From Candidatus Endomicrobium procryptotermitis (lineage in GTDB: Bacteria; Elusimicrobiota; Endomicrobiia; Endomicrobiales; Endomicrobiaceae), in assembly GCA_031279415.1 (NCBI GenBank), contig JAITIP010000038.1, positions 1 to 64,000 of the forward strand: 64,000 nucleotides of DNA, in the 5' to 3' direction. The notes beneath the pieces were generated by a model. That model saw only the letters and a program-made list of their open reading frames with translations. It did not search any database and was not told where the DNA came from. This document shows positions 1-64,000 of this stretch, one piece after another. Made by a program: the position numbers and the translations under genes. Numbering within the stretch: position 1 is the stretch's first letter; the number at the start of each line of letters is the position of its first letter.

Positions 1-120
1 TTGGCGTGAGTTAGGAGTTGATGTCAGAGCTTGGCGTGAGTTAGGAGTTGATGTCAGAGCTTGGCGTGAGTTAGGAGTTGATGTCAGAGCTTGGCGTGAG
101 TTAGGAGTTGATGTCAGATT
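1..120. repeat. Four tandem copies of a 30-bp unit
   Basis: Four head-to-tail copies of a 30-bp unit, identical except for the last two bases of the fourth. The unit is a multiple of three and in frame with the minus-strand phage gene, giving a 10-residue repeat (ALTSTPNSRQ). The array may continue beyond the window start. There are no spacers, so it is not a CRISPR array. Confidence 0.95.
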
Positions 121-2037
121 ACCTGCCGGGCGGATTGCAGCGACATTTAGCGCAGATGCGTTTTTTATACTTTCAATTACTTTTTGTTTTAAAGTCGCTG
201 GTAGTAAGTTATAACTGTCATCCGTAACGCTTGCCGCAAATACCTTATTACCTGCCGGGCGGATTGCATATGTATTAATACTATTAACAGCGGCACTTAG
301 CGCAGATGCGTTTTTTATACTTTCAATTACTTGTTGTTCTAAATCCTTTGGTGATGTTAAATATTTTGCTGTGGTGTCTTTACCATAACTTAAAAATTTT
401 TGATAAGTATTATCTATTGTTTTATTCATAAGTTTCTTTGGGTTCAAAAAAGCGCTCGGTTTTAGGGCTTGCCGTTGTGCTGTCATGCTGTTACCTAATA
501 GATTATTTAAATTTTCTATGGCTTGCCGTTCTTCAATAGCTCTGTTTTTAATGTTTTCAAAATTATCTATTTTTAATCCTTCCAATTTTCTTAAAACGCT
601 GTCATCAAACACGCGTCGTGAGACGTTTACCCCTTTACTTTTTGCGCCGTCGTCAAGGTCTTTAACAAGCTTTTCTCTTATACCTGTATAAAATGCCTTT
701 TGTTGATTTGGATCTAGGGTTTGTGCGAAATTTTTTATTTCTTCTCGGCTCATTTTATAAAAATTTCTTCCCCGTTCAAGTGCTTCTTCGAGCACTTTCA
801 TATCTGCAAATGCTTTTCTGGCTTGTGCATATTCTGGAACCACTGAATCAACAGCATTTAATAATTGTTCTTTTTCTTTCATTAACTGGCTGACATTTAA
901 CTTTTCACCATAATTAGTATATTTTGTTATATCATCATCAATTTTTTGTTTTACCAGATCCAAAATTCTGATATCATCGTCTGGAAGTCTTGCCCAGTCT
1001 TCAAATAACGGATCCTTTTTGATTTTTTTTATTAAAGATTGAGTATAAGGGGTTTGCTTAATATAAGGTATTCTTCCATAATTCATAGCTTTTTTATAAA
1101 TAGGTTCATAAACCTTTTTTGCGTCTTCTTGTATTTGATTTAATACTTCTATACTTCCTTTATTTCCAAAGTTCTTATCAATTAAATCATTAATATTATC
1201 TACTTGTTGGGTTTTACGTGTTTTTGAATAATCTTTATATATTTGTTTGGCTTTAGTGTTATGCAATCTTGAATATTCAGCCATTTCCATAATATTTTCA
1301 TCTGCAAAATCTAAAATTGCTTTTTTTTCATTAATAGACCTATCTATATTTTCTTTTCCGACGTGTTTTATAAACTTATTAAATTTATCTTTTTTTCCAA
1401 ATAACTTTTTAAAACCAACATATGCAGTGGGCATAAATCCACTCATTAGGGCACCCCCAGCACTGCCAAGACCTAAACCATTCAGAAAATCTTTTGCACT
1501 ATCCCAAGTCATTAAATTTTCATTATCTGTCCAGTTCCTCAACGCTGCATCTGCTCCGCCAAAAACAGCCCCGCTTTTGACATGCTGTTTAATAGTATCA
1601 GGGAATATCAAATGATTAGATGTAGAGCTTAATTTAAATAGTAATAAAGGTATTAAACTGCCTAAAATTTCAGCCCCGAGGGCTGTTTTTGGATAGTTTA
1701 AAGTAAAGTCATTTTTTACATCATTAAACTTTTTACGATCATTAATAAAAGCAGTATGCATGTCTTGATTTATATCTTTTGGGTTAAACTTAGCAGACAA
1801 CAAGGCATTTTTTAAAGCTCGAACAGAGCCGGTGGCCCCAGCTCCAATATCAGCCATATTATACATTAAACCTTCAGACATATTATTTAAAAATCCTTGA
1901 AAAGCATCTAATTTTCTAACCGGCTTAATGTCATTACTTTGTATAATATTAAGGATTTGATTTTCATTAAGATCAGCGGGGCCAGCCACTTCATATATAT
2001 CATTATCTAATCTTACTGTATATAGTTTTTCATTCAT
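1..2037 (-). CDS. Large phage internal virion/ejection-like protein, 3' end beyond window
   Basis: The reading frame is open from the ATG at 2037 to the window edge (679 codons, no stop), so the protein is C-terminally incomplete here. AGAGG lies 6-7 nt before the ATG. It is mostly helical and charged, with a glycine/alanine-rich hydrophobic stretch near residues 155-205. No enzyme motif was recognised. It is the last visible gene of the phage late run, after the tail and S74-domain genes, the place where podoviruses usually keep large internal or ejection proteins; the role is inferred from this position only. Two internal duplications sit near the cut end: a segment reading VIESIKNASALSA occurs twice, and four 10-residue repeats (ALTSTPNSRQ) run into the window edge. 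Confidence 0.7.
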   Translation of the reverse strand, partial: MNEKLYTVRLDNDIYEVAGPADLNENQILNIIQSNDIKPVRKLDAFQGFLNNMSEGLMYNMADIGAGATGSVRALKNALLSAKFNPKDINQDMHTAFINDRKKFNDVKNDFTLNYPKTALGAEILGSLIPLLLFKLSSTSNHLIFPDTIKQHVKSGAVFGGADAALRNWTDNENLMTWDSAKDFLNGLGLGSAGGALMSGFMPTAYVGFKKLFGKKDKFNKFIKHVGKENIDRSINEKKAILDFADENIMEMAEYSRLHNTKAKQIYKDYSKTRKTQQVDNINDLIDKNFGNKGSIEVLNQIQEDAKKVYEPIYKKAMNYGRIPYIKQTPYTQSLIKKIKKDPLFEDWARLPDDDIRILDLVKQKIDDDITKYTNYGEKLNVSQLMKEKEQLLNAVDSVVPEYAQARKAFADMKVLEEALERGRNFYKMSREEIKNFAQTLDPNQQKAFYTGIREKLVKDLDDGAKSKGVNVSRRVFDDSVLRKLEGLKIDNFENIKNRAIEERQAIENLNNLLGNSMTAQRQALKPSAFLNPKKLMNKTIDNTYQKFLSYGKDTTAKYLTSPKDLEQQVIESIKNASALSAAVNSINTYAIRPAGNKVFAASVTDDSYNLLPATLKQKVIESIKNASALNVAAIRPAGNLTSTPNSRQALTSTPNSRQALTSTPNSRQALTSTPNSRQ
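118..335. repeat. Imperfect direct duplication inside a phage gene
   Basis: A segment beginning TTACCTGCCGGGCGGATTGC occurs at about 118 and again at about 248. In both places it is followed by a shared stretch of about 40 bp containing TTAGCGCAGATGCG and a run ending in TTTCAATTAC. The second copy carries an insertion of roughly 20 bp. The duplication stays in frame and doubles a helix plus an AIRPAGN turn in the encoded protein. Confidence 0.8.
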
Positions 2038-2082
2038 TTTAAACCTCTTTAAAAACTTTTTTTTTTTATATATATTTTATAT

Positions 2083-2919
2083 ATGGAAACTCTTCTAGAT
2101 ATTATTCTTTTTTGTGGCGGCATATATTTTATTTATATTTGCTTAGACCTTCTTATTTATATTATAAGCCTTCTTTTTATAGCTTTTTTTAAACCTCTTT
2201 TCATTTATATATATGAAAATAGAATAGGATGTTTAATTATATGTTTAATTATATGTACAATTACTATATTAGGATTAATAGGTATATGTGGCACGCCTGA
2301 TCATTATATAATCAATTTATTAGTCGTAGTATTTTTTTTGCTGCTTTTACTATTCTTTTTTGTTTTCCCTACCAGCTATGAAGAAGAAAAAGAATATGAA
2401 ATAATTAAACAATGTTCTGAGGAAATTGAACAACTTAAAATCAAACTTGTTCAACTTCACAAAGAATTTGACAAAGATCTGAATCGTCAGCTCGTAGAAC
2501 TTAATAAATCATATGACCTTCAACCTATATATGACAAAATCTATTCCATACACGATCAAATTGATAAGAATTTTAAACAAATTGAAGACAGCTATGAAGA
2601 ACTAAAAGAACATTTTTATGAGAAAATTTATAAAAAAGAACGAATTATAAATAAAGGTACACAAATTAGTTATGCAATTTTAATGCTTATCCCTGAACTT
2701 ATACGGCTTAAAACTAAAAAAGACCCGGGAATTGAACAAATTATAAATAGCCTTACAGAATTTATACAACTTAAACTTAAATCTGAAGATCTTGTTAATG
2801 AACTTGTAGAGCTTAACTATAATACAGAAATTGAAGCACTGTCGGCAAAAGAGAAAAAGTATAAAGAATTAAAACCTAAAATCGACCAATTTTATAATAA
2901 AGTTAAAAAAATTTTATAA
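2083..2919 (+). CDS. Membrane-anchored coiled-coil protein, opposite-strand moron candidate
   Basis: 278 aa on the strand opposite to all neighbouring phage genes. Residues 1-95 are very hydrophobic and should form three or four membrane segments (about 4-40, 49-69, 75-95). The rest is charged and strongly helical, with coiled-coil character from about 105 to 275. No family was recognised. It sits between two late genes, and its last bases overlap the end of the convergent gene at 2914. No Shine-Dalgarno is visible; the upstream bases are a T/A-rich run with TATA-like tracts. An independently expressed cargo gene active in the lysogen, such as a superinfection-exclusion protein, would fit the orientation and membrane anchor, but this is inference. 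Confidence 0.7.
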   Translation: METLLDIILFCGGIYFIYICLDLLIYIISLLFIAFFKPLFIYIYENRIGCLIICLIICTITILGLIGICGTPDHYIINLLVVVFFLLLLLFFFVFPTSYEEEKEYEIIKQCSEEIEQLKIKLVQLHKEFDKDLNRQLVELNKSYDLQPIYDKIYSIHDQIDKNFKQIEDSYEELKEHFYEKIYKKERIINKGTQISYAILMLIPELIRLKTKKDPGIEQIINSLTEFIQLKLKSEDLVNELVELNYNTEIEALSAKEKKYKELKPKIDQFYNKVKKIL

Positions 2920-3732
2920 TTGCTTTTGTCTATTATCATCTTTCATAATTTGAAATTTAGGTTTTAACTTAGTTTTTAAAAAAGGAATTTTAAGACTGAC
3001 TCTTGACTTATTTATATAATCTGGATCTTCAATAATTTTTCTGATTGATTCTCCGTTTAATCCTTTTACTAATTGGTCTAGTGAACTTTTTCGCATTGCA
3101 TATAAATTTGCCCGTTTTTCAGCTTCAATTGCGGCTTCTTTTTCTTTTTGAATTTTTAAAAGAGCGGCTTTTAAGGATCGGGCATCTTTTTCCCTTTCAT
3201 ATTCCCAGAGCCTCTGCTGTTTTTCTATATCCCATTTATTTGCCTTAACTTTTTCCCCGCTCTGCCATTGTCTGTCAATATCCTGCAGTTCTCTATCTCT
3301 TCTATCGTTTAAAATGGCTCTAGCCAATTCGCTGTCATATTCAGCTATTGCGTACGGGTCTTGACTTTGGAGTACCTGCCGTTTTTTTGCGTCTGCAAGT
3401 GCCTTCAGTAATGTCATTTTTTTTATTTGGCGCTCTTGAGCTTTGCGCTGCTGCATTGAATTAATTCCGTTTAATAGTCCAAACAATACAGTATTCATAG
3501 GTGCTGATTTTCCCAAAAAACCATTATTGTTTCTTTGGCTTCCAGCCGCAAGCATAGCAAGGGCTGTAGTATAATCTGGCGCTGTTTCTTCTTCATAAAA
3601 TCCGTCTGGAATATATTGCGGCTGTTGATTATAAGCGTCTGGTTCAATATATTGCTGAGAGGCTAAACTGTCGGAATTTTTAGAATTTGCCGTATTTATG
3701 TTCATTAACAGTGCCTGCAAAAGTTTATTCAT
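2914..3732 (-). CDS. Phage coiled-coil structural protein
   Basis: 272 aa from the ATG at 3732, preceded by GGGGTGAT. An in-frame GTG three codons upstream is less well placed. The N-terminal third is rich in Q, N and Y, including a QYIEPDAYNQQPQYIPDG segment. From about residue 90 the sequence is charged and helical (repeated K, R, E, Q and A), giving a long predicted coiled coil to about residue 215. No family was recognised. It overlaps the end of the S74-domain gene by a few bases and so belongs to the late operon; a minor virion or internal protein is the likeliest role. Confidence 0.65.
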   Translation of the reverse strand: MNKLLQALLMNINTANSKNSDSLASQQYIEPDAYNQQPQYIPDGFYEEETAPDYTTALAMLAAGSQRNNNGFLGKSAPMNTVLFGLLNGINSMQQRKAQERQIKKMTLLKALADAKKRQVLQSQDPYAIAEYDSELARAILNDRRDRELQDIDRQWQSGEKVKANKWDIEKQQRLWEYEREKDARSLKAALLKIQKEKEAAIEAEKRANLYAMRKSSLDQLVKGLNGESIRKIIEDPDYINKSRVSLKIPFLKTKLKPKFQIMKDDNRQKQL

Positions 3733-5008
3733 TATAATCACCCCGCTTGTACTCTTGTGGAATTTCCTGCTCTACTATTTGTTCATTTCCGTCGGGACGC
3801 TGGGGATCATATTGATTTATTTCTTCTCTATCGGACGGCATCTGTAATGCTAAATCATAGTTGACAAGTAAAAGCCCTTCAGAATCTTCGCTGACGGCAT
3901 AAGGCATTAATTCTTTTACTTCCTGAGCTATTAATCCTATCTTTGTAATATTTTCGCCTATGAAATTAAACTTATAAACTGTTAGACCATTATAGAGCTT
4001 TCCGATAGGCTCAATATTTTCCTTCATACGTACATCGCTGTAAAATGTGTTTAAATTAGGGTTATATTGTCCACTGCTGTATGTATAAGATGGATTAACG
4101 CTGGAAGTATTATTGAGATAGTTATTTAAATAGGAGCCGCTGCCATAATTATAATCCAGCTTTGATGTAGGATTATAATTAGCAAAAGAAGAATTATTAT
4201 TAGAGCCTTTAATGGCACTAATTATGGACGGTATAGCACTAGCAAGGGCGCCAATGCTGGCTGCTTGTGATTGCTGATTAGCCTGCTGCTGTGCAAGTGT
4301 AGAACTATATGTTGGGTTTACTGAAGTGCTGTTTGTTAAATTATAATCTGATGTAGGATTATTAATGCTTTGGTTAATAGAATTATATAAATTGATAAGT
4401 GCGCCCAGTTCTGAAATTTTTGTTTGATTTCCTGTTAATACAGCTTGATTTGCGGCTGTTAAATTAGCATCGTATTGAGTATTATATAAATCCTGCATTG
4501 CTCTTTTATAAGCTTCGCTGCCAACGGGAATACCTTGATTTACAAGTTTAGTCTGCAAATCTGTTAAATTTTTTTCAAAGGCTGGAGTATTATAACGCTG
4601 GAAACTTTCATAAACAGCGTCTTCAGCCCTTTTTGCCGCTTTATCTCCATAATCAGCGTTTAATTCTTTTAGTAAATTAACAACTGAATCATATTTAGCC
4701 TGTTCAGTTGGGCTCAAAGTTATGTTTAATTTACGTGTGCCGTCATTAATTGAGCCAGTCCAATCGACGGTTCCATAAGGACTATTTAAAGCGTATTGGG
4801 TCATTTCAATAGCTTTAGCTTGATTTGCTACATCTTTTGATGCGTCATATTCTTGTGGTCCTAGTCCTAAAACATCGTCATTTAACCAATCATGAAGTCC
4901 TATAAATCCGGCAATGGCGCCGCCTAATGCGCCCCAGCCTCCGCCAAAGCTGCCTCCAGCCGCTGCACCTCTTGCGGCACCCTGCAAACCTCCAAATTGA
5001 TAAGCCAT
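3725..5008 (-). CDS. Phage protein with C-terminal S74 autoproteolytic chaperone domain
   Basis: 427 aa, with GGAGAA upstream of the ATG at 5008. The N-terminus is a glycine/alanine-rich segment (residues 5-40). The middle is helical and then low-complexity (N, S, Y, Q repeats, about 205-320). Residues 324-390 match the peptidase S74/intramolecular chaperone domain: SDVRMKENI, then IGLIAQEVKELMPYAV and LLVNYDLA. In this family the serine of the SDxRxK motif (Ser324) and the following lysine carry out self-cleavage after trimer folding. The domain is followed by about 37 extra residues. S74 domains usually release from tail spikes or fibres; here it is attached to a protein with an internal-virion-like N-terminus. 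Confidence 0.8.
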   Translation of the reverse strand: MAYQFGGLQGAARGAAAGGSFGGGWGALGGAIAGFIGLHDWLNDDVLGLGPQEYDASKDVANQAKAIEMTQYALNSPYGTVDWTGSINDGTRKLNITLSPTEQAKYDSVVNLLKELNADYGDKAAKRAEDAVYESFQRYNTPAFEKNLTDLQTKLVNQGIPVGSEAYKRAMQDLYNTQYDANLTAANQAVLTGNQTKISELGALINLYNSINQSINNPTSDYNLTNSTSVNPTYSSTLAQQQANQQSQAASIGALASAIPSIISAIKGSNNNSSFANYNPTSKLDYNYGSGSYLNNYLNNTSSVNPSYTYSSGQYNPNLNTFYSDVRMKENIEPIGKLYNGLTVYKFNFIGENITKIGLIAQEVKELMPYAVSEDSEGLLLVNYDLALQMPSDREEINQYDPQRPDGNEQIVEQEIPQEYKRGDYNE

Positions 5009-5037
5009 TTTTTTTTCTCCATTAATTAAATATTATT

Positions 5038-6606
5038 TTATTTCTCAGTCTCAAAAGTTATTATATTAGAAAGCCATTTAAACGTTGAACTATTTTTTAT
5101 TAATCTTATTCCAATAGAACCTTTTACCCCTGGTTTACCATTAATTATAGTTATACTTTGATATATATTTTCCTCTTGTGCCCAATGGCTAATATCCCAG
5201 ACTGCTTGATCCCAGGGGGTTTCAATAATGACATTATTATAAACATCAGAAGAGGAAATGGGAGTAGAATAATCAACACTAAAATTTATTTGATAATTTA
5301 TTTTTGATTCTGAGAACTGTATAATTTTTAATGTTCCCCAGCGTTTTAACTGTGGATATCCAAAATCAGTGTAAGCAGACTGGCAATAACTCATAATAGG
5401 TTTACCGTTATCGCTTAACCCGTCGAAGAGTCTAAATATTGCGGGTTTTAAACTGCCATCTAATTTATTTTGGTCGTAACCGCAAAAATATACATCGGAA
5501 CCCAGCGGAGCAATAGATTTAATATTAATTCCAGTAAACTTGCACCAAGCGCCGGAGCGGCAATTCATAACATGCTGAATGCTTTTATAATTATTTAAAG
5601 GAACGTTTATAATCATTAAATCTTTGGAATTTAAATATAATATTTGCCAATCAGCAAGGTCGAAACTATTTTTTAAAGTTTTAAATTCGCCGTTAATTTT
5701 ATCACTAAAAGCAACAGCATTACTGGCAAAAGCAACACTTAAAACGGCGCTTAACGGGAAATAACCGTCTTTAGTAATTAAAATGACATTACCTGCCAGT
5801 TGTGTATTATTATTTATTCCAATAACACTAGGAATATTATAAATACCTCTTAGAGCCCAAGCTTCCATATCAGAGGGGTCGGTGCCGTCGTAAATAAAAC
5901 ATTCACCTTGATTAGTTACAACAATAAATAAATTATTTTGACCTTGTCCGCCCTGCTGTGTCCAGTTAGCAATGGCAGCAATTTTACCGCCTTTGGTGGC
6001 AACTTGACTTAAATCAAAACAAACTAAAGGTCCGGAGATATTGCCTGCATCTTGTGTGTACCAAAGTTTTAAAGAATCTTTTTGAGCAAAAAATAAACGG
6101 TTTTTAAAAATAGTTACTAAAAATAAAGACTGCAAATTTAAAGGCGGAATGTCGGATATAGGATAAAAAGGGGCATTAACTATTTCATTCCCGTCGTAAA
6201 CCTGAGGAAGATCCTGTCCGTTTACTATAAATAAACGTTCTTTATAAAGGGTGCTTTGCCATTTATTATTAATTAAATTTTCTTTTATAAGTTTTAATTG
6301 AGGAGTTGGAGAAGTTGGATTAAATATATATAACTTTCCTGACATTCCCACCAGCAGTTCATGAATATCAGCAACTTCATACGGTATTAAACTTTCGGCA
6401 AGAGTGGAAGTTTCAATAATTTCCCTATATCCGGGTCGCTGTTCAATATAAGTTTCATATGGAATAAAATTATCCATAATAATGGCGTCATTAGGGTTCA
6501 TATTAGCTACATTATCTCTAAGATTAAGGCCGCCCGTTGGACATGGTATGGTTACAGTAATATTTTTTCGATGTCTATCATTATTTTTTATAGGCTGTCT
6601 AAGCAT
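5038..6606 (-). CDS. Phage DNA-stabilisation / tail protein, podovirus type
   Basis: 522 aa, AAGGAA before the ATG at 6606. The N-terminal region (residues 18-65) carries the pattern PTGGLNLRDNVANM followed by DAIIMDNFIPYETYIEQRPG, which I recognise from a widespread phage family lying next to tail adaptor genes and often annotated as packaged-DNA-stabilisation or tail proteins. The rest looks like a beta-rich, propeller-like repeat structure with many aromatic and hydrophobic strands (for example LFIVVTNQGECFIYDG). It sits between the tail-adaptor-like gene and the S74-domain gene, consistent with a head-closure or tail hub function; the exact part is inferred. Confidence 0.7.
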   Translation of the reverse strand: MLRQPIKNNDRHRKNITVTIPCPTGGLNLRDNVANMNPNDAIIMDNFIPYETYIEQRPGYREIIETSTLAESLIPYEVADIHELLVGMSGKLYIFNPTSPTPQLKLIKENLINNKWQSTLYKERLFIVNGQDLPQVYDGNEIVNAPFYPISDIPPLNLQSLFLVTIFKNRLFFAQKDSLKLWYTQDAGNISGPLVCFDLSQVATKGGKIAAIANWTQQGGQGQNNLFIVVTNQGECFIYDGTDPSDMEAWALRGIYNIPSVIGINNNTQLAGNVILITKDGYFPLSAVLSVAFASNAVAFSDKINGEFKTLKNSFDLADWQILYLNSKDLMIINVPLNNYKSIQHVMNCRSGAWCKFTGINIKSIAPLGSDVYFCGYDQNKLDGSLKPAIFRLFDGLSDNGKPIMSYCQSAYTDFGYPQLKRWGTLKIIQFSESKINYQINFSVDYSTPISSSDVYNNVIIETPWDQAVWDISHWAQEENIYQSITIINGKPGVKGSIGIRLIKNSSTFKWLSNIITFETEK

Positions 6607-6665
6607 TATATTTATTCCTTAACCCTGTCATTGCCGGCTTGACCCGCAATCTATCGTTGCCGTTA

Positions 6666-7397
6666 CTAGTAACCAATATTGTTATCGGGAATATTTGCTA
6701 TAACTTTTCCTGAAGTATTGGCAGCCTCTTTAATTCTTCTTGCATTGCTGTCAATACTCTTTTCTATTTCGAGACAATTTTGATATTCTCTAAAACTTTC
6801 AGCATAATCAAAGCCCATTTCATTTTTATATTTAAATATTAAACCTAATAGCAAAAGATGTGATTCAATTTCGCTTTTATCGCTGTCTTGCGTGAAATAT
6901 TCTTTAATGAGCAAATTATTTTCTTCATCAAAATTATATACGCCGCTTTTACTTTTATAAAAAAAACTTATTTTTGAATATAAAGAAGGATGTGGCATAA
7001 ACAGAATATGATTATTTTGCAAAATAAAATTTTCAGATATAGATGATGATGTCATGTTAATTCTATAAGCTATATACTTATCGTATGTTATGCTGTTAAT
7101 AGTTTTTTGTTGTGTTTCATTATAAATATAATCTGTTATAAAAGATTTAAAGCCTGGCGCAATAAGTTCTAGATTATACCCGTCTAAGACTGAATTATAT
7201 GCGGTTTGTTTATCAGCGGAAAATTGGCAAAATTTAACCATCTTTTGCCACTGATAGTCCATTAATATTTGTTCGAGAGAGCGGTTAAGCAATCCTAACA
7301 GCCGAAGGATTGTATAATCCTGAGTATTATTAATTGAACGTGGTGCAGAAAATCCTAAAGTCAAACAAGCCTGCTGGATTATTTCTAAACAATTCAT
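6666..7397 (-). CDS. Tail adaptor / head-tail connector-like protein
   Basis: 243 aa, with GAGGGGAA just upstream of the ATG at 7397. The start (EIIQQACLTLGFSAPRSI) and an early WQKMVKF segment resemble the P22 gp4/T7 gp11-like adaptor proteins of podoviruses, which dock on the portal and close the head after packaging. The remainder is mixed alpha/beta with conserved-looking DGYNLELIAPGFKSF. It lies between the small head proteins and the stabilisation/tail gene, as expected of a connector. Assignment rests on weak motif similarity plus position. Confidence 0.55.
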   Translation of the reverse strand: MNCLEIIQQACLTLGFSAPRSINNTQDYTILRLLGLLNRSLEQILMDYQWQKMVKFCQFSADKQTAYNSVLDGYNLELIAPGFKSFITDYIYNETQQKTINSITYDKYIAYRINMTSSSISENFILQNNHILFMPHPSLYSKISFFYKSKSGVYNFDEENNLLIKEYFTQDSDKSEIESHLLLLGLIFKYKNEMGFDYAESFREYQNCLEIEKSIDSNARRIKEAANTSGKVIANIPDNNIGY

Positions 7398-7432
7398 AAA
7401 TTCCCCTCATAAATTCCCCCTGTCGTTGTTAA

Positions 7433-7640
7433 GCAGAGCCGTTCTAACCTGCCGTCCGCAAGGACTGCTGCCTGCTAAGGCTGCCGTCCGCAAGGACTGC
7501 TGCCTGCTAGGGCTTGCGCCCCTTTATTATTGCGGCTTCCAACTGCTAGGGCTTGCCGTTTTAACCTGCTGCCTGCTAAGGCTGCCGTCCGCAAGGACTG
7601 CAGAGCCGTTCTAACCTGCTGCCCGCAAGGGCTGCTAGCC
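7433..7640. repeat. Mini-hairpin repeat cluster 1
   Basis: GC-rich block filling the gap between the adaptor gene and the small head-protein gene. It contains 12-nt mini-hairpins with GCAA or GCTA loops: GTCCGCAAGGAC (7454-7465, 7486-7497), GCCTGCTAAGGC (7470-7481), GCCTGCTAGGGC (7502-7513), the inverted form GGGCTTGCGCCC (7510-7521) and GCCCGCAAGGGC (7621-7632). Successive hairpins in the first run start exactly 16 nt apart, separated by TGCT or TGCC. A linker module AGCCGTTCTAACCTGC occurs twice. Confidence 0.9.
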
Positions 7641-7940
7641 ATTTGAGCTGGTGCTGGATGGTGTGCCGAAATTTTCAGTAAGCTCGATAAATCCGTAATT
7701 ATTTGCGGCAATAGGATAAATGGCCTTTCCTGTTGATCCTGCTTGTGCGGCCTGTCCTGTTGCTGTAAAAGATGCGCTGACAACAACCCATTGAACTGCT
7801 GTAATATTTGAGGCGGCTTTTACATATTCCACAATTTTACCGTCGGTTGTTCTACCTTTGGTACCGAGTTCAAATTGCATTGTATCAGTTGCTGCTAAAT
7901 TGTTTGCACCAATTATTGTGCTTATGGATTTATTGCTCAT
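7635..7940 (-). CDS. Small phage head protein (decoration-like)
   Basis: 101 aa from the ATG at 7940, chosen because AAGGAG lies 8 nt upstream; a longer in-frame extension would overlap the previous gene's coiled coil. The sequence SIIGANNLAATDTMQFELGT followed by GRTTDGKIVEYVKAA resembles a common small protein next to podovirus capsid genes, with alternating hydrophobic strands typical of a beta-rich decoration or head-fibre protein. It is five bases downstream of the preceding gene. Its last codons border repeat cluster 1, and the GTPSSTSSNG tail may derive from repeat encroachment. Confidence 0.6.
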   Translation of the reverse strand: MSNKSISTIIGANNLAATDTMQFELGTKGRTTDGKIVEYVKAASNITAVQWVVVSASFTATGQAAQAGSTGKAIYPIAANNYGFIELTENFGTPSSTSSNG

Positions 7941-7944
7941 TTTT

Positions 7945-8415
7945 TTAATTCTCCTTATTTTTTGTAATTTTTTCAAGCTTTTTTGTAAGATTTTCATTAT
8001 TTTTTGTAATTTCTTCAAGCTTTTTTGTAAGATTTTCATTATTTTTTGTAAGTTGATCTAAAGCATTTTTTGTGTCATCCAGTTCCTTTTTAGTTTGGGA
8101 GGCGGCTTCATTAGCGCCCACAACAACTTTACCTGGATTATTTATAAACGATTGCCAAGCGTCTGCAAACCTTTTTTTTAATGTTTCGCTTTTCTCATCT
8201 TTATCTAAAATCTCATGGCTTACAATATCTTTAACAGCGCCTGTTTGTACGGTGATATTTAATAAAATGCGCTTTTTAAAAATCTGTTTGCCGCTTTTTT
8301 TTGACTGCCATATATCAAGTGTTTCTTCCTCAATAAAACAGCCTAAAACATTTTCTATGTGTTTACCTGATTCAATTGCTGGATAATATGGGGTCTGGGT
8401 AAAAATTTTAGCCAT
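7945..8415 (-). CDS. Phage protein with C-terminal coiled-coil repeats
   Basis: 156 aa from the ATG at 8415, which has a strong AGGAGGAG 8 nt upstream; the longer frame starting further right would read through repeat sequence. The N-terminal 95 residues are globular and unrecognised. The C-terminal part is a coiled coil built from 14-residue repeats (ENLTKKLEEITKNN, then a near-identical copy), visible in DNA as a 42-bp duplication near 7965-8055. It lies between the capsid gene and the small head-protein gene. Its 5' end is duplicated upstream as a broken copy. Confidence 0.65.
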   Translation of the reverse strand: MAKIFTQTPYYPAIESGKHIENVLGCFIEEETLDIWQSKKSGKQIFKKRILLNITVQTGAVKDIVSHEILDKDEKSETLKKRFADAWQSFINNPGKVVVGANEAASQTKKELDDTKNALDQLTKNNENLTKKLEEITKNNENLTKKLEKITKNKEN

Positions 8416-8667
8416 TTTGCTTATTCTCCTCCTAATATTACGCTGTTCTAACTTGAGTGCGCAAGTAGTGCTTGCACACTGCAAAGGACTGGCACATTTT
8501 TTTGACTGCCATATATCAAGTGTTCCTTCCTCAATAAAACAGCCTAAAACATTTTCTATGTGTTTTTACCTGATTCAATTGCTGGATAATATGGGGTCTG
8601 GGTAAAAATTTTAGCCATTTTGCTTATTCTCCTCCTAATATTACGCCGTTCTAACTTGAGTGCGCAA
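8294..8667. repeat. Tandem duplication of a gene start plus flanking repeat
   Basis: A segment of about 170 bp (8294-8465) recurs at about 8496-8667 with only a few differences. It includes the first codons, Shine-Dalgarno and upstream region of the 156-aa phage gene. About 30 bp of mini-hairpin material separates the copies (GTGCTTGCACAC lies there), and both copies end at GAGTGCGCAAG, suggesting recombination between hairpin repeats. Confidence 0.85.
8498..8618 (-). pseudogene. Truncated duplicate 5' end of the 156-aa phage gene
   Basis: The duplicated start codon (8616-8618) and its AGGAGGAG ribosome site are intact. A two-base insertion shifts the frame, so translation would stop after about 20 residues (MAKIFTQTPYYPAIESGKNT). 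Beyond that the sequence matches the parent gene in another frame and then ends in repeat DNA. Confidence 0.8.
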
Positions 8668-8812
8668 GGACTGCCGCCTGCTAAGGCTGCTGCCCGCTAG
8701 GGCTGCAGAGCCGTTTTAACTTACCGCCCGCAAGGACTGCTGCCTGCTAAGGCTGCAGCCCTACTAGCGGGCAGCTGTCCACTAAGGCTTGCGGTGTGCA
8801 AGCACTAGGACT
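8640..8812. repeat. Mini-hairpin repeat cluster 2
   Basis: Fills the gap between the duplicated gene start and the capsid gene. Clear units are GCCTGCTAAGGC (8676-8687) and, exactly 16 nt on, GCCCGCTAGGGC (8692-8703). Further copies follow, including GCCTGCTAAGGC near 8741, a longer palindromic variant with GCCC and GGGC arms near 8758-8772, and GTGTGCAAGCAC near 8794. The linker GCAGAGCCGTTTTAAC is also present. The whole 8416-8804 gap without an intact gene consists of this cluster and the duplication. Confidence 0.85.
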
Positions 8813-9761
8813 TTAAAACTCCCTGTAAATTAGCATTTCCCATAGTTAGATTACCCATGAACAGCATTGGATATACTTCAGCGTCTTGATTATATGGAAG
8901 TCTTTCGCTGTCCAGTTTAAAATTTGCATCTTTATGAGCTTTAAAGAACAAATAATCGAGATTAAGTGTATAAGCATGCTGGGTGGGAACATATGGATCA
9001 AAAAACACGGGAGTTCCTTCATATTCCAGAGTTTTAAAACCGGCGTCGCCTTTAACATCTACAGTAATACGTTTTATTGATTGCAGATAAGTTTTATATA
9101 TTGAAAAATATACTTTATCCATAACAATCATTTGAGGTGTATCTGTACCTCTGGTGCATCTTAAGACGAGTTCGTCAAGCCCCTGAATGAACTCCTGTCC
9201 TGTTGGAAGTGTCCCGACGGATATACCCTGTTCTGCATTAAATGAATATACTTGATTTCTCCAAAATGGATAAGCGGCCCGGTCAATACCGCCGACAACT
9301 CCGGTTGAAGGGTTATCACTTATTAAAGCCTGTAACCCTGTAAGCTCTTTACCGGACGAACCCGTACCATCAGAAAATAAAGAAGCGCCGATTTTATTCT
9401 GCATAGTTTTTTCGCAAACAGAAATTCTAGCTTTTAACAAATTATGTTTCCTAGTTTTAGAATCTGCATTTTTACGAATTTCTTCTCCTGAAATTACAAC
9501 ATTTGCATTTGCCTGTTTCCACGCAAATTTAGCGGCAGTCAATACGGGGTTAGCTGTAACTTCAAGGAGTTCAAAACCTGAATACCATTTAAACGTTGAG
9601 TTCTCAGCATACATAAGGTCTTCTTCTATTTCATCTCCTCCGTCAAGAAGCGTTGTATTACTACCTGCTTTAAGTCTGTTAAGTAATGCATTATGTTCAA
9701 GCACATTATCAAATAAAGTATCTGAATATGCGTTAAGTGTTGCAACAATTAAATCTCTCAT
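8805..9761 (-). CDS. Phage major capsid protein
   Basis: 318 aa, AAGGAAA before the ATG at 9761. The pattern is that of a common HK97-fold capsid family of tailed phages: an N-terminal ATLNAYSDTLFDNV helix, FKWYSGFELL, WKQANANVVISGEEI, and in the middle LFSDGTGSSGKELTGLQALI with GGIDRAAYPFWRNQ. The C-terminal half contains strand-rich segments (TPQMIVMDKVYFSIYKTYL, YEGTPVFFDPY). No separate protease is visible and the N-terminus lacks a long delta domain. It lies directly downstream of the scaffold gene, the usual portal-scaffold-capsid order. Confidence 0.85.
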   Translation of the reverse strand: MRDLIVATLNAYSDTLFDNVLEHNALLNRLKAGSNTTLLDGGDEIEEDLMYAENSTFKWYSGFELLEVTANPVLTAAKFAWKQANANVVISGEEIRKNADSKTRKHNLLKARISVCEKTMQNKIGASLFSDGTGSSGKELTGLQALISDNPSTGVVGGIDRAAYPFWRNQVYSFNAEQGISVGTLPTGQEFIQGLDELVLRCTRGTDTPQMIVMDKVYFSIYKTYLQSIKRITVDVKGDAGFKTLEYEGTPVFFDPYVPTQHAYTLNLDYLFFKAHKDANFKLDSERLPYNQDAEVYPMLFMGNLTMGNANLQGVLKS

Positions 9762-9785
9762 TTTTAATTTCCTTTTTAATTTTTT

Positions 9786-11060
9786 TTATTCAAGCCTTTG
9801 AGCTTCTTCTCTTATAATGTCATCAAGCGTTTTTTTATACTTTCTTTCTGTTCCTATTGCCATTGAATCTGTTACGCCTATAGAACTTGCTTTTTTTGCC
9901 TTTTGCGCTGTAATTGCCTGTCGTGAATTATTGTCTGTAAAACCTTGCGGGTGAGGTGTTGTTATAAAATTGCCGTCTGCTAAGGCTTGCTGTCCTAAAT
10001 TGCTGCCTGCTAAGGCTTGCTGTCCTAAATTGCCGTCTGCTAAGGCTTGCTGTCCTAAATTGCCGCCTGCTAAGGCTTGCTGTCCTAAATTGCCGCCTGC
10101 TAAGGCGCCAGACCCGTTGTTAATTTCCCTGAGGACTTTTTCACGTACTTTAGGATTTAACCAGATAGCTTTTTCATATAAATCTGTTAAATCTGTAATA
10201 CCTGTTTGGGTTGCCAGTTGAGCCATATCCTGCTCAACTTCTTGGAAATAAGGATATTTTTTATTACCTTTTTCGTCTTGTGCATTTACAAATTTTTCCA
10301 GTTCATTTTCCAAATCTTGCTGAGCCCGTTTAACGTGCAAGGCTTTTAACTGCCTATTTTGTATTTCAAGGGGAGCAAGTCGATTATATACTGGGTCTGT
10401 TGCTCTTTGCGCCTGCTGTTTTAATCCATTTACTAACGTGTCAAAATTTATGCCTCTTTGAACCATTACATTAAAAATAAACCCTACTGGGTCTGCCGTT
10501 ATAAGCCTGTCAGCTTCAACTAAACTATTTATATATTGTGCTTTACTTATATTATTTTCTTCAAAATATTTATCGTGTTCACTTAACAAATCATTAATAT
10601 TGTTATATTCTTTTTCGAGTTTTTTAAGTTCTTGGGTCTTTCTATCATAAACGCTTTGAATATTTTTAAACATACCCATCATACGTTTTTTGCCGTCGAT
10701 ATCAAGAGTATTAAAAAAAGCTTTTTCTTCATCAGCCCAATACTTTAACGGTTCAATAACTTCTGTTACAGCTTTTTGAGAGTTAGACGGTTCTATATTT
10801 TTATTTATTCTGCTTTGTTCTAACTCATTGACCTTTAAATCAGCTATTTTTAAAGCGTCTGTAATATTCTTAGCTTTTGGTGCATGCTCGTACAAATTTT
10901 GTGCCTGAACTTCGTTGTGTTGCTCTGTAATATTCTTAGCTTTTGGTGCATGCTCGTACAAATTTTGTGCCTGAACTTCATTGTGTTGCTGTGTAGGTGC
11001 ATGCTCGTATAAATTTTGTGCCTGAACTTCATTGTGTTGCTGTGTACCATTGTTTTTCAT
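9786..11060 (-). CDS. Phage scaffolding protein with two sets of in-frame repeats
   Basis: 424 aa from the ATG at 11060, with AGAGGC 7 nt upstream; a longer frame to 11105 lacks a ribosome site. It is charged, helical and Q/N-rich between portal and capsid genes, the normal place and composition of a scaffold that is removed during head maturation. The N-terminus has three copies of a repeat around QHNEVQAQNLYEHAP, two of them followed by KAKNIT. Near the C-terminus there are four copies of NLGQQALAxG, encoded by a 30-bp DNA repeat that contains the same GCCTGCTAAGGC mini-hairpin as the intergenic clusters. The last 60 residues are basic and helical. Confidence 0.7.
   Translation of the reverse strand: MKNNGTQQHNEVQAQNLYEHAPTQQHNEVQAQNLYEHAPKAKNITEQHNEVQAQNLYEHAPKAKNITDALKIADLKVNELEQSRINKNIEPSNSQKAVTEVIEPLKYWADEEKAFFNTLDIDGKKRMMGMFKNIQSVYDRKTQELKKLEKEYNNINDLLSEHDKYFEENNISKAQYINSLVEADRLITADPVGFIFNVMVQRGINFDTLVNGLKQQAQRATDPVYNRLAPLEIQNRQLKALHVKRAQQDLENELEKFVNAQDEKGNKKYPYFQEVEQDMAQLATQTGITDLTDLYEKAIWLNPKVREKVLREINNGSGALAGGNLGQQALAGGNLGQQALADGNLGQQALAGSNLGQQALADGNFITTPHPQGFTDNNSRQAITAQKAKKASSIGVTDSMAIGTERKYKKTLDDIIREEAQRLE
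9970..10113. repeat. Mini-hairpins with 30-bp period inside the scaffold gene
   Basis: Five 12-nt hairpins (GTCTGCTAAGGC or GCCTGCTAAGGC) repeat with a 30-bp period, joined by TTGCTGTCCTAAATTGC. The period keeps the reading frame on the minus strand. The G/T change in the first stem gives a wobble pair and alters one residue (Asp versus Gly). Confidence 0.9.
10865..11045. repeat. Three in-frame repeats near the 5' end of the scaffold gene
   Basis: Two full copies of about 66 bp and one shorter copy of the same unit. They encode QHNEVQAQNLYEHAP with or without KAKNIT. Copies are nearly identical at the DNA level, with single-base differences such as GTT/ATT, indicating recent expansion. Confidence 0.85.
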
Positions 11061-11112
11061 GTTTTTGCCTCTGTTATATTTTTTCCTGCTTGTGCGCATA
11101 AGCACTGTCAGC

Positions 11113-11266
11113 CAAGCCGTTCTAACCTGCCGTCCGCAAGGACTGCCGCCTGCTAGGGCTTGCGCCCTGCAAAGGGCTTGCGCCCCTTTATTATTGCGGC
11201 TTCCAACTGCTAAGGCTTGCCGTTTTAACTTGCCGCCCGCTAGGGCTGCAGAGCCGCCGCTAGACC
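11113..11266. repeat. Mini-hairpin repeat cluster 3
   Basis: Gap between portal and scaffold genes. Units: GTCCGCAAGGAC (11132-11143), GCCTGCTAGGGC (11148-11159), GGGCTTGCGCCC (11156-11167 and 11174-11185) and GCCCGCTAGGGC (11235-11246). The first two start 16 nt apart. A longer shared module (GCGCCCCTTTATTATTGCGG and onward to CCGTTTTAAC) recurs almost unchanged in clusters 1 and 5, and in part in cluster 4. The portal stop codon lies at the edge of this cluster. Confidence 0.9.
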
Positions 11267-13218
11267 TTGTTGTCTTTATAAGCCTTTATAATATTATCTT
11301 GAGTTTTAAACTTTGCATCATTAATAATTTTCTGTTTTTCGAGTTCAAGTTCTTTTCCGTCTTTAATGGTTTCGAGTTCAAGTTCTTTTGTTTTTATCTG
11401 AGCTTTTAACATTTCAGCCTGAGCTTTTAACATTTCAGCCTGAGCAAGTACCTGTTCGGGAGGAGGAGGAGGAGGCTGTTTAGGGCTTTTAATTTTTTCA
11501 ATTAAAGCTTCAAGTCCGCTTTCAATTTCTCCCTGTAGTTCTAAAGGAAGACCTGTGCCGGAAAGAGCAAAAATGATCAGCCTTATAATACTGTCTGAAA
11601 AATCTGGATTTTGTGAAATAAAAGGCAGCATTGTTTGAATTATTCTAAATATAAATTCAATCATTGTACTGCGGATTTTAAAGCGTCGATTTTCGTCTTC
11701 AAAAATATCGTTGTCGGATTCGACACTAAAAAGATAATCACGCAATTTATTATCTTCGATATACGCTTTAATTTCTAACCAAGAAGGCAGAGAATAAAAT
11801 TTAATAGTCTTTGGGTTTAACGGTGGAAGATTTACGGGTATACCTTTTTGTATTCCCTGTTTTATTGTCTGCTGCCTTACTTTCATAAGCTCTTCAAACT
11901 GAATTTTTTCTTCATCAGAAGGCAGATTAACACCGGTAATATTTTGTAAAGTTTCAATGCTGAATAGTTCACATATAAGTGAACAAACAATTTTATATAT
12001 TTCTTTAATATAATTATTTATTTTTTCTTGCCTGCTGTGTAATCTTAAATTTCCGAACTTACTTTTTTTACTTATAGCTTCAGCTGTTTCATTTACGGCG
12101 CTTATGCTTCTCATAATATCGCTTATACCGGTTATCTCATAAATATTATTTATTAAATTCTGCTGTTGATTATACAGTCCTTCGGCCACTTTCTGTTTCA
12201 TTTCAATAGGGTCGTATGTAAATAGTTTATCAATTCCAAGTTCATTAATCTGGGAACTTACTTCAACTGCAATATATTCATTATCGCCTGCATTATTTAA
12301 TTTATCTGCGATTTGACGGTTAGAAGCTGAATATAAGGCTCTGGACTTTATGCTTTTAATTAAATTGGCTATTCTCTGTGAACATATGCTTAAATCGTGT
12401 GCTTCTTCCTTATACACCTCATATTCTGGAGTAGCTTTCAAATTGCTGTTATTTAATATAAATCTAAACGGTTCAGGTGTTGGAAAAAATCCCTCTATGC
12501 CATAGGGGTCTGTTTCTTCTTTTAAAATATTACGACACTTATCAGATACAAAATAGACTTTTTTATTACTTTTATCCCACATTTCCCAAACATCAATTAA
12601 CTCTTTTTGAGATTCAGAGGCTTTAAATTGTGGTTTTATTAACTCAGCATTGGGAAACTGCTTATAAATATCTTCTTCTGTCATTTTATGGCGTCGAGCT
12701 ATCCACCAAACTTGGTTCCATGTTCTCCCGGAGGAAATCAAAAAGTCTTTATAATAAACATGTTCAATTTTTACACGTTCGTTTGTTACTTTTGTATCAT
12801 TGCCAAGCTGTTGATATTGAGCATTAAAAACGCACCATAAAACGCCCTGACCGCTTAAAAGAATATCAAGTTTAAAAGATTCAACGACTTTTTTTATATT
12901 ATCGGTATTAATGCATATTTCTACAGCCTTTTTAATTATGTCTATAACAGTACTATAAAATAATTTCATTTTAGAATTGGTCAAAGTTTCTTTAGAAGTA
13001 CGCGGTCGGATAATTAAACGAGGTAAAGATGTAAACAATGCGGCAAACAATATTTGAGTATTTGCAAACAGTATATTATAGCGTTTATTTTTTTGTGCTT
13101 TTTTCTCTTCTGAAGCACCGCACGAATAAATATTTTCATATTCGTTTACATTATTAATCCAATCTTTACAGCGTTTTTTAGCATTATCTAAGCGCTCTAT
13201 AAGTTCATTTTGATTCAT
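11260..13218 (-). CDS. Phage portal protein
   Basis: 652 aa, GGGAGAT before the ATG at 13218. The N-terminal half has typical podovirus portal features: an early helical segment with NIYSCGASEEKK, FAALFTSLPRLIIRPR, DILLSGQGVLWCVFNA, and VYYKDFLISSGRTWNQVWWI followed by ARRHKM. The portal ring is the DNA gateway and terminase docking site. The C-terminus is unusual: a run of six prolines (about residue 593) is followed by AQAEMLK repeated twice and a charged coiled coil rich in E and K. The gene lies between the small ORF after terminase and the scaffold. Confidence 0.85.
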   Translation of the reverse strand: MNQNELIERLDNAKKRCKDWINNVNEYENIYSCGASEEKKAQKNKRYNILFANTQILFAALFTSLPRLIIRPRTSKETLTNSKMKLFYSTVIDIIKKAVEICINTDNIKKVVESFKLDILLSGQGVLWCVFNAQYQQLGNDTKVTNERVKIEHVYYKDFLISSGRTWNQVWWIARRHKMTEEDIYKQFPNAELIKPQFKASESQKELIDVWEMWDKSNKKVYFVSDKCRNILKEETDPYGIEGFFPTPEPFRFILNNSNLKATPEYEVYKEEAHDLSICSQRIANLIKSIKSRALYSASNRQIADKLNNAGDNEYIAVEVSSQINELGIDKLFTYDPIEMKQKVAEGLYNQQQNLINNIYEITGISDIMRSISAVNETAEAISKKSKFGNLRLHSRQEKINNYIKEIYKIVCSLICELFSIETLQNITGVNLPSDEEKIQFEELMKVRQQTIKQGIQKGIPVNLPPLNPKTIKFYSLPSWLEIKAYIEDNKLRDYLFSVESDNDIFEDENRRFKIRSTMIEFIFRIIQTMLPFISQNPDFSDSIIRLIIFALSGTGLPLELQGEIESGLEALIEKIKSPKQPPPPPPEQVLAQAEMLKAQAEMLKAQIKTKELELETIKDGKELELEKQKIINDAKFKTQDNIIKAYKDNKV

Positions 13219-13232
13219 AAATATACATCTCC

Positions 13233-13550
13233 CTAATAACTACCCTTTATAAACGTTTCTATAAGCGTTTCATAAATAATATATTTATTTCTAGTTTTTA
13301 TGGTTAAAGCCTTTCCATTTAATAATATTTTTATCTTTACATTTAAAATATTATTTGTATCAATACCATAATTAAACCCTTTAATTGCGCCTACATTTCT
13401 TAAAGCTTTTAAAAACCCGCCGTAATATCTATTTAAAAAACTTAACAAATCTTTATTATTGTTACCTTTATAATTAGGAATTTCAGCGCTGATAACATTA
13501 AGCCTTTTCACTATTTCATTTTTAAGCGATTCGACCGAATTTAAATCCAA
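13233..13550 (-). CDS. Small phage protein of unknown function
   Basis: 105 aa. The best start is a TTG at 13550 with AAGGAAAC 5 nt upstream; the frame overlaps the last codons of the terminase gene by about 10 nt, implying translational coupling. The protein is basic and mixed alpha/beta (FLNRYYGGFLKALRNVGAIKG, then NVKIKILLNGKALTIKTRNK). No family was recognised. Position between terminase and portal suggests a packaging or head-assembly accessory. Confidence 0.55.
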   Translation of the reverse strand: MDLNSVESLKNEIVKRLNVISAEIPNYKGNNNKDLLSFLNRYYGGFLKALRNVGAIKGFNYGIDTNNILNVKIKILLNGKALTIKTRNKYIIYETLIETFIKGSY

Positions 13551-14899
13551 TTCTGTTTCCTTTTTTTCATACTTGACAAAATATCATTAAATGTAATACC
13601 TTTTTTTTGTTCTTTAGCTTTTTCAAAAGGGCTTATATTTTGAAGATTATAAGCCAGTGCTGTATATCTTAAAGCGTCTGCACAATGAGAAGCCCAATCA
13701 TGCAATGGTTCTTGTTTATATATTCCTAGTACATCATTCCACTGTTTTTTATAATTTCTTATTGCTTCAATACCTTCTTTACATTTACTTTCATTAAAAT
13801 AAAATTTAGGAAAAAGAATTCTAACGGCATTAATTGAATCCCAAAGCGGCATAGCTGCTATAACTTCGACATCAAAGCCTTTTATATTTCCATAGCTCTG
13901 TGCAACTTCTCTGCTGCTTTTACCTGTTGACCAATTTTTATTTTCTGCATCATGGGGCAGAAACATTTTTTTAATTTTATATTCATGATTTTCAATCCAC
14001 GCCAAATAATGGGGTAAGGCTTCCATATTATTTTCATAATAATCCAAGAATAGAATTTTATTTTTAAGAAATTGTACAATCCAAATTGCTGTAGCGTCGC
14101 TTATACCGATATCGAACACTGCATAAACTGGATGTTCTGTATCAGGTTTAATATCTCCGATTCTGCCTTCAATTTCTGCCGCTGATATTTCATGTTTATA
14201 AACAGCACCTGCTACCATATTTTGAAAAAGTCCAAATTTAAATCGATTTTTTTCGTCTATACTTAGTCCGTCGAGAATATTTAAATACTCTTTAGGAAGA
14301 TTTTGTATATTATCCTCAGGATTAATAAATATATGTGCCACGCTTGACGGGTCTATCGGTGTATCATCCTGAGGGTCTTTTAACTGAATAAACTTTTTAT
14401 AACTCCAATGACCTTTAGTTGTTGGGTTCTCATCCAAATAAGCTATTTTACATAAATCATTCTTTTGCGAAAATCTCGTATTAGCTTTTAAATAACTTTT
14501 GTATGATATCTCAGAGACTTCATTAAAAAAGCCACCGCTAAACTCCAGCCCTAACACTTTATCAGTTCTTATTTTATCATCAAGTCCAACCAGCCAAATT
14601 TCGCTCCCATTGTTAATAAATTTGATAATCCAATCACTTTTATTTATTTTATATGGAACGCCTTTAAAGAAAAGGTTTAACACAAAGGGCAGGCTCTGCA
14701 TTCCAATAGAATGTTTAACATCAATAAACTGCTGTCTGAATATAGCATGCCTAGCTTCTTTAACTTTCAATGAGCGTATAATCAAATTTCTTAAAAATAA
14801 GGTAGTCTTTCCACTCCTAGAACCTCCGACAGCTAAAATTTCACGGGCACCGCTTACGCATAAATTACGTAACTCTTTTTGTTTTTGTGTAAGAAGCAT
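13541..14899 (-). CDS. Terminase large subunit
   Basis: 452 aa from the ATG at 14899, preceded by AAGGAT; an upstream in-frame start would overlap the small-subunit gene. It is the packaging motor: an N-terminal ATPase with Walker A GGSRSGKT (residues 25-32), an arginine-rich HAIFRQQF segment, and a Walker B-like FSGGFFNEVSEI; then a C-terminal RNase H-like nuclease beginning YAVFDIGISDATAIW with later acidic residues near DALRYTALAY. Length and motif order match terminases of podoviruses and related tailed phages. It lies directly after the small subunit, five bases apart. Confidence 0.9.
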   Translation of the reverse strand: MLLTQKQKELRNLCVSGAREILAVGGSRSGKTTLFLRNLIIRSLKVKEARHAIFRQQFIDVKHSIGMQSLPFVLNLFFKGVPYKINKSDWIIKFINNGSEIWLVGLDDKIRTDKVLGLEFSGGFFNEVSEISYKSYLKANTRFSQKNDLCKIAYLDENPTTKGHWSYKKFIQLKDPQDDTPIDPSSVAHIFINPEDNIQNLPKEYLNILDGLSIDEKNRFKFGLFQNMVAGAVYKHEISAAEIEGRIGDIKPDTEHPVYAVFDIGISDATAIWIVQFLKNKILFLDYYENNMEALPHYLAWIENHEYKIKKMFLPHDAENKNWSTGKSSREVAQSYGNIKGFDVEVIAAMPLWDSINAVRILFPKFYFNESKCKEGIEAIRNYKKQWNDVLGIYKQEPLHDWASHCADALRYTALAYNLQNISPFEKAKEQKKGITFNDILSSMKKRKQNWI

Positions 14900-14903
14900 T
14901 AAT

Positions 14904-15416
14904 TTATAAATCCTTATCTTTGCTGTCAAAATTCAATGTAATATTGTTTGGGCTTTCAATATTTAAATTAAACCTATTATCATCAAAGTTAATACCTAAC
15001 AATTTAAAACTAAGTTCTATAGCTTTTATCCGTGCATTTTGCACCTTTTCTCTGGTATCTGTCGCAACTTCTTTTAACTCTCTACAAAGCTCGTCAAACA
15101 ATAAAGCGCTTTTAGCTGCTATAGGTACACGTAATTGATGTATTCTCCTTAAAACCTCTGGGCGGTTAGCTAGTCTAGATGCTCGTTCCCAAATAGTTTT
15201 ATTATTGGCTTTACTATCTGGATAAGCTGTGATAAAAGCTTCAGTAGCATTTTTCATTTCTAATGCGACTAAATGACAAAACTTTTCTATTCTAGAATCC
15301 TTAAAATATACAGGAATAGACAATAAAAATTCCCGTTCAAATTCTAGCTGCAAAGGGTTTTTAAATTTTGAATCTGAATTAATAATGAAATCCTTTGCTT
15401 TTATTTCTTTATCCAT
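14904..15416 (-). CDS. Terminase small subunit
   Basis: 170 aa, AGAGGT six bases before the ATG at 15416. A helical protein with a central motif of the terminase small-subunit family: FCHLVALEMKNATEAFITAY, then ASRLANRPEVLRRIHQLR, a DNA-binding helix-turn-helix arrangement, followed by a helical oligomerisation region. It would recognise phage DNA and recruit the large subunit encoded immediately downstream. As the first gene of the late run it follows the repeat-rich 1-kb gap. Confidence 0.8.
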   Translation of the reverse strand: MDKEIKAKDFIINSDSKFKNPLQLEFEREFLLSIPVYFKDSRIEKFCHLVALEMKNATEAFITAYPDSKANNKTIWERASRLANRPEVLRRIHQLRVPIAAKSALLFDELCRELKEVATDTREKVQNARIKAIELSFKLLGINFDDNRFNLNIESPNNITLNFDSKDKDL

Positions 15417-15449
15417 CTTTAAACCTCTTTACCTTTTGCCTATATCTTA

Positions 15450-15580
15450 ATGCCGTCCTACTGCAGAGCCGTTCTAACCTGCCGTCTGCTAAGGCTGCCG
15501 TCCGCTAGGGCTTGCGCCCCTTTATTATTGCGGCTTCCAACTGCAAAGTGCTTGCACACTGCAAAGTGCTTGCACACTGC
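15450..15580. repeat. Mini-hairpin repeat cluster 4
   Basis: Units GTCTGCTAAGGC (15484-15495), GTCCGCTAGGGC (15500-15511, exactly 16 nt later), inverted GGGCTTGCGCCC (15508-15519), and two GTGCTTGCACAC copies (15548-15559 and 15566-15577, 18-nt period). Starts with the linker GCAGAGCCGTTCTAACCTGC and includes part of the shared CCCCTTTATTATTGCGG module. Confidence 0.9.
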
Positions 15581-15674
15581 AAAGATTATTTTGAAGTCAC
15601 GAGAATTTAAAAAAAGAGTTTACTTTTTATAAATACTGCGTACCCCTAATGTGTACGCTTCCAAAATAATCTTT
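15581..15674. repeat. Near-perfect inverted repeat, 16/17-nt arms
   Basis: AAAGATTATTTTGAAG at 15581-15596 is the reverse complement of CTTCCAAAATAATCTTT at 15658-15674 apart from one inserted C. The arms flank about 60 bp of A/T-rich DNA. Could be an operator, an origin element, or the stem of a long structured transcript. Confidence 0.8.
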
Positions 15675-15680
15675 ATATAA

Positions 15681-15735
15681 CCTTGCATACTCCTTGCGTT
15701 GTTTCTAACTTTCCGTTTTTAAGCCGTATGCAAGG
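15681..15735. repeat. Perfect 10-bp inverted repeat
   Basis: CCTTGCATAC (15681-15690) and GTATGCAAGG (15726-15735) are exact reverse complements, 35 bp apart. This is compatible with paired protein-binding sites in the phage control region. Confidence 0.8.
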
Positions 15736-15796
15736 GTAAAAAAGGGCTAAAAAAAAGGCAAGCCCTATATATATAAGGGTAAAAAAGGGCTAAAAA
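15732..15796. repeat. 22-bp perfect direct repeat
   Basis: A 22-bp sequence beginning AAGGGTAAAAAAGGGCTAAA occurs at 15732-15753 and 15775-15796, with a 43-bp period. Between the copies is AGCCCTATATATATAAGGGT, itself able to fold with the adjoining AGGGCT. Two copies are too few to be called iterons, but the arrangement resembles a replication or regulatory site. Confidence 0.8.
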
Positions 15797-15869
15797 TGCG
15801 ATTTTTTGCATAATTTTTTTAATGTTATAGACGAAAAAACATTTTTAATTTTTTACATTTTGGATACGA

Positions 15870-16016
15870 CAGCAGTGCTTGCACACTGCAGTGCTTGCAC
15901 ACTGCAAAGTGCTTGCGCCCCTTTATTATTGCGGCTTCCAACTGCTAAGGCTTGCCGTTTTAACTTGCCGTCCGCAAGGACTGCTGCCTGCTAAGGCTGC
16001 CGTCCGCTAGGGCTTG
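15870..16016. repeat. Mini-hairpin repeat cluster 5
   Basis: Two GTGCTTGCACAC units (15875-15886, 15891-15902, 16-nt period), the shared CCCCTTTATTATTGCGG module, then GTCCGCAAGGAC (15970-15981), GCCTGCTAAGGC (15986-15997) and GTCCGCTAGGGC (16002-16013), again exactly 16 nt apart and separated by TGCT and TGCC. Confidence 0.9.
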
Positions 16017-16288
16017 TTATTTTTTTATGTTTTTATGTAAATACCATAGCTTTTAATATTCCCGCTTTTTTTTTCTTTTTATTATTATTCTCTTATTTTT
16101 ATAAAAAGATAAAAAAATAACAAAAATAAAAAAAACCCTTGATAAATAAGAATTTTTTCGTGTTATATATTTTTTATTTTCATGTTATTTTTAATAAAAA
16201 AAGGAAAAAAGAAAGGAATAAACCCGCCCCCGTTTATTATTATTGAGCTAAAATCAGAATTATAATAGATTTTTAAAAAACAGATAAC

Positions 16289-16420
16289 ATGAAAAAGGAT
16301 AAAACAGCACACAAAATGGCATTAACAAGTGAAATGACAGTTATTAAAAAGCTCTTAAGAATTATTGGGAGCGGGTGGAAGCTGATTAGTCCCAACAGGC
16401 AGCGGTTCCAGATGTGTTAG
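16289..16420 (+). CDS. Doubtful small basic ORF
   Basis: 43 codons from ATG at 16289 to TAG at 16418-16420, overlapping by four bases the end of the convergent helicase gene. The peptide is basic (KKLLRIIGSGWKLISPNRQR). A TATAAT lies at 16261-16266 but no ribosome site is visible. No family recognised; it may be chance. Confidence 0.25.
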   Translation: MKKDKTAHKMALTSEMTVIKKLLRIIGSGWKLISPNRQRFQMC

Positions 16421-18090
16421 CCTGGGGGTTTATCTTTTTTAATTGAAATATTTTCAATAATGTTTAAAATTCTTTTATAAATGTCAATATCAGTTTGAAT
16501 ATCTAATTGTTTTAAAATTTTTTCAGTATTAGGTTTATCATTGGTTTGTATTTCACTTTCAATCTTTTGATTATCGATTTCAAGGGTTAAAATTTTATTT
16601 GAAAGTTTTTCTTTTATAGGTTGGACATAGAGTTCAAAAATAATATCTGAAATTACCTTTTCTTTAGATGTGCGGCCTTCTTTTATTTCTCGTGCTTCGT
16701 CTGGATTATATTGGCTGACAATATCTTGAAATTTATCATTATCTATGATTTCGACTTTTGAAACGATTAGTGCCTCATTACTTGGTGGAGATATTTTTTT
16801 TATAATTTTTAATTCAATAAGATGTTTTAAAGCATTTAAAATAAATCTTCTATCTCTTAGGCTTTCTCTGTCTTTATTTGTTATTTTTTTTATAATTTCA
16901 CGTACAGATAAGGAAGCAAAATGTAATTCGCCGCTTCTATAAAAACAATCGAAAATACTTAAAATATCTTCACTTGCTGCCTGAGGGCTTTTCTGATTCA
17001 TAGTTTGTACATCATACCAGGTATCTTTTGGGTCAGGGCAAAAAGTTATTAAATCAATCCATGCTTGTTTCATTTTGGCAGGTTCAGGTGGTTTTAAATT
17101 TGCGTTTACTTCGATTTCATTAAAAGGTATAAGACTGAAGCGTCGGTTTAAATATCTATTATTAGTGCCGCCTATTATAGTTAAATTTGTTTGAAGGCGT
17201 TCCATCTGTTTACCTTTTCTTTCAAAATCAATTTCAATTTTATCTATTATATTATTGATGACGTCAATATTTACATCGCGTCCGCGCTGGCTCTGCCAAA
17301 GCGCCTCGCCTATTATGCCCAGCTGTAATTTTTTGATATCAGAAGTAATAAATTTACCGCTCAAACCTGAAGTTGTTACATTTCCGGCGGCAATACCAAG
17401 TTCGAGGCATGCATTTTTTAAAGCTTTTAATAATTCGCCCTTACCGGTTCCGCCTATTCCTGAAAAGAAAAATAAAGCGTTAGGGGTTATAATTTGTTGA
17501 GAATGAACTTTATTAAAATTGTGTGTGAGACCATAGCGGAACCATTGAACCCATGAAACGAGCTTTATAACACTATCTTTAATATATAATTTATCTGAAT
17601 TATAAAGAATTATATGAACGGCTTTAATAAAACTTTCAATAAAATTGATATGTTTAGAAAATTTAAAATCATTAAACCTTTTTTGAACTTCTGTTAAATT
17701 TGTTTCATACATTTCCTTTTGTGCATATTCATACCCGTCGCAATACAAATTATATGAAATTTCGCTGAACATTGAGCCGATGGAACGACTATCAAACCAT
17801 AAAATATTTTGGTCAATAAACTCTTCGTCTTCTGAAAGTCCCAAAATATATTCATATCTAGTAGTATATTTTGGGCGGCCTAGTTTAGCGCATCGTATTC
17901 CGAATTTAGCTGCGGTCTTCTTTTTTTCAGAAATTTCACGAACCAGTGCTTTACGTTTTTTAATTTCTTCTTCTTTTTGTTTATTTTTTTTTTCTATATC
18001 GGAAATAACATTCCCATTTTTATCGATGTCAATATTTTTGGGAATATTATATTGTTGGTCGCTGGTTTTTGTTTTTTGTTCTTGGTTCAT
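16417..18090 (-). CDS. Phage D5-type helicase/primase-like replication protein
   Basis: 557 aa. Residues 205-330 form an SF3/D5-type ATPase: ALFFFSGIGGTGKGELLKAL with Walker A GIGGTGKG (211-218), a following LQLGIIGEAL acidic segment as Walker B, and a polar sensor-like TIIGGTNNRYL. These proteins unwind DNA at phage and plasmid origins. The N-terminal 60 residues are highly charged; residues 60-200 are not a recognisable primase, so a separate primase or a host one may be used. The C-terminal 150 residues look like a winged-helix region plus a charged tail. It is followed by the repeat-rich gap that could hold the origin. Confidence 0.75.
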   Translation of the reverse strand: MNQEQKTKTSDQQYNIPKNIDIDKNGNVISDIEKKNKQKEEEIKKRKALVREISEKKKTAAKFGIRCAKLGRPKYTTRYEYILGLSEDEEFIDQNILWFDSRSIGSMFSEISYNLYCDGYEYAQKEMYETNLTEVQKRFNDFKFSKHINFIESFIKAVHIILYNSDKLYIKDSVIKLVSWVQWFRYGLTHNFNKVHSQQIITPNALFFFSGIGGTGKGELLKALKNACLELGIAAGNVTTSGLSGKFITSDIKKLQLGIIGEALWQSQRGRDVNIDVINNIIDKIEIDFERKGKQMERLQTNLTIIGGTNNRYLNRRFSLIPFNEIEVNANLKPPEPAKMKQAWIDLITFCPDPKDTWYDVQTMNQKSPQAASEDILSIFDCFYRSGELHFASLSVREIIKKITNKDRESLRDRRFILNALKHLIELKIIKKISPPSNEALIVSKVEIIDNDKFQDIVSQYNPDEAREIKEGRTSKEKVISDIIFELYVQPIKEKLSNKILTLEIDNQKIESEIQTNDKPNTEKILKQLDIQTDIDIYKRILNIIENISIKKDKPPG

Positions 18091-18386
18091 AAATAATTAT
18101 AATTTACCGCTCTTTTAATATTATATATATCAGTAGTTTTTAAATATTTAGTTAATTTATAATACTGGCGCATAGATATAAAATTATAATCAAGAATTTG
18201 CTGTCTAGAAAGGCATAAAACATAAATCATATATATTAAAAGTTGAGCGGGCTTATTATAATTGATAAGGTTGTTTATATTTTTATGTCGCCAAAACAAA
18301 AATATTTTATAATCGTTATTATCTAAAATAGTTTCAAGCTTAATATTTTTAGTAATAATTTTAGGTGGTCTAGACATATAAATCAT
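18087..18386 (-). CDS. Small phage hypothetical protein
   Basis: 99 aa, start at 18386 with GAGGAG 4 nt upstream (an internal ATG at 18377 is a weaker alternative). Basic, rich in I, N, Y and K, with a possible helix-turn-helix-like QQILDYNFISMRQYYKLTKYLK near the end that would suit a small DNA-binding or replication-initiation protein. No family recognised. Its ends overlap both neighbours by a few bases, so it is co-translated with the YopX-like and helicase genes. Confidence 0.5.
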   Translation of the reverse strand: MIYMSRPPKIITKNIKLETILDNNDYKIFLFWRHKNINNLINYNKPAQLLIYMIYVLCLSRQQILDYNFISMRQYYKLTKYLKTTDIYNIKRAVNYNYL

Positions 18387-18756
18387 CGAACTCCTCGAAT
18401 TTTCTTTTAACTATAGTCGGAGTACCAGCATCGCAAAGATTATGAATGTGCCATCCGTGAATATTTTCATCGCATAAAATAAGCCATTGCAGACGTTTAT
18501 CAGAAAAAAAGACTTCACCTGTTAAAATATTATTAAACTTATCAAAAAATTTTAAGATATCGCCTTCAAAAATTTCTTTAGGCGTTATAAATTTATTATA
18601 TTGATATTCCATTAAGCCGCTGCCTTTTAAAATGCCGTTTACGTCATCAAAACCAACGATACGTCCATCAAGCAAAAAATAAAGACGACGTGATAAAGAG
18701 AAACCATCAATATCGTAGGTATATTTATTAATAATAACTTTAAAATTATTAAACAT
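18370..18756 (-). CDS. YopX-like phage protein
   Basis: 128 aa. The middle (LMEYQYNKFITPKEIFEGDILKF in sequence, residues about 49-70) matches the YopX family signature, usually [20 protein letters not shown], followed by a short beta strand GEVFF and a C-terminal IHGWHIHNL. YopX proteins are small, common in phages of low-GC bacteria and of unknown function. Shine-Dalgarno is weak (GGAAAGGT about 17 nt upstream). First of a three-gene run with the 99-aa ORF and helicase. Confidence 0.6.
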   Translation of the reverse strand: MFNNFKVIINKYTYDIDGFSLSRRLYFLLDGRIVGFDDVNGILKGSGLMEYQYNKFITPKEIFEGDILKFFDKFNNILTGEVFFSDKRLQWLILCDENIHGWHIHNLCDAGTPTIVKRKFEEFDDLYV

Positions 18757-18796
18757 GTTACTATATTTTATACCTTTCCGTTTTTAATCTGTCGGT

Positions 18797-18846
18797 GCGC
18801 AAGCCCTTTGCAGGGTGCAAGCCCTTTGCGGTGCGCAAGCACTGTC
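18797..18846. repeat. Mini-hairpin repeat cluster 6
   Basis: Short cluster upstream of the YopX-like gene, in opposite orientation to most units: GTGCGCAAGCCC, GGGTGCAAGCCC and the perfect GTGCGCAAGCAC. It is the rightmost copy seen; none was found in the chromosomal part after 19.4 kb. Confidence 0.8.
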
Positions 18847-18915
18847 AAATACTGCGGCCTCTGTAACAAGCGAGGTCTGGTGCGCTTGACAAAAGCCGCA
18901 GTAAAAGCACAAAGG

Positions 18916-19197
18916 CTAATAAGCCTGAGTGCTATTATTATTATCGGTATTATTATCAGTATTATTAATTGTAGTACGGGAATAACCGCCATGATGGTTA
19001 TGCATAATAAAATGTTTGGCACGCAAAATATCGTGTAAAATGATGCGTTCGGTCAAAGCAGAAGCGATAGTGCCGAGCTGCCAAAGAAAGAACCAGAAAA
19101 TTAAAGAAAAAATAAGCCAAGTGATTAAATACTTAATAGGTGAACGAAGAATACTGAGGTTAAGAGAAGTGTACAAATTGCGAAAAAAATTTTTCAT
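18916..19197 (-). CDS. Small single-pass membrane protein at the phage edge
   Basis: 93 aa from the ATG at 19197, with GGAGGT 7 nt upstream. A basic N-terminus (MKNFFRNLYTSLNLSILRSP) precedes one strong membrane segment (about residues 22-45, WLIFSLIFWFFLWQLGTIAS), then a polar tail with histidines and NTDNN repeats. The tail runs into low-complexity AAT repeats in DNA (near 18930-18970). A holin-like role is possible for a small phage membrane protein but not shown. The 234 bp to the right (19198-19431) hold no recognisable gene. Confidence 0.5.
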   Translation of the reverse strand: MKNFFRNLYTSLNLSILRSPIKYLITWLIFSLIFWFFLWQLGTIASALTERIILHDILRAKHFIMHNHHGGYSRTTINNTDNNTDNNNSTQAY

Positions 19198-19431
19198 AAA
19201 CCAGACCTCCATGAATTTATATATTATAGTGGTATGTGTGGTGATATAAAACAGCTAAAAAAAAATTCCCACCATAATACATCTTATCGGACACTTTTGA
19301 TTCTGTTCAAACTCAAAAAAAATCCGAGGCTGTTATACTCAGAAAAATTACAAACGAATTCCATAATATGATTGAAAATTTTTAGGAACAAATATCAAAA
19401 CTATACTCTGTATTGTTGTGTTATTTACCGT

Positions 19432-22400
19432 TTAGAATTGTATTGTAAGTTTTGAGACGAATGAAAGGTTTGTGTAGTTTAAGTTGGGATTGTATGTATA
19501 TTCGAATCTGTCATACGAAGCACCGAGCGTGATTCTGAAATATTTTGAGATTTCATAATCGGCACTTAGGTTTGCTCCATAGTTCGTATTATTGTCGGTT
19601 TCTATGTTGGTTTCCGAATCTTGAGTTATGTATTTTAGATTCGACAGGAAAATTATTCTATTTGTCAAAGGTATTATTTTGTTTATAAAAGGTATTTTTA
19701 TTCCTGCAGGAAGCGTTAAATCGGAGTTTATCTGGCCTAGATAGCTGTTTCTTAGCACCTGAGTTGCATATTTGCCTTCAGCATTTGTTCTCCACTGATC
19801 TTCATTTTCATAACGCAGGCTGAATCTCCATTTTCCCCAATCAAAAGCTCCCTGTCCTACAATTTTTTTAGCCAGTCCGTTGGATAAGCTTTTGCTCGTT
19901 TCAAAATCATCTTCATCCGTACCAGTGTTTTCAATCGAAAAATATAAATCGAACTTCTTAAACAGTTTACACCTATAATCAAAACCGTACATTATGTCTT
20001 CCGCATTGGATACTCCATAAGTAATTATGTGTTTATTGTGAAATTTAAAATTAAACTGAGTATCGCTCATCCACGATACAGAACCGAAAAATCTCTCAAT
20101 TCCGGACATTCCCACAAGTAGTTCCGGCCATATCTGCGTGTATACGTCTTTTATCGTTCCTGTAATGTATGAACTTTCGCTTCCCTCCGTGTAAGTAAAA
20201 TTTGCAATCAGCGTGTTTAAAGGAGAAAGATGTCCTTTTAGTTTGAAAGCTTCAAAAGGAGCGTACCTTCCGTTTACTCTGATGTCATCTCTGTTTAAAA
20301 TGCTTTTTACTGTATAAGAGTTTGAAGAGTACGAAGGCAGAATTTCCATAAGGTTATTGTTTCTTATCCAAAGTTTATCGGCTGAAAAGCCTGTGGAATT
20401 AAATTCTTTGTAGACGTTTTCATAGGAATCCGAATCCTGAAGCCTGTAATATGCCGAAAATACAAGGCTTTTTAAATATACGTTTGAAGCTATGTCATAA
20501 GCGTTTAGATTCCATGATATTTCGCCTATGCCGCTTCTTTCTATATATTTCTTTTCTCCGGGAATAATTAAATTTACAGGATTAGTACTTGAAATCACAT
20601 TATAATTTTCTTTAGTGTTTATGCTGTACGTGAAAGTCGGGCTGAACCAATTTATTATCCCCAAAACAAGACTTGCACCTACTGTCTGGTTTAGAGTTTT
20701 ATCATAACTTATTTCTTGTGCAAAATCGCGATTTTTTTCTCTGATTCTGTCCATCAAATACGAAGGAGAAAATAAAATACCTTTTGAAAATTTGAAAGGA
20801 AGTTTTACCGCAAACATTTCTGTCTGTTCAAGTGTGTGGTACTCGTTAATATCCAAATAAGATTTAAAAGCGTCCAGTCCTAAAAATGAGTCAGAGTCTG
20901 CCATCGGCGTCGATGGATATACTTTATAATACGAATTTATTATCTGCGCGTTTGCCATAACGTTTGTGGGCAAAAGAGGAAACACAACGGGATTATTATA
21001 GACTAAGCTTCCTGAAATAGTTTCTCTGTCTTCAAGCTGTTCTATTTCTGAAGAATCTATAACCGCTCTGGAATATTGTGCTGCCAATTTCGGAAAGTCC
21101 ACACCCAAATCAAGCGAAGTTTCTCCAAAACCAGAATACGTGACTACGGTTCCTTCTTCTTTAATTGAAATAAGATTGGAATTATTGTTTATAATGTTTG
21201 GCGTAACGGTTCTTGTCTTTGACAACTGAGCTTTTATCGGCAGTAGCATTAAAGTTTCGGTCCTGAAGCCGTCAAAAGAGACATAAGCCTTGTCTTCGAG
21301 ATAATCCCTGTTATACACTCCAGCGGTAACCGTTTGAAAATCTCTTTCAATAGCTTTTCTGTTTGCCCCTAAAGTTATCGCGCCTATTCTTTTTGAACCG
21401 TTCCAGCGTATATTTCCGCCTGCATGCCATGCCGTACCGTTAATTTTTTTGCTACCCATAACATGTATTTCGTTAAACCATACGTCGCCGTTCATTAATG
21501 GAACTGACGGAATTACTCCGACAGTAATCTGTGAAATCTTTTCAAGCGAAGGCGTACCGGAAGAAGTTATCACTGCGGCGGGTTCGGAAGAACTCCACCG
21601 CACTGCTCTGCCGCTTCCTTCTTGGTCTATTTTAATTAATTTCCATCTTCCTATGTCAGCCGCGTCAATATGGAGTTTATATTCGAAATAGTTATCGTCA
21701 TTGCTGCCGGCGCGAAAAATAATCTGGTCACCGGGCTGCGCATTTTTTGGAAAAACAAAAAAGCGGATGCTGTCATATTTTGAAATATCCAGAGCTTCTC
21801 CGATATATACAGACCTTGCGGTAATAGTTGAAACATATTGCAGTCTTAACGACTGTTCGTCTTTTTTTATGGAATTGTCTGTATCGTAAAGTTCCTGATA
21901 ATATGAGTTTGACAGAAGCGAAACATAGTCAGGGTCAGAAATGCCTATGGACGAAGTTACATTTAAAGGGTTCGAATCGGATTTTTCCCATTTATTTCCG
22001 ACGATAGAAATTTTTCCTATTATGATTTTTCCAGCCTGTCCGCCGCTGTTTCTAATAATTCTTAAACGCAGAATTCTTATATTTTTCCAATTTTCCGGAC
22101 TGCTCATATCCAGCGGGATTTTAAATCTTTTCCAGCCCGTCCAATCTATAGAATTATGCGTTATTCCATTTTCATCGGTAATTACTGCGGACGCAACACT
22201 TAAATCTATACCACCTGCGACATTTTCAAAAGTGTCAAGAATTCCATTTCCGTTTAAATCTTCAGTGTCAAGTTTTCCATTATGCGCGCCTATAAGTGAA
22301 GGCTGACCTCCGCTTACGTCATGAAAAGTCTGTCCCGTATCTTCCCAAGGACTTATAATTCCGTTGCCATCGGTATCTTCGGTATCCAGTAGTCCATTTC

Positions 22401-24762
22401 CGTCGGTGTCTTCGTTTATGCTTGTGGTATAATCGACGGCAAATTTTGCACCTTTTCCGTCTCCTTTTATCCATACTTCTGCGTACAGCTTTTTTGAAAA
22501 ATCATATCCTGAAAGTGAAAGTTTTTGCGCCATTGCAATCTGCGAACGAGTTGTAACGTCATAATCTATTTCCAGCACAAGCTGTTTTTGCCCATCAACT
22601 ATTTCAAGTTGAGGACTTATTTCTCTGAGAGCAATATCATAACTTCTCCATGAAAGTTCGTTAAGGTTTCTCTTAGTAGCGGGACTTTTGTCCGCTGAAT
22701 GTAGCCAGCTTTCGTCAACCATAGCCGCATTGTCTTCATAAACCGCGCTGTCAAAAGAATCGATTAAAGCTTTTGAGGAAGTGTTGTCATCCTGAGAGCT
22801 CACGGCATATTCAGCAGCTGCATTAATAGTAATATTAAGAGAATTTATTTTTAAATCCGTTATTTTAATGTCTCCCTCTCCAACCAAAAGACTTCTAGGA
22901 GTGCTTCTTATATCAGGAAGGACTGCGCCTTTGGCTGTAAAATCGTAAAGCAGACTACCGCCTATACTTATATTATTTGTCAAATTTAAGTTTGTACGCA
23001 TTCCAACCAGAGTAGATTCCGCCGCGGAACCGAACATAGAATAATCATATGAAACGTCTATTACGGAAGTAGCCGTTATTAGCGTTTCATTTATTATCGT
23101 CAAAATTCCCAGGTCATAATCTATTATATAATCCGTGTTTGCTTTCAATTCTCTGCCAGAGATAATGACTTTTTCCGACTGCGGCACTATTCCCGGTCGC
23201 AGAGTAAGAATTTTTACCACGTATTGGTATTCGGTTATAAAATCGTATCTGTGATTGTTTAAAGTATATAAATCGTCTGCGAGAGGTTCACCATCAACCG
23301 GATTTAAATGAAATATCCCGTTTTCAAAATCAACCGTAATATTTGAAGGATACGATGGAATCATGGTTTTATTTCCCGGATTTATAACCGTAGGCACATC
23401 GCCGTTTAAATCTTTAAGCTCAAGCGTAAAATTTCCCCTTCCATTATCGCGTATGATTTTTAAATTTCCGAGATTATAATACGTTTTTAATTCCATGGAA
23501 CGCTGCGTCGTATTGTTTACGTCTTTTATAATCAGAGGAACACCCGGAGCTGAACCGCCTGAACTGAGCCATGTATCGTCTATATACTGATAATCTACCG
23601 CTGCCACATAATTACTTGCAAGCTGATTTCTGAACGTTATTATTCCTGTATTGTAATCAATAGTATAGTCTTGCCCAGCTACTAGCAGCACAAAATTTCC
23701 TCTATATTGGTCGGTCGGTGAAATAGTACGATTTTTTAAAAAGTTTAGAGGTGTTGAAGTTGTAATCGATACGTTTAAATTTGGGTCTATTCTTTGATAA
23801 TCCATAAAAATGCGCGCGCTTCCAGCTTTTATAGGCCGTATAGATATGTTAGGGTCATTAATCGAAAAATATTTTAAACGTATGTATGAAGTATCTGCAA
23901 TGGTTTTTCTTTCAAGCTGTGTATTACCTTCAAAACGCTTTATTTCCGAGGCACCTTTCGTTTTACTGAAAAAAGCGTCCAAAGAGTATGTTTTATATCT
24001 TGTATCGACTTTTAAACCAAATAACTCTTTAGAGTAGTTCATAAATTCTGTAGTCGGAAGTGCTACGGATATGTCTCCAAATGCCGCTTCCTCTATAAAT
24101 TCATCCGGAGCCCCTTTATATACTAAGGAAATATCTTTTTTATCCGCAGTATCGTCATAATCTACATTAATGTCAAGCCTGTTGCCGACTCTTCCTAAAA
24201 TTCTCATCTGGAGTTCCTGTTCCATATTGAGTGAAGAAGTATTTTTTCTTTTTCCATCTTCTTCTTTATCGTACTGCCGTGCGGTGTACTCCATTCCGAT
24301 AAGTTTTCTGCCGGAAAGAGAAAGCTGTGCCTCAAAAGGCAAAGACGCAATAATTCCCGGAGGCAGCATTTCCTGCTGTGGCTTTGTGGTTTGTGAAGAA
24401 GATTCGGTTTTATAATCAGCGGGAAGTGTATCTTTTTTCTTCCATTTTTGCGAAGAATATCCGAGATTTGAAAAAACACTTTCATTGAGATACTCCAAAA
24501 CTTCCCTGCCGGCAATTTCCTGAGTGGTTTCCGGCAGCATCTGCCTTTCAAAATCAGACAATAACGCCGAAATTACCGTCACTGAAGATTCTATGCTTTG
24601 AATATTTGAATATTTTTTGCCGTAATCTTCAAACTGTCTATATATTTTGTCATTTTCGTCAATTAAAGAATATTTTTTTTTATTTGCTGGTCTATAATCC
24701 GCCATGCAAATGGCGAAAAAAAACAATAAAAATAAGGGTAAAATTGCTTTTAATGTTTTCAT
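19432..24762 (-). CDS. sprA: SprA-like giant outer-membrane protein
   Basis: 1776 aa with a signal peptide (hydrophobic 7-20, cleavage near Ala20/Asp22). The N-terminal third has SprA hallmarks: FEAQLSLSGRKLIGMEY, then VDYDDTADKKDISLVYKG and EAAFGDISVALPTTEF, followed by repeated YTIDYNTGIITF-type modules. The C-terminal half is beta-barrel-like and ends in an aromatic (LTIQF). SprA is the huge outer-membrane translocon of the type IX secretion system in Bacteroidota, usually about 2300-2500 aa, so this copy is shorter. An acidic DTDGNGLLDTEDTDGNG-type segment (about residues 780-845) resembles calcium-binding thrombospondin/dockerin loops. Monocistronic and divergent from lptF. Confidence 0.8.
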   Translation of the reverse strand: MKTLKAILPLFLLFFFAICMADYRPANKKKYSLIDENDKIYRQFEDYGKKYSNIQSIESSVTVISALLSDFERQMLPETTQEIAGREVLEYLNESVFSNLGYSSQKWKKKDTLPADYKTESSSQTTKPQQEMLPPGIIASLPFEAQLSLSGRKLIGMEYTARQYDKEEDGKRKNTSSLNMEQELQMRILGRVGNRLDINVDYDDTADKKDISLVYKGAPDEFIEEAAFGDISVALPTTEFMNYSKELFGLKVDTRYKTYSLDAFFSKTKGASEIKRFEGNTQLERKTIADTSYIRLKYFSINDPNISIRPIKAGSARIFMDYQRIDPNLNVSITTSTPLNFLKNRTISPTDQYRGNFVLLVAGQDYTIDYNTGIITFRNQLASNYVAAVDYQYIDDTWLSSGGSAPGVPLIIKDVNNTTQRSMELKTYYNLGNLKIIRDNGRGNFTLELKDLNGDVPTVINPGNKTMIPSYPSNITVDFENGIFHLNPVDGEPLADDLYTLNNHRYDFITEYQYVVKILTLRPGIVPQSEKVIISGRELKANTDYIIDYDLGILTIINETLITATSVIDVSYDYSMFGSAAESTLVGMRTNLNLTNNISIGGSLLYDFTAKGAVLPDIRSTPRSLLVGEGDIKITDLKINSLNITINAAAEYAVSSQDDNTSSKALIDSFDSAVYEDNAAMVDESWLHSADKSPATKRNLNELSWRSYDIALREISPQLEIVDGQKQLVLEIDYDVTTRSQIAMAQKLSLSGYDFSKKLYAEVWIKGDGKGAKFAVDYTTSINEDTDGNGLLDTEDTDGNGIISPWEDTGQTFHDVSGGQPSLIGAHNGKLDTEDLNGNGILDTFENVAGGIDLSVASAVITDENGITHNSIDWTGWKRFKIPLDMSSPENWKNIRILRLRIIRNSGGQAGKIIIGKISIVGNKWEKSDSNPLNVTSSIGISDPDYVSLLSNSYYQELYDTDNSIKKDEQSLRLQYVSTITARSVYIGEALDISKYDSIRFFVFPKNAQPGDQIIFRAGSNDDNYFEYKLHIDAADIGRWKLIKIDQEGSGRAVRWSSSEPAAVITSSGTPSLEKISQITVGVIPSVPLMNGDVWFNEIHVMGSKKINGTAWHAGGNIRWNGSKRIGAITLGANRKAIERDFQTVTAGVYNRDYLEDKAYVSFDGFRTETLMLLPIKAQLSKTRTVTPNIINNNSNLISIKEEGTVVTYSGFGETSLDLGVDFPKLAAQYSRAVIDSSEIEQLEDRETISGSLVYNNPVVFPLLPTNVMANAQIINSYYKVYPSTPMADSDSFLGLDAFKSYLDINEYHTLEQTEMFAVKLPFKFSKGILFSPSYLMDRIREKNRDFAQEISYDKTLNQTVGASLVLGIINWFSPTFTYSINTKENYNVISSTNPVNLIIPGEKKYIERSGIGEISWNLNAYDIASNVYLKSLVFSAYYRLQDSDSYENVYKEFNSTGFSADKLWIRNNNLMEILPSYSSNSYTVKSILNRDDIRVNGRYAPFEAFKLKGHLSPLNTLIANFTYTEGSESSYITGTIKDVYTQIWPELLVGMSGIERFFGSVSWMSDTQFNFKFHNKHIITYGVSNAEDIMYGFDYRCKLFKKFDLYFSIENTGTDEDDFETSKSLSNGLAKKIVGQGAFDWGKWRFSLRYENEDQWRTNAEGKYATQVLRNSYLGQINSDLTLPAGIKIPFINKIIPLTNRIIFLSNLKYITQDSETNIETDNNTNYGANLSADYEISKYFRITLGASYDRFEYTYNPNLNYTNLSFVSKLTIQF

Positions 24763-24829
24763 TTTGTTTGTGAGTTTATATATTTTTAAATTATATTAAA
24801 TTCTTATTCATTCTTCCATAAATTTTTGA

Positions 24830-24835
24830 TATAAT
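24830..24835 (+). promoter_or_regulatory. Possible -10 box for lptF
   Basis: TATAAT ends 13 nt before the lptF ATG, with a weak TTCATT 17 nt upstream as -35. Transcription from here would start almost at the ATG, giving a leaderless or nearly leaderless message; no ribosome site is seen between. Confidence 0.4.
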
Positions 24836-24848
24836 TTCAAATTAAATT

Positions 24849-25988
24849 ATGATTAAAAAATTACATTTTTATATTATAAAAGAATTCTGTGGGTCCTTTA
24901 TTTTTGGGTTGGCTGTTTTTTCAATGATTTTGCTTTTGGATCAGGTTTTTCAGCTTGTTGACCTTTTTCTCTCAAAAGGTGTGGCTTTGTGGCTTGTAAT
25001 AAAACTTTTTATTTTTATACTTCCAAACATTTTAACTCTTGCGATCCCGATGGCGGTGCTGTTTGGCGTTTTGATAGCTTACGGGAGACTTTCCGAAGAT
25101 AATGAAATTACCGCGATGAAAGCTACCGGAGCGGATTATAAGACATTGTCAGTTCCGATAATTATTTTTGTGGCTTTGATTTCTTTTTTTCTTGTATTTT
25201 TCAACCATTTTTGGTCTCCTTCCATGCATGGCAACTTCCGAAGTCTGTTTGAAGAAATCATCATGAAACGTCCTCTTGTGAGATTTGATGAAAAAAGCAT
25301 AGTAAAACTTGGAGATTATCAAATTTATGCCAATAAAGTTAACAGTCTGGACAATACGATGTCTGGAATAAACATATACCGATTCGAAAAAGACGAGAAA
25401 GAAAAAAGAAGACAGTCATATCAGGAAAAAAAAGAGGAATGGGAACATGGGTCATGGCGCATCGCCGCTTCTTCTGCGGCGGTAAAAGTTTACCTAAACG
25501 GTGTGCAGATGAAACTGTTTGACGGTTACTGGCAGCGCGCTCACCCTTCCGACATTAAAAATATGATACATATGACGTTTAAAACTTATACTTTTTTTAT
25601 ACCGCTAACCGATGCCAAAAAAGCCAATAATACAACTATGCAGCAATTGTCGTCAGTCGAAATTTTAAAAACAATAAAGCAATATAAAGAACAGAACTTG
25701 CCTTATATAGTATATGCCATAGAGTTTTGGATGAGATGGATATTGGCGCTTGCGCCGATCGCATTTGCCCTTGTTGCCGTTCCGATAGGCATAATGGCCG
25801 GCAAAGGCGGAAAAGCCATAGGATTTGGAATGAGTTTGGGAGTGATTTTTGTTTATTATATGCTTTTAGTAATTGCTATGAATTTGAGTGAAAAAAATTA
25901 TGCAGATCCCAAATTTATAATGTGGCTGCCAAATGCCGTTATTTCATCTGCCGGTGTATTTCTATTCATAAAAATGGTAAAAAAATAA
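24849..25988 (+). CDS. lptF: LPS export permease LptF
   Basis: 379 aa, YjgP/YjgQ family inner-membrane permease. With LptG and ATPase LptB it extracts LPS from the inner membrane and pushes it along the LptC-A-D bridge. N-terminal membrane segments (about residues 12-34 and 48-78) contain LFGVLIAYGRLSEDNEITAMKATG, the coupling region for LptB; a periplasmic jellyroll-like domain spans about 120-260; three more membrane segments end the protein. It overlaps lptG by one base (TAATG). Assignment of F versus G is by order only. The pair fits the LPS genes at the right of the window. Confidence 0.88.
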   Translation: MIKKLHFYIIKEFCGSFIFGLAVFSMILLLDQVFQLVDLFLSKGVALWLVIKLFIFILPNILTLAIPMAVLFGVLIAYGRLSEDNEITAMKATGADYKTLSVPIIIFVALISFFLVFFNHFWSPSMHGNFRSLFEEIIMKRPLVRFDEKSIVKLGDYQIYANKVNSLDNTMSGINIYRFEKDEKEKRRQSYQEKKEEWEHGSWRIAASSAAVKVYLNGVQMKLFDGYWQRAHPSDIKNMIHMTFKTYTFFIPLTDAKKANNTTMQQLSSVEILKTIKQYKEQNLPYIVYAIEFWMRWILALAPIAFALVAVPIGIMAGKGGKAIGFGMSLGVIFVYYMLLVIAMNLSEKNYADPKFIMWLPNAVISSAGVFLFIKMVKK

Positions 25989-27067
25989 TGAAGACTTTAT
26001 ATTTGTACGTAAGTAGAAAATTTCTTACGATATTTTCTTTCACGTCATTCGCTTTCGGTTTTATTGTCCTTATATCTGAGCTTTTTAGAGAGCTTAGTTT
26101 TTATATGGAAAATAAAACTCCTTTTTTAATAGTTATTCAGCATCTCGTTTCAAATGTACCTTGGTGGATAATACAGGTTCTCCCTGTTTCCACTTTGCTT
26201 GCATTGCTTTTTTCATTAGGCGATCTGGCAAAAAAAAATGAAATAACAGCAATGAAAGCTGCCGGAATAAATATGTGGCGAATAATTGTTTTGTTTATGA
26301 CGCTTGGTATTTTGATAGGCGGAGCTGATTTGGCTATCAGAGAACTTATTGTTCCACACACTACTGCGTTTAATGAAAAAGTAAGAAAAGAAAAAATACA
26401 AAAAGAAAAAATACAGATGCAGACAGAGTTTAAAAATCTTATAGTTTCTCTTCCGAACAATGTCCGTATGACAGTTGGATACATAGATACTAAAGAAAAG
26501 CTCATGAAAGATATTATTCTTGAAAAATACAGTGAAGATTTTTATATAGAAAGGCTGGTTCTCGCCGCAGAAGGAGTTTGGAAAAATAAAACATGGACTC
26601 TTAGAAATGGCGTTATAAGAGAGTTTGGGACAGGTTTATGGAATGAAATTTATTTTAAAGATTACGAATCCGACATACATTTGAAACCTGACGATTTTGC
26701 ATTTAAAAAAATGCGTTATGAAATGATGAACACTTATGATTTTCAAAAGTATATTTATCAGCTTCAAATGTTCGCAAAAACTGCCCTGAAAGAAAGAATC
26801 GTTTTAAATATACGTTATGCTTCTGTATTTTGCCATTTGGTCGTGATGATGATAGGCATTCCTTTTGCTTTGGGGATAGGTCCGAGATTCGGTAAAATTT
26901 TAAGCTTTACGATGGCCGTGGTGGCTTCTTTCATTTATTGGGGTGTGCAGGCAATTACCCAGTCTTTAGGTGAAAATGCCATTCTCACGCCTTTTATGTC
27001 CGCATGGCTTCCAAATTTTATTTTCTTTGCCATAGGCATAGTTCTTCTCATACGCGTAAAAAAATAA
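25988..27067 (+). CDS. lptG: LPS export permease LptG
   Basis: 359 aa from the ATG at 25988-25990, overlapping the lptF stop; a longer frame inside lptF is unlikely. Same architecture as LptF: N-terminal membrane helices with LFSLGDLAKKNEITAMKAAG (coupling helix, about residues 76-95), a periplasmic beta domain with MTVGYIDTKEKLMKDIILEK, and three C-terminal helices (SFIYWGVQAITQSLGEN). Partner of LptF in the Lpt transporter. A hairpin terminator lies about 110 bp downstream. Confidence 0.88.
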   Translation: MKTLYLYVSRKFLTIFSFTSFAFGFIVLISELFRELSFYMENKTPFLIVIQHLVSNVPWWIIQVLPVSTLLALLFSLGDLAKKNEITAMKAAGINMWRIIVLFMTLGILIGGADLAIRELIVPHTTAFNEKVRKEKIQKEKIQMQTEFKNLIVSLPNNVRMTVGYIDTKEKLMKDIILEKYSEDFYIERLVLAAEGVWKNKTWTLRNGVIREFGTGLWNEIYFKDYESDIHLKPDDFAFKKMRYEMMNTYDFQKYIYQLQMFAKTALKERIVLNIRYASVFCHLVVMMIGIPFALGIGPRFGKILSFTMAVVASFIYWGVQAITQSLGENAILTPFMSAWLPNFIFFAIGIVLLIRVKK

Positions 27068-27177
27068 CAGCCTTATTATTTCACTTTGTATCAGCGGTAG
27101 TTAGTTTATTTTTTGTCTGATTGTCAATAATAAAAGCGGCAATTATATAGTTATCAGACCCACACATAACAAAAACA

Positions 27178-27210
27178 AAACTCCCCACATCAAAACAATG
27201 CAGGGAGTTT
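27178..27210. terminator. Hairpin terminator after lptG
   Basis: Arms AAACTCCC (27178-27185) and GGGAGTTT (27203-27210), 17-nt loop, followed by TTTATTTT on the plus strand and preceded by an A-rich run, so it could serve both lptG and the convergent gene at 27243. Confidence 0.7.
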
Positions 27211-27242
27211 TTATTTTAAAGACTTATCTTATTATTTTTATA

Positions 27243-27509
27243 TTAACGAAATAGTTTTTTTAATTCTCTCTCTAATGCAGCCTCTTCTTTTTGTTGCTGC
27301 ATACTTTTACATTGCTGCCGCATTTGATTATGGCGTTGCTGTTGGTTATAAGCACTTTTCCTATCTTGTGCTTGCTGCGCATAATAACTATTAGATCTCT
27401 GCCCATAACCCCTCTCGCCTCTTTCTTCTGGAGTAATAACACCATTGGCTCCCATTGTTACTCCTGCAAATAAGACAACCGCAAACAATGCTGTGATAAT
27501 TTTATTCAT
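27243..27509 (-). CDS. Small secreted Q-rich protein
   Basis: 88 aa, AAGGAG before the ATG at 27509. A clear signal peptide (MNKIITALFAVVLFAGVTMGA, cleavage near residue 20) is followed by a charged, glutamine-rich, helical mature part (QQAQDRKSAYNQQQRHNQ) ending in ELKKLFR. One cysteine remains in the mature part. No family recognised. Before the IS3 insertion it followed directly after the small membrane-protein gene now at 28756-28890, in one operon; the insertion separates it from that promoter. Confidence 0.6.
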   Translation of the reverse strand: MNKIITALFAVVLFAGVTMGANGVITPEERGERGYGQRSNSYYAQQAQDRKSAYNQQQRHNQMRQQCKSMQQQKEEAALERELKKLFR

Positions 27510-27575
27510 TTCATTTCTCCTTGATTTTATTTCTTCTTCTGCTGACCTTTCCCCAAAAGTTCGACCGCTTGTAAG

Positions 27576-28424
27576 TTAGTGAAAAGCTGTTTTTAATGCC
27601 ATAATTTCTGCTTGTTTTTTCATGAACTCGTTTGGACTTAAACCTTTTAAAGAACTATGCGGTCTTGTTTCATTGTATTCTTTGCGCCATTCTTCTATTT
27701 TCTCTTTCGCTTCTCTTATATTCAAAAATCTGTTCTCATTCAAACATTCATCTCTTAATTTTCCATTAAAACTTTCTATGTATCCGTTTTCTACAGGCTT
27801 TCCGGGTTTTATAAAATCTAACTGTATATTATTCCTATATGCCCATTCGTCTAATACCTTGCCCGTGAACTCCGGTCCATTATCTACCGTGATTGCTTGC
27901 GGCAATTCCCTTACACCTCTTATTCGTTCCAATACTTCTACTATCCTTCTGCCGTTTATTGACGTATCAACTTCTAAATATGGGCATTCTCTCGTGTACT
28001 TATCTATTATCGTCAGTATCTTTATCTTTCTTCCGTTCCATAAACTCTCTAACACAAAATCCATCGTCATTGCTCATTGGCTTCTTTTGCTGTTTTCAAC
28101 GGCATTCTTATCACTGATATTTGTTTCTTACGTCTTCTTTTTCTTAATGATAAACTCGCTTCTCTGTATATCCGTTCTGTTCTTTTATGATTTATTACAT
28201 ATCCTTCTCGTCTTAACAGTATATGCAACCTTGGACTTCCATATCGTCTCTTTTCATGTGCTAATTCTATCAGCCTTTCTCTTATCGCTTCATCAGTTTT
28301 CTTGCTTTTATATCTATGGCTGCTTCTGTCTATCCCTACTATTTTACATGCCCGCCTTTCCCTCAGCCCAAGACTTACTTTCAAATACTCTGCTGCTTTT
28401 CTTCTTGTCTCGGGCTCTAAAAGT
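27576..28424 (-). pseudogene. IS3-family transposase orfB, frameshifted
   Basis: The DDE integrase part lies in two frames. The first (to 28067) contains the HTH_21-like RRYGSPRLHILLRREGY; the second (28070-27576) has MDFV, TVDNGPEF and the ENGYIESFNGKLRDE block, giving the three acidic catalytic residues. The junction reads CAATGACGATG where an unbroken copy would read CAATGGACGATG, so one base is missing near 28068. Normally orfB is made by -1 frameshifting from orfA. Confidence 0.85.
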
Positions 28425-28683
28425 TTTTTTCGTTTATTTCCTTCAACGCTCTTATATCAAGTGCCTGATCTGCTACGATGTTCTTTAACCGCCTGTTTTC
28501 TTCTTCTAATGCCTTTAGCCGTCTTAATTCGTTCACTGTTAGCCCTGAATACTTCATCTTCCATTTGTAATATGCTGCATCGCTCATCACGTGCTTCCTA
28601 CATAAATCTACTATTTTTACTCCGCTTTCTGCCTCTTTCAATATCCCGATTATTTGCTCTTCACTGAATTTCTTCTTCCCCAT
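28417..28683 (-). CDS. IS3-family orfA with A-AAA-AAC slippery site
   Basis: 88 aa from the ATG at 28683 (GGAGG upstream). HTH_Tnp_1 protein: KKKFSEEQIIGILKEAESGV, then a leucine-zipper-like LRRLKALEEENRRLK. Near its stop the heptamer A-AAA-AAC (28423-28429) sits in the frame expected for programmed -1 frameshifting into orfB, which gives the continuation KKLLEPETRRKAAEYLKV. Confidence 0.85.
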   Translation of the reverse strand: MGKKKFSEEQIIGILKEAESGVKIVDLCRKHVMSDAAYYKWKMKYSGLTVNELRRLKALEEENRRLKNIVADQALDIRALKEINEKNF

Positions 28684-28755
28684 AAAATCCTCCATTCGCT
28701 TTATTTTCCTTCTTTTTTCACTAATTCGCAAATAGTTTACTTTTTTGGGGAAAGG

Positions 28756-28890
28756 TCACTGCTTCTTTTTAGAATGCTTTCCAGCAACATAACCTGCGCC
28801 GCCAGTAACAACAGCTACGGCAGGAATAACTACTTTAATAAAAAACCATTTGCAAGCATGCCAACCCAATCCATAAACCGGGTTTCCCAT
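28756..28890 (-). CDS. Small membrane protein, C-terminus altered by IS insertion
   Basis: 44 aa from ATG at 28890, with a strong AAAGGAGG. Sequence MGNPVYGLGWHACKWFFIKV then a hydrophobic glycine-containing helix (VVIPAVAVVTGGAGYVAG) and a basic tail HSKKKQ. The TGA stop is the outermost trinucleotide of the IS. Removing the IS and one target duplication restores an extra KKK and a TAA, followed directly by the Shine-Dalgarno of the gene now at 27509. Unknown function; the shape (glycine-rich membrane helix plus lysine tail) recalls small toxin-like or bacteriocin-like peptides, which is speculative. Confidence 0.7.
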   Translation of the reverse strand: MGNPVYGLGWHACKWFFIKVVIPAVAVVTGGAGYVAGKHSKKKQ

Positions 28891-28922
28891 TAACAAACCT
28901 CCTTTTATTTGTTTCGCCCTAT

Positions 28923-28984
28923 AAAAAAAAGAGCGGCGAAATTATTTAGGCTACTAGAATAACCCGTATAATCACCGCCCTCTA
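28923..28984 (-). terminator. Rho-independent terminator of the candidate RNA
   Basis: Arms described above with one bulge and one mismatch, loop of about 22 nt, then a T run (28930-28923). It lies just upstream of the ribosome site of the gene at 28890, so it could end upstream transcription or act as an attenuator. Confidence 0.55.
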
Positions 28985-29105
28985 CCCAGCTCCGAAGAGC
29001 CGGGCAAATAGCAAACGATTATTTGTGGTTTCTAGTATGCCCTCAGACTTTTACGACTGACAAGCAAAACGCAATCTTTCTTTGCGTTCCCGACAAATAA
29101 TCTTT
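28923..29105 (-). ncRNA. Candidate structured RNA ending in a terminator
   Basis: Minus-strand elements in order: a long-range stem (AAAGATTATTTGT at 29105-29093 with ACAAATAATCGTTT ending near 29014), enclosing a CGCAA/TTGCG hairpin; then CCCGGCTC-TTCG-GAGCTGGG (29005-28986), an 8-bp stem with a stable C(UUCG)G loop; then an imperfect hairpin of about 14 bp (arms 28968-28984 and 28930-28945) followed by eight T. It lies between the HicA-like gene and the small membrane-protein gene. No match to tmRNA, 6S, SRP RNA, RNase P or c-di-GMP riboswitch patterns could be made. Could be an independent RNA or an attenuating leader. Confidence 0.4.
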
Positions 29106-29148
29106 ATGTTTTAAACCTTTGTAGGCTTACATGTACAAAATATACCTC

Positions 29149-29445
29149 TTATATAGCTATAGATTGTTCCTCTAATTTCTTTTCATAGACATCTCTGGAA
29201 AGAGGACAATCTATTAAATCTTTAAAATCAGACTTTACCAACTTACATTGTTTTGCCATTTGAGCTAATAAATTATCTCTTAACATCTTATATTTTGTTC
29301 CTCTACTTATTTTTGTATGGACAGCTGTTTTTTTACCATCTTTTGAATAGTAAATAAATCTCCAGTGGTCTCCTCCATCTTTTAAGTTGAAGCCTTTCTT
29401 TTGGAGATTTTCTTTAATGGTCTCTCTATCTCTGCTTATAGACAT
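29149..29445 (-). CDS. HicA-like toxin-family protein
   Basis: 98 aa, AAGGAGAT before the ATG at 29445. The first 60 residues fit the HicA/YcfA double-stranded-RNA-binding fold: a helix with LQKKGFNLKDGG, then DHWRFIYYSKDGKKTAVHTK, where the His of the DH pair would be the catalytic residue of HicA mRNA interferases. It is longer than classic HicA, with a helical C-terminus (MAKQCKLVKSDFKDLIDCPL). Starts three bases before the end of the 343-aa gene and is coupled to it; no HicB is visible. Confidence 0.6.
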   Translation of the reverse strand: MSISRDRETIKENLQKKGFNLKDGGDHWRFIYYSKDGKKTAVHTKISRGTKYKMLRDNLLAQMAKQCKLVKSDFKDLIDCPLSRDVYEKKLEEQSIAI

Positions 29446-29447
29446 TC

Positions 29448-30479
29448 TTAAATCTCCTTAAATGCATCTAATAAATTAGTTTTAAGTTTTTTTGCATCTT
29501 CAGACAATATATCATCATCAACTTTTGCATATTCTTCCCACAAATAACAAATATCCAACTTAATATCATTGTATAGCTCTTGTCTAGTGTATGCAAAAAG
29601 TTCCAACCCTATAGAGGGATTTTCAATAAGATATAACTGTTCTGTTTCATCTAACTTTGGAGTCAATATAAGCTGTCTTTTCGGCTTTAGCTTTATGCCG
29701 TTACATTCTATATGGTCAATTTCTATAGGGGACAAATCAACTTCTTGAATACTTATTACATCTGTTATTTTTTTTGGTTGATCATTTTCATCTAAAATAA
29801 CCTGTCCCGTAATTTGGACTAAATCTCTTCTATTTTCCAAAAGCATATCTTCAACATCTTCATTATAAAAGCAGTCTAAAAGCCTTTTAGTCATTGGATG
29901 AGTTATTACAATTTTATGTTCTTCAAAATCAATGCTTACTAAACGTCCTGTCACTACAGTCATGTATTCTTCAACGACAGTTATAGTTTTATCAATAATA
30001 GTAGTTATGTTTTTTTGAATAGACTTGCTGCTGATTTCGGGAATATTATTAATTTCAACATATATAGCATCATCAGATGGTGGAAAAGCAGATCTCACAT
30101 GAGATAATGCTTTTATCCTCATTTTCGGGTGAGGAAAAACTCTTTCAATCTCTTTCTCATCATTCTTTGCACTAAAAGTAAAAAAATTATCTAAAGATTC
30201 TTTTACATTAAAAACAGGTAATAAAATATCTTCTCTGTATCCTATTGAAATTGCCTGATTATAGCTACCATCTTTTGGCAATTCGCAATTTATAAAACAT
30301 TGTTCCTTAATTTCTTTTGATGGTCTAAATCTCTCATTAAATGTTATACCTTGATATTGTGCAATCATTAAATATGCTAAATCCTTAACATTAGAGAGTA
30401 GGTTTATCATGTATTCAACAGGCAATTGTTGTTTATCTGCATTGCCACCTTTAAAATGAAACTCTATTTTATCTGCCAT
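29448..30479 (-). CDS. Hypothetical partner of the HicA-like protein
   Basis: 343 aa, AAGGAG before the ATG at 30479. Soluble, acidic, mixed alpha/beta; no signal peptide, membrane segment or known catalytic motif. N-terminal MADKIEFHFKGGNADKQQLP, central IDFEEHKIVITHPMTKRLLD, a possible short beta-barrel around DLVQITGQVILDENDQPKKI, and a helical C-terminus. It is translated just before the HicA-like gene, so it may neutralise or work with it, although it is far larger than a HicB antitoxin. Family not recognised. Confidence 0.6.
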   Translation of the reverse strand: MADKIEFHFKGGNADKQQLPVEYMINLLSNVKDLAYLMIAQYQGITFNERFRPSKEIKEQCFINCELPKDGSYNQAISIGYREDILLPVFNVKESLDNFFTFSAKNDEKEIERVFPHPKMRIKALSHVRSAFPPSDDAIYVEINNIPEISSKSIQKNITTIIDKTITVVEEYMTVVTGRLVSIDFEEHKIVITHPMTKRLLDCFYNEDVEDMLLENRRDLVQITGQVILDENDQPKKITDVISIQEVDLSPIEIDHIECNGIKLKPKRQLILTPKLDETEQLYLIENPSIGLELFAYTRQELYNDIKLDICYLWEEYAKVDDDILSEDAKKLKTNLLDAFKEI

Positions 30480-30588
30480 TGTTACTCCTTATTTTACAAA
30501 ATACTATATTTTCCATTTTCGTAAAAAGTATACTACAAAAACACAAATATTTCATTATAAAACAATTTTTCTTACTTTTAGCTTAAAC

Positions 30589-30738
30589 TCAAGCAGGTCT
30601 CAAAACAACAGACTTTTTAGATTTCTTTGAAGATTTCTTACTAACTATATATTTACTAACATCATGATTAACTTCATCTTTTTTTACTTTAGCAAGTTTA
30701 TTCATGGTCTCTTCAAACTTCTTTTTATTATTATCCAT
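30589..30738 (-). CDS. Small lysine-rich protein overlapping transposase end
   Basis: 49 aa from ATG at 30738, with GAGGAG 7 nt upstream, overlapping the last codons of the IS1595-family transposase remnant. Composition MDNNKKKFEETMNKLAKVKK then VSKYIVSKKSSKKSKKSVVL: very basic, about a third lysine. No family recognised. It could be an accessory gene of the element or a host gene next to it; the good ribosome site and overlap argue that it is real. Confidence 0.5.
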   Translation of the reverse strand: MDNNKKKFEETMNKLAKVKKDEVNHDVSKYIVSKKSSKKSKKSVVLRPA

Positions 30739-31638
30739 TAATTAACTCCTCATATTGGATTCTTTTACCTGATATGTTTTCAAAAAATGTGATCCTATCT
30801 TGGAGACTAAAATCTCTTGTGTTCCACCTAAAGCAAAACATATTAGCGTACATCTGAATATGCTTCTTGCTGCACCAATGATATATGCCTTTTATATTCC
30901 TCTTAAAGTGGCTAAAAACACCTTCAATATGATTTGTTGTTACGCTGCAATTAACATACTGTTTCTGATGATGATTTACAAATTTCCGGTTCTTTAAGAA
31001 TTTATATACCGGGCTTTCATCTGTATGTATAGTAGCATTTTTGGATATGTGCCGGTTAAGGATAGGCTTAATATTCTCTCTGTTTGTTTTCTCAAAGTGA
31101 ACAAGTTTTAAATCCCCTGCTAATTCTTGCATTCCGAGGATTGGAGCCTTATCTCCCTGGACTTTATTATATGCCTGAGTTCTTTTGTCTTTGTGTTTAT
31201 TGCTTTCTTTACCGCCGACATAGGTTTCATCCACTTCAACGATGTTTTTAAGAGGTTTTTTAAATGATTCCGTCTCCATCGCATGCTTAGCCTTTGAAGC
31301 ATGAACCAAACTGTTTTTTGCGTTACGCCTAAGTCTTTTGATAGTTGTAAGTTGATATGCCTTTCTTATGAGAAGTCATCAAATAAACAGCCATAAACCA
31401 CTTTAAAAGAGGTATCTTGCTATCTTCAAATATAAGTTCCAACCTTGATTGAAAACTTTACACGGCAATCAGTGCATTTATGGATATTACTGTTTTTAAA
31501 GTGGGAAATCTTCTTCACTGATCCGCAATGAGGGCAGTATTCGCCGCCTTGTCAAATTATTTTTGTTAGGTAGTTTATGCATTTCTGTTCTGTGTCGAAG
31601 ACTTTCAGGAAGTCTATTAGTGAATTAAAGTTGTTCAT
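30731..31638 (-). pseudogene. IS1595-family (ISXO2-like) transposase, decayed
   Basis: Pieces of one transposase in several frames. Start ATG at 31636-31638 with AAGGAG; an in-frame TGA replaces the usual Trp just before the zinc ribbon (GEYCPHCGS and KCTDCRVKF). One extra T after KVGT, a shift after KKGIS, and a lost G after MLQRL each break the frame. The last intact piece carries the ISXO2 catalytic region (VEVDETYVGGKESNKH, IHTDESPVY, VNCSVTTNHIEGVFSHFKRN). A right-end repeat candidate is GGGTCTGTCAAGTATATAAT at 31696-31715; no left counterpart was found. Confidence 0.8.
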
Positions 31639-31851
31639 TGTTAGAATCTCCTTAGATATGTTTTATCGTCTAAGAATATGCTACCATTTTATTTTGGGTC
31701 TGTCAAGTATATAATTGCCATAAAAGCTTTGTTACAACTCTTCAAGTTCTTCCCCTTTTTTACTGAAGACAAAAGAATATAATGATGTTATAAGAGTACA
31801 CCAGCAAATGTATTTTTACTATTGTCGTCAGTACTGAAAATCATGGGAAGG

Positions 31852-33036
31852 TTAATATGTACTATTGTCAGTTATCGTGCTTCCGGAAGGAGTAGTGATA
31901 CTTTCTATATCGGCAAAAATTGTATATGTTTCAGGCAAATACAGTTCTAAATCATCTAACGATATTTTGTAAAATTCTTTCTCTCCAGGAGCAAGTGGTT
32001 TATTCGGTTTATAGAAAATACCGCTTTTGGTATTGGTATAATCCTCACCTCTTACAGTTATTTTAAAAGATATTGACGCTATGTAATATTTTGAACCGTT
32101 ATCTATTTCAAAACCTATCAAATTTTTTTCGCTGTTTATCAATCTTGTATTTTGAATTTTTATATCCGACAGCTCCGGAACTGAAGTCGTGTCGTAAAAT
32201 ATGCCTCCTTCTTCAGTATCATCGTTGAGCATTGTATAGTCAGCAGAAAGTTTGTTGCTGGTAAAATAATTATAATTATTATATCCGTAATAAACTGCCG
32301 TTCCTGTATAATATGGCGTGTAATAGTAGTGGTGCGCATAATGATGATGGAAAGATAAATATCCAAAAGGAAAAAGTAAGAAGTTTACAGCCGAAAAGAA
32401 TCTGGCAGGCCTGTAATAGTGTGAATAAGGATAATATGTTCTAGGACGGTAACGTTTCGGAGGTATGTGATGTCTGTGACGGATTAATTGGTTGTTTATA
32501 CTATTGTGCTTTACAGATTTAGCGTAACTTCTGTTTGTATTATTACTTCTACTTTGCTCGAGTTTTCTATAATTATTATTGCTAAAAGAACGCTGCCTGA
32601 CGGCATTGCTTTTTGTAATGACAGGATTTGCATTCACATCTTTGCGTCGTTCATATCTACGGCTATTAGGGTTATTTGCATTATTTCTTGCCGCATTACC
32701 TGACGGTCTTACGTTCTCTCTTTTTGTGACGGCAGGTTTGACATTTTTCAGCTGAGGCTTAGAGTTAACGCTTTTAAGCACAGCCGGTGCAGGAGTAACA
32801 ACCGAACTTTTGCGTCGCTGAAAATCGTCACTGCTATTATTATTTATGCGAATATTAACCGGTTCGCTCTTTCTAAAACTATTATTTTTATTGTGGCCAA
32901 AGATGTTTCGAGAACTGCTTTTTTGATTTTGTGTTGACGTGTTTCTGTTAAATCCTGAATTCTGTTTTTTGTTCTGCGCAAACGCCGGCTGAAGCGATAA
33001 AAATAAACATATTACAAAAATTAAAATTTTTTTCAT
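31852..33036 (-). CDS. Secreted low-complexity protein with His/Tyr-rich middle
   Basis: 394 aa from the ATG at 33036, chosen for AAGGAG 8 nt upstream. Signal peptide residues 1-20 (KKILIFVICLFLSLQPAFA). The next 180 residues are low-complexity (N, S, R, K, Q), disordered and basic. A His/Tyr-rich stretch (about 185-260, with HHHYAHHYYY and YYGYNNYNYF around a hydrophobic VNFLLFPFGYL) follows. The last 110 residues look like a folded beta-sandwich (LIGFEIDNGSKYYIASISFK, GEKEFYKISL) suggestive of an FxLYD-like domain. A cell-surface or metal-binding role is possible but unproven. Confidence 0.6.
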   Translation of the reverse strand: MKKILIFVICLFLSLQPAFAQNKKQNSGFNRNTSTQNQKSSSRNIFGHNKNNSFRKSEPVNIRINNNSSDDFQRRKSSVVTPAPAVLKSVNSKPQLKNVKPAVTKRENVRPSGNAARNNANNPNSRRYERRKDVNANPVITKSNAVRQRSFSNNNYRKLEQSRSNNTNRSYAKSVKHNSINNQLIRHRHHIPPKRYRPRTYYPYSHYYRPARFFSAVNFLLFPFGYLSFHHHYAHHYYYTPYYTGTAVYYGYNNYNYFTSNKLSADYTMLNDDTEEGGIFYDTTSVPELSDIKIQNTRLINSEKNLIGFEIDNGSKYYIASISFKITVRGEDYTNTKSGIFYKPNKPLAPGEKEFYKISLDDLELYLPETYTIFADIESITTPSGSTITDNSTY

Positions 33037-33194
33037 TTTATTTTTCTCCTTCATATAATAATATATATTTTTCTATTTTATACCATATTATAATAACATT
33101 GGCATAACAATAAATATTGCAGCATATAAAAAAGCTGCCCAATTTTAAAAAATTCCGCGCCTTTCCTGCGAAAAATTTAATTCAAGATTACTTC

Positions 33195-34751
33195 TCAATG
33201 TTTAAAGTGTCTCATTCCGGTGGCGACCATGGCTATTCCGTTTACGTTTGCTGCGTTTATCGACTCTTGGTCTTTTATCGAGCCACCAGGCTGTATTATT
33301 GCAGTAACACCTGCTTTTGCCGAAGTTTCAACCACGTCAGGAAATGGAAAAAAAGCGTCTGAAGCTAAAACAAGGCTATAAGCTTTTTCATTAATGGCTA
33401 TTGCGGCTTCTTTCATTTTTTTAAGAGCTATCTGCAACGAATCTATTCTGCTCATTTGTCCAGCGCCTATGCCTACGGTTTGCCTTCCTCTTACCAGAAT
33501 AATTGCATTCGACTTAACGTGCTTGCATACCTTCCATGCAAAATCAAGCGCATCGTTTTCTTCTTTTGTCGGTTTGCGCGTGCTCATTTCTTTCATTTCC
33601 GAAAAAATGCGATTATCGCGGTCCTGAACAAGCATGCCGTAAGACATCATTCTGTATTCTATAGTATTCTTTTCTTCCTCATAAGGTATTGCCTGTCTTA
33701 AAAGTCTTATATTTTTCTTTTGCATAAAAATATCTAAAGCGCCTTGAGAATAATCTGGAGCTATTATACATTCTACGAACAGTTTGGCGATTTCGCATGC
33801 AGTATCTTCTCCAACCGCTTTATTAAAAGCTATTATTCCACCGAAAGCACTGACGGGATCGCATGACAATGCCTTCAAATAAGCATCTTTTAAATCGGTT
33901 CCTTCAGCACAGCCACAGGGGTTGTTGTGTTTTATGATAGCACATGCAGGGTCGGAAAATTCGTGTACCAGCCTCCATGCCGTTTCCAAATCGAGATAAT
34001 TATTGTATGAAAGCTCTTTTCCATGCAGTTGTTTTGCCGAAATTACGATCGGTTTGTTTTGTCCGTTTCCATTTCCGTACAAAACGGCTTCCTGATGCGG
34101 ATTTTCGCCATATCTTAAGCTGGAAAGTTTATTGAGTGGGATTGAAGTGTGAGAAGGGAATTTTTCATAAGTAAGATAATTCGAAATAAGTGAATCATAA
34201 TAAGCCGTATGCCTGAAAGCTTTTGCCGCAAGCGTAAGTTTGAATTCTTCGCTTACGGAATTATTTTTCAAGCTGTCTATTACTGTTTTATAATCTTCAA
34301 CGCCGCAAATAACTATAACGTCTCTATAATTTTTAGCGGCCGCTCTCAAAAGTGCAACGCCGCCTATATCGATATTTTCGATTATTTCTTGAGCTATTTT
34401 TTTATCTTCAGGTTTTGGAATTTCGTTCATCATTTTTTCAAACGGATAGAGGCTTACAGCGACAATATCTATTTTATTTATGCCGAGTTTTTCAAGTTGT
34501 TCAATATGATCTTTTTTATCTCTTACCGCAAGAATTCCTCCATGTATTTTAGGGTTAAGTGTTTTTACTCTTCCGTCAAGAATTTCAGGAAAACCCGTAA
34601 TTTCCGAAATCTCCGCACATTCAATTTTATTGTCTGTAAGCATTTTTGCCGTTCCCCCGCTGGAAATTATTTTCCAGCCGAGTGTTCTTAATTCTTTTGC
34701 AAAATCCGTTAATCCGGTTTTGTCATACACGCTTAAAAGAGCCGTAGCCAT
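33195..34751 (-). CDS. purH: Bifunctional AICAR transformylase / IMP cyclohydrolase PurH
   Basis: 518 aa, the usual length. It carries out the last two steps of purine synthesis, formylating AICAR with 10-formyl-THF and closing the ring to IMP. N-terminal MGS-like cyclohydrolase domain (residues 1-145: ALLSVYDKTGLTDFA, SSGGTAKML, GFPEILDGRVKTLNP, IHGGIL). C-terminal transformylase (about 190-518) with LRYGENPHQEA, IIKHNNPCGCA containing the catalytic Lys-His, and SDAFFPFPDVVE. Ends GMRHFKH as in many PurH proteins. No neighbouring pur gene is present. Confidence 0.97.
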   Translation of the reverse strand: MATALLSVYDKTGLTDFAKELRTLGWKIISSGGTAKMLTDNKIECAEISEITGFPEILDGRVKTLNPKIHGGILAVRDKKDHIEQLEKLGINKIDIVAVSLYPFEKMMNEIPKPEDKKIAQEIIENIDIGGVALLRAAAKNYRDVIVICGVEDYKTVIDSLKNNSVSEEFKLTLAAKAFRHTAYYDSLISNYLTYEKFPSHTSIPLNKLSSLRYGENPHQEAVLYGNGNGQNKPIVISAKQLHGKELSYNNYLDLETAWRLVHEFSDPACAIIKHNNPCGCAEGTDLKDAYLKALSCDPVSAFGGIIAFNKAVGEDTACEIAKLFVECIIAPDYSQGALDIFMQKKNIRLLRQAIPYEEEKNTIEYRMMSYGMLVQDRDNRIFSEMKEMSTRKPTKEENDALDFAWKVCKHVKSNAIILVRGRQTVGIGAGQMSRIDSLQIALKKMKEAAIAINEKAYSLVLASDAFFPFPDVVETSAKAGVTAIIQPGGSIKDQESINAANVNGIAMVATGMRHFKH

Positions 34752-34798
34752 TGTTTTTTCTCCTTTAAATAAAATTTTTTATTATGTAAAAATATGTT

Positions 34799-35434
34799 TT
34801 AATTTTCATCCAAATTTACTCCTTTATACTCTCTCAGAGCTTTTGCTATATTTTCTGAAGAAAAACCTCTTCTTAAAAAAAAGGCTGCGGCTTTTCTCAC
34901 TTCATTTTTATCTTTGAAGTCTAATTTTTTGAAATTTTTTCTAATTATTCCAATAATCCGTTCATGAGGCTCTTCTGCCTCTCTAAGAGTTTTCAATATA
35001 TTGTCTATAATATTTTTATCTGCCAGATGTCTTTCAAGTTCGTGCCGCAAAACAAATTCGCCTTTTCCCTTGTTTTTAAGATACTGCACATAATCGGCGG
35101 CAAATTTGGCGTCGTTTAAATAGTTAAGTTTTTTAAGCCTATCGACTGCCGCCTGCGCATTGCGTGGATCGTGTCCTTTTATAATAAGCTTATCGTATAA
35201 ACTTTTTGAACCGTAAGGATGTTTTCCGACAAGCAAAAGAGCGTCGGCAATGACACTGCCAGATTTGTCAAAAGATAATATTTCTTTAAATTCCACTTCA
35301 GTTAAAATTTTTCCTTCTTTTAACTCGAACTTTACTATGGCATCCGCAGAAAGCAAAAAGCTTTTTTCGTTTTCCGAAAAGATTTTAAATATATTTTTTC
35401 TTCCTTTGACTCTTTCTATTTTTTTTATCAGCAT
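34799..35434 (-). CDS. recX: Regulatory protein RecX
   Basis: 211 aa. RecX family: tandem three-helix repeats that bind along the RecA filament and limit its activity. Signature segments: LLVGKHPYGSKSLYDKLIIKG, AVDRLKKLNYLNDAKFAADY, and the C-terminal AAFFLRRGFSSENIAKALRE. The first 55 residues (KKIERVKGRKNIFKIF) are a beta-rich extension common in longer RecX proteins. Two bases separate it from the DUF362 gene upstream; recA itself is not in the window. Confidence 0.85.
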   Translation of the reverse strand: MLIKKIERVKGRKNIFKIFSENEKSFLLSADAIVKFELKEGKILTEVEFKEILSFDKSGSVIADALLLVGKHPYGSKSLYDKLIIKGHDPRNAQAAVDRLKKLNYLNDAKFAADYVQYLKNKGKGEFVLRHELERHLADKNIIDNILKTLREAEEPHERIIGIIRKNFKKLDFKDKNEVRKAAAFFLRRGFSSENIAKALREYKGVNLDEN

Positions 35435-35435
35435 A

Positions 35436-36482
35436 TCAATAATCTACCAATTCGTACTCTCTTGAACCTATTCCGAGCATCTGCGCATATTCAAGCTGTA
35501 TGGATGGGTCTAAATCCGGATGCATTTCTTTAAAAAGGTCTTTTCCATACACTTTTTTGACCATATCGTAACTTGCCTGGTCAACAGCTACAGGGTCGTT
35601 TCCTGCTATTATTCCTATATCTTTCATCATAGGGGGATTTTTAGCCATCGAGAAACAGTCGCAGAATTTGCTTATATGATTTAAAAAGTTAATGCTGGAA
35701 CTTTTTTTGCCTTTTATTACTGCTGCGGCATATTCGACGATTTTTTCCTGAACGACAAGCGTTCCTTCATTCCACTTCAATCCGAAAACATTGAAAGCAC
35801 ATGTTACTATGCATTGTCCGCATCCAACGCATTTGCCGGCATCCATAACTATTTTTTTCTCGATGAGCTTCAATGCATTTTGAGCACACCATTTTACACA
35901 TTGTCCGCAGGCTTTGCATCTTTCGGCTCTTACTTTAGGTTTTGAACTGTGGTGCATAGCGTATTTGCCGGATTTGCTTCCGCAACCCATACCCATATTT
36001 TTCAAAGCTCCTCCAAAACCCGTAACTTCATGCCCTTTAAAATGATTTAAAAAAATAAAACTGTCAGAATAAAATATATCGCGCGCAATGCTTACGTTTT
36101 TAAAATGTTTAAAATTGACTTTAATATCTTCCTGCGCATTTCCTCTCAGCCCGTCGGCTATGATTACGGGGCAGCCGCAATTGACTATATTGAATCCATG
36201 TTTGTCAGCAATCAAAAGATGATGATAAGCATCAGAACGTTTTCCGACATAAATAGTGCTTGTGTCGGTTAAAAAAGGAAAAGCCGTTTTTTCTTTGGCT
36301 ATTTTCACTATCTGAGAGACATATTTAGATTTTATGTAACCATCGTTTCCTTCTTCGCCAAAATGCATTTTTATCGCCAAATACTGTCTTGCTTTTACAT
36401 GGTCAAAAACTCTGGCCTTTTTTAGAAAACTGTAAAGTTCCCCCCTTCTATCCCATGACAAAAAATAAACTTTATTTGCCAT
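35436..36482 (-). CDS. DUF362 protein with two 4Fe-4S clusters
   Basis: 348 aa. DUF362 family: the N-terminal part has KVYFLSWDRRGELYSFLKKA, DTSTIYVGKRSDAYHHL and NHFKGHEVTGFGGALKNMGM. A bacterial ferredoxin domain follows at about 184-232 with two CxxCxxCxxxC motifs (CKACGQCVKWC and CVGCGQCIVTC), each suited to a 4Fe-4S cluster. C-terminal IIAGNDPVAVDQASYDMV is also family-typical. Substrate unknown; the proteins are soluble redox or iron-sulfur proteins. Co-directional with recX, 2 bp apart. Confidence 0.85.
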   Translation of the reverse strand: MANKVYFLSWDRRGELYSFLKKARVFDHVKARQYLAIKMHFGEEGNDGYIKSKYVSQIVKIAKEKTAFPFLTDTSTIYVGKRSDAYHHLLIADKHGFNIVNCGCPVIIADGLRGNAQEDIKVNFKHFKNVSIARDIFYSDSFIFLNHFKGHEVTGFGGALKNMGMGCGSKSGKYAMHHSSKPKVRAERCKACGQCVKWCAQNALKLIEKKIVMDAGKCVGCGQCIVTCAFNVFGLKWNEGTLVVQEKIVEYAAAVIKGKKSSSINFLNHISKFCDCFSMAKNPPMMKDIGIIAGNDPVAVDQASYDMVKKVYGKDLFKEMHPDLDPSIQLEYAQMLGIGSREYELVDY

Positions 36483-36503
36483 TTTTTAAGTCCCCCATTA
36501 AAT

Positions 36504-37226
36504 TTATTTATGGTATTTTCTCAACTGTTTCATCATCAACTCAAAATCTTTAGGTATGGCGGCTTCAAAAGTTGTTTCCATATTTTGACCGGGTATTTTA
36601 AGAGTTAATGCAGCAGCATGAAGAGTCTGCCTGTCAATTAAAGGTTTTTCTTTAATTCCTTTTTTTTCTTTATAATTTCGTTTAAATGATGATAAATATA
36701 AAGGCTGGGCACTTCCATATTTGCAGTCCACCGCCAAAGGATGTCCTATACTCCAAAAATGAATTCTTATCTGATGTCGTCTTCCAGTCTGCGGCTGCGC
36801 GCATACGAGCGTATAACTTTTAAATCTTTCCAAAACTTTAAAATTTGTCATAGATTTTTTTCCAGTTTCATCTATTGAAACGTCTCTTCCTGAAATAAGT
36901 ATCGGCTTGTCGATAACGCCTTCATCATCTTCCAAAACTCCCGAAAGCAAGGCTATATAATTCTTTTTAACTTCGGAAGCTTCAAACTGCATGCTCACGG
37001 CTTTGTGTGCCTGAACATTTTTAGCAAAAACAATAACTCCTGTAGTGTCTCTGTCAATTCTGTGAACAACCCATATTTTTTGACTCATCTGTTTTTTAAG
37101 TATGCCGATAAGTGTTTTGCTTTCGTCTGTATGTTTATCAGGAATAACTAAAATTCCCGATGGCTTGTTTACGACAATTATATTGTCGTCCTGATATATT
37201 GTAATCTCCGTTAGTTCTTTTTTCAT
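36504..37226 (-). CDS. RluA-family pseudouridine synthase
   Basis: 240 aa from the ATG at 37226; the GGGAGAT upstream lies at the end of ligA. Pseudouridine synthase of the RluA/RluD type, without an N-terminal S4 domain. Catalytic motif HRIDRDTTGVIVFAK, where the Asp after RID-R is the nucleophile; later LVCAQPQTGRRHQIRIHFWS and a C-terminal LHAAALTLKIPG complete the family pattern. Target RNA (rRNA or tRNA) cannot be told from sequence. Eight bases after the ligA stop and presumably co-transcribed. Confidence 0.85.
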   Translation of the reverse strand: MKKELTEITIYQDDNIIVVNKPSGILVIPDKHTDESKTLIGILKKQMSQKIWVVHRIDRDTTGVIVFAKNVQAHKAVSMQFEASEVKKNYIALLSGVLEDDEGVIDKPILISGRDVSIDETGKKSMTNFKVLERFKSYTLVCAQPQTGRRHQIRIHFWSIGHPLAVDCKYGSAQPLYLSSFKRNYKEKKGIKEKPLIDRQTLHAAALTLKIPGQNMETTFEAAIPKDFELMMKQLRKYHK

Positions 37227-37233
37227 TAAAATA

Positions 37234-39259
<2,026 letters not shown>

Positions 39260-39271
39260 TAAAAGTGAGTT

Positions 39272-39685
39272 TTACTTTGTCTGCTGTCTGGCAGCTTTAA
39301 GTTTGTCAAGAATACCGTTTACAAACTTGCTTGAGTCTCTTGTAGAGTACTTCTTTGATATTTCAACGGCTTCATCTATTATTACATTAATGGGAGTTTC
39401 AGGCATATCTATAATTTCATAAGCGGCAAGCCTGATAATGTTTCGGTCAACAACGGCCATTCTGTCCAATTCCCAGTTTTTTGCATATTTAGCGATAAGG
39501 GAATCTATTTCCTCTTTTTTGCAACACACGCCTTCGAATATTTTTAACGAAAAAACCTTGTAAGCTTCGACCTGAGGAAAATATTCGTCAAAACACTGAT
39601 AGATTGACTCAATGGGCATATTGCAATTGTCAATCGTGTAAAGCATTTGCAAAGAACATTCCCTTGCCTTCCTTCTGGTGCTCAT
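39272..39685 (-). CDS. nusB: Transcription antitermination factor NusB
   Basis: 137 aa, all helical. NusB binds boxA RNA with S10 to prevent early termination of rRNA operons. Family features: RRKARECSLQMLYTID at the start, a central IAKYAKNWELDRMAVVDRNI, and the C-terminal RLAAYEIIDMPETPINVIID followed by EAVEISKKYSTRDSSKFVNG. Length is normal. A terminator follows it directly and precedes ligA. The 39686-39927 stretch upstream has no convincing gene. Confidence 0.93.
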   Translation of the reverse strand: MSTRRKARECSLQMLYTIDNCNMPIESIYQCFDEYFPQVEAYKVFSLKIFEGVCCKKEEIDSLIAKYAKNWELDRMAVVDRNIIRLAAYEIIDMPETPINVIIDEAVEISKKYSTRDSSKFVNGILDKLKAARQQTK

Positions 39686-39927
39686 ATAATCCCCGTTGTT
39701 AAATTAGAACAGATAAATGCACTGATTAGGATTCTATAAAAAAACAAATGAAAACTCAATATAATTCTAAATAATTCTAAGAGTGTTATTTAACTGAAAA
39801 AGAAAGATTTAAAAAATATAAGTATGGAGTAAATGAATAAAAGATTAAATGACAGACAAGTAAAAGAATTATTAAAACTTAGCATTTCCCTTCCATTAAT
39901 CTGTGCTAAACTGTGGGAAATTATAGC

Positions 39928-41064
39928 TTATTTATTATTTAACAAATGTTTGTATAAATCTTCCTGTTGTAAAACCATTTCGTTTATATCGAATTCTTCT
40001 GTTATTGATTCTTTTGCTTTTTGTCCCATTTTCAACAGTTCAGATTTGTTGTTTAGAAAATAATTTATTTTCTCGGCTGTAGAATCATAATCGTGAGGCT
40101 TAATTAGAAATCCGCTTTCCCCTTCTTTTATTATTTCTTTTACGCCATCAACGGCATTTGCGATAACCGGTTTTGAACAGCACATCGCTTCTATAATGGA
40201 ACAAGGAAGTCCTTCCCATAATGAAGTTAAAACAAACATATCGCTGGCATACAATAATTCGGCTGTGTCATTTCTCCATCCTAAAAGAATTACTTTTTTA
40301 TTAAGTCTGTATTCCGATATTAAAGCTTCAAGCTCTTTTCTTTGAGCGCCGTCTCCGACGACAAGAAATAACACGTCATTGTGAGAAGCCGACACAATAT
40401 TTGCTGCTTTTATAAAATCTTTCAGGTTTTTTTGAGGTTTAAAAGGTCCTATGGTAATTATGACTTTTGAATTTTCATTTATACCAAGCGATTTTCTAAA
40501 ATTTTTGTTCGGGATGTAATTTTTATAATAATTTATATCTATTCCCGCTCTTATAATCTCAAATTTGTCTTCTTTGGAAATTTTATATTTTATACCTTTT
40601 TTGATGTCCTCTTTTGTTACTACGATAAGTTTGTCGGACAATAAAGAACAGAACTTTTCAAGATAAACGTACAAGTATTTTTTGAATAAGTTCTGCGTTT
40701 CATTGAAACTGTATCCGTGAACCGTATGGACTATGGCTTTAATTCCTGCAAGTTTTGCGGCAAGCCTGCCAAGTATTCCGGCTTTTGATGAATGTGTATG
40801 AACAATGTCGGGTTTTTCCTTTTTTAGAATTCTGTAAATCTGCCATAAGGATTTCAAGTCTTTTAAAGCAGATATTTCTCTGACGAAATCGAAAAGCCGG
40901 TAAATTTTAAATTTTTCTTCGGCAAAACTGTCTAATATTCCACCTCTGCCAGTTATCAGAAATTTGTTAAACTCACTTTTGTTTATGTGTTCTGCTGTAT
41001 AAAGTGCGACTTTCTGCGCACCTCCGAGTTCAAGTTTGGTAATTATGTAACCTACTTTCAGCAT
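39928..41064 (-). CDS. Family 4 glycosyltransferase
   Basis: 378 aa, GT-B fold. N-terminal domain starts KVGYIITKLELGGAQKVAL with HTHSSKAGILGRLAAKLAG and VHTVHGYSF; C-terminal domain has TIGPFKPQKNLKDFIKAANI, LVVGDGAQRKELE, LLGWRNDTAELLYASDMFVL and the EX7E-type SLWEGLPCSIIEAMCCSKPVI. Such retaining enzymes add sugars to lipid-linked oligosaccharides. Donor unknown; the following UXS and UGD genes hint at UDP-xylose or UDP-glucuronate. Ends the glycan run. Confidence 0.85.
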   Translation of the reverse strand: MLKVGYIITKLELGGAQKVALYTAEHINKSEFNKFLITGRGGILDSFAEEKFKIYRLFDFVREISALKDLKSLWQIYRILKKEKPDIVHTHSSKAGILGRLAAKLAGIKAIVHTVHGYSFNETQNLFKKYLYVYLEKFCSLLSDKLIVVTKEDIKKGIKYKISKEDKFEIIRAGIDINYYKNYIPNKNFRKSLGINENSKVIITIGPFKPQKNLKDFIKAANIVSASHNDVLFLVVGDGAQRKELEALISEYRLNKKVILLGWRNDTAELLYASDMFVLTSLWEGLPCSIIEAMCCSKPVIANAVDGVKEIIKEGESGFLIKPHDYDSTAEKINYFLNNKSELLKMGQKAKESITEEFDINEMVLQQEDLYKHLLNNK

Positions 41065-41084
41065 AATAAAATTCCTTTTCAGAT

Positions 41085-42020
41085 TTAAACGATTGTTTTG
41101 AAATATTCTATGGTTTTTAGGAGTCCGTCCAAAATGTTTACTTTTGGATGATAACTGAGAAGCTGCTTTGCAAGGGTTAAGTCCGGTTTTCTTTTTTTGG
41201 GATCATTTTCCGGAAGATTTTTATATTCGATTACAGAACTTGTTTTAATTAGTTCCATAATCTTATTTGCAAGCCATAATATGTTGAACTCAAAATCAGT
41301 CCCAATATTTATAGGACCTTTAATATTGTTATCGCTTAATAACAGTTTTATTATTCCATTTGCTAAATCGTCAATATAACAAAAAGAACGCGTTTGCTCC
41401 CCGTTTCCATAAACCGTAATGGGTTTATTTTGCAAAGCTTGCACTATAAAATTAGAAACCACCCTGCCATCATTTTTGTCCATACGAGGACCGTAAGTGT
41501 TAAAAATACGGGCAACTTTAATTCCTACCCCGAAAATTTTCGCATAATCAAACATCAAACTTTCTGCAATGCGCTTTCCTTCATCGTAACAGCTGCGTAT
41601 TCCACATGGATTCACATTTCCAAAATAAGTTTCTCCTTGAGGAGAGATATGAGGATCACCATATACTTCACTTGTTGAAGCCTGTAAAATAACGGCATTA
41701 TTGCGTTTTGCGATTTCAAGCATATTCCGCACACCAAGATAACATGTATCCGAAGTAAAAATAGGATTTCTCTGATAAGCTACCGGCGAAGCTGGACATG
41801 CAAAATTCATTATGTAATCTATTTTTTCATCGGTATTGAAATAAATTATGTCTTCTTTTATAAAAGTAAAATTTTCTTTGGAACTTAAATGTGATATATT
41901 GCGTTCATAGCCGGAATATAGATTGTCAATTCCTATCACTTTGAAACCCAGCGAAAGCATTTTATCGCATAAATGAGAGCCTACAAAACCTGCGCTTCCG
42001 GTTATCAAAACAGTTTTCAC
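41085..42020 (-). CDS. UDP-glucuronate decarboxylase (UDP-xylose synthase)
   Basis: 311 aa from GTG at 42018-42020, which overlaps the ugd stop by one base (TAGTG); the longer frame reads back through ugd. Short-chain dehydrogenase fold: GSAGFVGS nucleotide-binding loop, FACPASPVAYQRNP and STSEVYGDP, both typical of UXS, and the catalytic Tyr-Lys in SCYDEGKR. It turns UDP-glucuronate into UDP-xylose with bound NAD+. Directly after ugd, so the two make UDP-xylose from UDP-glucose in sequence. Confidence 0.88.
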   Translation of the reverse strand: MKTVLITGSAGFVGSHLCDKMLSLGFKVIGIDNLYSGYERNISHLSSKENFTFIKEDIIYFNTDEKIDYIMNFACPASPVAYQRNPIFTSDTCYLGVRNMLEIAKRNNAVILQASTSEVYGDPHISPQGETYFGNVNPCGIRSCYDEGKRIAESLMFDYAKIFGVGIKVARIFNTYGPRMDKNDGRVVSNFIVQALQNKPITVYGNGEQTRSFCYIDDLANGIIKLLLSDNNIKGPINIGTDFEFNILWLANKIMELIKTSSVIEYKNLPENDPKKRKPDLTLAKQLLSYHPKVNILDGLLKTIEYFKTIV

Positions 42021-43321
42021 TATAAACGCCCCATTGAATAATATATCATTCCCTGTTCTTTCATAGATACAGAGCTGCATAAATTTCTTCCGTCAAAAAC
42101 CACATTTCCTTTCATTTTTGACTTTAAAAGACCGTTCGGTATATTTTTGAACTCATTCCATTCTGTAAAAATTATTAAAGCATCAGCTTTGTCTAAAGCA
42201 TCTTCTTTTTTTTGCATAAAATATATTCTGCCTTTAAGTGCTTCTTTTGCATTATTCATTGCTACAGGGTCAAAAGCTTTTACTTCCGCACCTTTGTCGA
42301 GAAGTTTGTTTATTACATTTATTGACGGAGCTTCACGAATATCGTCGGTATTAGGTTTAAAACTCAGTCCCCAGACGGCAAAAGTAAGACCTTCAATTTT
42401 ATCTTTATAATGAGATACTATTTTATTAAATAAAGTTAATTTCTGAAATTCGTTAACTTTTTCGACAGCTTCCAAAATATGCGGGACATAATTGCTGCTT
42501 TTTGCCGTTGATATTAATGCACGAATGTCTTTCGGGAAACAAGAGCCTCCGTATCCTATGCCATTATAGAAAAATTCATATCCGATTCTTTTATCGGCTC
42601 CCATGGCTTTTCTTACGCTGTCTATATTTGCATGAGTTTTTTCACAGATATTTGCTATTTCATTTATAAAAGAAATTTTTGTTGCAAGAAAACTGTTTGA
42701 CGCATATTTTGTAAGTTCTGCACTTTTTACATCTATAACAATAATCGGATGGAAATTTTTTGTAAACGGTTCATAAATTCTTTGCATTATCTCGGCAGCT
42801 TTTGCACAGTCTGCACCTATAACTATTCTGTCGGGCTTCATAAAATCATTAATTGCCGACCCTTCTTTTAAAAATTCGGGGTTCGAAACAACGTCAAAAT
42901 CATAATTCGAATCCCGTTTTATAAGTTCTCTTATTTTTTCAGACGTACCTACCGGAACGGTTGATTTTGTCGCTATCACTTTATAAGAATTAATGGCTTT
43001 TGCAATTGCCTCTGCCGCCATAAAAACATATTTTAAATCGGCTGAACCATCTTGAGCAGCAGGCGTTCCAACCGCTATAAAAATAACACTTGATTTTTGA
43101 ACGGCAATCGTAATATCGTTTGAAAATAAAAGTTTTCCAGATTTTACATTATCGGCTATAAGTTCGCTTATTCCAGGTTCGTAAATAGGCATATGCCCGT
43201 TTTCAAGCATTCGGATTTTTGTTTCATCCATATCTACACAAATTACATTATGCCCTATATCTGCAAAACATGCTCCGCTGACCAAACCTACATAGCCCGT
43301 TCCTATTATCGCAATATCCAT
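42020..43321 (-). CDS. ugd: UDP-glucose 6-dehydrogenase
   Basis: 433 aa. Oxidises UDP-glucose to UDP-glucuronate using two NAD+. N-terminal Rossmann domain (GTGYVGLVSGACFADIGHNV), ATKSTVPVGTSEKIREL, NPEFLKEGSAINDFMKPDRI, the catalytic GYGGSCFPKD (Cys near residue 263), and a C-terminal domain with VWGLSFKPNTDDIREAPS. Full length. Upstream of and overlapping the UXS gene by one base, forming a two-gene nucleotide-sugar unit. Confidence 0.95.
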   Translation of the reverse strand: MDIAIIGTGYVGLVSGACFADIGHNVICVDMDETKIRMLENGHMPIYEPGISELIADNVKSGKLLFSNDITIAVQKSSVIFIAVGTPAAQDGSADLKYVFMAAEAIAKAINSYKVIATKSTVPVGTSEKIRELIKRDSNYDFDVVSNPEFLKEGSAINDFMKPDRIVIGADCAKAAEIMQRIYEPFTKNFHPIIVIDVKSAELTKYASNSFLATKISFINEIANICEKTHANIDSVRKAMGADKRIGYEFFYNGIGYGGSCFPKDIRALISTAKSSNYVPHILEAVEKVNEFQKLTLFNKIVSHYKDKIEGLTFAVWGLSFKPNTDDIREAPSINVINKLLDKGAEVKAFDPVAMNNAKEALKGRIYFMQKKEDALDKADALIIFTEWNEFKNIPNGLLKSKMKGNVVFDGRNLCSSVSMKEQGMIYYSMGRL

Positions 43322-43391
43322 TTTTACCTCGCATATTATAGTACATTATATTAGTTTTAATTACATCATTTTTGCGGAAAAGTTAGTTAAG

Positions 43392-44675
43392 TTAAATTAA
43401 ATCTATATATTCTGCCAAAGTTTTGGCATCTTTAATATTTTTTTCTATGAACGAATATTCCCATGCGCCGTAACGCCCTATTGAAAAAACACCGTTTTTG
43501 TTAAGCCAACTGTTTATTGCATTCAAGGCATTTTCCCTTTTATCGTCAAAAATAACGTAGGCGTATGGAATATCTATTATATTTTCAACCATGATTTCAT
43601 CATTCTTACCGATAAAATCTATAGCTTTTAAATCCTTTATAACATCCCCGTATTTTTTAAAGACGCCGTTATGAGAGGAGAATTCAATATAAAAGCCATA
43701 GCAATTTTCGGGGGCGGACGATGCATTGACATTGGAATAAATTCCCATTCTGTAAAAAGAAAGTTTTTTGTCGGGCAGATAAACCCAATGTGTGTCATTT
43801 AATTTTTTTGGAATGCCATTTTTAGACTTAATGCCAAGATTGACACATCTTACAGAAGAACACTTAAGTTTTTGAGCTGCCGCTTTTATCCCTGTGGGAA
43901 CATTTTTAATTTGTTTGATAAGCTCTGTAAGCGGCTGAGTGGATACTAAAACGCCGTAACCATATTTTTTTCCTGAAGAAGTAATAACAGTCTTATTTTT
44001 TGTGTCAATTTCAGAAGTTTTTGAATTCAGTTCGACATTTTTACATTTTTTTAATAAACCGTTTATTAAGGCCTGACAGCCGCTTTTTTTCGGATAATAA
44101 AAAGTGCTGTTATAACCATATTTTTTTCCATTTTTTGAATAAGCAGATTTAACTATGCTTTCAGCATCGGGCTTCGGTACAAAATGTCCTGTCCATTCGG
44201 CAGTCATTTTGGACAAATCATAACTCCAAAGCTTTTCATTGTAAGGTTTCATAAAATATTTTGTTATGCCTTTACCGAACATCGCTTCAGACCAATCTAT
44301 GAAAGGCATTTTCGCTGAAATTTCAATCTCTTTTCTTTTTAATACACCATCAACGCATTCTTTTTTAGTTTTTTCGTCAAGATAATAAAGATTTGCCTGA
44401 AAAGGAAAAGGGACAAAAGTTTCATTTATAAAAATTGAAGAGTTTCTGACAATTTTATCAATGCCGCCGGTCATTTTTTTGACAAAAGTTTTTATTTTTT
44501 TATCTTTTATATGTATGAAATGTCCTGAGCAGTCAAAAGTAAAACCGTTTTTGTAAAAAGAACGGCAAACTCCGCCGGCCGTCTGGTTTTTTTCCAAAAC
44601 TATACAAGGTTTTTTAAGAAAATATGCCGCGGATAATCCGCTGATACCCGCTCCTATTATTATGATATTTTTCAT
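43392..44675 (-). CDS. FAD-dependent amine-oxidase-like flavoprotein
   Basis: 427 aa. FAD-binding amine-oxidase/protoporphyrinogen-oxidase superfamily: N-terminal IIIGAGISGLSAAYFLKKP (GxGxxG), EKNQTAGGVCRSF, and later KPYNEKLWSYDLSKM, KSGCQALINGLLKK, and C-terminal GRYGAWEYSFIEKNIKDA, where the last motif binds FAD. These enzymes sit in many LPS and polysaccharide clusters, some related to UDP-galactopyranose mutase; the substrate cannot be told. Two bases from the WecA-like gene. Confidence 0.75.
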   Translation of the reverse strand: MKNIIIIGAGISGLSAAYFLKKPCIVLEKNQTAGGVCRSFYKNGFTFDCSGHFIHIKDKKIKTFVKKMTGGIDKIVRNSSIFINETFVPFPFQANLYYLDEKTKKECVDGVLKRKEIEISAKMPFIDWSEAMFGKGITKYFMKPYNEKLWSYDLSKMTAEWTGHFVPKPDAESIVKSAYSKNGKKYGYNSTFYYPKKSGCQALINGLLKKCKNVELNSKTSEIDTKNKTVITSSGKKYGYGVLVSTQPLTELIKQIKNVPTGIKAAAQKLKCSSVRCVNLGIKSKNGIPKKLNDTHWVYLPDKKLSFYRMGIYSNVNASSAPENCYGFYIEFSSHNGVFKKYGDVIKDLKAIDFIGKNDEIMVENIIDIPYAYVIFDDKRENALNAINSWLNKNGVFSIGRYGAWEYSFIEKNIKDAKTLAEYIDLI

Positions 44676-44676
44676 T

Positions 44677-45708
44677 TTATTCTACCTTTACGGAAGCAAG
44701 TTTTACTGTAATTACCCATAGACATATTAAAACTAGAAATAAAAGCATTATGGCATATGAAAGCGGCAGCTTTGTAAACAGAAACGCGCAAAATGCCAAA
44801 ATTATGCATGCTGCATATGTCATAATTAAAATTTGTTTTCTTGAAAGACCCATTTTTTCAAGCCTTAAAGCATAATGGTCTTTGCTTCCCAAAAATGGAG
44901 ATTTACCTTTATGCATCCTAAACAGGCTCACAAGTCCCGTTTCATAAATCGGTACGGCAAGGATCAAAAGTGGAGCAAAAAGACCTACTTCATTCATTGC
45001 AGTATAAGATGTGCCCATGGCAAGGCTTGCCAGTACAAAACCTATAAATAAACTGCCGGTGTCTCCCATAAATATTTTTTTAGATTTTGAAAAATTATAA
45101 GGTATAAAACCCAAAACAGATCCCGCAAGCGCTGCGGCGCAAAAATTTACATATATCATTTCCGTAGGAAGCGATATGAACAAAAAAGCAAAAGCAGCGA
45201 TAATGGCAATACCACTTGAAAGACCGTCCATAATATCTATAATATTAAAAGCGTTTGTTATTCCCACAATCCAAAATATGCTTATTATACAGGATAAAAG
45301 ATATGAAGGAAAAAAATTAATTCTTATATCAAAACCAAAAACGACAATTGCAGCTGCCAAAAACTGTACTATCAGTTTTGATTTAAAGCCGAGTCCTTTA
45401 AATTTGGCATCATCTACAAACCCCAATAGCATAACCATAACACTTCCATAAATAATTCCTCTCAGGCTTCTAAGGGTTCCATCAGGGAAACTTGTGACTG
45501 CTCTTATAATAAGGAGACTTAAAATACAGCCTAAAAATATGGCGACGCCTCCCATATAAGGAATGCTGATTGTATGCGTTTTAACCGCACTGATAGGACT
45601 ATCCATAATATTGAACTTAATTGCCAAAAACCTACACAAAGGCATTACAAGCAAAGAAATAAGAAAAGCCGTACAAAAAGAAATTAAATAAAGGAGTTCA
45701 GTACTCAT
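44677..45708 (-). CDS. Undecaprenyl-phosphate sugar-1-phosphate transferase (WecA/TagO-like)
   Basis: 343 aa, about ten membrane helices. GT4/MraY family polyprenyl-phosphate hexose-1-phosphate transferase, the first step of lipid-linked glycan synthesis. Aspartate motifs: LGFVDDAKFKGL (DD), NAFNIIDIMDGLSSG and PYNFSKSKKIFMGDTGSLFIG, plus a cytoplasmic HKGKSPFLGSKDHYALRLEK segment. MraY itself is less likely because the neighbours are not peptidoglycan genes. Donor is probably an N-acetylated UDP-sugar. Confidence 0.85.
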   Translation of the reverse strand: MSTELLYLISFCTAFLISLLVMPLCRFLAIKFNIMDSPISAVKTHTISIPYMGGVAIFLGCILSLLIIRAVTSFPDGTLRSLRGIIYGSVMVMLLGFVDDAKFKGLGFKSKLIVQFLAAAIVVFGFDIRINFFPSYLLSCIISIFWIVGITNAFNIIDIMDGLSSGIAIIAAFAFLFISLPTEMIYVNFCAAALAGSVLGFIPYNFSKSKKIFMGDTGSLFIGFVLASLAMGTSYTAMNEVGLFAPLLILAVPIYETGLVSLFRMHKGKSPFLGSKDHYALRLEKMGLSRKQILIMTYAACIILAFCAFLFTKLPLSYAIMLLFLVLICLWVITVKLASVKVE

Positions 45709-45709
45709 T

Positions 45710-46471
45710 TTATTTTCCAGTTTTTTTATTTAACGGCAAAAACATAGCTGACCTATAAATATGCCATTTATGCAATATATATCTTATCAATATCCACAGT
45801 GTTTCTAAGCCGTATTTTAAACTTCTCCCGAAATTTATAGAAGAAGCTTCGTCAAAATATTTTGCAGGAACTGGAATTTCGCCTATTCTGAGATCGCAGG
45901 CCGCCGCCTGTACCAAAATATGCTGGTCAAAAACAAAATCGTCTGAATCCGCATTAAAATTTATAGTTTCCAAAGCTTTTCTGGAAAAAGCCCGATAGCC
46001 TGTATGATATTCACCCAAATTAAGACCCAGAACTATGTTTTCTGTAATCGTAAGAAATCTGTTAAAGAAATATTTGTAAAAAGGCATTCCGCCTTTCAGC
46101 GCTTCCTTACGCGTTCTTATGCGGTTTGCCATCATAATATCGCATACGTCCTGACTGATAATTCCGGTGAGAAAAGGCACAAGTTTGGGGTCGTACTGGT
46201 AATCTGGATGAAGCATGACAACAATATCAGCACCCGCTTCAAGAGCTGCTTTATAGCAGGTTTTTTGATTTCCCCCATAACCTTTATTTTTTTCGTGGAT
46301 GATAACTTTAAGTCCAAGATTTTTTGCCGTTTCTGCGGTAGTGTCTTTTGACAAATCATCAACCAGAATAATTTCGTCATAACTGCCTTGCGGAATATCA
46401 TCTAAAGTCTGCTTTATGGTTTTTGCGGCGTTGTAAGCAGGCATAACAATGACGATTTTTTCTTTTCCCAT
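45710..46471 (-). CDS. Family 2 glycosyltransferase
   Basis: 253 aa, GT-A fold without a membrane domain: VMPAYNAAKTIKQTLDDI, EIILVDDLSKDTTAE (DD acidic patch), HEKNKGYGGNQKTCYKAAL and VMLHPDYQYDPKLVPFL (DxD-like DPD variant). Similar to dolichol-phosphate-mannose synthase-like enzymes of glycan clusters. Donor and acceptor unknown. Two bases before the WecA-like gene, so the first gene of the glycan run. The next 228 bases (46472-46699) have no gene. Confidence 0.8.
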   Translation of the reverse strand: MGKEKIVIVMPAYNAAKTIKQTLDDIPQGSYDEIILVDDLSKDTTAETAKNLGLKVIIHEKNKGYGGNQKTCYKAALEAGADIVVMLHPDYQYDPKLVPFLTGIISQDVCDIMMANRIRTRKEALKGGMPFYKYFFNRFLTITENIVLGLNLGEYHTGYRAFSRKALETINFNADSDDFVFDQHILVQAAACDLRIGEIPVPAKYFDEASSINFGRSLKYGLETLWILIRYILHKWHIYRSAMFLPLNKKTGK

Positions 46472-46699
46472 TATATTTCCTTTTTAAGTCCCGCCAATCC
46501 ACCGGACTTTTAATGAACTCATGTCCATATTTCAATAAAATTAAACCAGTCTTTTTAATGCCGCATTGTGGTGGTTAAAATTCACTATTGGACTCATTCA
46601 TCCAGCTGTTGAAAGTTTTAACATATATTGTTTCATTTTTTTATTTTTTCAAAAAACCATGTTTAAAAACTTTTGGTTCTATTTTTTTTGTAAGCACTT

Positions 46700-47179
46700 T
46701 TAAATTTTGCGTAAACTGTCAATAAGCTCGTTATATTTTTCACTTGTTGACTTATTGTTCATTCTACCATTTCTGCTGCGTCACTGAAAGTGTTCGCGTA
46801 TGTCGTAGAGTGATGCATTTACGCTGCTTTTTGGTTGTGCATGGTAATACTTCCATAACTTTTTCCTAGCAGCAAAAACAGCTTGAGCTTCGGCAGAAAA
46901 TTCCAATTTCCTGCTTTCTTTAGTTTCTGGAAATAATATATTTTCTGCTGTATAATTCTGTTTACCATTGATAAAATCGGTCATAAACCGGCTGTCGAAT
47001 TTGTCGCGTGAATTTACTTCTGTTTCTGTAAAAGGTATCCAATGGTTTATGCCATATTTCGATTGAATGTTATTGTTGAATAATGTATATGCAAGACAAT
47101 TGGTTTGAAATTCTAAATCGGTTTTCCAGCTGTCATTGGGATATTTAATGCAGCTGTTAGTACATCGTATTTCTGTCAT
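46700..47179 (-). pseudogene. C-terminal remnant of a large restriction/methylase-type protein
   Basis: An open frame of 132 codons (47179-46781) ends with LYDIREHFQ and a TGA; in the same frame the sequence continues for 26 more codons (RMNNKSTSEKYNELIDSLR) to a TAA at 46700. The segments WIPFTETEVNSRDKFDS, FSAEAQAVFAARKKLWKYYH and VNASLYDIREHFQ recall the C-terminus of large Eco57I-type restriction-modification proteins. The N-terminal bulk is missing. Its ATG overlaps the end of the flippase-like gene (ATGA). Identification is from memory of such sequences and is tentative. Confidence 0.5.
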
Positions 47180-48171
47180 TTATTTCCTTCTTCAATTTTT
47201 ACAAATTTGAACAAATCTACAAAAGAAATTCTTTCTTTTACTATACTGAATATTCCTAAAGTAAAAATCGTCATAAGCTGCAAAAAGTGATATATTGCTA
47301 TACAGGCAAAAGCCGCATCTTTTTCTACTGATAAAGCTGAAAGCGCCGCTACACCCATAAATTCGAATGCGCCTATGTATCCTGGAGCGGTAGGAATTAT
47401 GGCTCCTATACCTATTATAATAACAACAAAAATGCCGCCTAAAACCGAGATATTTATCCCGCATGAAGAAGCAGTAAGTACTAAAAATAGGCTTTCTGTA
47501 ATCCATATCAGTACGGATAAGATTAAAACCGCTGAAAAAGCTTTCGGTTTTCTCAATATTATAAGCCCTCCGGCAAATTTGCCCAAAAGTTTTACTGAAA
47601 TATCTTTAATTTTCTGCGGCATAGGAATTTTTGAAATTATGTCCACAGCTTTGGTTTCATTTTTTGAAATCAAAAATAGAACCAAAAGAACCGCTCCAAA
47701 AACTGCACCGGAAATGTAAAAAGACTTTTTAATAAAACCTGGAAAAGGAAGAACCGCCATAATGATAAAAAAGAACAATACAAAAATAATTACATCTATG
47801 AGCCTTTCTATCACTATAGTGCCGAAAGTGCTGCTTCTTGAGATTTGCAGCCTTTCTCCCGTAACTTTTGCTCTTATCAATTCGCCGATTCTCAGCGGTA
47901 TGATATTGTTCATAAAAAACCCGAGCATCATATAAGGAAAATTTTGTAGGACAGTCGTACTTTTAACAGGTAAAAGTATAAAATAATATCTTATGCTGCG
48001 CAGCACATAAGTTAAAGCATAGAGTATTATGCCTGGCAGCAAAATATAATAATTTGCATTTTTGATAAGCTCAAATGATTCGTTAAAATTTACCTGTCTA
48101 AGTGTCAAAAAAATCAAAACTGCACTGAACAAACAGCCAATCAATATTTTCAAAAAGTGTTTTTTAAACAT
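47176..48171 (-). CDS. Flippase-like integral membrane protein
   Basis: 331 aa with eight or so membrane helices. Family of lysylphosphatidylglycerol-synthase membrane domains/AglD-like flippases: QVNFNESFELIKNANYYILL, MLGFFMNNIIPLRIGELIRA near residue 80-100, SRSSTFGTIVIERLIDVIIF, and IIPTAPGYIGAFEFMGVAAL. Members are linked to lipid or lipid-linked sugar transfer across membranes; the exact substrate is unknown. It lies between glycan genes and the O-antigen ligase-like gene. Confidence 0.78.
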   Translation of the reverse strand: MFKKHFLKILIGCLFSAVLIFLTLRQVNFNESFELIKNANYYILLPGIILYALTYVLRSIRYYFILLPVKSTTVLQNFPYMMLGFFMNNIIPLRIGELIRAKVTGERLQISRSSTFGTIVIERLIDVIIFVLFFFIIMAVLPFPGFIKKSFYISGAVFGAVLLVLFLISKNETKAVDIISKIPMPQKIKDISVKLLGKFAGGLIILRKPKAFSAVLILSVLIWITESLFLVLTASSCGINISVLGGIFVVIIIGIGAIIPTAPGYIGAFEFMGVAALSALSVEKDAAFACIAIYHFLQLMTIFTLGIFSIVKERISFVDLFKFVKIEEGNK

Positions 48172-48179
48172 TTTTCCTC

Positions 48180-48317
48180 TTAGTTGTTAGATACAATTTT
48201 ATTAAATAATACTGAAACTATTAGAAAATCAGCATATTTTTGATTTGTAGTAAATTTGCAAGAAATTAAAAGTTCTGCCTGTTGTTCATAGGTCAGAAAA
48301 GGTTTGTTATATTGCAT
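48180..48317 (-). pseudogene. Truncated Abi_2-like N-terminus
   Basis: 45 codons from ATG at 48317 (AAAGGAT upstream) to TAA at 48180. MQYNKPFLTYEQQAELLIS matches the start of Abi_2/AbiD-F abortive-infection proteins (usually YxKPxLTxEEQxxLLxxRG). After about 25 residues the similarity fades and the frame ends; the remaining 250 or so residues of the family are absent. Confidence 0.4.
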
Positions 48318-48334
48318 TAATTTTATCCTTTAAA

Positions 48335-48395
48335 AAAAGCCCGATAAAGTGTGCTTGCCTAAAAGGCAGAGGCATATCGGACGACGTAGATTAAT
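48335..48395. other. Imperfect hairpin in intergenic DNA
   Basis: CCGATA and TATCGG arms enclose an inner TTGCC/GGCA stem around TAAAA. The surrounding 48172-48484 stretch otherwise holds only the Abi-like fragment and A/T-rich DNA. It may terminate upstream transcription or be a remnant of a mobile element. Confidence 0.35.
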
Positions 48396-48484
48396 AATTT
48401 AACATAAAAAAACTTTGATGTCAAATAATGCTCATTTCGAAATAAAAATATACGAATTTAGCAGCATTTTTATCAAAATTACCG

Positions 48485-50035
48485 TTAATACACAAGTTCA
48501 TAGGATTCCATGAACTGTTTGTCAAACGGATCCATTTCTAAAGCTTTTATTATATTGTCTGAAGCAAGTCTCTTTTCGCCTTTTTGTTTATAGAGCCATG
48601 CCAAATCATAATAGTATTTTCCTTCCCATTTGTTGAGAGATAAAGCAAATTTTTTATATTCTATTGCTTTATCGAGATTAAGCAAAGTATTCTCTTTTTG
48701 GCTTATGGCAAAATAAGCGTCTGAAAGTTTGCTTGCATAAGCAGGATTTAACGCATCTTTTTCCAGCGCTTTAAGATATTGGCCGCACGCGGCAGTATAT
48801 TTATTTACTGTAAAAAGCATTATACCTTTTTTATAATCGCTAAGCGCTAGAAAAGGTACTGCCAATATGTAGAGAAACGGGATAATAAGCAAAATCGCAA
48901 TATAAGTATTAATTTTTATTTTTCTGGTTTTTATCTCTGACGTTTCTAAAGGAAAAGATAAAAGTATAAAAAATACAAGCATATTGGTGGATATGAATGC
49001 CGTTGATTCAAACATGTTATATGCAATGAAAAATATTACGGCAAGCATAACAGGCAGATGCGTTACTCTATTTTCTATATTTTTTATTTTTTTTGCAGCA
49101 AGGATGAAAAATACTGCCAAAATGGCTGCAAACAAAACAAGACCTGGTATTCCGGTTTCAGCAATGAGCTGCAAAAATAAATTTTCCGTCTGTGAAACGT
49201 CTGCGCTGGCAATTTTGGCATAACTTCCGGAAACGACAGAATAATTACAAAAGCCCGTGCCCATAAGTAAGTTGTCTTTTACAACTGAAACAGCTGTCTG
49301 CCATGATATTATTTTTGGTGCAAAATAACCGCTTTTAAACGCCTGATAAAACGCTGCCGCTGATACAGCCAAAAAAGGTAAAACAAGCAAATGCGTTTTT
49401 ATTTTTATTTTAGACCTCATAAAAAATAAAAAAATGCCGCAAGCAAGAAAAGCCAGCCCTATAGCATAAAAAGATTTTGTCAAAATAACTGCGGTTAAAA
49501 TAATAAAAGAAGTATAAATATAAATTTTTCTTTCGTTCTGCCAAAAAACGAAAGAAAGACAAAGAGCCAAAATAAGAAAACCGGCTGTAGCATGCGTGCT
49601 TTTTGACAAAGCGCCGGCAGATTCCATATAGCCCGCAAAAGTTACATTGGAAGCAAAAAGAAATATTGTAAGCCATAGACCTATAAAAACCGGAATCAGC
49701 AAAATGCTTCTTTTGTCATAAGGTTTTAAAAATCCCGTCAAAAGATATGCACAGGAACAATACGAAAGCAGCATTATGCCGTTTCTGGCATTATACTGAA
49801 AATCCGCACTATAATATGAAAATACCGCATACAAAACAAAAAAGAGCAGCGGCAAAACATAATTTTTATATTTTAAAATATTATTGTTGATAGTGAAAAA
49901 AAATGTTATTCCCAAAAGAAAAAGAAGAGCAGATTGTATTCCGACGGCGTCCGAAAACTTTGCAAAAACAGATGTGATTAAAGAAACTCCAAAGATGAGA
50001 ATCAGATAATTAAACTTATCGGTTGAGGTGTTCAA
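48485..50035 (-). CDS. O-antigen ligase/polymerase-like membrane protein with TPR tail
   Basis: 516 aa, about twelve membrane helices in residues 10-400. The periplasmic loop holds the Wzy_C-type signature: LMGTGFCNYSVVSGSY and QTENLFLQLIAETGIPGLVLF, where a Thr/Ser-Glu-Asn motif precedes the glycine-rich helix. These proteins join glycan to lipid A, polymerise O-units, or glycosylate proteins. The last 110 residues are TPR-like (NPAYASKLSDAYFAISQKEN, WEGKYYYDLAWLYKQKGEKR). Starts four bases after pilD ends; a role in pilin glycosylation (PglL-like) is as plausible as LPS ligation. Confidence 0.75.
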   Translation of the reverse strand: MNTSTDKFNYLILIFGVSLITSVFAKFSDAVGIQSALLFLLGITFFFTINNNILKYKNYVLPLLFFVLYAVFSYYSADFQYNARNGIMLLSYCSCAYLLTGFLKPYDKRSILLIPVFIGLWLTIFLFASNVTFAGYMESAGALSKSTHATAGFLILALCLSFVFWQNERKIYIYTSFIILTAVILTKSFYAIGLAFLACGIFLFFMRSKIKIKTHLLVLPFLAVSAAAFYQAFKSGYFAPKIISWQTAVSVVKDNLLMGTGFCNYSVVSGSYAKIASADVSQTENLFLQLIAETGIPGLVLFAAILAVFFILAAKKIKNIENRVTHLPVMLAVIFFIAYNMFESTAFISTNMLVFFILLSFPLETSEIKTRKIKINTYIAILLIIPFLYILAVPFLALSDYKKGIMLFTVNKYTAACGQYLKALEKDALNPAYASKLSDAYFAISQKENTLLNLDKAIEYKKFALSLNKWEGKYYYDLAWLYKQKGEKRLASDNIIKALEMDPFDKQFMESYELVY

Positions 50036-50038
50036 ATT

Positions 50039-50881
50039 CTATGTCCCGAAAAACTTATTTATAAAGTCAAGCTCTAAAACAAAAAAAGAGTTAAGCAAAA
50101 AAGAAGGTGCGGGTATAAGCAAAGTTATGTATGAAGCAACCGCTAAAAATGGGCCAAAAGGCATATATCCTTTCCTTTCGACTCTTTTAGTTAATATTAG
50201 AAATAAACCTAAAATGCTTCCTAAAAACGAAGCTATAAAAATCGCAAAAAGAGCTCTCTGCCAGCCTACTATTGCCCCTATTCCGGCCATAAGTTTTATG
50301 TCACCTCCACCCATAGCTTCTTTCTTAAAAAAGAATTGTCCAAGCAATCCTATCAAAAACAAAGAACCGCCTCCGGCAATAAAGCCGATGAAAGCGTTTA
50401 AGAATTTCTGCATAAAATGTTCACCCAAAGATACGTTAAAAAACGAAAGCAAAAACCCCGCAACTGTAAGCATAAGTGGAAAAATATCTGGAATTATCTG
50501 ATAATAATAATCTATGCCAGAAATAACTACAAGGCAGAAAGTCATAAAACAAAAAAGAAAGAAAGCAGGGGTCAATCCATAAAAATGATACAGCAAGACA
50601 AACAACAATCCTGTCAGCAGTTCTATTATCGGATATGTAATTGATATCTTTTCTTTACAATAACGGCATTTGCCATGCAAAATTATATAACTCATAATAG
50701 GTATATTGTCGTACCATTTGATTTGTTTTTTGCATACTGTACAAGAAGAACGCGGTTTTACTATAGATAAATTCAGAGGCATTCTGTATATACACACATT
50801 GGCAAAACTGCCTAGTACCAGACCAGTAAGAAAGAAAAATATGTAAAAAATAATATTAAAATCGGAAAAAAGAATATCCAT
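50039..50881 (-). CDS. pilD: Prepilin peptidase PilD
   Basis: 280 aa, eight membrane helices. Aspartyl protease that cuts type IV prepilin leaders and methylates the new N-terminus. N-terminal FANVCIYRMPLNLSIVKPRS, then two CxxC pairs (SSCTVC and GKCRYC) of the zinc-binding methylase-linked loop; catalytic aspartates in VVISGIDYYYQIIPD and the GGGDIKLMAGIGA motif. Follows the pilin gene by four bases; pilT is two genes upstream. The pilus system here is only part of what is needed. Confidence 0.93.
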   Translation of the reverse strand: MDILFSDFNIIFYIFFFLTGLVLGSFANVCIYRMPLNLSIVKPRSSCTVCKKQIKWYDNIPIMSYIILHGKCRYCKEKISITYPIIELLTGLLFVLLYHFYGLTPAFFLFCFMTFCLVVISGIDYYYQIIPDIFPLMLTVAGFLLSFFNVSLGEHFMQKFLNAFIGFIAGGGSLFLIGLLGQFFFKKEAMGGGDIKLMAGIGAIVGWQRALFAIFIASFLGSILGLFLILTKRVERKGYMPFGPFLAVASYITLLIPAPSFLLNSFFVLELDFINKFFGT

Positions 50882-50885
50882 ATAA

Positions 50886-51329
50886 TTATAACTCGCTCCA
50901 AATATTTCCTTTTGAATCCTGATGGATACAGTTTACCCATATCTGCCCTTTGACTCTGCCGCTGCCGTCATCGCCGTCATCAGCTTTATACGCCCATCCA
51001 CATAAATCTCTATTTTTTTCAAAATCAGAGGTATAAATTTTGTTCGATTTTTTATGATAAGGCGGACATGCAGCATAAGGTATTTCCTGTATATATTTTT
51101 CATTTTCAGTAAGCTCTTTTACAATATCGGCGCTTGGATAATTTCCTTCGTGGTCGCCGTAATACATCGCTATCGCTCCCCTTAATGCGCCGAGAGCACT
51201 TTTCGTGGCGCTTTCTTCAGATTTTTGTAAAACGTCTACGAACTTCGGGACAGCTATAATGGAAATAATTACAATGACGGCTATGGCTATTACTATTTCG
51301 ATTTCACTAAATCCATCTTTGCCGCGCAT
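50886..51329 (-). CDS. Type IV pilin/pseudopilin
   Basis: 147 aa. Class III leader MRGKDG followed by FSEIEIVIAIAVIVIISIIA: cleavage after Gly6 leaves Phe1 and Glu5 as required for assembly, then a hydrophobic assembly helix and a small globular domain with FVDVLQKSEESATKSALGAL and four cysteines. The C-terminal part (GWAYKADDGDDGSGRVKGQI) resembles type II secretion G-type or archaeal-style pseudopilins with calcium-binding loops. Processed by PilD encoded next door. Confidence 0.85.
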   Translation of the reverse strand: MRGKDGFSEIEIVIAIAVIVIISIIAVPKFVDVLQKSEESATKSALGALRGAIAMYYGDHEGNYPSADIVKELTENEKYIQEIPYAACPPYHKKSNKIYTSDFEKNRDLCGWAYKADDGDDGSGRVKGQIWVNCIHQDSKGNIWSEL

Positions 51330-51343
51330 ATTTTATCCTTTTT

Positions 51344-52411
51344 TTACCTTCCATCCATGGCTATAAGCCTTTCGAGTTCAATTTTGTTTGTGGTATATTC
51401 AAATGCTGTTTCTCTCGATATTCTTTTCTTAATAACATTTTCGGCTATCGATTGATTCATGGTCTGCATGCCGTATTTGGCGCCTATCTGAAGCTGGGAA
51501 TAAATCTGTTCAGTTTTCATTTCCCTTATGATATTTCTCATTGCTGCATTCATCATCATTATTTCGGTAGACAAAACCATTCCTTTTCCTGATATGTGAG
51601 GCATAAGCTGCTGGCATAAAATCGCCTGCAAAGTTAAAGAAAGCTGGGCTCTTATCTGTCCCTGCTGATAAGCTGGAAAAACATCTACCATTCTGTTAAT
51701 TGAAGAAGCTGTATCCATGGTATGAAGAGTGGCAAAAACCAGATGCCCTGTTTCAGCTATGGTAGCAGCAGCGGAAATAGTTTCCAAATCTCTCATTTCG
51801 CCTATAAGAATTATGTCAGGATCTTCTCTTAGCACATATTTTAACGCCGAAGCAAACGAAGTCGTGTCGGAGCCGACTTCTCTTTGGTTAACTATACATT
51901 TTTTGTGATTGTGAATATATTCTATGGGATCCTCAATTGTAACTATATGCCCACAACGGTTTTGGTTTATGTAATTTATCATCGAAGCAAGTGTTGTAGA
52001 TTTGCCTGACCCCGTAGCGCCGGTAACAAGAACAAGCCCTTTAGGATAATTTACAATATCATATACAACCCTAGGAAGGTTTAATTCTTCAAACGTCCAT
52101 ATTTTTGTAGGGATGAGCCTTAAAGCCGCCGAAATCGAACCTCTTTGTTTAAACACATTCATTCTGATTCTTCCCAAACCTCTTATGCCAAAAGACATAT
52201 CGAGTTCGCAGGATTTTTCAAAACGCCGCATCTGTTCGTTACTTAAAACACCGTATATGAGCTCTTTACAGGATTCGTGATCTAAGATTACTGCTCCCGC
52301 AGGCTTCATTTTCGTATCACATCTGTACATCGGAGGCGCTCCGACCGTTATATGCAAATCCGAAGCTTTTAATTTTCCCATTTCTTCAATAAGCATATAT
52401 AAATCATACAT
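51344..52411 (-). CDS. pilT: Pilus retraction ATPase PilT
   Basis: 355 aa hexameric ATPase. N-terminal PAS-like domain (MGKLKASDLHITVGAPPMYR), RecA-like domain with Walker A VTGATGSGKSTTLA (about 128-141), Asp box DPIEYIHNHKKCIVNQREVG, Walker B DPDIILIGEMRDLETI, and the His box TGHLVFATLHTMDT. Drives twitching by depolymerising the pilus. pilB was not found in this window. The AIRAEMR/C-terminal part typical of PilT appears altered (MNAAMRNIIREMKTEQI). Confidence 0.93.
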   Translation of the reverse strand: MYDLYMLIEEMGKLKASDLHITVGAPPMYRCDTKMKPAGAVILDHESCKELIYGVLSNEQMRRFEKSCELDMSFGIRGLGRIRMNVFKQRGSISAALRLIPTKIWTFEELNLPRVVYDIVNYPKGLVLVTGATGSGKSTTLASMINYINQNRCGHIVTIEDPIEYIHNHKKCIVNQREVGSDTTSFASALKYVLREDPDIILIGEMRDLETISAAATIAETGHLVFATLHTMDTASSINRMVDVFPAYQQGQIRAQLSLTLQAILCQQLMPHISGKGMVLSTEIMMMNAAMRNIIREMKTEQIYSQLQIGAKYGMQTMNQSIAENVIKKRISRETAFEYTTNKIELERLIAMDGR

Positions 52412-52414
52412 AAA

Positions 52415-52900
52415 TCACCTCTTTTGCCCGAGCAGTTTTTCTTCTACACATTCTGGAACAAAATCTTTTGTATTTCCGCCTAAAGCCGCAATTTCTTTAA
52501 CCATGCTAGAAGAAAGAAAAGTATTGGTTTGATCTGGCATTAAAAAGACGGTTTCTATATTTTTGTTCAAGTTTCTGTTCATTAAAGCCATCTGAAATTC
52601 ATATTCAAAATCTGATAAAGCTCTCAGACCTCTTATCAATATGAAAATATTTATCTTTTCAAGATAATTTGCCAAAAGCCCCGAAAAAGAGGTAACTTCA
52701 ACATTTGCCAAATTTTTGGAAGCTTCTTTTAATAATTCAACACGTTCTTCCAAAGAAAACATATGCTTTTTATTGGCATTTTCAGTAACTGCAACAATAA
52801 TTTTTGGAAACAATTTAGATGCTCTTGTTATTATATCCAAGTGCCCGTTTGTAGGAGGATCAAAACTGCCGGGATAAACGGCTGAAAGTTCTTTATACAT
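52415..52900 (-). CDS. coaD: Phosphopantetheine adenylyltransferase CoaD
   Basis: 161 aa from the ATG at 52900; the longer frame starting TTG overlaps the recG end and exceeds the usual length. Transfers AMP from ATP to 4'-phosphopantetheine in CoA synthesis. Motifs SAVYPGSFDPPTNGHLDII (containing TxGH), KKHMFSLEERVELLKE, RGLRALSDFEYEFQMALMNR and the ISSS-like FLSSSMVKEIA. Shine-Dalgarno is not obvious, suggesting coupling to recG. Confidence 0.93.
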   Translation of the reverse strand: MYKELSAVYPGSFDPPTNGHLDIITRASKLFPKIIVAVTENANKKHMFSLEERVELLKEASKNLANVEVTSFSGLLANYLEKINIFILIRGLRALSDFEYEFQMALMNRNLNKNIETVFLMPDQTNTFLSSSMVKEIAALGGNTKDFVPECVEEKLLGQKR

Positions 52901-52932
52901 AGGCAAGTTTATATCAAATTTCAATGAAATAA

Positions 52933-55035
52933 TCAACCGACGCCAATCAGTTTCACTTTATCAGAAAAACGTTGATTTATAAGCATTTTCAGAATAGAAT
53001 GTTCTTTTTTTATTAATTGAGAGTCTTGATCTATAAGTTTTACAGCAGAATCTTTTGCAAAGTCGACAATATCGGCGTCTTTAATCAAATCGCCAGCTTT
53101 AAATTCTGGAAAACCGTGCTGTACGGTTCCTATCAGTTCTCCCGGTCCGCGCATGCGCAAATCTTCTTCGGCAATTTTAAATCCATTATTTGTTTCTGTC
53201 ATTATTTTAAGTCTTTTTGCCGCAGCTTTGCTTTTCAAATTTCCTACTAAAAAACAATAAGATTGTTTTTTTCCCCTTCCGATTCTTCCGCGCAGCTGAT
53301 GCAATGCGGAAAGTCCGAACCTGTCGGCATGCTGTATTATCATGACCGAAGCGTTAGGCACGTCGATTCCTACTTCAATAACCGTAGTTGAAACCAAAAT
53401 ATCAAAATTTTTATTTTTAAACTTTTCCATTATTTCGTTTTTTTCCGAAGGTTTCATTTTTCCGTGCAGAAGTCCAACTCTATAATTTTTAAAATAGCTT
53501 TGTGAAAGTTTCTCGGTTTCTGAGATTGCAGATTTAAGGGCAATTTTATCGGATTCATCTATAAGCGGATAAACTATATATGCCTGTCCGCCATTTTGCA
53601 ATTCGGAAATAGTTTTATAATAAGCTTCGCTTTCGCTTGTAAAACGCGTTTTTATGGGAATTCTACCCGGAGGCAGCTCATCGATTACTGTCATATCCAT
53701 TTCACCGTAAACCGTCATGGCTAAAGCGCGTGGAATGGGAGTGGCCGTCATCATAAGAGTATCAGGATTGTCAGTTTTGTCTAATGCCGAATGTTTTTGC
53801 ATAACGCCAAACCTATGTTGTTCGTCGACAACTATCAAAGCAAGATTTTTGAATTTTATCCTCTCTTCCATAAGAGCATGTGTACCTATAATTATAAGCG
53901 CCGAGCCCTTCTCGGAGGCGGAAAGTATTTTTTCCCTTTCGGTTTTCTTCTTCATAGTAGATGATGTCACCAGAACTATGTTTATATCCAATCCTGCAAG
54001 CATGTTTGAAATCGTAAGAAAATGCTGTTCGGCAAGAATTTCCGTAGGCGCGGCAATCATAGATTGAAACCCGTTTTCGCATGTAAGCAAAACGGCACTC
54101 AGAGCGACAACCGTTTTTCCAGAACCGACATCGCCCATAAGTATTCTGTTCATAGGCAGAGCGCTTTGCATATCCGCAAAAATATCATTTATGGCTTTTT
54201 TCTGAGATTTGGTAAATTCAAATTTTAGGTTTTGGCGGAAAGCTGTAAGAAAAGTTTTTTTTATCTCATAGCGGCGGTTTTTCGATTTGTTTTTTATTCT
54301 GTTTTTGGAAATTGCAAGCGCACTTTCCAAAACGAAAAATTCCTGAACTGCAAAAGCTCTTCTTGCATTTTCTGCATCATCCAAAGTCTGCGGATAATGT
54401 ATTCGTCTTATCGCTTCATAAGAGCTTATTTTAGGAATATTTTTAATCTCCGGTATTATCGCAGAAATGTCGGGATATAAATTTACGGCGGTATCCAAAG
54501 CGTTTTTTACGGCTTCCCTTATCACTTTCTGATTTAATCCTTCTGTTGCAGGATAAACCGGGATTATTTTATTAAAAAAAAGTGGAACTTCCGTTTCGAA
54601 ATTTCTGATTTCATAATCGTTAACCGATATGTATCTTGCTCCTGCTTCAATTTTTGTGTCCCCAAAAATATATGCCGTTTTTCCCGGCTCAAAAGCTTTT
54701 CTTATTGAAGCGAATACATCTATTTTGGAATATGGATTTTTTTTGCGAAAGAATCTGATGTAAGCCATGCCTGTATTGTCAAAAATTTCAATATCCAAAA
54801 GAAAAAGACCTGCTGAAAGTTTTCTTTCATGAGATATCCCTACTCTGCCGCATATACAGCATTGCTTATCCTTATAAGCGTCTGATACGGAAACAATATG
54901 GGTCCTGTCTTGATACTGGCTGGGGAAAAAAGTCAACAAATCGCTGACATTTTTTATGCCTAATCTTAGCAGAGACTGTGCCCTTTTCGGTCCTATTCCT
55001 TTTATATACTGTACTTCGCTGTCAAGCCGTATCAT
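52933..55035 (-). CDS. recG: ATP-dependent DNA helicase RecG
   Basis: 700 aa. Branch-migration helicase that reverses stalled forks and processes Holliday junctions. N-terminal wedge/OB domain (YIKGIGPKRAQSLLRLGIKN, LLTFFPSQYQDR), Walker A MGDVGSGKTVVA, DEQHRFG (DExH motif II), MMTATPIPRALAMT (motif III), GLLHGKMKPSEKNEIMEKF, TTVIEVGIDVPNA (motif V) and QLRGRIGRGKKQSYC (motif VI). Complete and full length. Followed by coaD and the pilT cluster in one direction. Confidence 0.96.
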   Translation of the reverse strand: MIRLDSEVQYIKGIGPKRAQSLLRLGIKNVSDLLTFFPSQYQDRTHIVSVSDAYKDKQCCICGRVGISHERKLSAGLFLLDIEIFDNTGMAYIRFFRKKNPYSKIDVFASIRKAFEPGKTAYIFGDTKIEAGARYISVNDYEIRNFETEVPLFFNKIIPVYPATEGLNQKVIREAVKNALDTAVNLYPDISAIIPEIKNIPKISSYEAIRRIHYPQTLDDAENARRAFAVQEFFVLESALAISKNRIKNKSKNRRYEIKKTFLTAFRQNLKFEFTKSQKKAINDIFADMQSALPMNRILMGDVGSGKTVVALSAVLLTCENGFQSMIAAPTEILAEQHFLTISNMLAGLDINIVLVTSSTMKKKTEREKILSASEKGSALIIIGTHALMEERIKFKNLALIVVDEQHRFGVMQKHSALDKTDNPDTLMMTATPIPRALAMTVYGEMDMTVIDELPPGRIPIKTRFTSESEAYYKTISELQNGGQAYIVYPLIDESDKIALKSAISETEKLSQSYFKNYRVGLLHGKMKPSEKNEIMEKFKNKNFDILVSTTVIEVGIDVPNASVMIIQHADRFGLSALHQLRGRIGRGKKQSYCFLVGNLKSKAAAKRLKIMTETNNGFKIAEEDLRMRGPGELIGTVQHGFPEFKAGDLIKDADIVDFAKDSAVKLIDQDSQLIKKEHSILKMLINQRFSDKVKLIGVG

Positions 55036-55090
55036 TTAAAATTCCTTCAAAATATTGCTGATTTTCAAAAAATAATTTAATGGCATTTTT

Positions 55091-55369
55091 TTAATTTTTG
55101 CTCTCCTTGACGGGAATTTCCAAAACATAATAAGCTTTCCCGCAAAATGCCGCACGCCAAGGCTTCAAATTTTTAACTTCTTTTATTATGTTTTTGTTTC
55201 TGTCCATAAATATCACGTCAATATTAAAACACATAAAACAAGTGTGTATTGCTCTACATTTTTTAAACAAAATCGCATAATCCGCCGATTTTTTAAACAT
55301 AAATCCCAAAAGCTTGTCTTTAAATGTTCTAGCTTCCTTGATTTTCAAAGAATCTTCTTTCACTGCCAA
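55091..55369 (-). CDS. DUF192 protein
   Basis: 92 aa. DUF192 family: EARTFKDKLLGFMFKKSAD, then HTCFMCFNIDVIFMDRNKNI where the family has HTFFMxFPIDVxFLD, and a C-terminal YVLEIPVKE. Usually carried with a signal peptide; here none is visible. Start is uncertain: TTG at 55369 or GTG at 55363, both near a GGGGG. Function of the family is unknown. Confidence 0.8.
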   Translation of the reverse strand: MAVKEDSLKIKEARTFKDKLLGFMFKKSADYAILFKKCRAIHTCFMCFNIDVIFMDRNKNIIKEVKNLKPWRAAFCGKAYYVLEIPVKESKN

Positions 55370-55387
55370 AAGCCCCCAAATATTTTG

Positions 55388-55393
55388 TATAAT
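55388..55393 (+). promoter_or_regulatory. Possible -10 box just before a start codon
   Basis: TATAAT ends 9 nt before the ATG at 55403; there is no room for a Shine-Dalgarno-bearing leader, again suggesting a leaderless message as at lptF. No clear -35 box. Confidence 0.35.
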
Positions 55394-55402
55394 TTCTTCA
55401 TT

Positions 55403-56425
55403 ATGAAAAAAAATATTATAGCGTTAAATTTTTCTTTCTTTTTAATTCTTGCAGGAGCGTTTTATCTCCTTACCTACCAGCTGGTAAAATATAAAACTGA
55501 AGATTTGGAAAATCTTACGATTGAAAAAGCGCGCTCGGCCGTAAGGGTTTCAGTTGCATCAATAAACAGAGCGATACAAAACTCCGACGATATATCACTT
55601 CTTACTAATATCGAATCCATTTCAAAACTTGAAAATGTCACATCTGCGTTTATCTTAGACAGAAATAATGCCGTAATTATACATAATAATACAAATGAAT
55701 GGAATTCCATGAGAAAAGGTGACATCTATGACAGGTCGGTAAGCTATGACGGAGAACTTCTCCAGCTTTCCTATGACAATGACCACATTCTTTTTTCTTC
55801 ACCTCTTACCAATGATTATACTTTATGTTGTATATTTTCCATGCAAAAAGCGAATGAAAATGCAAAATACTGGACAATAAAATACTTCACGGTAGCTGCG
55901 ATAACTGCCGTAATACTGATTTTTATTCTTTATTTCCTTTCAAAGTTATTTGTCATCGCACCTTTTAATAGAACGAAAAAGAAAATAGAACAGGTCGTTG
56001 TAGAAACATATAAAGATGGAAAGTATGATGAAATTGCCGACATGTTTGCTACGGAAAATGAAAAGTCACTGCAAAAGATTAAATCATTGCAAGATGATAA
56101 GAAAAAACTGACTAAAATTATCGAATATTATTTGAGGGCGAATTCTCAAAATTATCAAATGTTCATAATATTGGATTCTTCAAATAATATTATATATGCT
56201 TATGACAAAATGAAAAAGTTTTTAAAAGAAGATTTTACGCAAGACAGTAATATACTTGAAGCTTCTGCAAACGCTGAAATCCTGCAGCTGATTTCCAAAT
56301 CCTCACTAACTCCGGAAACCGAAATAACTGAAATAATCGATGAAAATGCAGTAACATCTTTATCACTAGGAGAAAAAGAAAATATATTTGCCACTATACT
56401 GAGCGCATTAAAGACGGAAACTTAG
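55403..56425 (+). CDS. Membrane sensor-like protein without output domain
   Basis: 340 aa from the ATG at 55403; a longer frame exists but lies in the divergent DUF192 gene. Topology of a two-pass sensor: TM1 about 7-27, an extracytoplasmic domain of about 130 residues with double-CACHE/PAS-like character (SAFILDRNNAVIIHNNTNEW), TM2 about 160-185, a HAMP-like linker (IAPFNRTKKKIEQVVVETYK), a coiled coil, and a PAS-like cytoplasmic part (MFIILDSSNNIIYAYDKMKK). No kinase, GGDEF or MCP domain follows. It may signal through partners. Confidence 0.6.
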   Translation: MKKNIIALNFSFFLILAGAFYLLTYQLVKYKTEDLENLTIEKARSAVRVSVASINRAIQNSDDISLLTNIESISKLENVTSAFILDRNNAVIIHNNTNEWNSMRKGDIYDRSVSYDGELLQLSYDNDHILFSSPLTNDYTLCCIFSMQKANENAKYWTIKYFTVAAITAVILIFILYFLSKLFVIAPFNRTKKKIEQVVVETYKDGKYDEIADMFATENEKSLQKIKSLQDDKKKLTKIIEYYLRANSQNYQMFIILDSSNNIIYAYDKMKKFLKEDFTQDSNILEASANAEILQLISKSSLTPETEITEIIDENAVTSLSLGEKENIFATILSALKTET

Positions 56426-56512
56426 TAATGAATGGCAAACACTGTCCGTTTTGCAAATAAAATTAAAATTTCATATAATGCATAAATTAGTTTATAATCG
56501 GAGGATTAAAAA

Positions 56513-56704
56513 ATGTCTTACAAATGTGTAGTATGCGGAAAAGGTTCAACTTCAGGAAACACTGTCAGCCATTCAAATAAAGCTTCAAAAAGGCTTTTCA
56601 GACCCAATCTTCAGAGCTTGAACATAGTTCTCGATGGAAAAAAGACCCGCGAATATGTATGCACTTCGTGTATAAAATCCAACAAAGTAAAAAAAGCTAT
56701 ATAG
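56513..56704 (+). CDS. rpmB: 50S ribosomal protein L28
   Basis: 63 aa, GGAGG 7-8 nt before the [23 protein letters not shown] then [19 protein letters not shown] match bacterial L28; the CVVC and CTSC pairs form a zinc site as in C+ paralogues. Length is normal. A double hairpin follows. Confidence 0.95.
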
Positions 56705-56721
56705 ATACCGCTTCAAAACAG

Positions 56722-56752
56722 CCATAATCACCGATGTGGACGGTGGTTATGG
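56722..56752. terminator. First hairpin after rpmB
   Basis: CCATAATCACCG (56722-56733) and CGGTGGTTATGG (56741-56752): 12 bp with one G-T pair and a 7-nt loop. Lies between convergent rpmB and relA. No long T run follows, so it may act with the second hairpin. Confidence 0.55.
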
Positions 56753-56763
56753 ATGCAGTAAAA

Positions 56764-56801
56764 AATGACTATCCACACAGCTTACTGTGAGGATGGTCAT
56801 T
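56764..56801. terminator. Second hairpin, rpmB-relA gap
   Basis: Arms 56764-56780 and 56785-56801, 17 bp with one wobble and one mismatch and a CTTA loop, ending two bases before the relA stop. Preceded by a run of A on the plus strand (T in the minus-strand transcript), so it best terminates relA transcription. Confidence 0.6.
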
Positions 56802-56802
56802 A

Positions 56803-58293
56803 TCATCCGTTAGGACTTTTTTTGTGTTCACGTAAATATTTTCTTATTCTGGAACGGGCTTGAGCAGTTATAGCGAATTCCAGCCAATTTTTGCTGGGTT
56901 TGATGTTTTTCCTTACCAAAATTTCACATATGTCACCTGTTTTAAGTTTAGTGTCTATCGGAACCATCTTATTATTTACTTTTGCGCCCATACATGTATC
57001 ACCTATATCGGAATGAACAGTGTATGCAAAATCTAAAGCTGTGGCTCCATAAGGAAGTTTTATGACTTTTCTTTTCGGTGTAAAAACAAAAATCTGTTCG
57101 AAATCACATTCGGTTTTCAGAGTAGTTAAAAACTCTTTTGAATCCGTAGTTTCCCTCTGCCACTCCAAAAATTTTTTGAGCCAGTCAAGCCGGTCTTCAG
57201 TAAGCGCATATTTATTGTCTTCTTTAACATTTTTTCCACTGCTTTCGACTCTTTTTTTATATCTCCAATGTGCTGCAATTCCGTATTCGGCCCGCTGATG
57301 CATTTCTTCGGTTCTTACTTGTGTTTCGATTATAACTCCTTTATCTGAAATTATCGTCATATGAAGAGATTGGTACATATTCGATTTTGGGAGATTTATA
57401 TAATCAGTAAACGAACCATCCACAAGTTTGAAACTCGAATTTATTATGCTCAAAATCGCATAACAATTTTCTACGGTATTAGTAATAATCCGTAGTCCAA
57501 ACAAATCTTCAATCGCGGAAAAAGGTTTATTCTGTCTTTCCATCTTTCTATATATCCCATAAAGGTTTTTCGGTCTTGCAGAAATTCTGAAAGGAAATTT
57601 TGTGCCTGCAAGATTTTCTTTAAGCTGGTCTTCCACTTCTTTTAAATTGTCAGTATTGCTTTCAGCGCGTTTTTGCCATTGGGTTTTTATCATATTATAT
57701 TCGAGAGGATTTAAAACTTCAAAGGCCAGATCTTCGAGTTCGCTTTTCCATTTATATATCCCCAACCTGTGTGCAAAGGGCGCGTAAAGCGTAATAGATT
57801 CCTGCGATATATTTTTTTGTTTGTCCAGATGAAGATATTTAATTGTGCGCATATTATGAAGCCTGTCGGCAAGTTTTATGATTATCACGCGTATGTCTTT
57901 AACTACCGCTAAAAGCATTTTTCTCCAGTTTTCTGCTTGTTCTGTTATATTGTCTTGAAACTGGTATTTATTGAGTTTTGTTACGCCCTTTACCAGAGAA
58001 ACAACCTCTTCGCCGAACTCTTTTACAAGTTCATACTCAGTGACAAGCGTGTCTTCAAGAATGTCATGAAGCAATGCCGCGGTTACAGTTGCATGATCGA
58101 TTTTCAATTCGGCAAGATTTTTTGCTACGGAAACACAGTGTATAAGATATGGATCGCCCGAAGCTCTTATTTGGTATGAATGTGCATAAGAAGCGTATTC
58201 GTAAGCTTTTTCAACGGCAGCCAGATCTTCTTTAGGAAGATAAGTTAATGTTTGCATTAAGCCGGCTTTTAATTCTCCGATTAAAGTTTCCAT
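56803..58293 (-). CDS. relA: (p)ppGpp synthetase/hydrolase RelA/SpoT, short form
   Basis: 496 aa against about 700-750 for full Rel proteins. N-terminal HD hydrolase (YLIHCVSVAKNLAEL, ALLHDILEDT, LADRLHNMRT), synthetase domain (RPKNLYGIYRKMERQ, IEDLFGLRIITN, RTEEMHQRAEYGIAAHWRYK), then a TGS domain (FEQIFVFTPKRKVIKLPYGA to KTGDICEIL). It stops after TGS and lacks the zinc-finger and ACT domains that sense the ribosome. A real stop follows, with hairpins after it, so truncation seems established. ATG overlaps the porV-like stop (TAATG). Confidence 0.88.
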   Translation of the reverse strand: METLIGELKAGLMQTLTYLPKEDLAAVEKAYEYASYAHSYQIRASGDPYLIHCVSVAKNLAELKIDHATVTAALLHDILEDTLVTEYELVKEFGEEVVSLVKGVTKLNKYQFQDNITEQAENWRKMLLAVVKDIRVIIIKLADRLHNMRTIKYLHLDKQKNISQESITLYAPFAHRLGIYKWKSELEDLAFEVLNPLEYNMIKTQWQKRAESNTDNLKEVEDQLKENLAGTKFPFRISARPKNLYGIYRKMERQNKPFSAIEDLFGLRIITNTVENCYAILSIINSSFKLVDGSFTDYINLPKSNMYQSLHMTIISDKGVIIETQVRTEEMHQRAEYGIAAHWRYKKRVESSGKNVKEDNKYALTEDRLDWLKKFLEWQRETTDSKEFLTTLKTECDFEQIFVFTPKRKVIKLPYGATALDFAYTVHSDIGDTCMGAKVNNKMVPIDTKLKTGDICEILVRKNIKPSKNWLEFAITAQARSRIRKYLREHKKSPNG

Positions 58294-59282
58294 TATTGTA
58301 CCAATGCGCTAAACGACAACAGGTATTTGCTGAAATTTTCATCATTTATTTTATATTGCTGCGACGCAGCGGAAAGTTCATAATTTTTTATTCTGATACC
58401 TAATCCGTATGTATACTTAAATTTTTCTGTATTAAAATCATCGTCGCTTACAAGTCCTAACCTTATGCATACGGATCTGTTTATGTACTGTTCCACGCCA
58501 AATCTCACAAAATTTTCCTGCAAATTTCCGAAACGGTAAAATCTTTTTTCATAATCAGTTACAAACAAAAATCCTTTAAGATGATAGCCCGTACCTGCTC
58601 TTACCGTAATCGGAAGCTGTTCCGTATTATAATCGTTCCAAAACATAAAGCCCGCAAGATTTTTAACATCTAAACCAAAAAATACATTGTTTCCTGTGGG
58701 AATTGCAAAAGACAAATCCAAACCGAAACCGTTCCCAGAAGCTATATTAGAATAAGCTTGATTTCCAAAAATTGTAGATTCTCCTATTTTCCCATAAAGA
58801 TATGTCATATTTATTCCTACGCAATATCCCCTTTCACTTTTTTGTCCCATAGCAAGAGAAAGAGAATTTATGTATATCTCAGTTGTACTTCTTATTAGAC
58901 CCGGCTGATTTTCCGATATTGAATTATCTGAAAGAGCCTGCCATACCAAAGCCGCCGTGTTTTGAACGAGTATAAAAGAAGTCAGTCCCTGTCCAGAAGG
59001 ATCGGCGGCGGCAATAGTGTTTGGAACTGCATCGCTTTGGCGTATAATAACTGCGCTGATTTCAGCCCTTGTACCCTGTGAATATCCATACATCGCGGAG
59101 TTATAATAATAAGCGTCGTTAAATCCAATAATGCCGGTTCCTGCTTCGCCCATAGCCATCGATCTGGCGCTTGGAGCAGCTCCGTCATAACTGTTAGGCT
59201 GAGTAGGTGCCCTGCGCGCAAAAGAATTCTGCGTGAAACCTGCCATTGTTAACACTAATAACAAAATTTTAATTTTTTTCAT
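58293..59282 (-). CDS. PorV/FadL-like outer-membrane barrel protein
   Basis: 329 aa with a signal peptide (residues 1-22). Conserved-looking start APSARSMAMGEAGTGIIGFNDA then YYYNSAMY, the pattern of PorV/PorQ-like and UPF0164 barrel proteins, followed by alternating strands up to the C-terminal LLSFSALVQ. PorV acts with SprA in type IX secretion, and an SprA-like gene is present at 19432, so a shared export route is possible but inferred. Lies in the lpxB-ABC-relA run; its ATG overlaps the ABC stop (ATGA). Confidence 0.55.
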   Translation of the reverse strand: MKKIKILLLVLTMAGFTQNSFARRAPTQPNSYDGAAPSARSMAMGEAGTGIIGFNDAYYYNSAMYGYSQGTRAEISAVIIRQSDAVPNTIAAADPSGQGLTSFILVQNTAALVWQALSDNSISENQPGLIRSTTEIYINSLSLAMGQKSERGYCVGINMTYLYGKIGESTIFGNQAYSNIASGNGFGLDLSFAIPTGNNVFFGLDVKNLAGFMFWNDYNTEQLPITVRAGTGYHLKGFLFVTDYEKRFYRFGNLQENFVRFGVEQYINRSVCIRLGLVSDDDFNTEKFKYTYGLGIRIKNYELSAASQQYKINDENFSKYLLSFSALVQ

Positions 59283-61015
59283 AGCACCTGCAATTCATTT
59301 AATTTTTTGTATATTCCATTTTCCAAACGTATTAACTCTTCATGCGTTCCACTTTCTACTGCACGTCCATTATCCATAACGATAATATTTCCAGCATTTC
59401 TCACCGTAGCAAGCCTGTGCGCGATTAAAATAACCGTTCTGTTTCTCATAAGTTTGTCAACGGCTTGCTGCACAAGTTTTTCGGACTGTGAATCTAAAGC
59501 GCTTGTAGCTTCGTCAAATATAAGTATAGGCGGATTTTTAAGCATTGTTCTGGCTATAGAAATTCTTTGTTTTTCCCCGCCAGAAAGTTTTGCACCTCTT
59601 TCTCCGACAAGAGTATCATATCCATCAGGCAGAATGGAAATAAAATCATGAGCATTAGCGCTTTTAGCCGCTTCAATTATATCTTCATCCGAAGCGTCAA
59701 AATCTCCGTATGCGATATTATATTTAACTGTATTGTCAAAAAGAAATACGTCTTGAGAAACTATTCCGATATGCTCTCTTAAGGATTTAAGAGAAACTTC
59801 TTTTATATCTTGCCCATCAATTAAAATCGAGCCGGACAAAGGTTCATAAAATCTCAGCAGAAGGCTGGCAATAGTTGTTTTACCCGAACCGGAATGTCCT
59901 ACAAAAGCAACCGATTGCCCACATTTAATCGTAACATTAAAATCCCTCAAAATGTTTTTATCTGTAGTATAGCCGAAAGTTACGTTTCTGTAAACGATGG
60001 ACTTTTCAAAAGGTTTTAAAATTTTTGCATTCCTGCTATCTTTTATTGACGGTTCTTCATCAAGCACTTTGAATATTCTTTCGGCCGAAGCAAGTCCTGC
60101 CTGTATTTGAGAGTTTACATGAGAAAAATTTTTTATCGGCTCGTACATTTGTCCGACCGCTGCTATGAAAGCAAAAAAAGCTCCGGCGGTCCATACACCG
60201 TTAAGAACATCAACGCCTCCGAAAAACAAAACTACGGCTACCGCCGCGGCGCCTATCAAATTCATTATCGGGCTTGAACGTGCATCAACTCTTATAACTC
60301 TTAATACAAAATCATAGAACTTATCGTTTTCTTCTTTGAATTTTTTCTCTTCATGCTTTTCCGTATTATAAGCTTTTATCAGCGAAAAACCAAGCAGCAT
60401 TTGCATAAGAGAAGAATAAATCTCAGCCATCTGTTTTTGTCCCTGTCTTGAAGCTTTTCTTATTTTTTTTGCAAATATTATCAAAGGAACGGCGGCAATC
60501 GGAAAACCTATAAAAACTATTAAAGAAAATTTCCAGTTCAGATAAAATGCTGCTATTAACATGCCTAAAAATGTCAGAATGTCTTTAATGAGACTTGCCG
60601 GAACTCTGACAATGGCCGTCTGTAAAGCATTTAAATCATTTGTTACCCTTGACATTATCTTTGCGGAAGAGTTATGCGTGTAAAAATCATGAGACAAGAA
60701 TATGAGCTTTTCATAAAGCTCCATGCGCAAATCTCTTATGACATTCTGGCCTATATAATTGAGTAAATAACTTCTTCCATAATCGGCCAGACCTTTCAAC
60801 GTAAAAATCAGTGGTACAGAAATTGCGGCAAAAGCCAGCATGAGATAATCTTTATCTATAAATATTCCGTCAATAGCTTTTTTAAGCACTGCCAGAAGAG
60901 ACGTGGCAAGTCCCGCAAAAGCGCTCATAAAAACAACGGCGATAAGAAACCTTGCCATATAAGGCTTCAAATATTTAAATAATCGTTTAGACCCGAAATT
61001 TTTATTTTTGCTCAT
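59279..61015 (-). CDS. msbA: MsbA-like ABC exporter, second copy
   Basis: 578 aa half-transporter: six membrane helices (about 15-310) with NSSAKIMSRVTNDLNALQTA and an ATPase with Walker A VGHSGSGKTTIAS, Q-loop GIVSQDVFLFD, signature KLSGGEKQRISIARTMLKNP, Walker B ILIFDEATSALD and H-loop IAHRLATV. Homodimeric or heterodimeric with the neighbouring copy; flipping of lipid A-core is the usual role. About 60 per cent similar by eye to its neighbour, pointing to a tandem duplication. ATGA overlap with the first copy. Confidence 0.88.
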   Translation of the reverse strand: MSKNKNFGSKRLFKYLKPYMARFLIAVVFMSAFAGLATSLLAVLKKAIDGIFIDKDYLMLAFAAISVPLIFTLKGLADYGRSYLLNYIGQNVIRDLRMELYEKLIFLSHDFYTHNSSAKIMSRVTNDLNALQTAIVRVPASLIKDILTFLGMLIAAFYLNWKFSLIVFIGFPIAAVPLIIFAKKIRKASRQGQKQMAEIYSSLMQMLLGFSLIKAYNTEKHEEKKFKEENDKFYDFVLRVIRVDARSSPIMNLIGAAAVAVVLFFGGVDVLNGVWTAGAFFAFIAAVGQMYEPIKNFSHVNSQIQAGLASAERIFKVLDEEPSIKDSRNAKILKPFEKSIVYRNVTFGYTTDKNILRDFNVTIKCGQSVAFVGHSGSGKTTIASLLLRFYEPLSGSILIDGQDIKEVSLKSLREHIGIVSQDVFLFDNTVKYNIAYGDFDASDEDIIEAAKSANAHDFISILPDGYDTLVGERGAKLSGGEKQRISIARTMLKNPPILIFDEATSALDSQSEKLVQQAVDKLMRNRTVILIAHRLATVRNAGNIIVMDNGRAVESGTHEELIRLENGIYKKLNELQVL

Positions 61016-62745
61016 AATTTCTGCATTTTGTTAAGTTTTTTATATATTCCATTTTCAATTTTTATGAGTTCTTCATGCGTTCCGCTTCCTGCGATGTGCC
61101 CTTTATCCATAACTATTATCTTGTCGGCATTTTTTATGGTAGCGAGCCTATGCGCAATCAGAATTACCGTTCTGTTTTCCATAAGATTTTCTATGGCTTG
61201 ACGAACAAGCTGTTCCGATTCCGAATCCAAAGCGCTGGTCGCTTCGTCAAGCAAAAGTATAGGTGGATTTTTAAGTATTGCTCTGGCTATTGAAATCCTT
61301 TGTTTTTCCCCGCCGGAAATTTTCATTCCTCTTTCTCCAACAAGAGTGTCGTATCCCCTCGGAAGTTTTGAAATAAAGTCATGAGCATTTGCATTTTTTG
61401 CCGCTTTTACTATATCTTCCATAGAAGCGTCAAAATGTCCATAAGCGATATTATATTTTATGGTATCGTCAAAAAGCATTACGTCCTGACTTACTATACC
61501 TATCTGTTTCCTCAGCGATTGCAGCGCGGCATTTTTAATATCAATGCCATCTATAAAAATTGTTCCACCGCATGGGTCGTAAAATCTCATGAGAAGATTT
61601 GCTATTGTAGTTTTTCCAGAACCAGAATATCCAACAAAGGCGACAGTTTGACCATTCTTAATTTCAATATTAAATTTTTTAAGAACGAGTTTATCCGGAA
61701 TATATCCAAAATCCACGTCTTTATAAATTATGGATCTCTTAAACGGCGGAACAACGACTGCATTTTCCGTATCTTTTATTGAAGGCTTCTTATCAAGAAT
61801 TTCAAATACTCTTTCGGCTCCGGCAAGTCCGCTTTGCAGCTGATTATTGACGATGGAAAAACTTCTGACTGGCTTATACATTTTTGTGACTGCGTAGAAA
61901 AAAACCAGAAAATCGCCCGGTGTCCACACTCCATTGATTACGTCCCTTCCCCCAAAAAATAAAATTAATCCGGCTGCAAAAGCGCCTATAACTTCTATCA
62001 TAGGAGCAAGCCGCGCATCAATTCTTATCATATTTAAAGCTATATCATAGAACCTTTTATTGTCTTCTTTGAATTTTTGTATTTCATATCTTTCGCTGCA
62101 GAAAGCTCTTATTGCCGAAAAACCGCTAAGCATTTGTGAAAGAGAAGAATAAATCTCAGCCATTTGAGACTGTCCTTCCGACGCGGCTTTTTTCATTCTT
62201 CTTGAAAGCACAATAAGAGGAAAGGATATAATGGGAAGAATCAGTAGAACTACAGCGGCAAATCTCCAGTTTAAATAAAAAATATATATTCCAACTCCTA
62301 TAAAAATAAGAAATTCTCTGGTAACAGTCGCAGGAACTTTGACTATAGCATTTTGTACCAAGCCCAAATCGTTTGTAATGCGCGACATTATTTTGGCTGA
62401 AGAGTTTTCCACATAAAAACTATGCGATAAAGATATAAGCTTGCCGTGAAGTTCCTTTCTCATATCCCTTATGACGTTCTCTCCAATATAGTTGAGCAGA
62501 TAACTTCTTCCGTAATCTGAAATTCCCAAAACCACATAAACCGCCGGAAAAATCAGCGCCGCTCTTAAAAGCATTTCTGCGCTGTCGTTTCTCAAAAATA
62601 TTTTATTTATGAAATTATTTAAAACGGTAAGAACATAAATATCCATTACGGCATATACTATCATAAATAATATGGCGGCAATAAAGCGCGGTATGTAAGG
62701 TTTTAAGTATTTCCATAATCTTTTTATTTCGATTTTCTTTTTCAT
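61012..62745 (-). CDS. msbA: MsbA-like ABC exporter, first copy
   Basis: 577 aa from the ATG at 62745 (GAGAG upstream). Same layout as the next gene: membrane part with NSSAKIMSRITNDLGLVQNA, then Walker A VGYSGSGKTTIAN, GIVSQDVMLFD, signature KISGGEKQRISIARAILKNP, Walker B ILLLDEATSALD, H-loop IAHRLATIKNADK. All catalytic parts are intact in both copies. It follows lpxB closely, which supports a lipid A export role. Confidence 0.88.
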   Translation of the reverse strand: MKKKIEIKRLWKYLKPYIPRFIAAILFMIVYAVMDIYVLTVLNNFINKIFLRNDSAEMLLRAALIFPAVYVVLGISDYGRSYLLNYIGENVIRDMRKELHGKLISLSHSFYVENSSAKIMSRITNDLGLVQNAIVKVPATVTREFLIFIGVGIYIFYLNWRFAAVVLLILPIISFPLIVLSRRMKKAASEGQSQMAEIYSSLSQMLSGFSAIRAFCSERYEIQKFKEDNKRFYDIALNMIRIDARLAPMIEVIGAFAAGLILFFGGRDVINGVWTPGDFLVFFYAVTKMYKPVRSFSIVNNQLQSGLAGAERVFEILDKKPSIKDTENAVVVPPFKRSIIYKDVDFGYIPDKLVLKKFNIEIKNGQTVAFVGYSGSGKTTIANLLMRFYDPCGGTIFIDGIDIKNAALQSLRKQIGIVSQDVMLFDDTIKYNIAYGHFDASMEDIVKAAKNANAHDFISKLPRGYDTLVGERGMKISGGEKQRISIARAILKNPPILLLDEATSALDSESEQLVRQAIENLMENRTVILIAHRLATIKNADKIIVMDKGHIAGSGTHEELIKIENGIYKKLNKMQKL

Positions 62746-62754
62746 CAAAACTCT

Positions 62755-63828
62755 CTAATCATTTAAAATTATCTCTGCGGCTCTTTTGCTTACTCCTGGC
62801 TTTCCAAGCATTTTTCTGATTTCTAAAAGTTCATTTGATTTTGAAAGATAATTTTCAGGCTTAAGCTGATGTATAACCTCAGAAGCTATTTTATCAGGTT
62901 TTGCGTCAAATTGTATAAACTCGGGTACAATCTGCCTGTTGGCAAGTATATTTGCCAAAGTTATGTATTTTACCGTTGCAATCATGCGTATGAGGAAATA
63001 ATTGAAATACGAAAGTTTATACATCACTGCCATAGGTATTCCCGAAAGAGCATTTTCAAGGCTTACTGTCCCGGAAGGACATATCGCAAAATTTATCCGC
63101 TTTCTCTTTTCAAAATCATTGTCTATTTCAAGTTTTATATAGTCTGGCAGAGAACTTTTAATATTTTTATTTATGTTAAACAAAATAAATTCCGCGCCGA
63201 TTCCTTTTCTAAGTATTTCTGCTGTCTCAAGTATTATCGGCATATGTCTTTGTATAACACTTTTTCTGCTTCCGGGAAACAAGCCTATGATAGGTGGTTT
63301 CGATATGTCAAAATTTGTTTTTTGTGGTACCATATCTATAAGAGGATTGCCTACAAAAACCGAATCAACACCTGCATCTTTATAAAGTTTTTCTTCAAAA
63401 GGCAGTATTACAAGCATTTTTTTTACAACAGCCGCAAGTTTTTTTATTCTTCCACTTCTGGATGCCCACACCTGGGGACTTATATAATAATAAACAGGTA
63501 TATTAAATTTTTTAGCGGCTTTTGCAGCATGAATGTGAAACCCGTAATAATCAGTTAAAATGACTTTATCCGGCTTTTCCCGAAGAAAATATTGCTCGAT
63601 TTTTTCAAGTGTTTTCTTTAGAAAAAAAATTTGTTTTACAGGAAAAAAACCGAAAGCGTTTATGTTTACTATATCTTCAATAAAATTGTCTGAAACGGAT
63701 TTTAAATTGTCTCCTCCAACAGCAGTTATAAAACAGGAAGGATTAAGACCTTTTATTTCGCGCACAAGATTAGACGCATGAATTTCGCCGGACAAATCTC
63801 CCGCTGATATAAAAATTTTATAACTCAT
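62755..63828 (-). CDS. lpxB: Lipid-A-disaccharide synthase LpxB
   Basis: 357 aa from the ATG at 63828 with GGAG 7 nt upstream. Joins lipid X to UDP-2,3-diacylglucosamine to make the tetraacyl disaccharide of lipid A. GT-B fold: KIFISAGDLSGEIHASNLVR, TAVGGDNLKSV, VILTDYYGFHIHAAKAAKKF, YYISPQVWASRSGRIKKLA, VGNPLIDMV, LFPGSRKSVIQRHMPI and CPSGTVSLENALSGIPMAV. Complete. Presence of lipid A genes confirms an LPS-bearing outer membrane. Confidence 0.95.
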   Translation of the reverse strand: MSYKIFISAGDLSGEIHASNLVREIKGLNPSCFITAVGGDNLKSVSDNFIEDIVNINAFGFFPVKQIFFLKKTLEKIEQYFLREKPDKVILTDYYGFHIHAAKAAKKFNIPVYYYISPQVWASRSGRIKKLAAVVKKMLVILPFEEKLYKDAGVDSVFVGNPLIDMVPQKTNFDISKPPIIGLFPGSRKSVIQRHMPIILETAEILRKGIGAEFILFNINKNIKSSLPDYIKLEIDNDFEKRKRINFAICPSGTVSLENALSGIPMAVMYKLSYFNYFLIRMIATVKYITLANILANRQIVPEFIQFDAKPDKIASEVIHQLKPENYLSKSNELLEIRKMLGKPGVSKRAAEIILND

Positions 63829-63842
63829 CAAATCTCCAAAAT

Positions 63843-64000
63843 TTAATTTGCGGCAGAATTAAAACGCACAAGTTTTTTCCAATCTATACTGCCTTTATCA
63901 TCACAGTATTCATTTGCAAATTCTTTAGTAAACTTGTTAATAACTTGGGAATATGCCTTTATAAAATCATCATTTCTTTCTTTTGCCTTACTTCCGAGCG
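63843..64000 (-). CDS. Partial ORF upstream of lpxB, 5' end outside window
   Basis: Open from the window edge to a TAA at 63843-63845, 15 bp before the lpxB start. The visible 51 codons read GSKAKERNDDFIKAYSQVIN, then FANEYCDDKGSIDWKKLVRF and end NSAAN. Helical and charged, no family recognised from this fragment. Confidence 0.5.
   Translation of the reverse strand, partial: LGSKAKERNDDFIKAYSQVINKFTKEFANEYCDDKGSIDWKKLVRFNSAAN

Follow-up and report, generated by a model that had tools for sequence, protein, structure and literature searches.

The DNA analysed here (hereafter the window) is a 64,000-nt stretch of contig JAITIP010000038.1 of Candidatus Endomicrobium procryptotermitis, and it carries a prophage. 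The phage genes that could be recognised are all on the minus strand: major capsid, portal, large and small terminase, tail and amidase. The major capsid gene (8805–9761, minus strand; phrog_9953) has relatives in G012 (70% identity) and in IMG/VR (58%). It is accompanied by genes for the portal (11260–13218, minus strand; phrog_12082), the terminase large subunit (13541–14929, minus strand) and the terminase small subunit (14904–15416, minus strand; phrog_51). Searches of IMG/VR with portal and amidase confirmed no phage relatives. To the right of the prophage, a 1776-aa open reading frame (19432–24762) partly resembles SprA/Sov, its TIGR04189 match falling short of the cut-off, and adjoins LptF/LptG genes. 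Two further repeats lie near the left end: four near-identical 30-bp tandem copies of TTGGCGTGAGTTAGGAGTTGATGTCAGAGC at the contig edge (1–118), with the same period as a coding repeat at 9972–10106, and GTCATTGCCGGCTTGACCCGCAATC in a phage gene gap (6630–6662), which we take to resemble a palindromic repeat of other bacteria.

Hairpin units among the prophage genes

Scanning for GC-rich units of the form NNNN-GCWA-NNNN with pairing arms (G–T allowed), we counted 37 at 7401–18900, against a mean of 0.85 and a maximum of 3 in dinucleotide shuffles. The same scan returned none at 1–7400 and one at 19401–64000, both at chance level. A sequence-only reading of this DNA had noticed at least 25 such mini-hairpins at 7.4–18.9 kb, in both orientations and with stem pairs changing together; the scan bears out all three points, with 27 units on the plus strand, 10 on the minus strand, and covariation among the window units. 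The stems are constrained, nearly all being G-N-N-Y/R-N-N-C. The 16-nt spacing it described is the commonest same-strand spacing below 60 nt (9 of 18; others include 30, 17 and 18 nt). Its clusters of up to five need amending: the longest run with this period has four units (7454–7513), and the run of five has a 30-nt period and is a coding repeat.

The units form six arrays, several of them also found by search with a model (R2) described below. Array 1 (7440–7638, plus strand) has the leader GCCGTTCTAACCTGCC and units at 7454, 7470, 7486 and 7502 with the 16-nt period, followed by a minus-strand unit at 7510, a linker module and units at 7571, 7587 and 7621; R2 matches it at 7440, 7557 and 7607. 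Array 2 (8647–8809, plus strand; R2 search) lies downstream of the major capsid gene, with units at 8660, 8676, 8692, 8726, 8742 and 8794. Array 3 (11118–11250, plus strand; R2 search), between the portal gene and an open reading frame at 9786–11105 (minus strand), comprises plus-strand units at 11132, 11148, 11165 and 11235 and minus-strand units at 11156 and 11174. In array 4 (15470–15590; R2 search), plus-strand units at 15484 and 15500 and a minus-strand unit at 15508 precede a chain of alternating plus and minus hairpins (15548–15577). Array 5 (15871–16017) has minus-strand units at 15875 and 15891 and plus-strand units at 15970, 15986 and 16002, and includes the top R2 match in the window (15956–15984, 40.4 bits). 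Array 6 (18791–18846) is a chain of plus and minus hairpins upstream of the open reading frame at 18370–18756. Alternating hairpins with common arms make up a second layout, seen at 15540–15590, 11156–11185 and 18790–18846. Units are also enclosed in longer modules common to several arrays, for example GCCGTTYTAACYTGC and CTTGCGCCCCTTTATTATTGCGGCTTCCAACTGC.

Most units thus fill gaps between phage genes, as had been described, the exception being five plus-strand units at 9972–10106 inside the open reading frame at 9786–11105, in 30-bp tandem repeats that encode NLGQQALA(D/G)G. The same frame holds 66-bp and 51-bp tandem repeats (10858–11040) encoding EQHNEVQAQNLYEHAPKAKNIT-like units. A degenerate plus-strand unit at 8457 and a minus-strand unit at 8468 (GTGT-GCAA-GCAC; together 8457–8495) lie where the two parts of a partial gene duplication join. 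This duplication (8289–8471 and 8490–8674) repeats about 200 bp of the 5' end of a phage gene at 94–95% identity and has hairpin units at its junctions. Mismatched units also occur (8660, 8726 and 18795), of which two are chimeric, GTGC-GCAA-GGAC at 8660 and GCCC-GCAA-GGAC at 8726, and fit recombination within arrays. The gap after the capsid gene contains no units in two related phages (capsids 70% and 58% identical), which fits a gain of units in the lineage of the window's phage.

Unit anatomy and covariation of the stem arms

Of 84,980 named genomes, a two-unit pattern matched one alone, the metagenome-assembled genome Endomicrobium sp. Gx485_bin123 (taken as G002), which belongs to the same genus as the window's host. 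A full unit spans some 29 nt and consists of NKTTCTARYTTGCC, a 4-bp stem closed by the loop GCAA or GCTA, and then C or T; the G002 consensus reads NKTTCTARYTTGCC, GNNY, GCWA, RNNC, Y, with a leader ending in TGCC. The G002 unit is often preceded by ACAAAGACTAAAGGAACGCNGCC, and nearly every copy of this leader continues into a hairpin. Loops following the leader in G002 are GCAA (35), GCTA (10), GTAA (2) and four others once each. The nucleotide after the stem (n = 75) is C in 35, T in 34, A in 5 and G in 1. A G at this position could form a fifth pair with the last base of TGCC; it is avoided, so the stem is kept at exactly four pairs. On G002 contigs L077, L078 and L074, some copies of the leader ACAAAGACTA are matched on the far side of the hairpins by an inverted version, TACTCTTTGT, a hint that a larger composite may end in inverted repeats. 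The core sites of integron attC sites read RYYYAAC and GTTRRRY; the leader CGTTCTAAYTTGCC, compared by eye with these consensus strings, does not fit them.

For an arm-exchange test, units in 448 kb of G002 were chosen by flank and loop alone, with the stem ignored. Four Watson–Crick pairs were present in 47 of 61 units, compared with a mean of 8.7 and a maximum of 18 in 2,000 trials with shuffled arms, which upholds the proposal that pairing rather than the letters of the stem is preserved, through a folded single strand. Alignment A3 agrees, with 97.8% paired (48.7% or less when the partner is slid) and a count of two-sided changes of 64, compared with 23.1 after shuffling, but the arm-exchange test is the cleaner of the two because A3 omits a few poorly pairing rows.

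We then compared copies two at a time, keeping only pairs with three or fewer differences across their 26-nt leaders. Differences per nucleotide were 0.44 in the arms and 0.10 in the leaders. A lack of compensatory excess, which the sequence-only reading had named as evidence against itself, did not arise: two-sided changes outnumbered one-sided ones by 77 to 9, and one Watson–Crick pair replaced another in 72 of the 86 pairs that changed, these being pairwise counts that are not independent. Eight stems cover all 49 perfect copies in this set and many stem states are common to several copies, so the number of independent stem changes is closer to ten than to seventy. Counting distinct sequences on the GCWA strand, T–G wobbles exceed C–A mismatches (5 versus 1 in the window, 5 versus 2 in G002; small numbers). 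The GCWA strand may therefore be the one that folds, although an asymmetry of this size is only suggestive of a single folded strand.

Such a pattern could arise by neutral fold-back copying alone, in which a nascent strand at a stable GNNA DNA mini-hairpin rewrites one arm from the other by template-switch mutation, with no need for selection or mobility. Monttinen and Loytynoja found template-switch footprints to be enriched at 4-nt and GNRA loops (PMC8794818), and the loops here are GCAA, GCTA or GTAA; the vast excess of two-sided over one-sided changes and the retention of the loops are likewise as expected. However, this process should at times yield stems longer than 4 bp, yet G follows the stem in only 1 of 75 units, and it explains neither the dispersal of the leader together with the hairpin nor the tolerated G–T wobble forms in the window. 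We consider it unlikely as the sole explanation.

Distribution across genomes and orientation

We built model R1 from 28 units and model R2 from 57 units drawn only from G002, and searched both across related genomes; these are drafts, copy counts are limited by a ceiling on the candidates scored, the E-values of such short models are rough, and the gene calls in G002 are simple open-reading-frame calls. G002 contains at least 126 dispersed copies, mostly within or at the edges of intergenic gaps. G004, G003 and G001 have a few copies, as does G012 (another genus of the same family); in the remaining relatives and in the genomes sampled from the phylum, matches stay close to background. Copy number thus varies more than tenfold among species of one genus. 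Several further families of short repeats, over-represented and in part palindromic, occur on G002 contigs L073–L092 as well; CGGGAATCC, AATTCCCCCTTTAAAGGGGGTGG and TAATTACTAATTAC are examples.

In the window, R2 gave 15 matches at E = 0.001 or better, all at 7.4–16 kb and scoring up to 40.4 bits. On other contigs of the window's own genome, the same model, built from another species, found nine further solitary places (E < 0.01). The remark that none was noticed in the chromosome to the right therefore stands within the window and fails for the genome as a whole, and the idea of a phage-specific invader gives way to that of a dispersed chromosomal repeat of Endomicrobium that also loads the prophage. 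Given the matches in G002 and in the host's own genome, a genus-wide repeat is locally concentrated in the prophage arrays, at a density (37 units in 11.5 kb) far exceeding that in G002. Among the host's own copies that were read out, several lack one of the four stem pairs (GCCC/GAGC, GGCC/GGAC, GGCT/AGGC), whereas those in G002 are mostly perfect; the former look old and partly decayed. Long exact unit patterns and a 26-nt two-unit pattern had no matches in IMG/VR, and array 1 had none among phage records. Overall, the sequence-only reading was partly confirmed in its observation and partly supported in its interpretation.

Orientation is even with respect to genes: between codirectional genes on 38 contigs, 24 clusters face one way and 23 the other. 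An antisense bias seen at the level of units (19 versus 8 in 20 contigs), where arrays are counted repeatedly, was gone at this cluster level and was discarded. Neither was there a bias by replication strand as judged by GC skew (37 versus 29 clusters, p = 0.39). This evenness argues against a messenger-RNA element. Rfam had no match over 6500–19300 up to E = 1, and the units as a rule have no following T-run, so they would be weak terminators.

Strong covariation would ordinarily suggest RNA elements, that is, GNNA-tetraloop hairpins acting in transcripts through mRNA stability, protein binding or as small RNAs. The T–G wobbles on the GCWA strand, the identity of the loop GCAA as a GNRA tetraloop, and an RNA folding energy somewhat better for the GCWA strand in the units tested all point the same way. 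Set against these are the even division of clusters between gene orientations, the lack of an Rfam match, the antisense position of most prophage units relative to genes, the tenfold-plus differences in copy number within a genus and the repeats within the coding region at 9786–11105, and we regard an RNA role as improbable. No better placed is the view that the units are degraded copies of one longer repeat, their palindromes incidental and their stem variety a shuffling of founder hairpins: it draws on the longer modules that enclose units, the chimeric units at 8660 and 8726 and the identical stems of many copies, but shuffling accounts for the reuse and not the origin of some ten distinct, perfectly paired stems, and arms far more variable than their flanks are the reverse of decay.

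A probable REP-like hairpin repeat and its possible spread

In these units the genus Endomicrobium (Elusimicrobiota) probably has a REP-like family of short DNA palindromes, which the prophage acquired and amplified. We favour a hairpin that is putatively mobile, or once was, with stems that are replaced whole, by rewriting or by exchange. Some agent would read or copy the folded strand with the GCWA loop, checking flank, loop and pairing while ignoring the letters of the stem, much as group-3 TnpA-REP enzymes do on their REPs. In Marinomonas, such an enzyme needs a perfect stem, leaves stem positions 2–3 and loop position 3 free, and uses an unpaired tetranucleotide (PMC8266576). The stem would change as a unit, with one arm recopied from the other by fold-back or the entire hairpin exchanged, and the 16-nt arrays would expand through tandem slippage or recombination. 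Because the prophage is so densely loaded and the host's own copies look older, we infer that a phage lineage in a repeat-rich, G002-like host filled its gene gaps there and then brought the repeats into the present host.

Insertion is suggested by the unit-free gaps of the two related phages and by G002 contig L080, where a 16-nt linker and unit split a repeat leader (GACTA, then CCCCGCCTGCAAAGGC, then AAGGAACG). A clean empty site between genomes was not found at the one orthologous locus tried, where the alignment was lost and upstream synteny was broken. A Y1 transposase (PF01797, E < 0.001) is absent from the drafts of G000, G002 and G012, all of which carry units, and was therefore rejected as the resident mobiliser; PF01797 is present in G001 and G004, both with few units. 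A more tentative and somewhat doubtful extension is that the family represents a mobile DNA hairpin of a new kind, which a non-Y1 enzyme spreads and phages carry between hosts, and in which each round of copying can rewrite the 4-bp stem by fold-back while flank, loop and pairing stay fixed.

The repeat shares with GTAG REPs and REPINs its short, dispersed, intergenic palindromes and an unpaired tetranucleotide beside the hairpin, and also its occurrence as singles, inverted pairs, arrays and occasional intragenic copies (PMC8266576, PMC3733652). With the Marinomonas group-3 REPs it has in common perfect pairing, free inner stem letters and one free loop position (here GC[AT]A). Dispersed, high-copy intergenic palindromes are present (at least 126 in G002), but the tag is TGCC rather than GTAG, the stem is exactly 4 bp rather than 5–13 bp (PMC3733652), the loop is GCWA, and the associated Y1 transposase (RAYT) of a REPtron is lacking in G000, G002 and G012. 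Since tag, stem length and transposase all differ, we call the repeat REP-like and do not class it as REP. CGTC repeats, which include the Rickettsia palindromic elements, are also short palindromes in intergenic and coding DNA and likewise have no associated transposase (PMC3733652); they differ in their CGTC tag, 8–9 bp stem and CCA tail, where the Endomicrobium unit has TGCC, 4 bp and C or T after the stem. Mitochondrial repetitive hairpin elements and GC clusters of sponges, yeast and Allomyces similarly fill gaps in AT-rich genomes with GC-rich hairpins, are lineage-restricted and insert in tandem (PMC2800124), but in the sponge elements stems are conserved and loops vary, the opposite of what we see. 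Hairpins maintained by template switching in rRNA genes show compensatory stem changes with a retained tetraloop (PMC8794818); those are single loci in genes, whereas the Endomicrobium family is a dispersed repeat with a fixed 4-bp stem. The impression that no such element was known therefore stands only for this family, unreported in the literature searched, REP repeats with complementary stem variation having been described before (PMC3733652).

On the best reading, then, Endomicrobium has a new family of REP-like DNA hairpins that are recognised or copied while folded as a single strand and that the phage carries. Covariation is usually read as proving that an RNA is functional; here it is strong yet comes without transcript orientation, which calls for caution in that reading. 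The family bears on how REP-like repeats spread without a transposase, offering a minimal hairpin, a contrast in copy number between close species, and stems that possibly record copying or repair events. Comparison of close strains could separate selection, fold-back copying and transposition.

Follow-up and report, generated by a model that had tools for sequence, protein, structure and literature searches.

How did a short hairpin repeat of intergenic regions come to be present, several times over and in frame, inside a prophage gene? The window in which this question arises comprises bases 1–64000 of a 75,845-bp contig from the 2.0-Mb genome of Candidatus Endomicrobium procryptotermitis (source genome, G000). 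Prophage late genes occupy the − strand at approximately 2.9–19 kb (amidase, tail, capsid, an open reading frame at 9786–11060, portal, and the large and small terminase subunits), and host genes, lptF/lptG, purH and ligA among them, begin at 24.8 kb. The open reading frame (ORF), which had no PHROG match, is probably the scaffold gene of the prophage on the basis of its position and homologues; no relatives of its product were found among annotated phages or in IMG/VR. Translation probably starts at the ATG at 11060 rather than at the GTG at 11105, since a GAGG motif lies seven bases upstream. At the contig end, window positions 1–118 contain a perfect 30-bp tandem repeat of unrelated sequence (3.9 copies), where the assembly probably broke.

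Table 1. Coordinates of the array, its host gene and the surrounding features (window positions; R1, covariance model described in the text).
Feature	Position	Strand	Evidence or remarks
Element copy 1 in gene, divergent leader GTTGTTATAAAATTGCC	9958–9986	+	R1 24.2 bits, E 3.3e-4 per genome
Element copy 2 in gene	9989–10016	+	R1 27.0 bits
Element copy 3 in gene	10019–10046	+	R1 27.5 bits
Element copy 4 in gene	10049–10076	+	R1 30.4 bits, E 3.7e-6 per genome
Element copy 5 in gene	10079–10106	+	R1 30.4 bits, E 3.7e-6 per genome
Putative scaffold gene with in-frame array	9786–11060	−	Flanked by capsid and portal genes; 7 other family genomes contain homologues
Second tandem repeat near N-terminus of scaffold gene, hairpin-free; 66/51-bp periods, QQHNEVQAQNLYEHAPKAKNITE	10858–11046	−	TRF
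Major capsid gene	8805–9761	−	phrog_9953
Portal gene	11260–13218	−	phrog_12082
Intergenic cluster; full copies 7438, 7555, 7605; 16-nt half units 7482, 7583	7438–7632	+	R1, sequence
Degenerate copy holding an additional 21-nt hairpin insert; lies in the first copy of the 203-bp duplication	8442–8477	+	R1 14.7 bits, sequence
Intergenic cluster; copies 8645, 8710; half units 8672, 8688	8645–8753	+	R1
Intergenic cluster between portal and scaffold genes; copies 11116, 11219	11116–11246	+	R1 44.0, 43.8 bits
Intergenic cluster upstream of terminase small subunit gene	15468–15511	+	R1 38.3 bits
Intergenic cluster; hairpins 15940, 15970 (30-bp spacing), 15986, 16002	15940–16013	+	R1 45.5 bits at 15954

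The original prediction of five in-frame hairpins with a 30-bp period, read as NLGQQALAxG, was confirmed. The hairpins (GTCT/GCCT-GCTA-AGGC) start on the + strand at 9975, 10005, 10035, 10065 and 10095 with a spacing of exactly 30 bp, although the draft assembly may misrepresent the number of units in 150 bp of nearly identical sequence. On the − strand each unit is translated as N L G Q Q A L A G/D G/S, and the array contributes about 50 amino acids at 10 residues per unit. The predicted intergenic clusters with a 16-bp period are also real and occur at five sites in the window (7454/7470/7486, 8676/8692, 11132/11148, 15484/15500, and 15970/15986/16002).

The same module is found between genes and in the gene, as had been proposed, but its unit there is a 28–29-nt copy with a 16-nt leader and not the 12-mer alone; five such copies, each a leader plus hairpin, make up the span 9958–10106. 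The full element of about 30 nt, (T)GYCGTTYTAAYTTGCC-GYSYGCWARSRC(Y), consists of the leader GYCGTTYTAAYTTGCC and a 4-4-4 hairpin; the 12-mer at its 3′ end is this hairpin, and the 16-bp unit corresponds to the 3′ half of the element. Across 97 copies from a congener, information content spans position −1 (T) to +28 (Y) and is near-random outside, therefore delimiting a discrete element. Non-genic hairpins are spaced at 16, 30 or 34 bp; those 30 bp apart are accompanied by the leader TTGCCGTTTTAACYTGCC (in the gene, TTGCTGTCCTAAATTGCC), and 30-bp tandems occur outside genes at 7541–7571, 11205–11235 and 15940–15970 of the window and in the congener at L128:1548/1578. The earlier notion of a 16-bp module re-amplified at a new, frame-preserving period was thus not borne out, as the unit of 30 bp corresponds to the whole element and forms tandems between genes as well.

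The stem is well maintained: 96.3% of stem cells are paired and 39 are changed on both sides, a level reached in 0 of 500 shuffles and not by slid controls. The Y/R hairpin pattern used to find some of the seeds introduces a mild bias into this covariation, outside which lies the change of the third pair from C-G to G-C. Loops are GNNA in nearly all copies. One frame of the element is stop-free, the consensus reading A-L-A-G-G-K-L-E-R-Q; in the gene the charges are lost, with N, G and Q replacing K, E and R.

The covariance model (R1) was built from 41 non-genic copies, the in-gene copies being left out, and it matches all five of the latter at per-genome E values of 3.7e-6 to 3.3e-4 (2-Mb genome). 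This agreement extends over leader and hairpin alike, and a DNA search with the intergenic cluster 11105–11260 reaches the gene array at E 1.5e-7, together with further chromosomal copies and many copies in the congener G052. Both results make it very improbable that the array is an ordinary coding repeat expanded by slippage and only coincidentally similar to the intergenic hairpins, a reading favored by the presence of other, hairpin-free tandem repeats in the same gene (10858–11046) and its neighbors (7948–8051, 8296–8668; TRF). A score-matrix control on reversed host sequence (1.23 Mb) gave a maximum of 18.1, as opposed to 30.0–34.8 for the four main in-gene copies, and the CTGCTAAGGC decamer occurs 16 times in the window with at most one mismatch (2.4 expected; 0 of 100 shuffles reach 16). 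Ordinary expansion had been expected to leave the block in all related phages and the hairpin nowhere else; five homologues were found to be devoid of the block (see below), and the hairpin does occur elsewhere.

Within the array, the leader of copy 1 is nearly identical to that of a chromosomal copy (L002:10077, GTTGTTATAAATTGCC) and one base longer; this copy is likely the oldest in the gene. Copies 2–5 share one identical leader, GCTGTCCTAAATTGC, which matches no intergenic copy, and therefore appear to have multiplied inside the gene.

The direction of transfer is addressed by the homologous genes and by the distribution of the element. The block of about 50 residues is absent from all five scaffold homologues aligned end to end, the closest of which is 37% identical; it lies between a conserved ..LYE.AIW.NP.VR.. 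region and a C-terminal LDDIIREE helix. A prediction of the protein without an alignment (mean pLDDT 46) is only suggestive in placing the array in a coil between the helical core and this helix. An allele of this phage with an empty site did not turn up, so that the exact boundary and the mechanism of insertion are tentative. An IMG/VR contig (L223) encodes a capsid 58% identical with no elements downstream; it starts inside the capsid gene, and the scaffold gene is missing.

Of the 26 R1 matches in the source genome, 13 fall in an 11-kb stretch of the prophage late-gene region (naive binomial 6e-23, a value that treats clustered copies as independent, which they are not). At least 102 matches occur in G052, in which no scaffold or portal relative was detectable, and almost none in the rest of the family and phylum. 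The single weak match outside the genus in the phylum-wide search (G310) appears to lie in a coding frame and is probably due to chance. No exact 20-mer was found in IMG/VR, and a two-unit pattern searched across 85k genomes gave one match, upstream of a gene in a Zoogloeaceae MAG (L026:305-336), with two 16-nt hairpin units (GCCCGCAAGGGC-TGCC-GTCCGCAAGGAC) and no leader; this match may reflect convergence. The copies in G052 are essentially intergenic: naive ORF calls include 6 of about 103, all near ORF ends or in short doubtful ORFs, no clear gene-internal copy was identified among the approximately 103, and inspection of the copies surrounded by open frames placed them close to the end of a gene, before a likely start, or in an ORF that is itself doubtful. 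At several G052 loci (L107, L130, L134 and others) further intergenic repeat modules, for example GACAAAGACTAAAGGAACG, stand ahead of many copies.

Since homologous scaffolds lack the block and G052 carries more than 100 copies with no detectable phage relative, sequence comparison argues that the element entered the scaffold gene and did not escape from it, in line with the predicted spread of the module into a gene. The opposite course, a repeat born in the scaffold gene that later spread to intergenic regions, had been offered as the other possibility and would agree with the element being densest in the prophage; against it stand the same G052 copies and the homologues without the block, as well as the scores of the in-gene copies, which are among the lower-scoring, derived ones (24–30 bits vs. 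36–45 for the main intergenic prophage copies), and its probability is accordingly very small. We consider it highly likely that the array represents five head-to-tail copies of a genus-specific miniature hairpin repeat of about 30 bp that entered from the dispersed intergenic population and expanded in situ.

A different explanation holds that the element is a functional RNA or DNA signal (termination, RNA stability, packaging or protein binding) and that the array was selected for this role. It draws on the compensatory changes in the stem, the strong concentration in the late-gene region and the single orientation common to all clusters there, although an element that depends on its hairpin to move would show covarying stems as well. 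Folding of the array mRNA equals that of shuffles (z 0.01), and that of the DNA strand is slightly but not significantly better (z −1.3). In two of the five in-gene stems (GTCT...AGGC), a G.T pair on the + strand becomes an A.C mismatch in the mRNA, and G.U versus A.C intermediates show no clear excess on either strand. None of six terminator-like sites (GC stem plus T run) in 7300–16100 coincides with a hairpin cluster, no Rfam match to a known structured RNA family was obtained, and copies between co-directional genes of G052 are oriented 37 times along and 32 times against transcription. A functional role is therefore unlikely; in the gene, the element probably does not act as an RNA device but is selfish or neutral and serves as a spacer that extends a disordered linker.

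REP sequences are short intergenic hairpin repeats, present many times per genome and sometimes clustered, with a RAYT (Y1) transposase. The element resembles them as a short, highly repeated intergenic palindrome but differs in its unit of about 30 nt, its 4-bp stem and the absence of a GTAG-type tag among the features seen. Membership in the REP/RAYT group failed, as Y1_Tnp (PF01797) had no match in either carrier genome (G000, 100% complete; G052, 93%); the domain is present in the congeners G049 and G050, each with only 1–2 weak element matches. A MITE was rejected because the hairpin stands at one end only and no consistent flanking (target-site) duplication occurs in 97 copies, and a CRISPR array because copies abut with 0–6 nt between them or are singly dispersed.

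In-frame palindromic repeats within genes are already known from Rickettsia (RPE; PMC10969869, citing Ogata et al. 2000 and 2002) and from yeast mitochondria, in which GC clusters are inserted in rps3/VAR1 (PMC4464245). RPE are likewise dispersed palindromic repeats of one genus located between genes and in frame inside them, with one stop-free frame and a tolerated added peptide; however, they measure about 100–150 bp, occur singly, and nearly half are in genes through many independent insertions. The present element is about 30 bp long and has a single 12-nt hairpin, located at one end, its other copies are essentially all intergenic, and its genic case is a fivefold tandem array in one phage structural gene; it works like RPE and is not claimed as a member. 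GC clusters share with it a GC-rich, short palindromic nature in an AT-rich genome and a mostly non-coding location, with some copies in a coding gene that change the size of the product, but they belong to an organelle and differ in sequence and length. PARCELs (PMC2996958) are also tandem coding repeats with DNA dyad symmetry and a mobile appearance; they are defined by a 25-residue amphipathic motif of proteins encoded in ORFs, whereas the repeat described here has 10 residues and a non-coding parent element, and is set apart by this description.

The array's period equals the length of the element, and an origin in few steps can be proposed. One copy would have inserted in a linker under low constraint, which joins the core of the scaffold protein to its C-terminal helix. 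With a length of 30 bp and a stop-free frame, it would have added 10 codons and left the gene unbroken. The 30-bp direct repeats could then have been multiplied to five by replication slippage or unequal recombination, each step being frame-neutral since 30 is a multiple of 3; other tandem duplications in the region show that such expansion is common here. No candidate for a dedicated transposase was identified. A hairpin with a GNNA loop on a single strand suggests that single copies may move by a replication- or ssDNA-linked mechanism. More speculatively, this may be a mobile micro-element of about 30 bp with a non-Y1 mover, near the smallest discrete dispersed repeats of bacteria, which, being frame-neutral and stop-free in one frame, invades coding sequences and expands as 10-residue repeats, the prophage serving as hot spot and possible vehicle.

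No description of a repeat of this kind in Endomicrobium or Elusimicrobiota was found in the literature searched, and the repeat family, from a termite-gut-type lineage, is apparently undescribed. The locus provides a clear bacterial/phage example of protein sequence that arose from repetitive non-coding DNA, in which the parent element, its ends, the source population and homologous genes without the block are visible together, and it raises the question of what moves a 30-nt hairpin when a REP-type transposase is undetected.

Additional modules accompany the element in the prophage. In a 203-bp tandem duplication at 8296–8668 (copies 97% identical), a 21-nt hairpin module, TAGTGCTTGCACACTGCAAAG, follows GCGCAAG in one copy and not in the other, showing a recent indel of such modules, either insertion or deletion. 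A second hairpin repeat, GTGCTTGCACACTGCAAA, with a period of 16–18, often stands beside the 30-nt element (15540–15584, 15872–15916, 18797–18840, 8462–8490). Finally, a segment of about 35 nt, GCGCCCCTTTATTATTGCGGCTTCCAACTGC, joins hairpins in four clusters (7515–7550, 11165–11215, 15510–15550, 15905–15950), which therefore appear to have been copied as composites.
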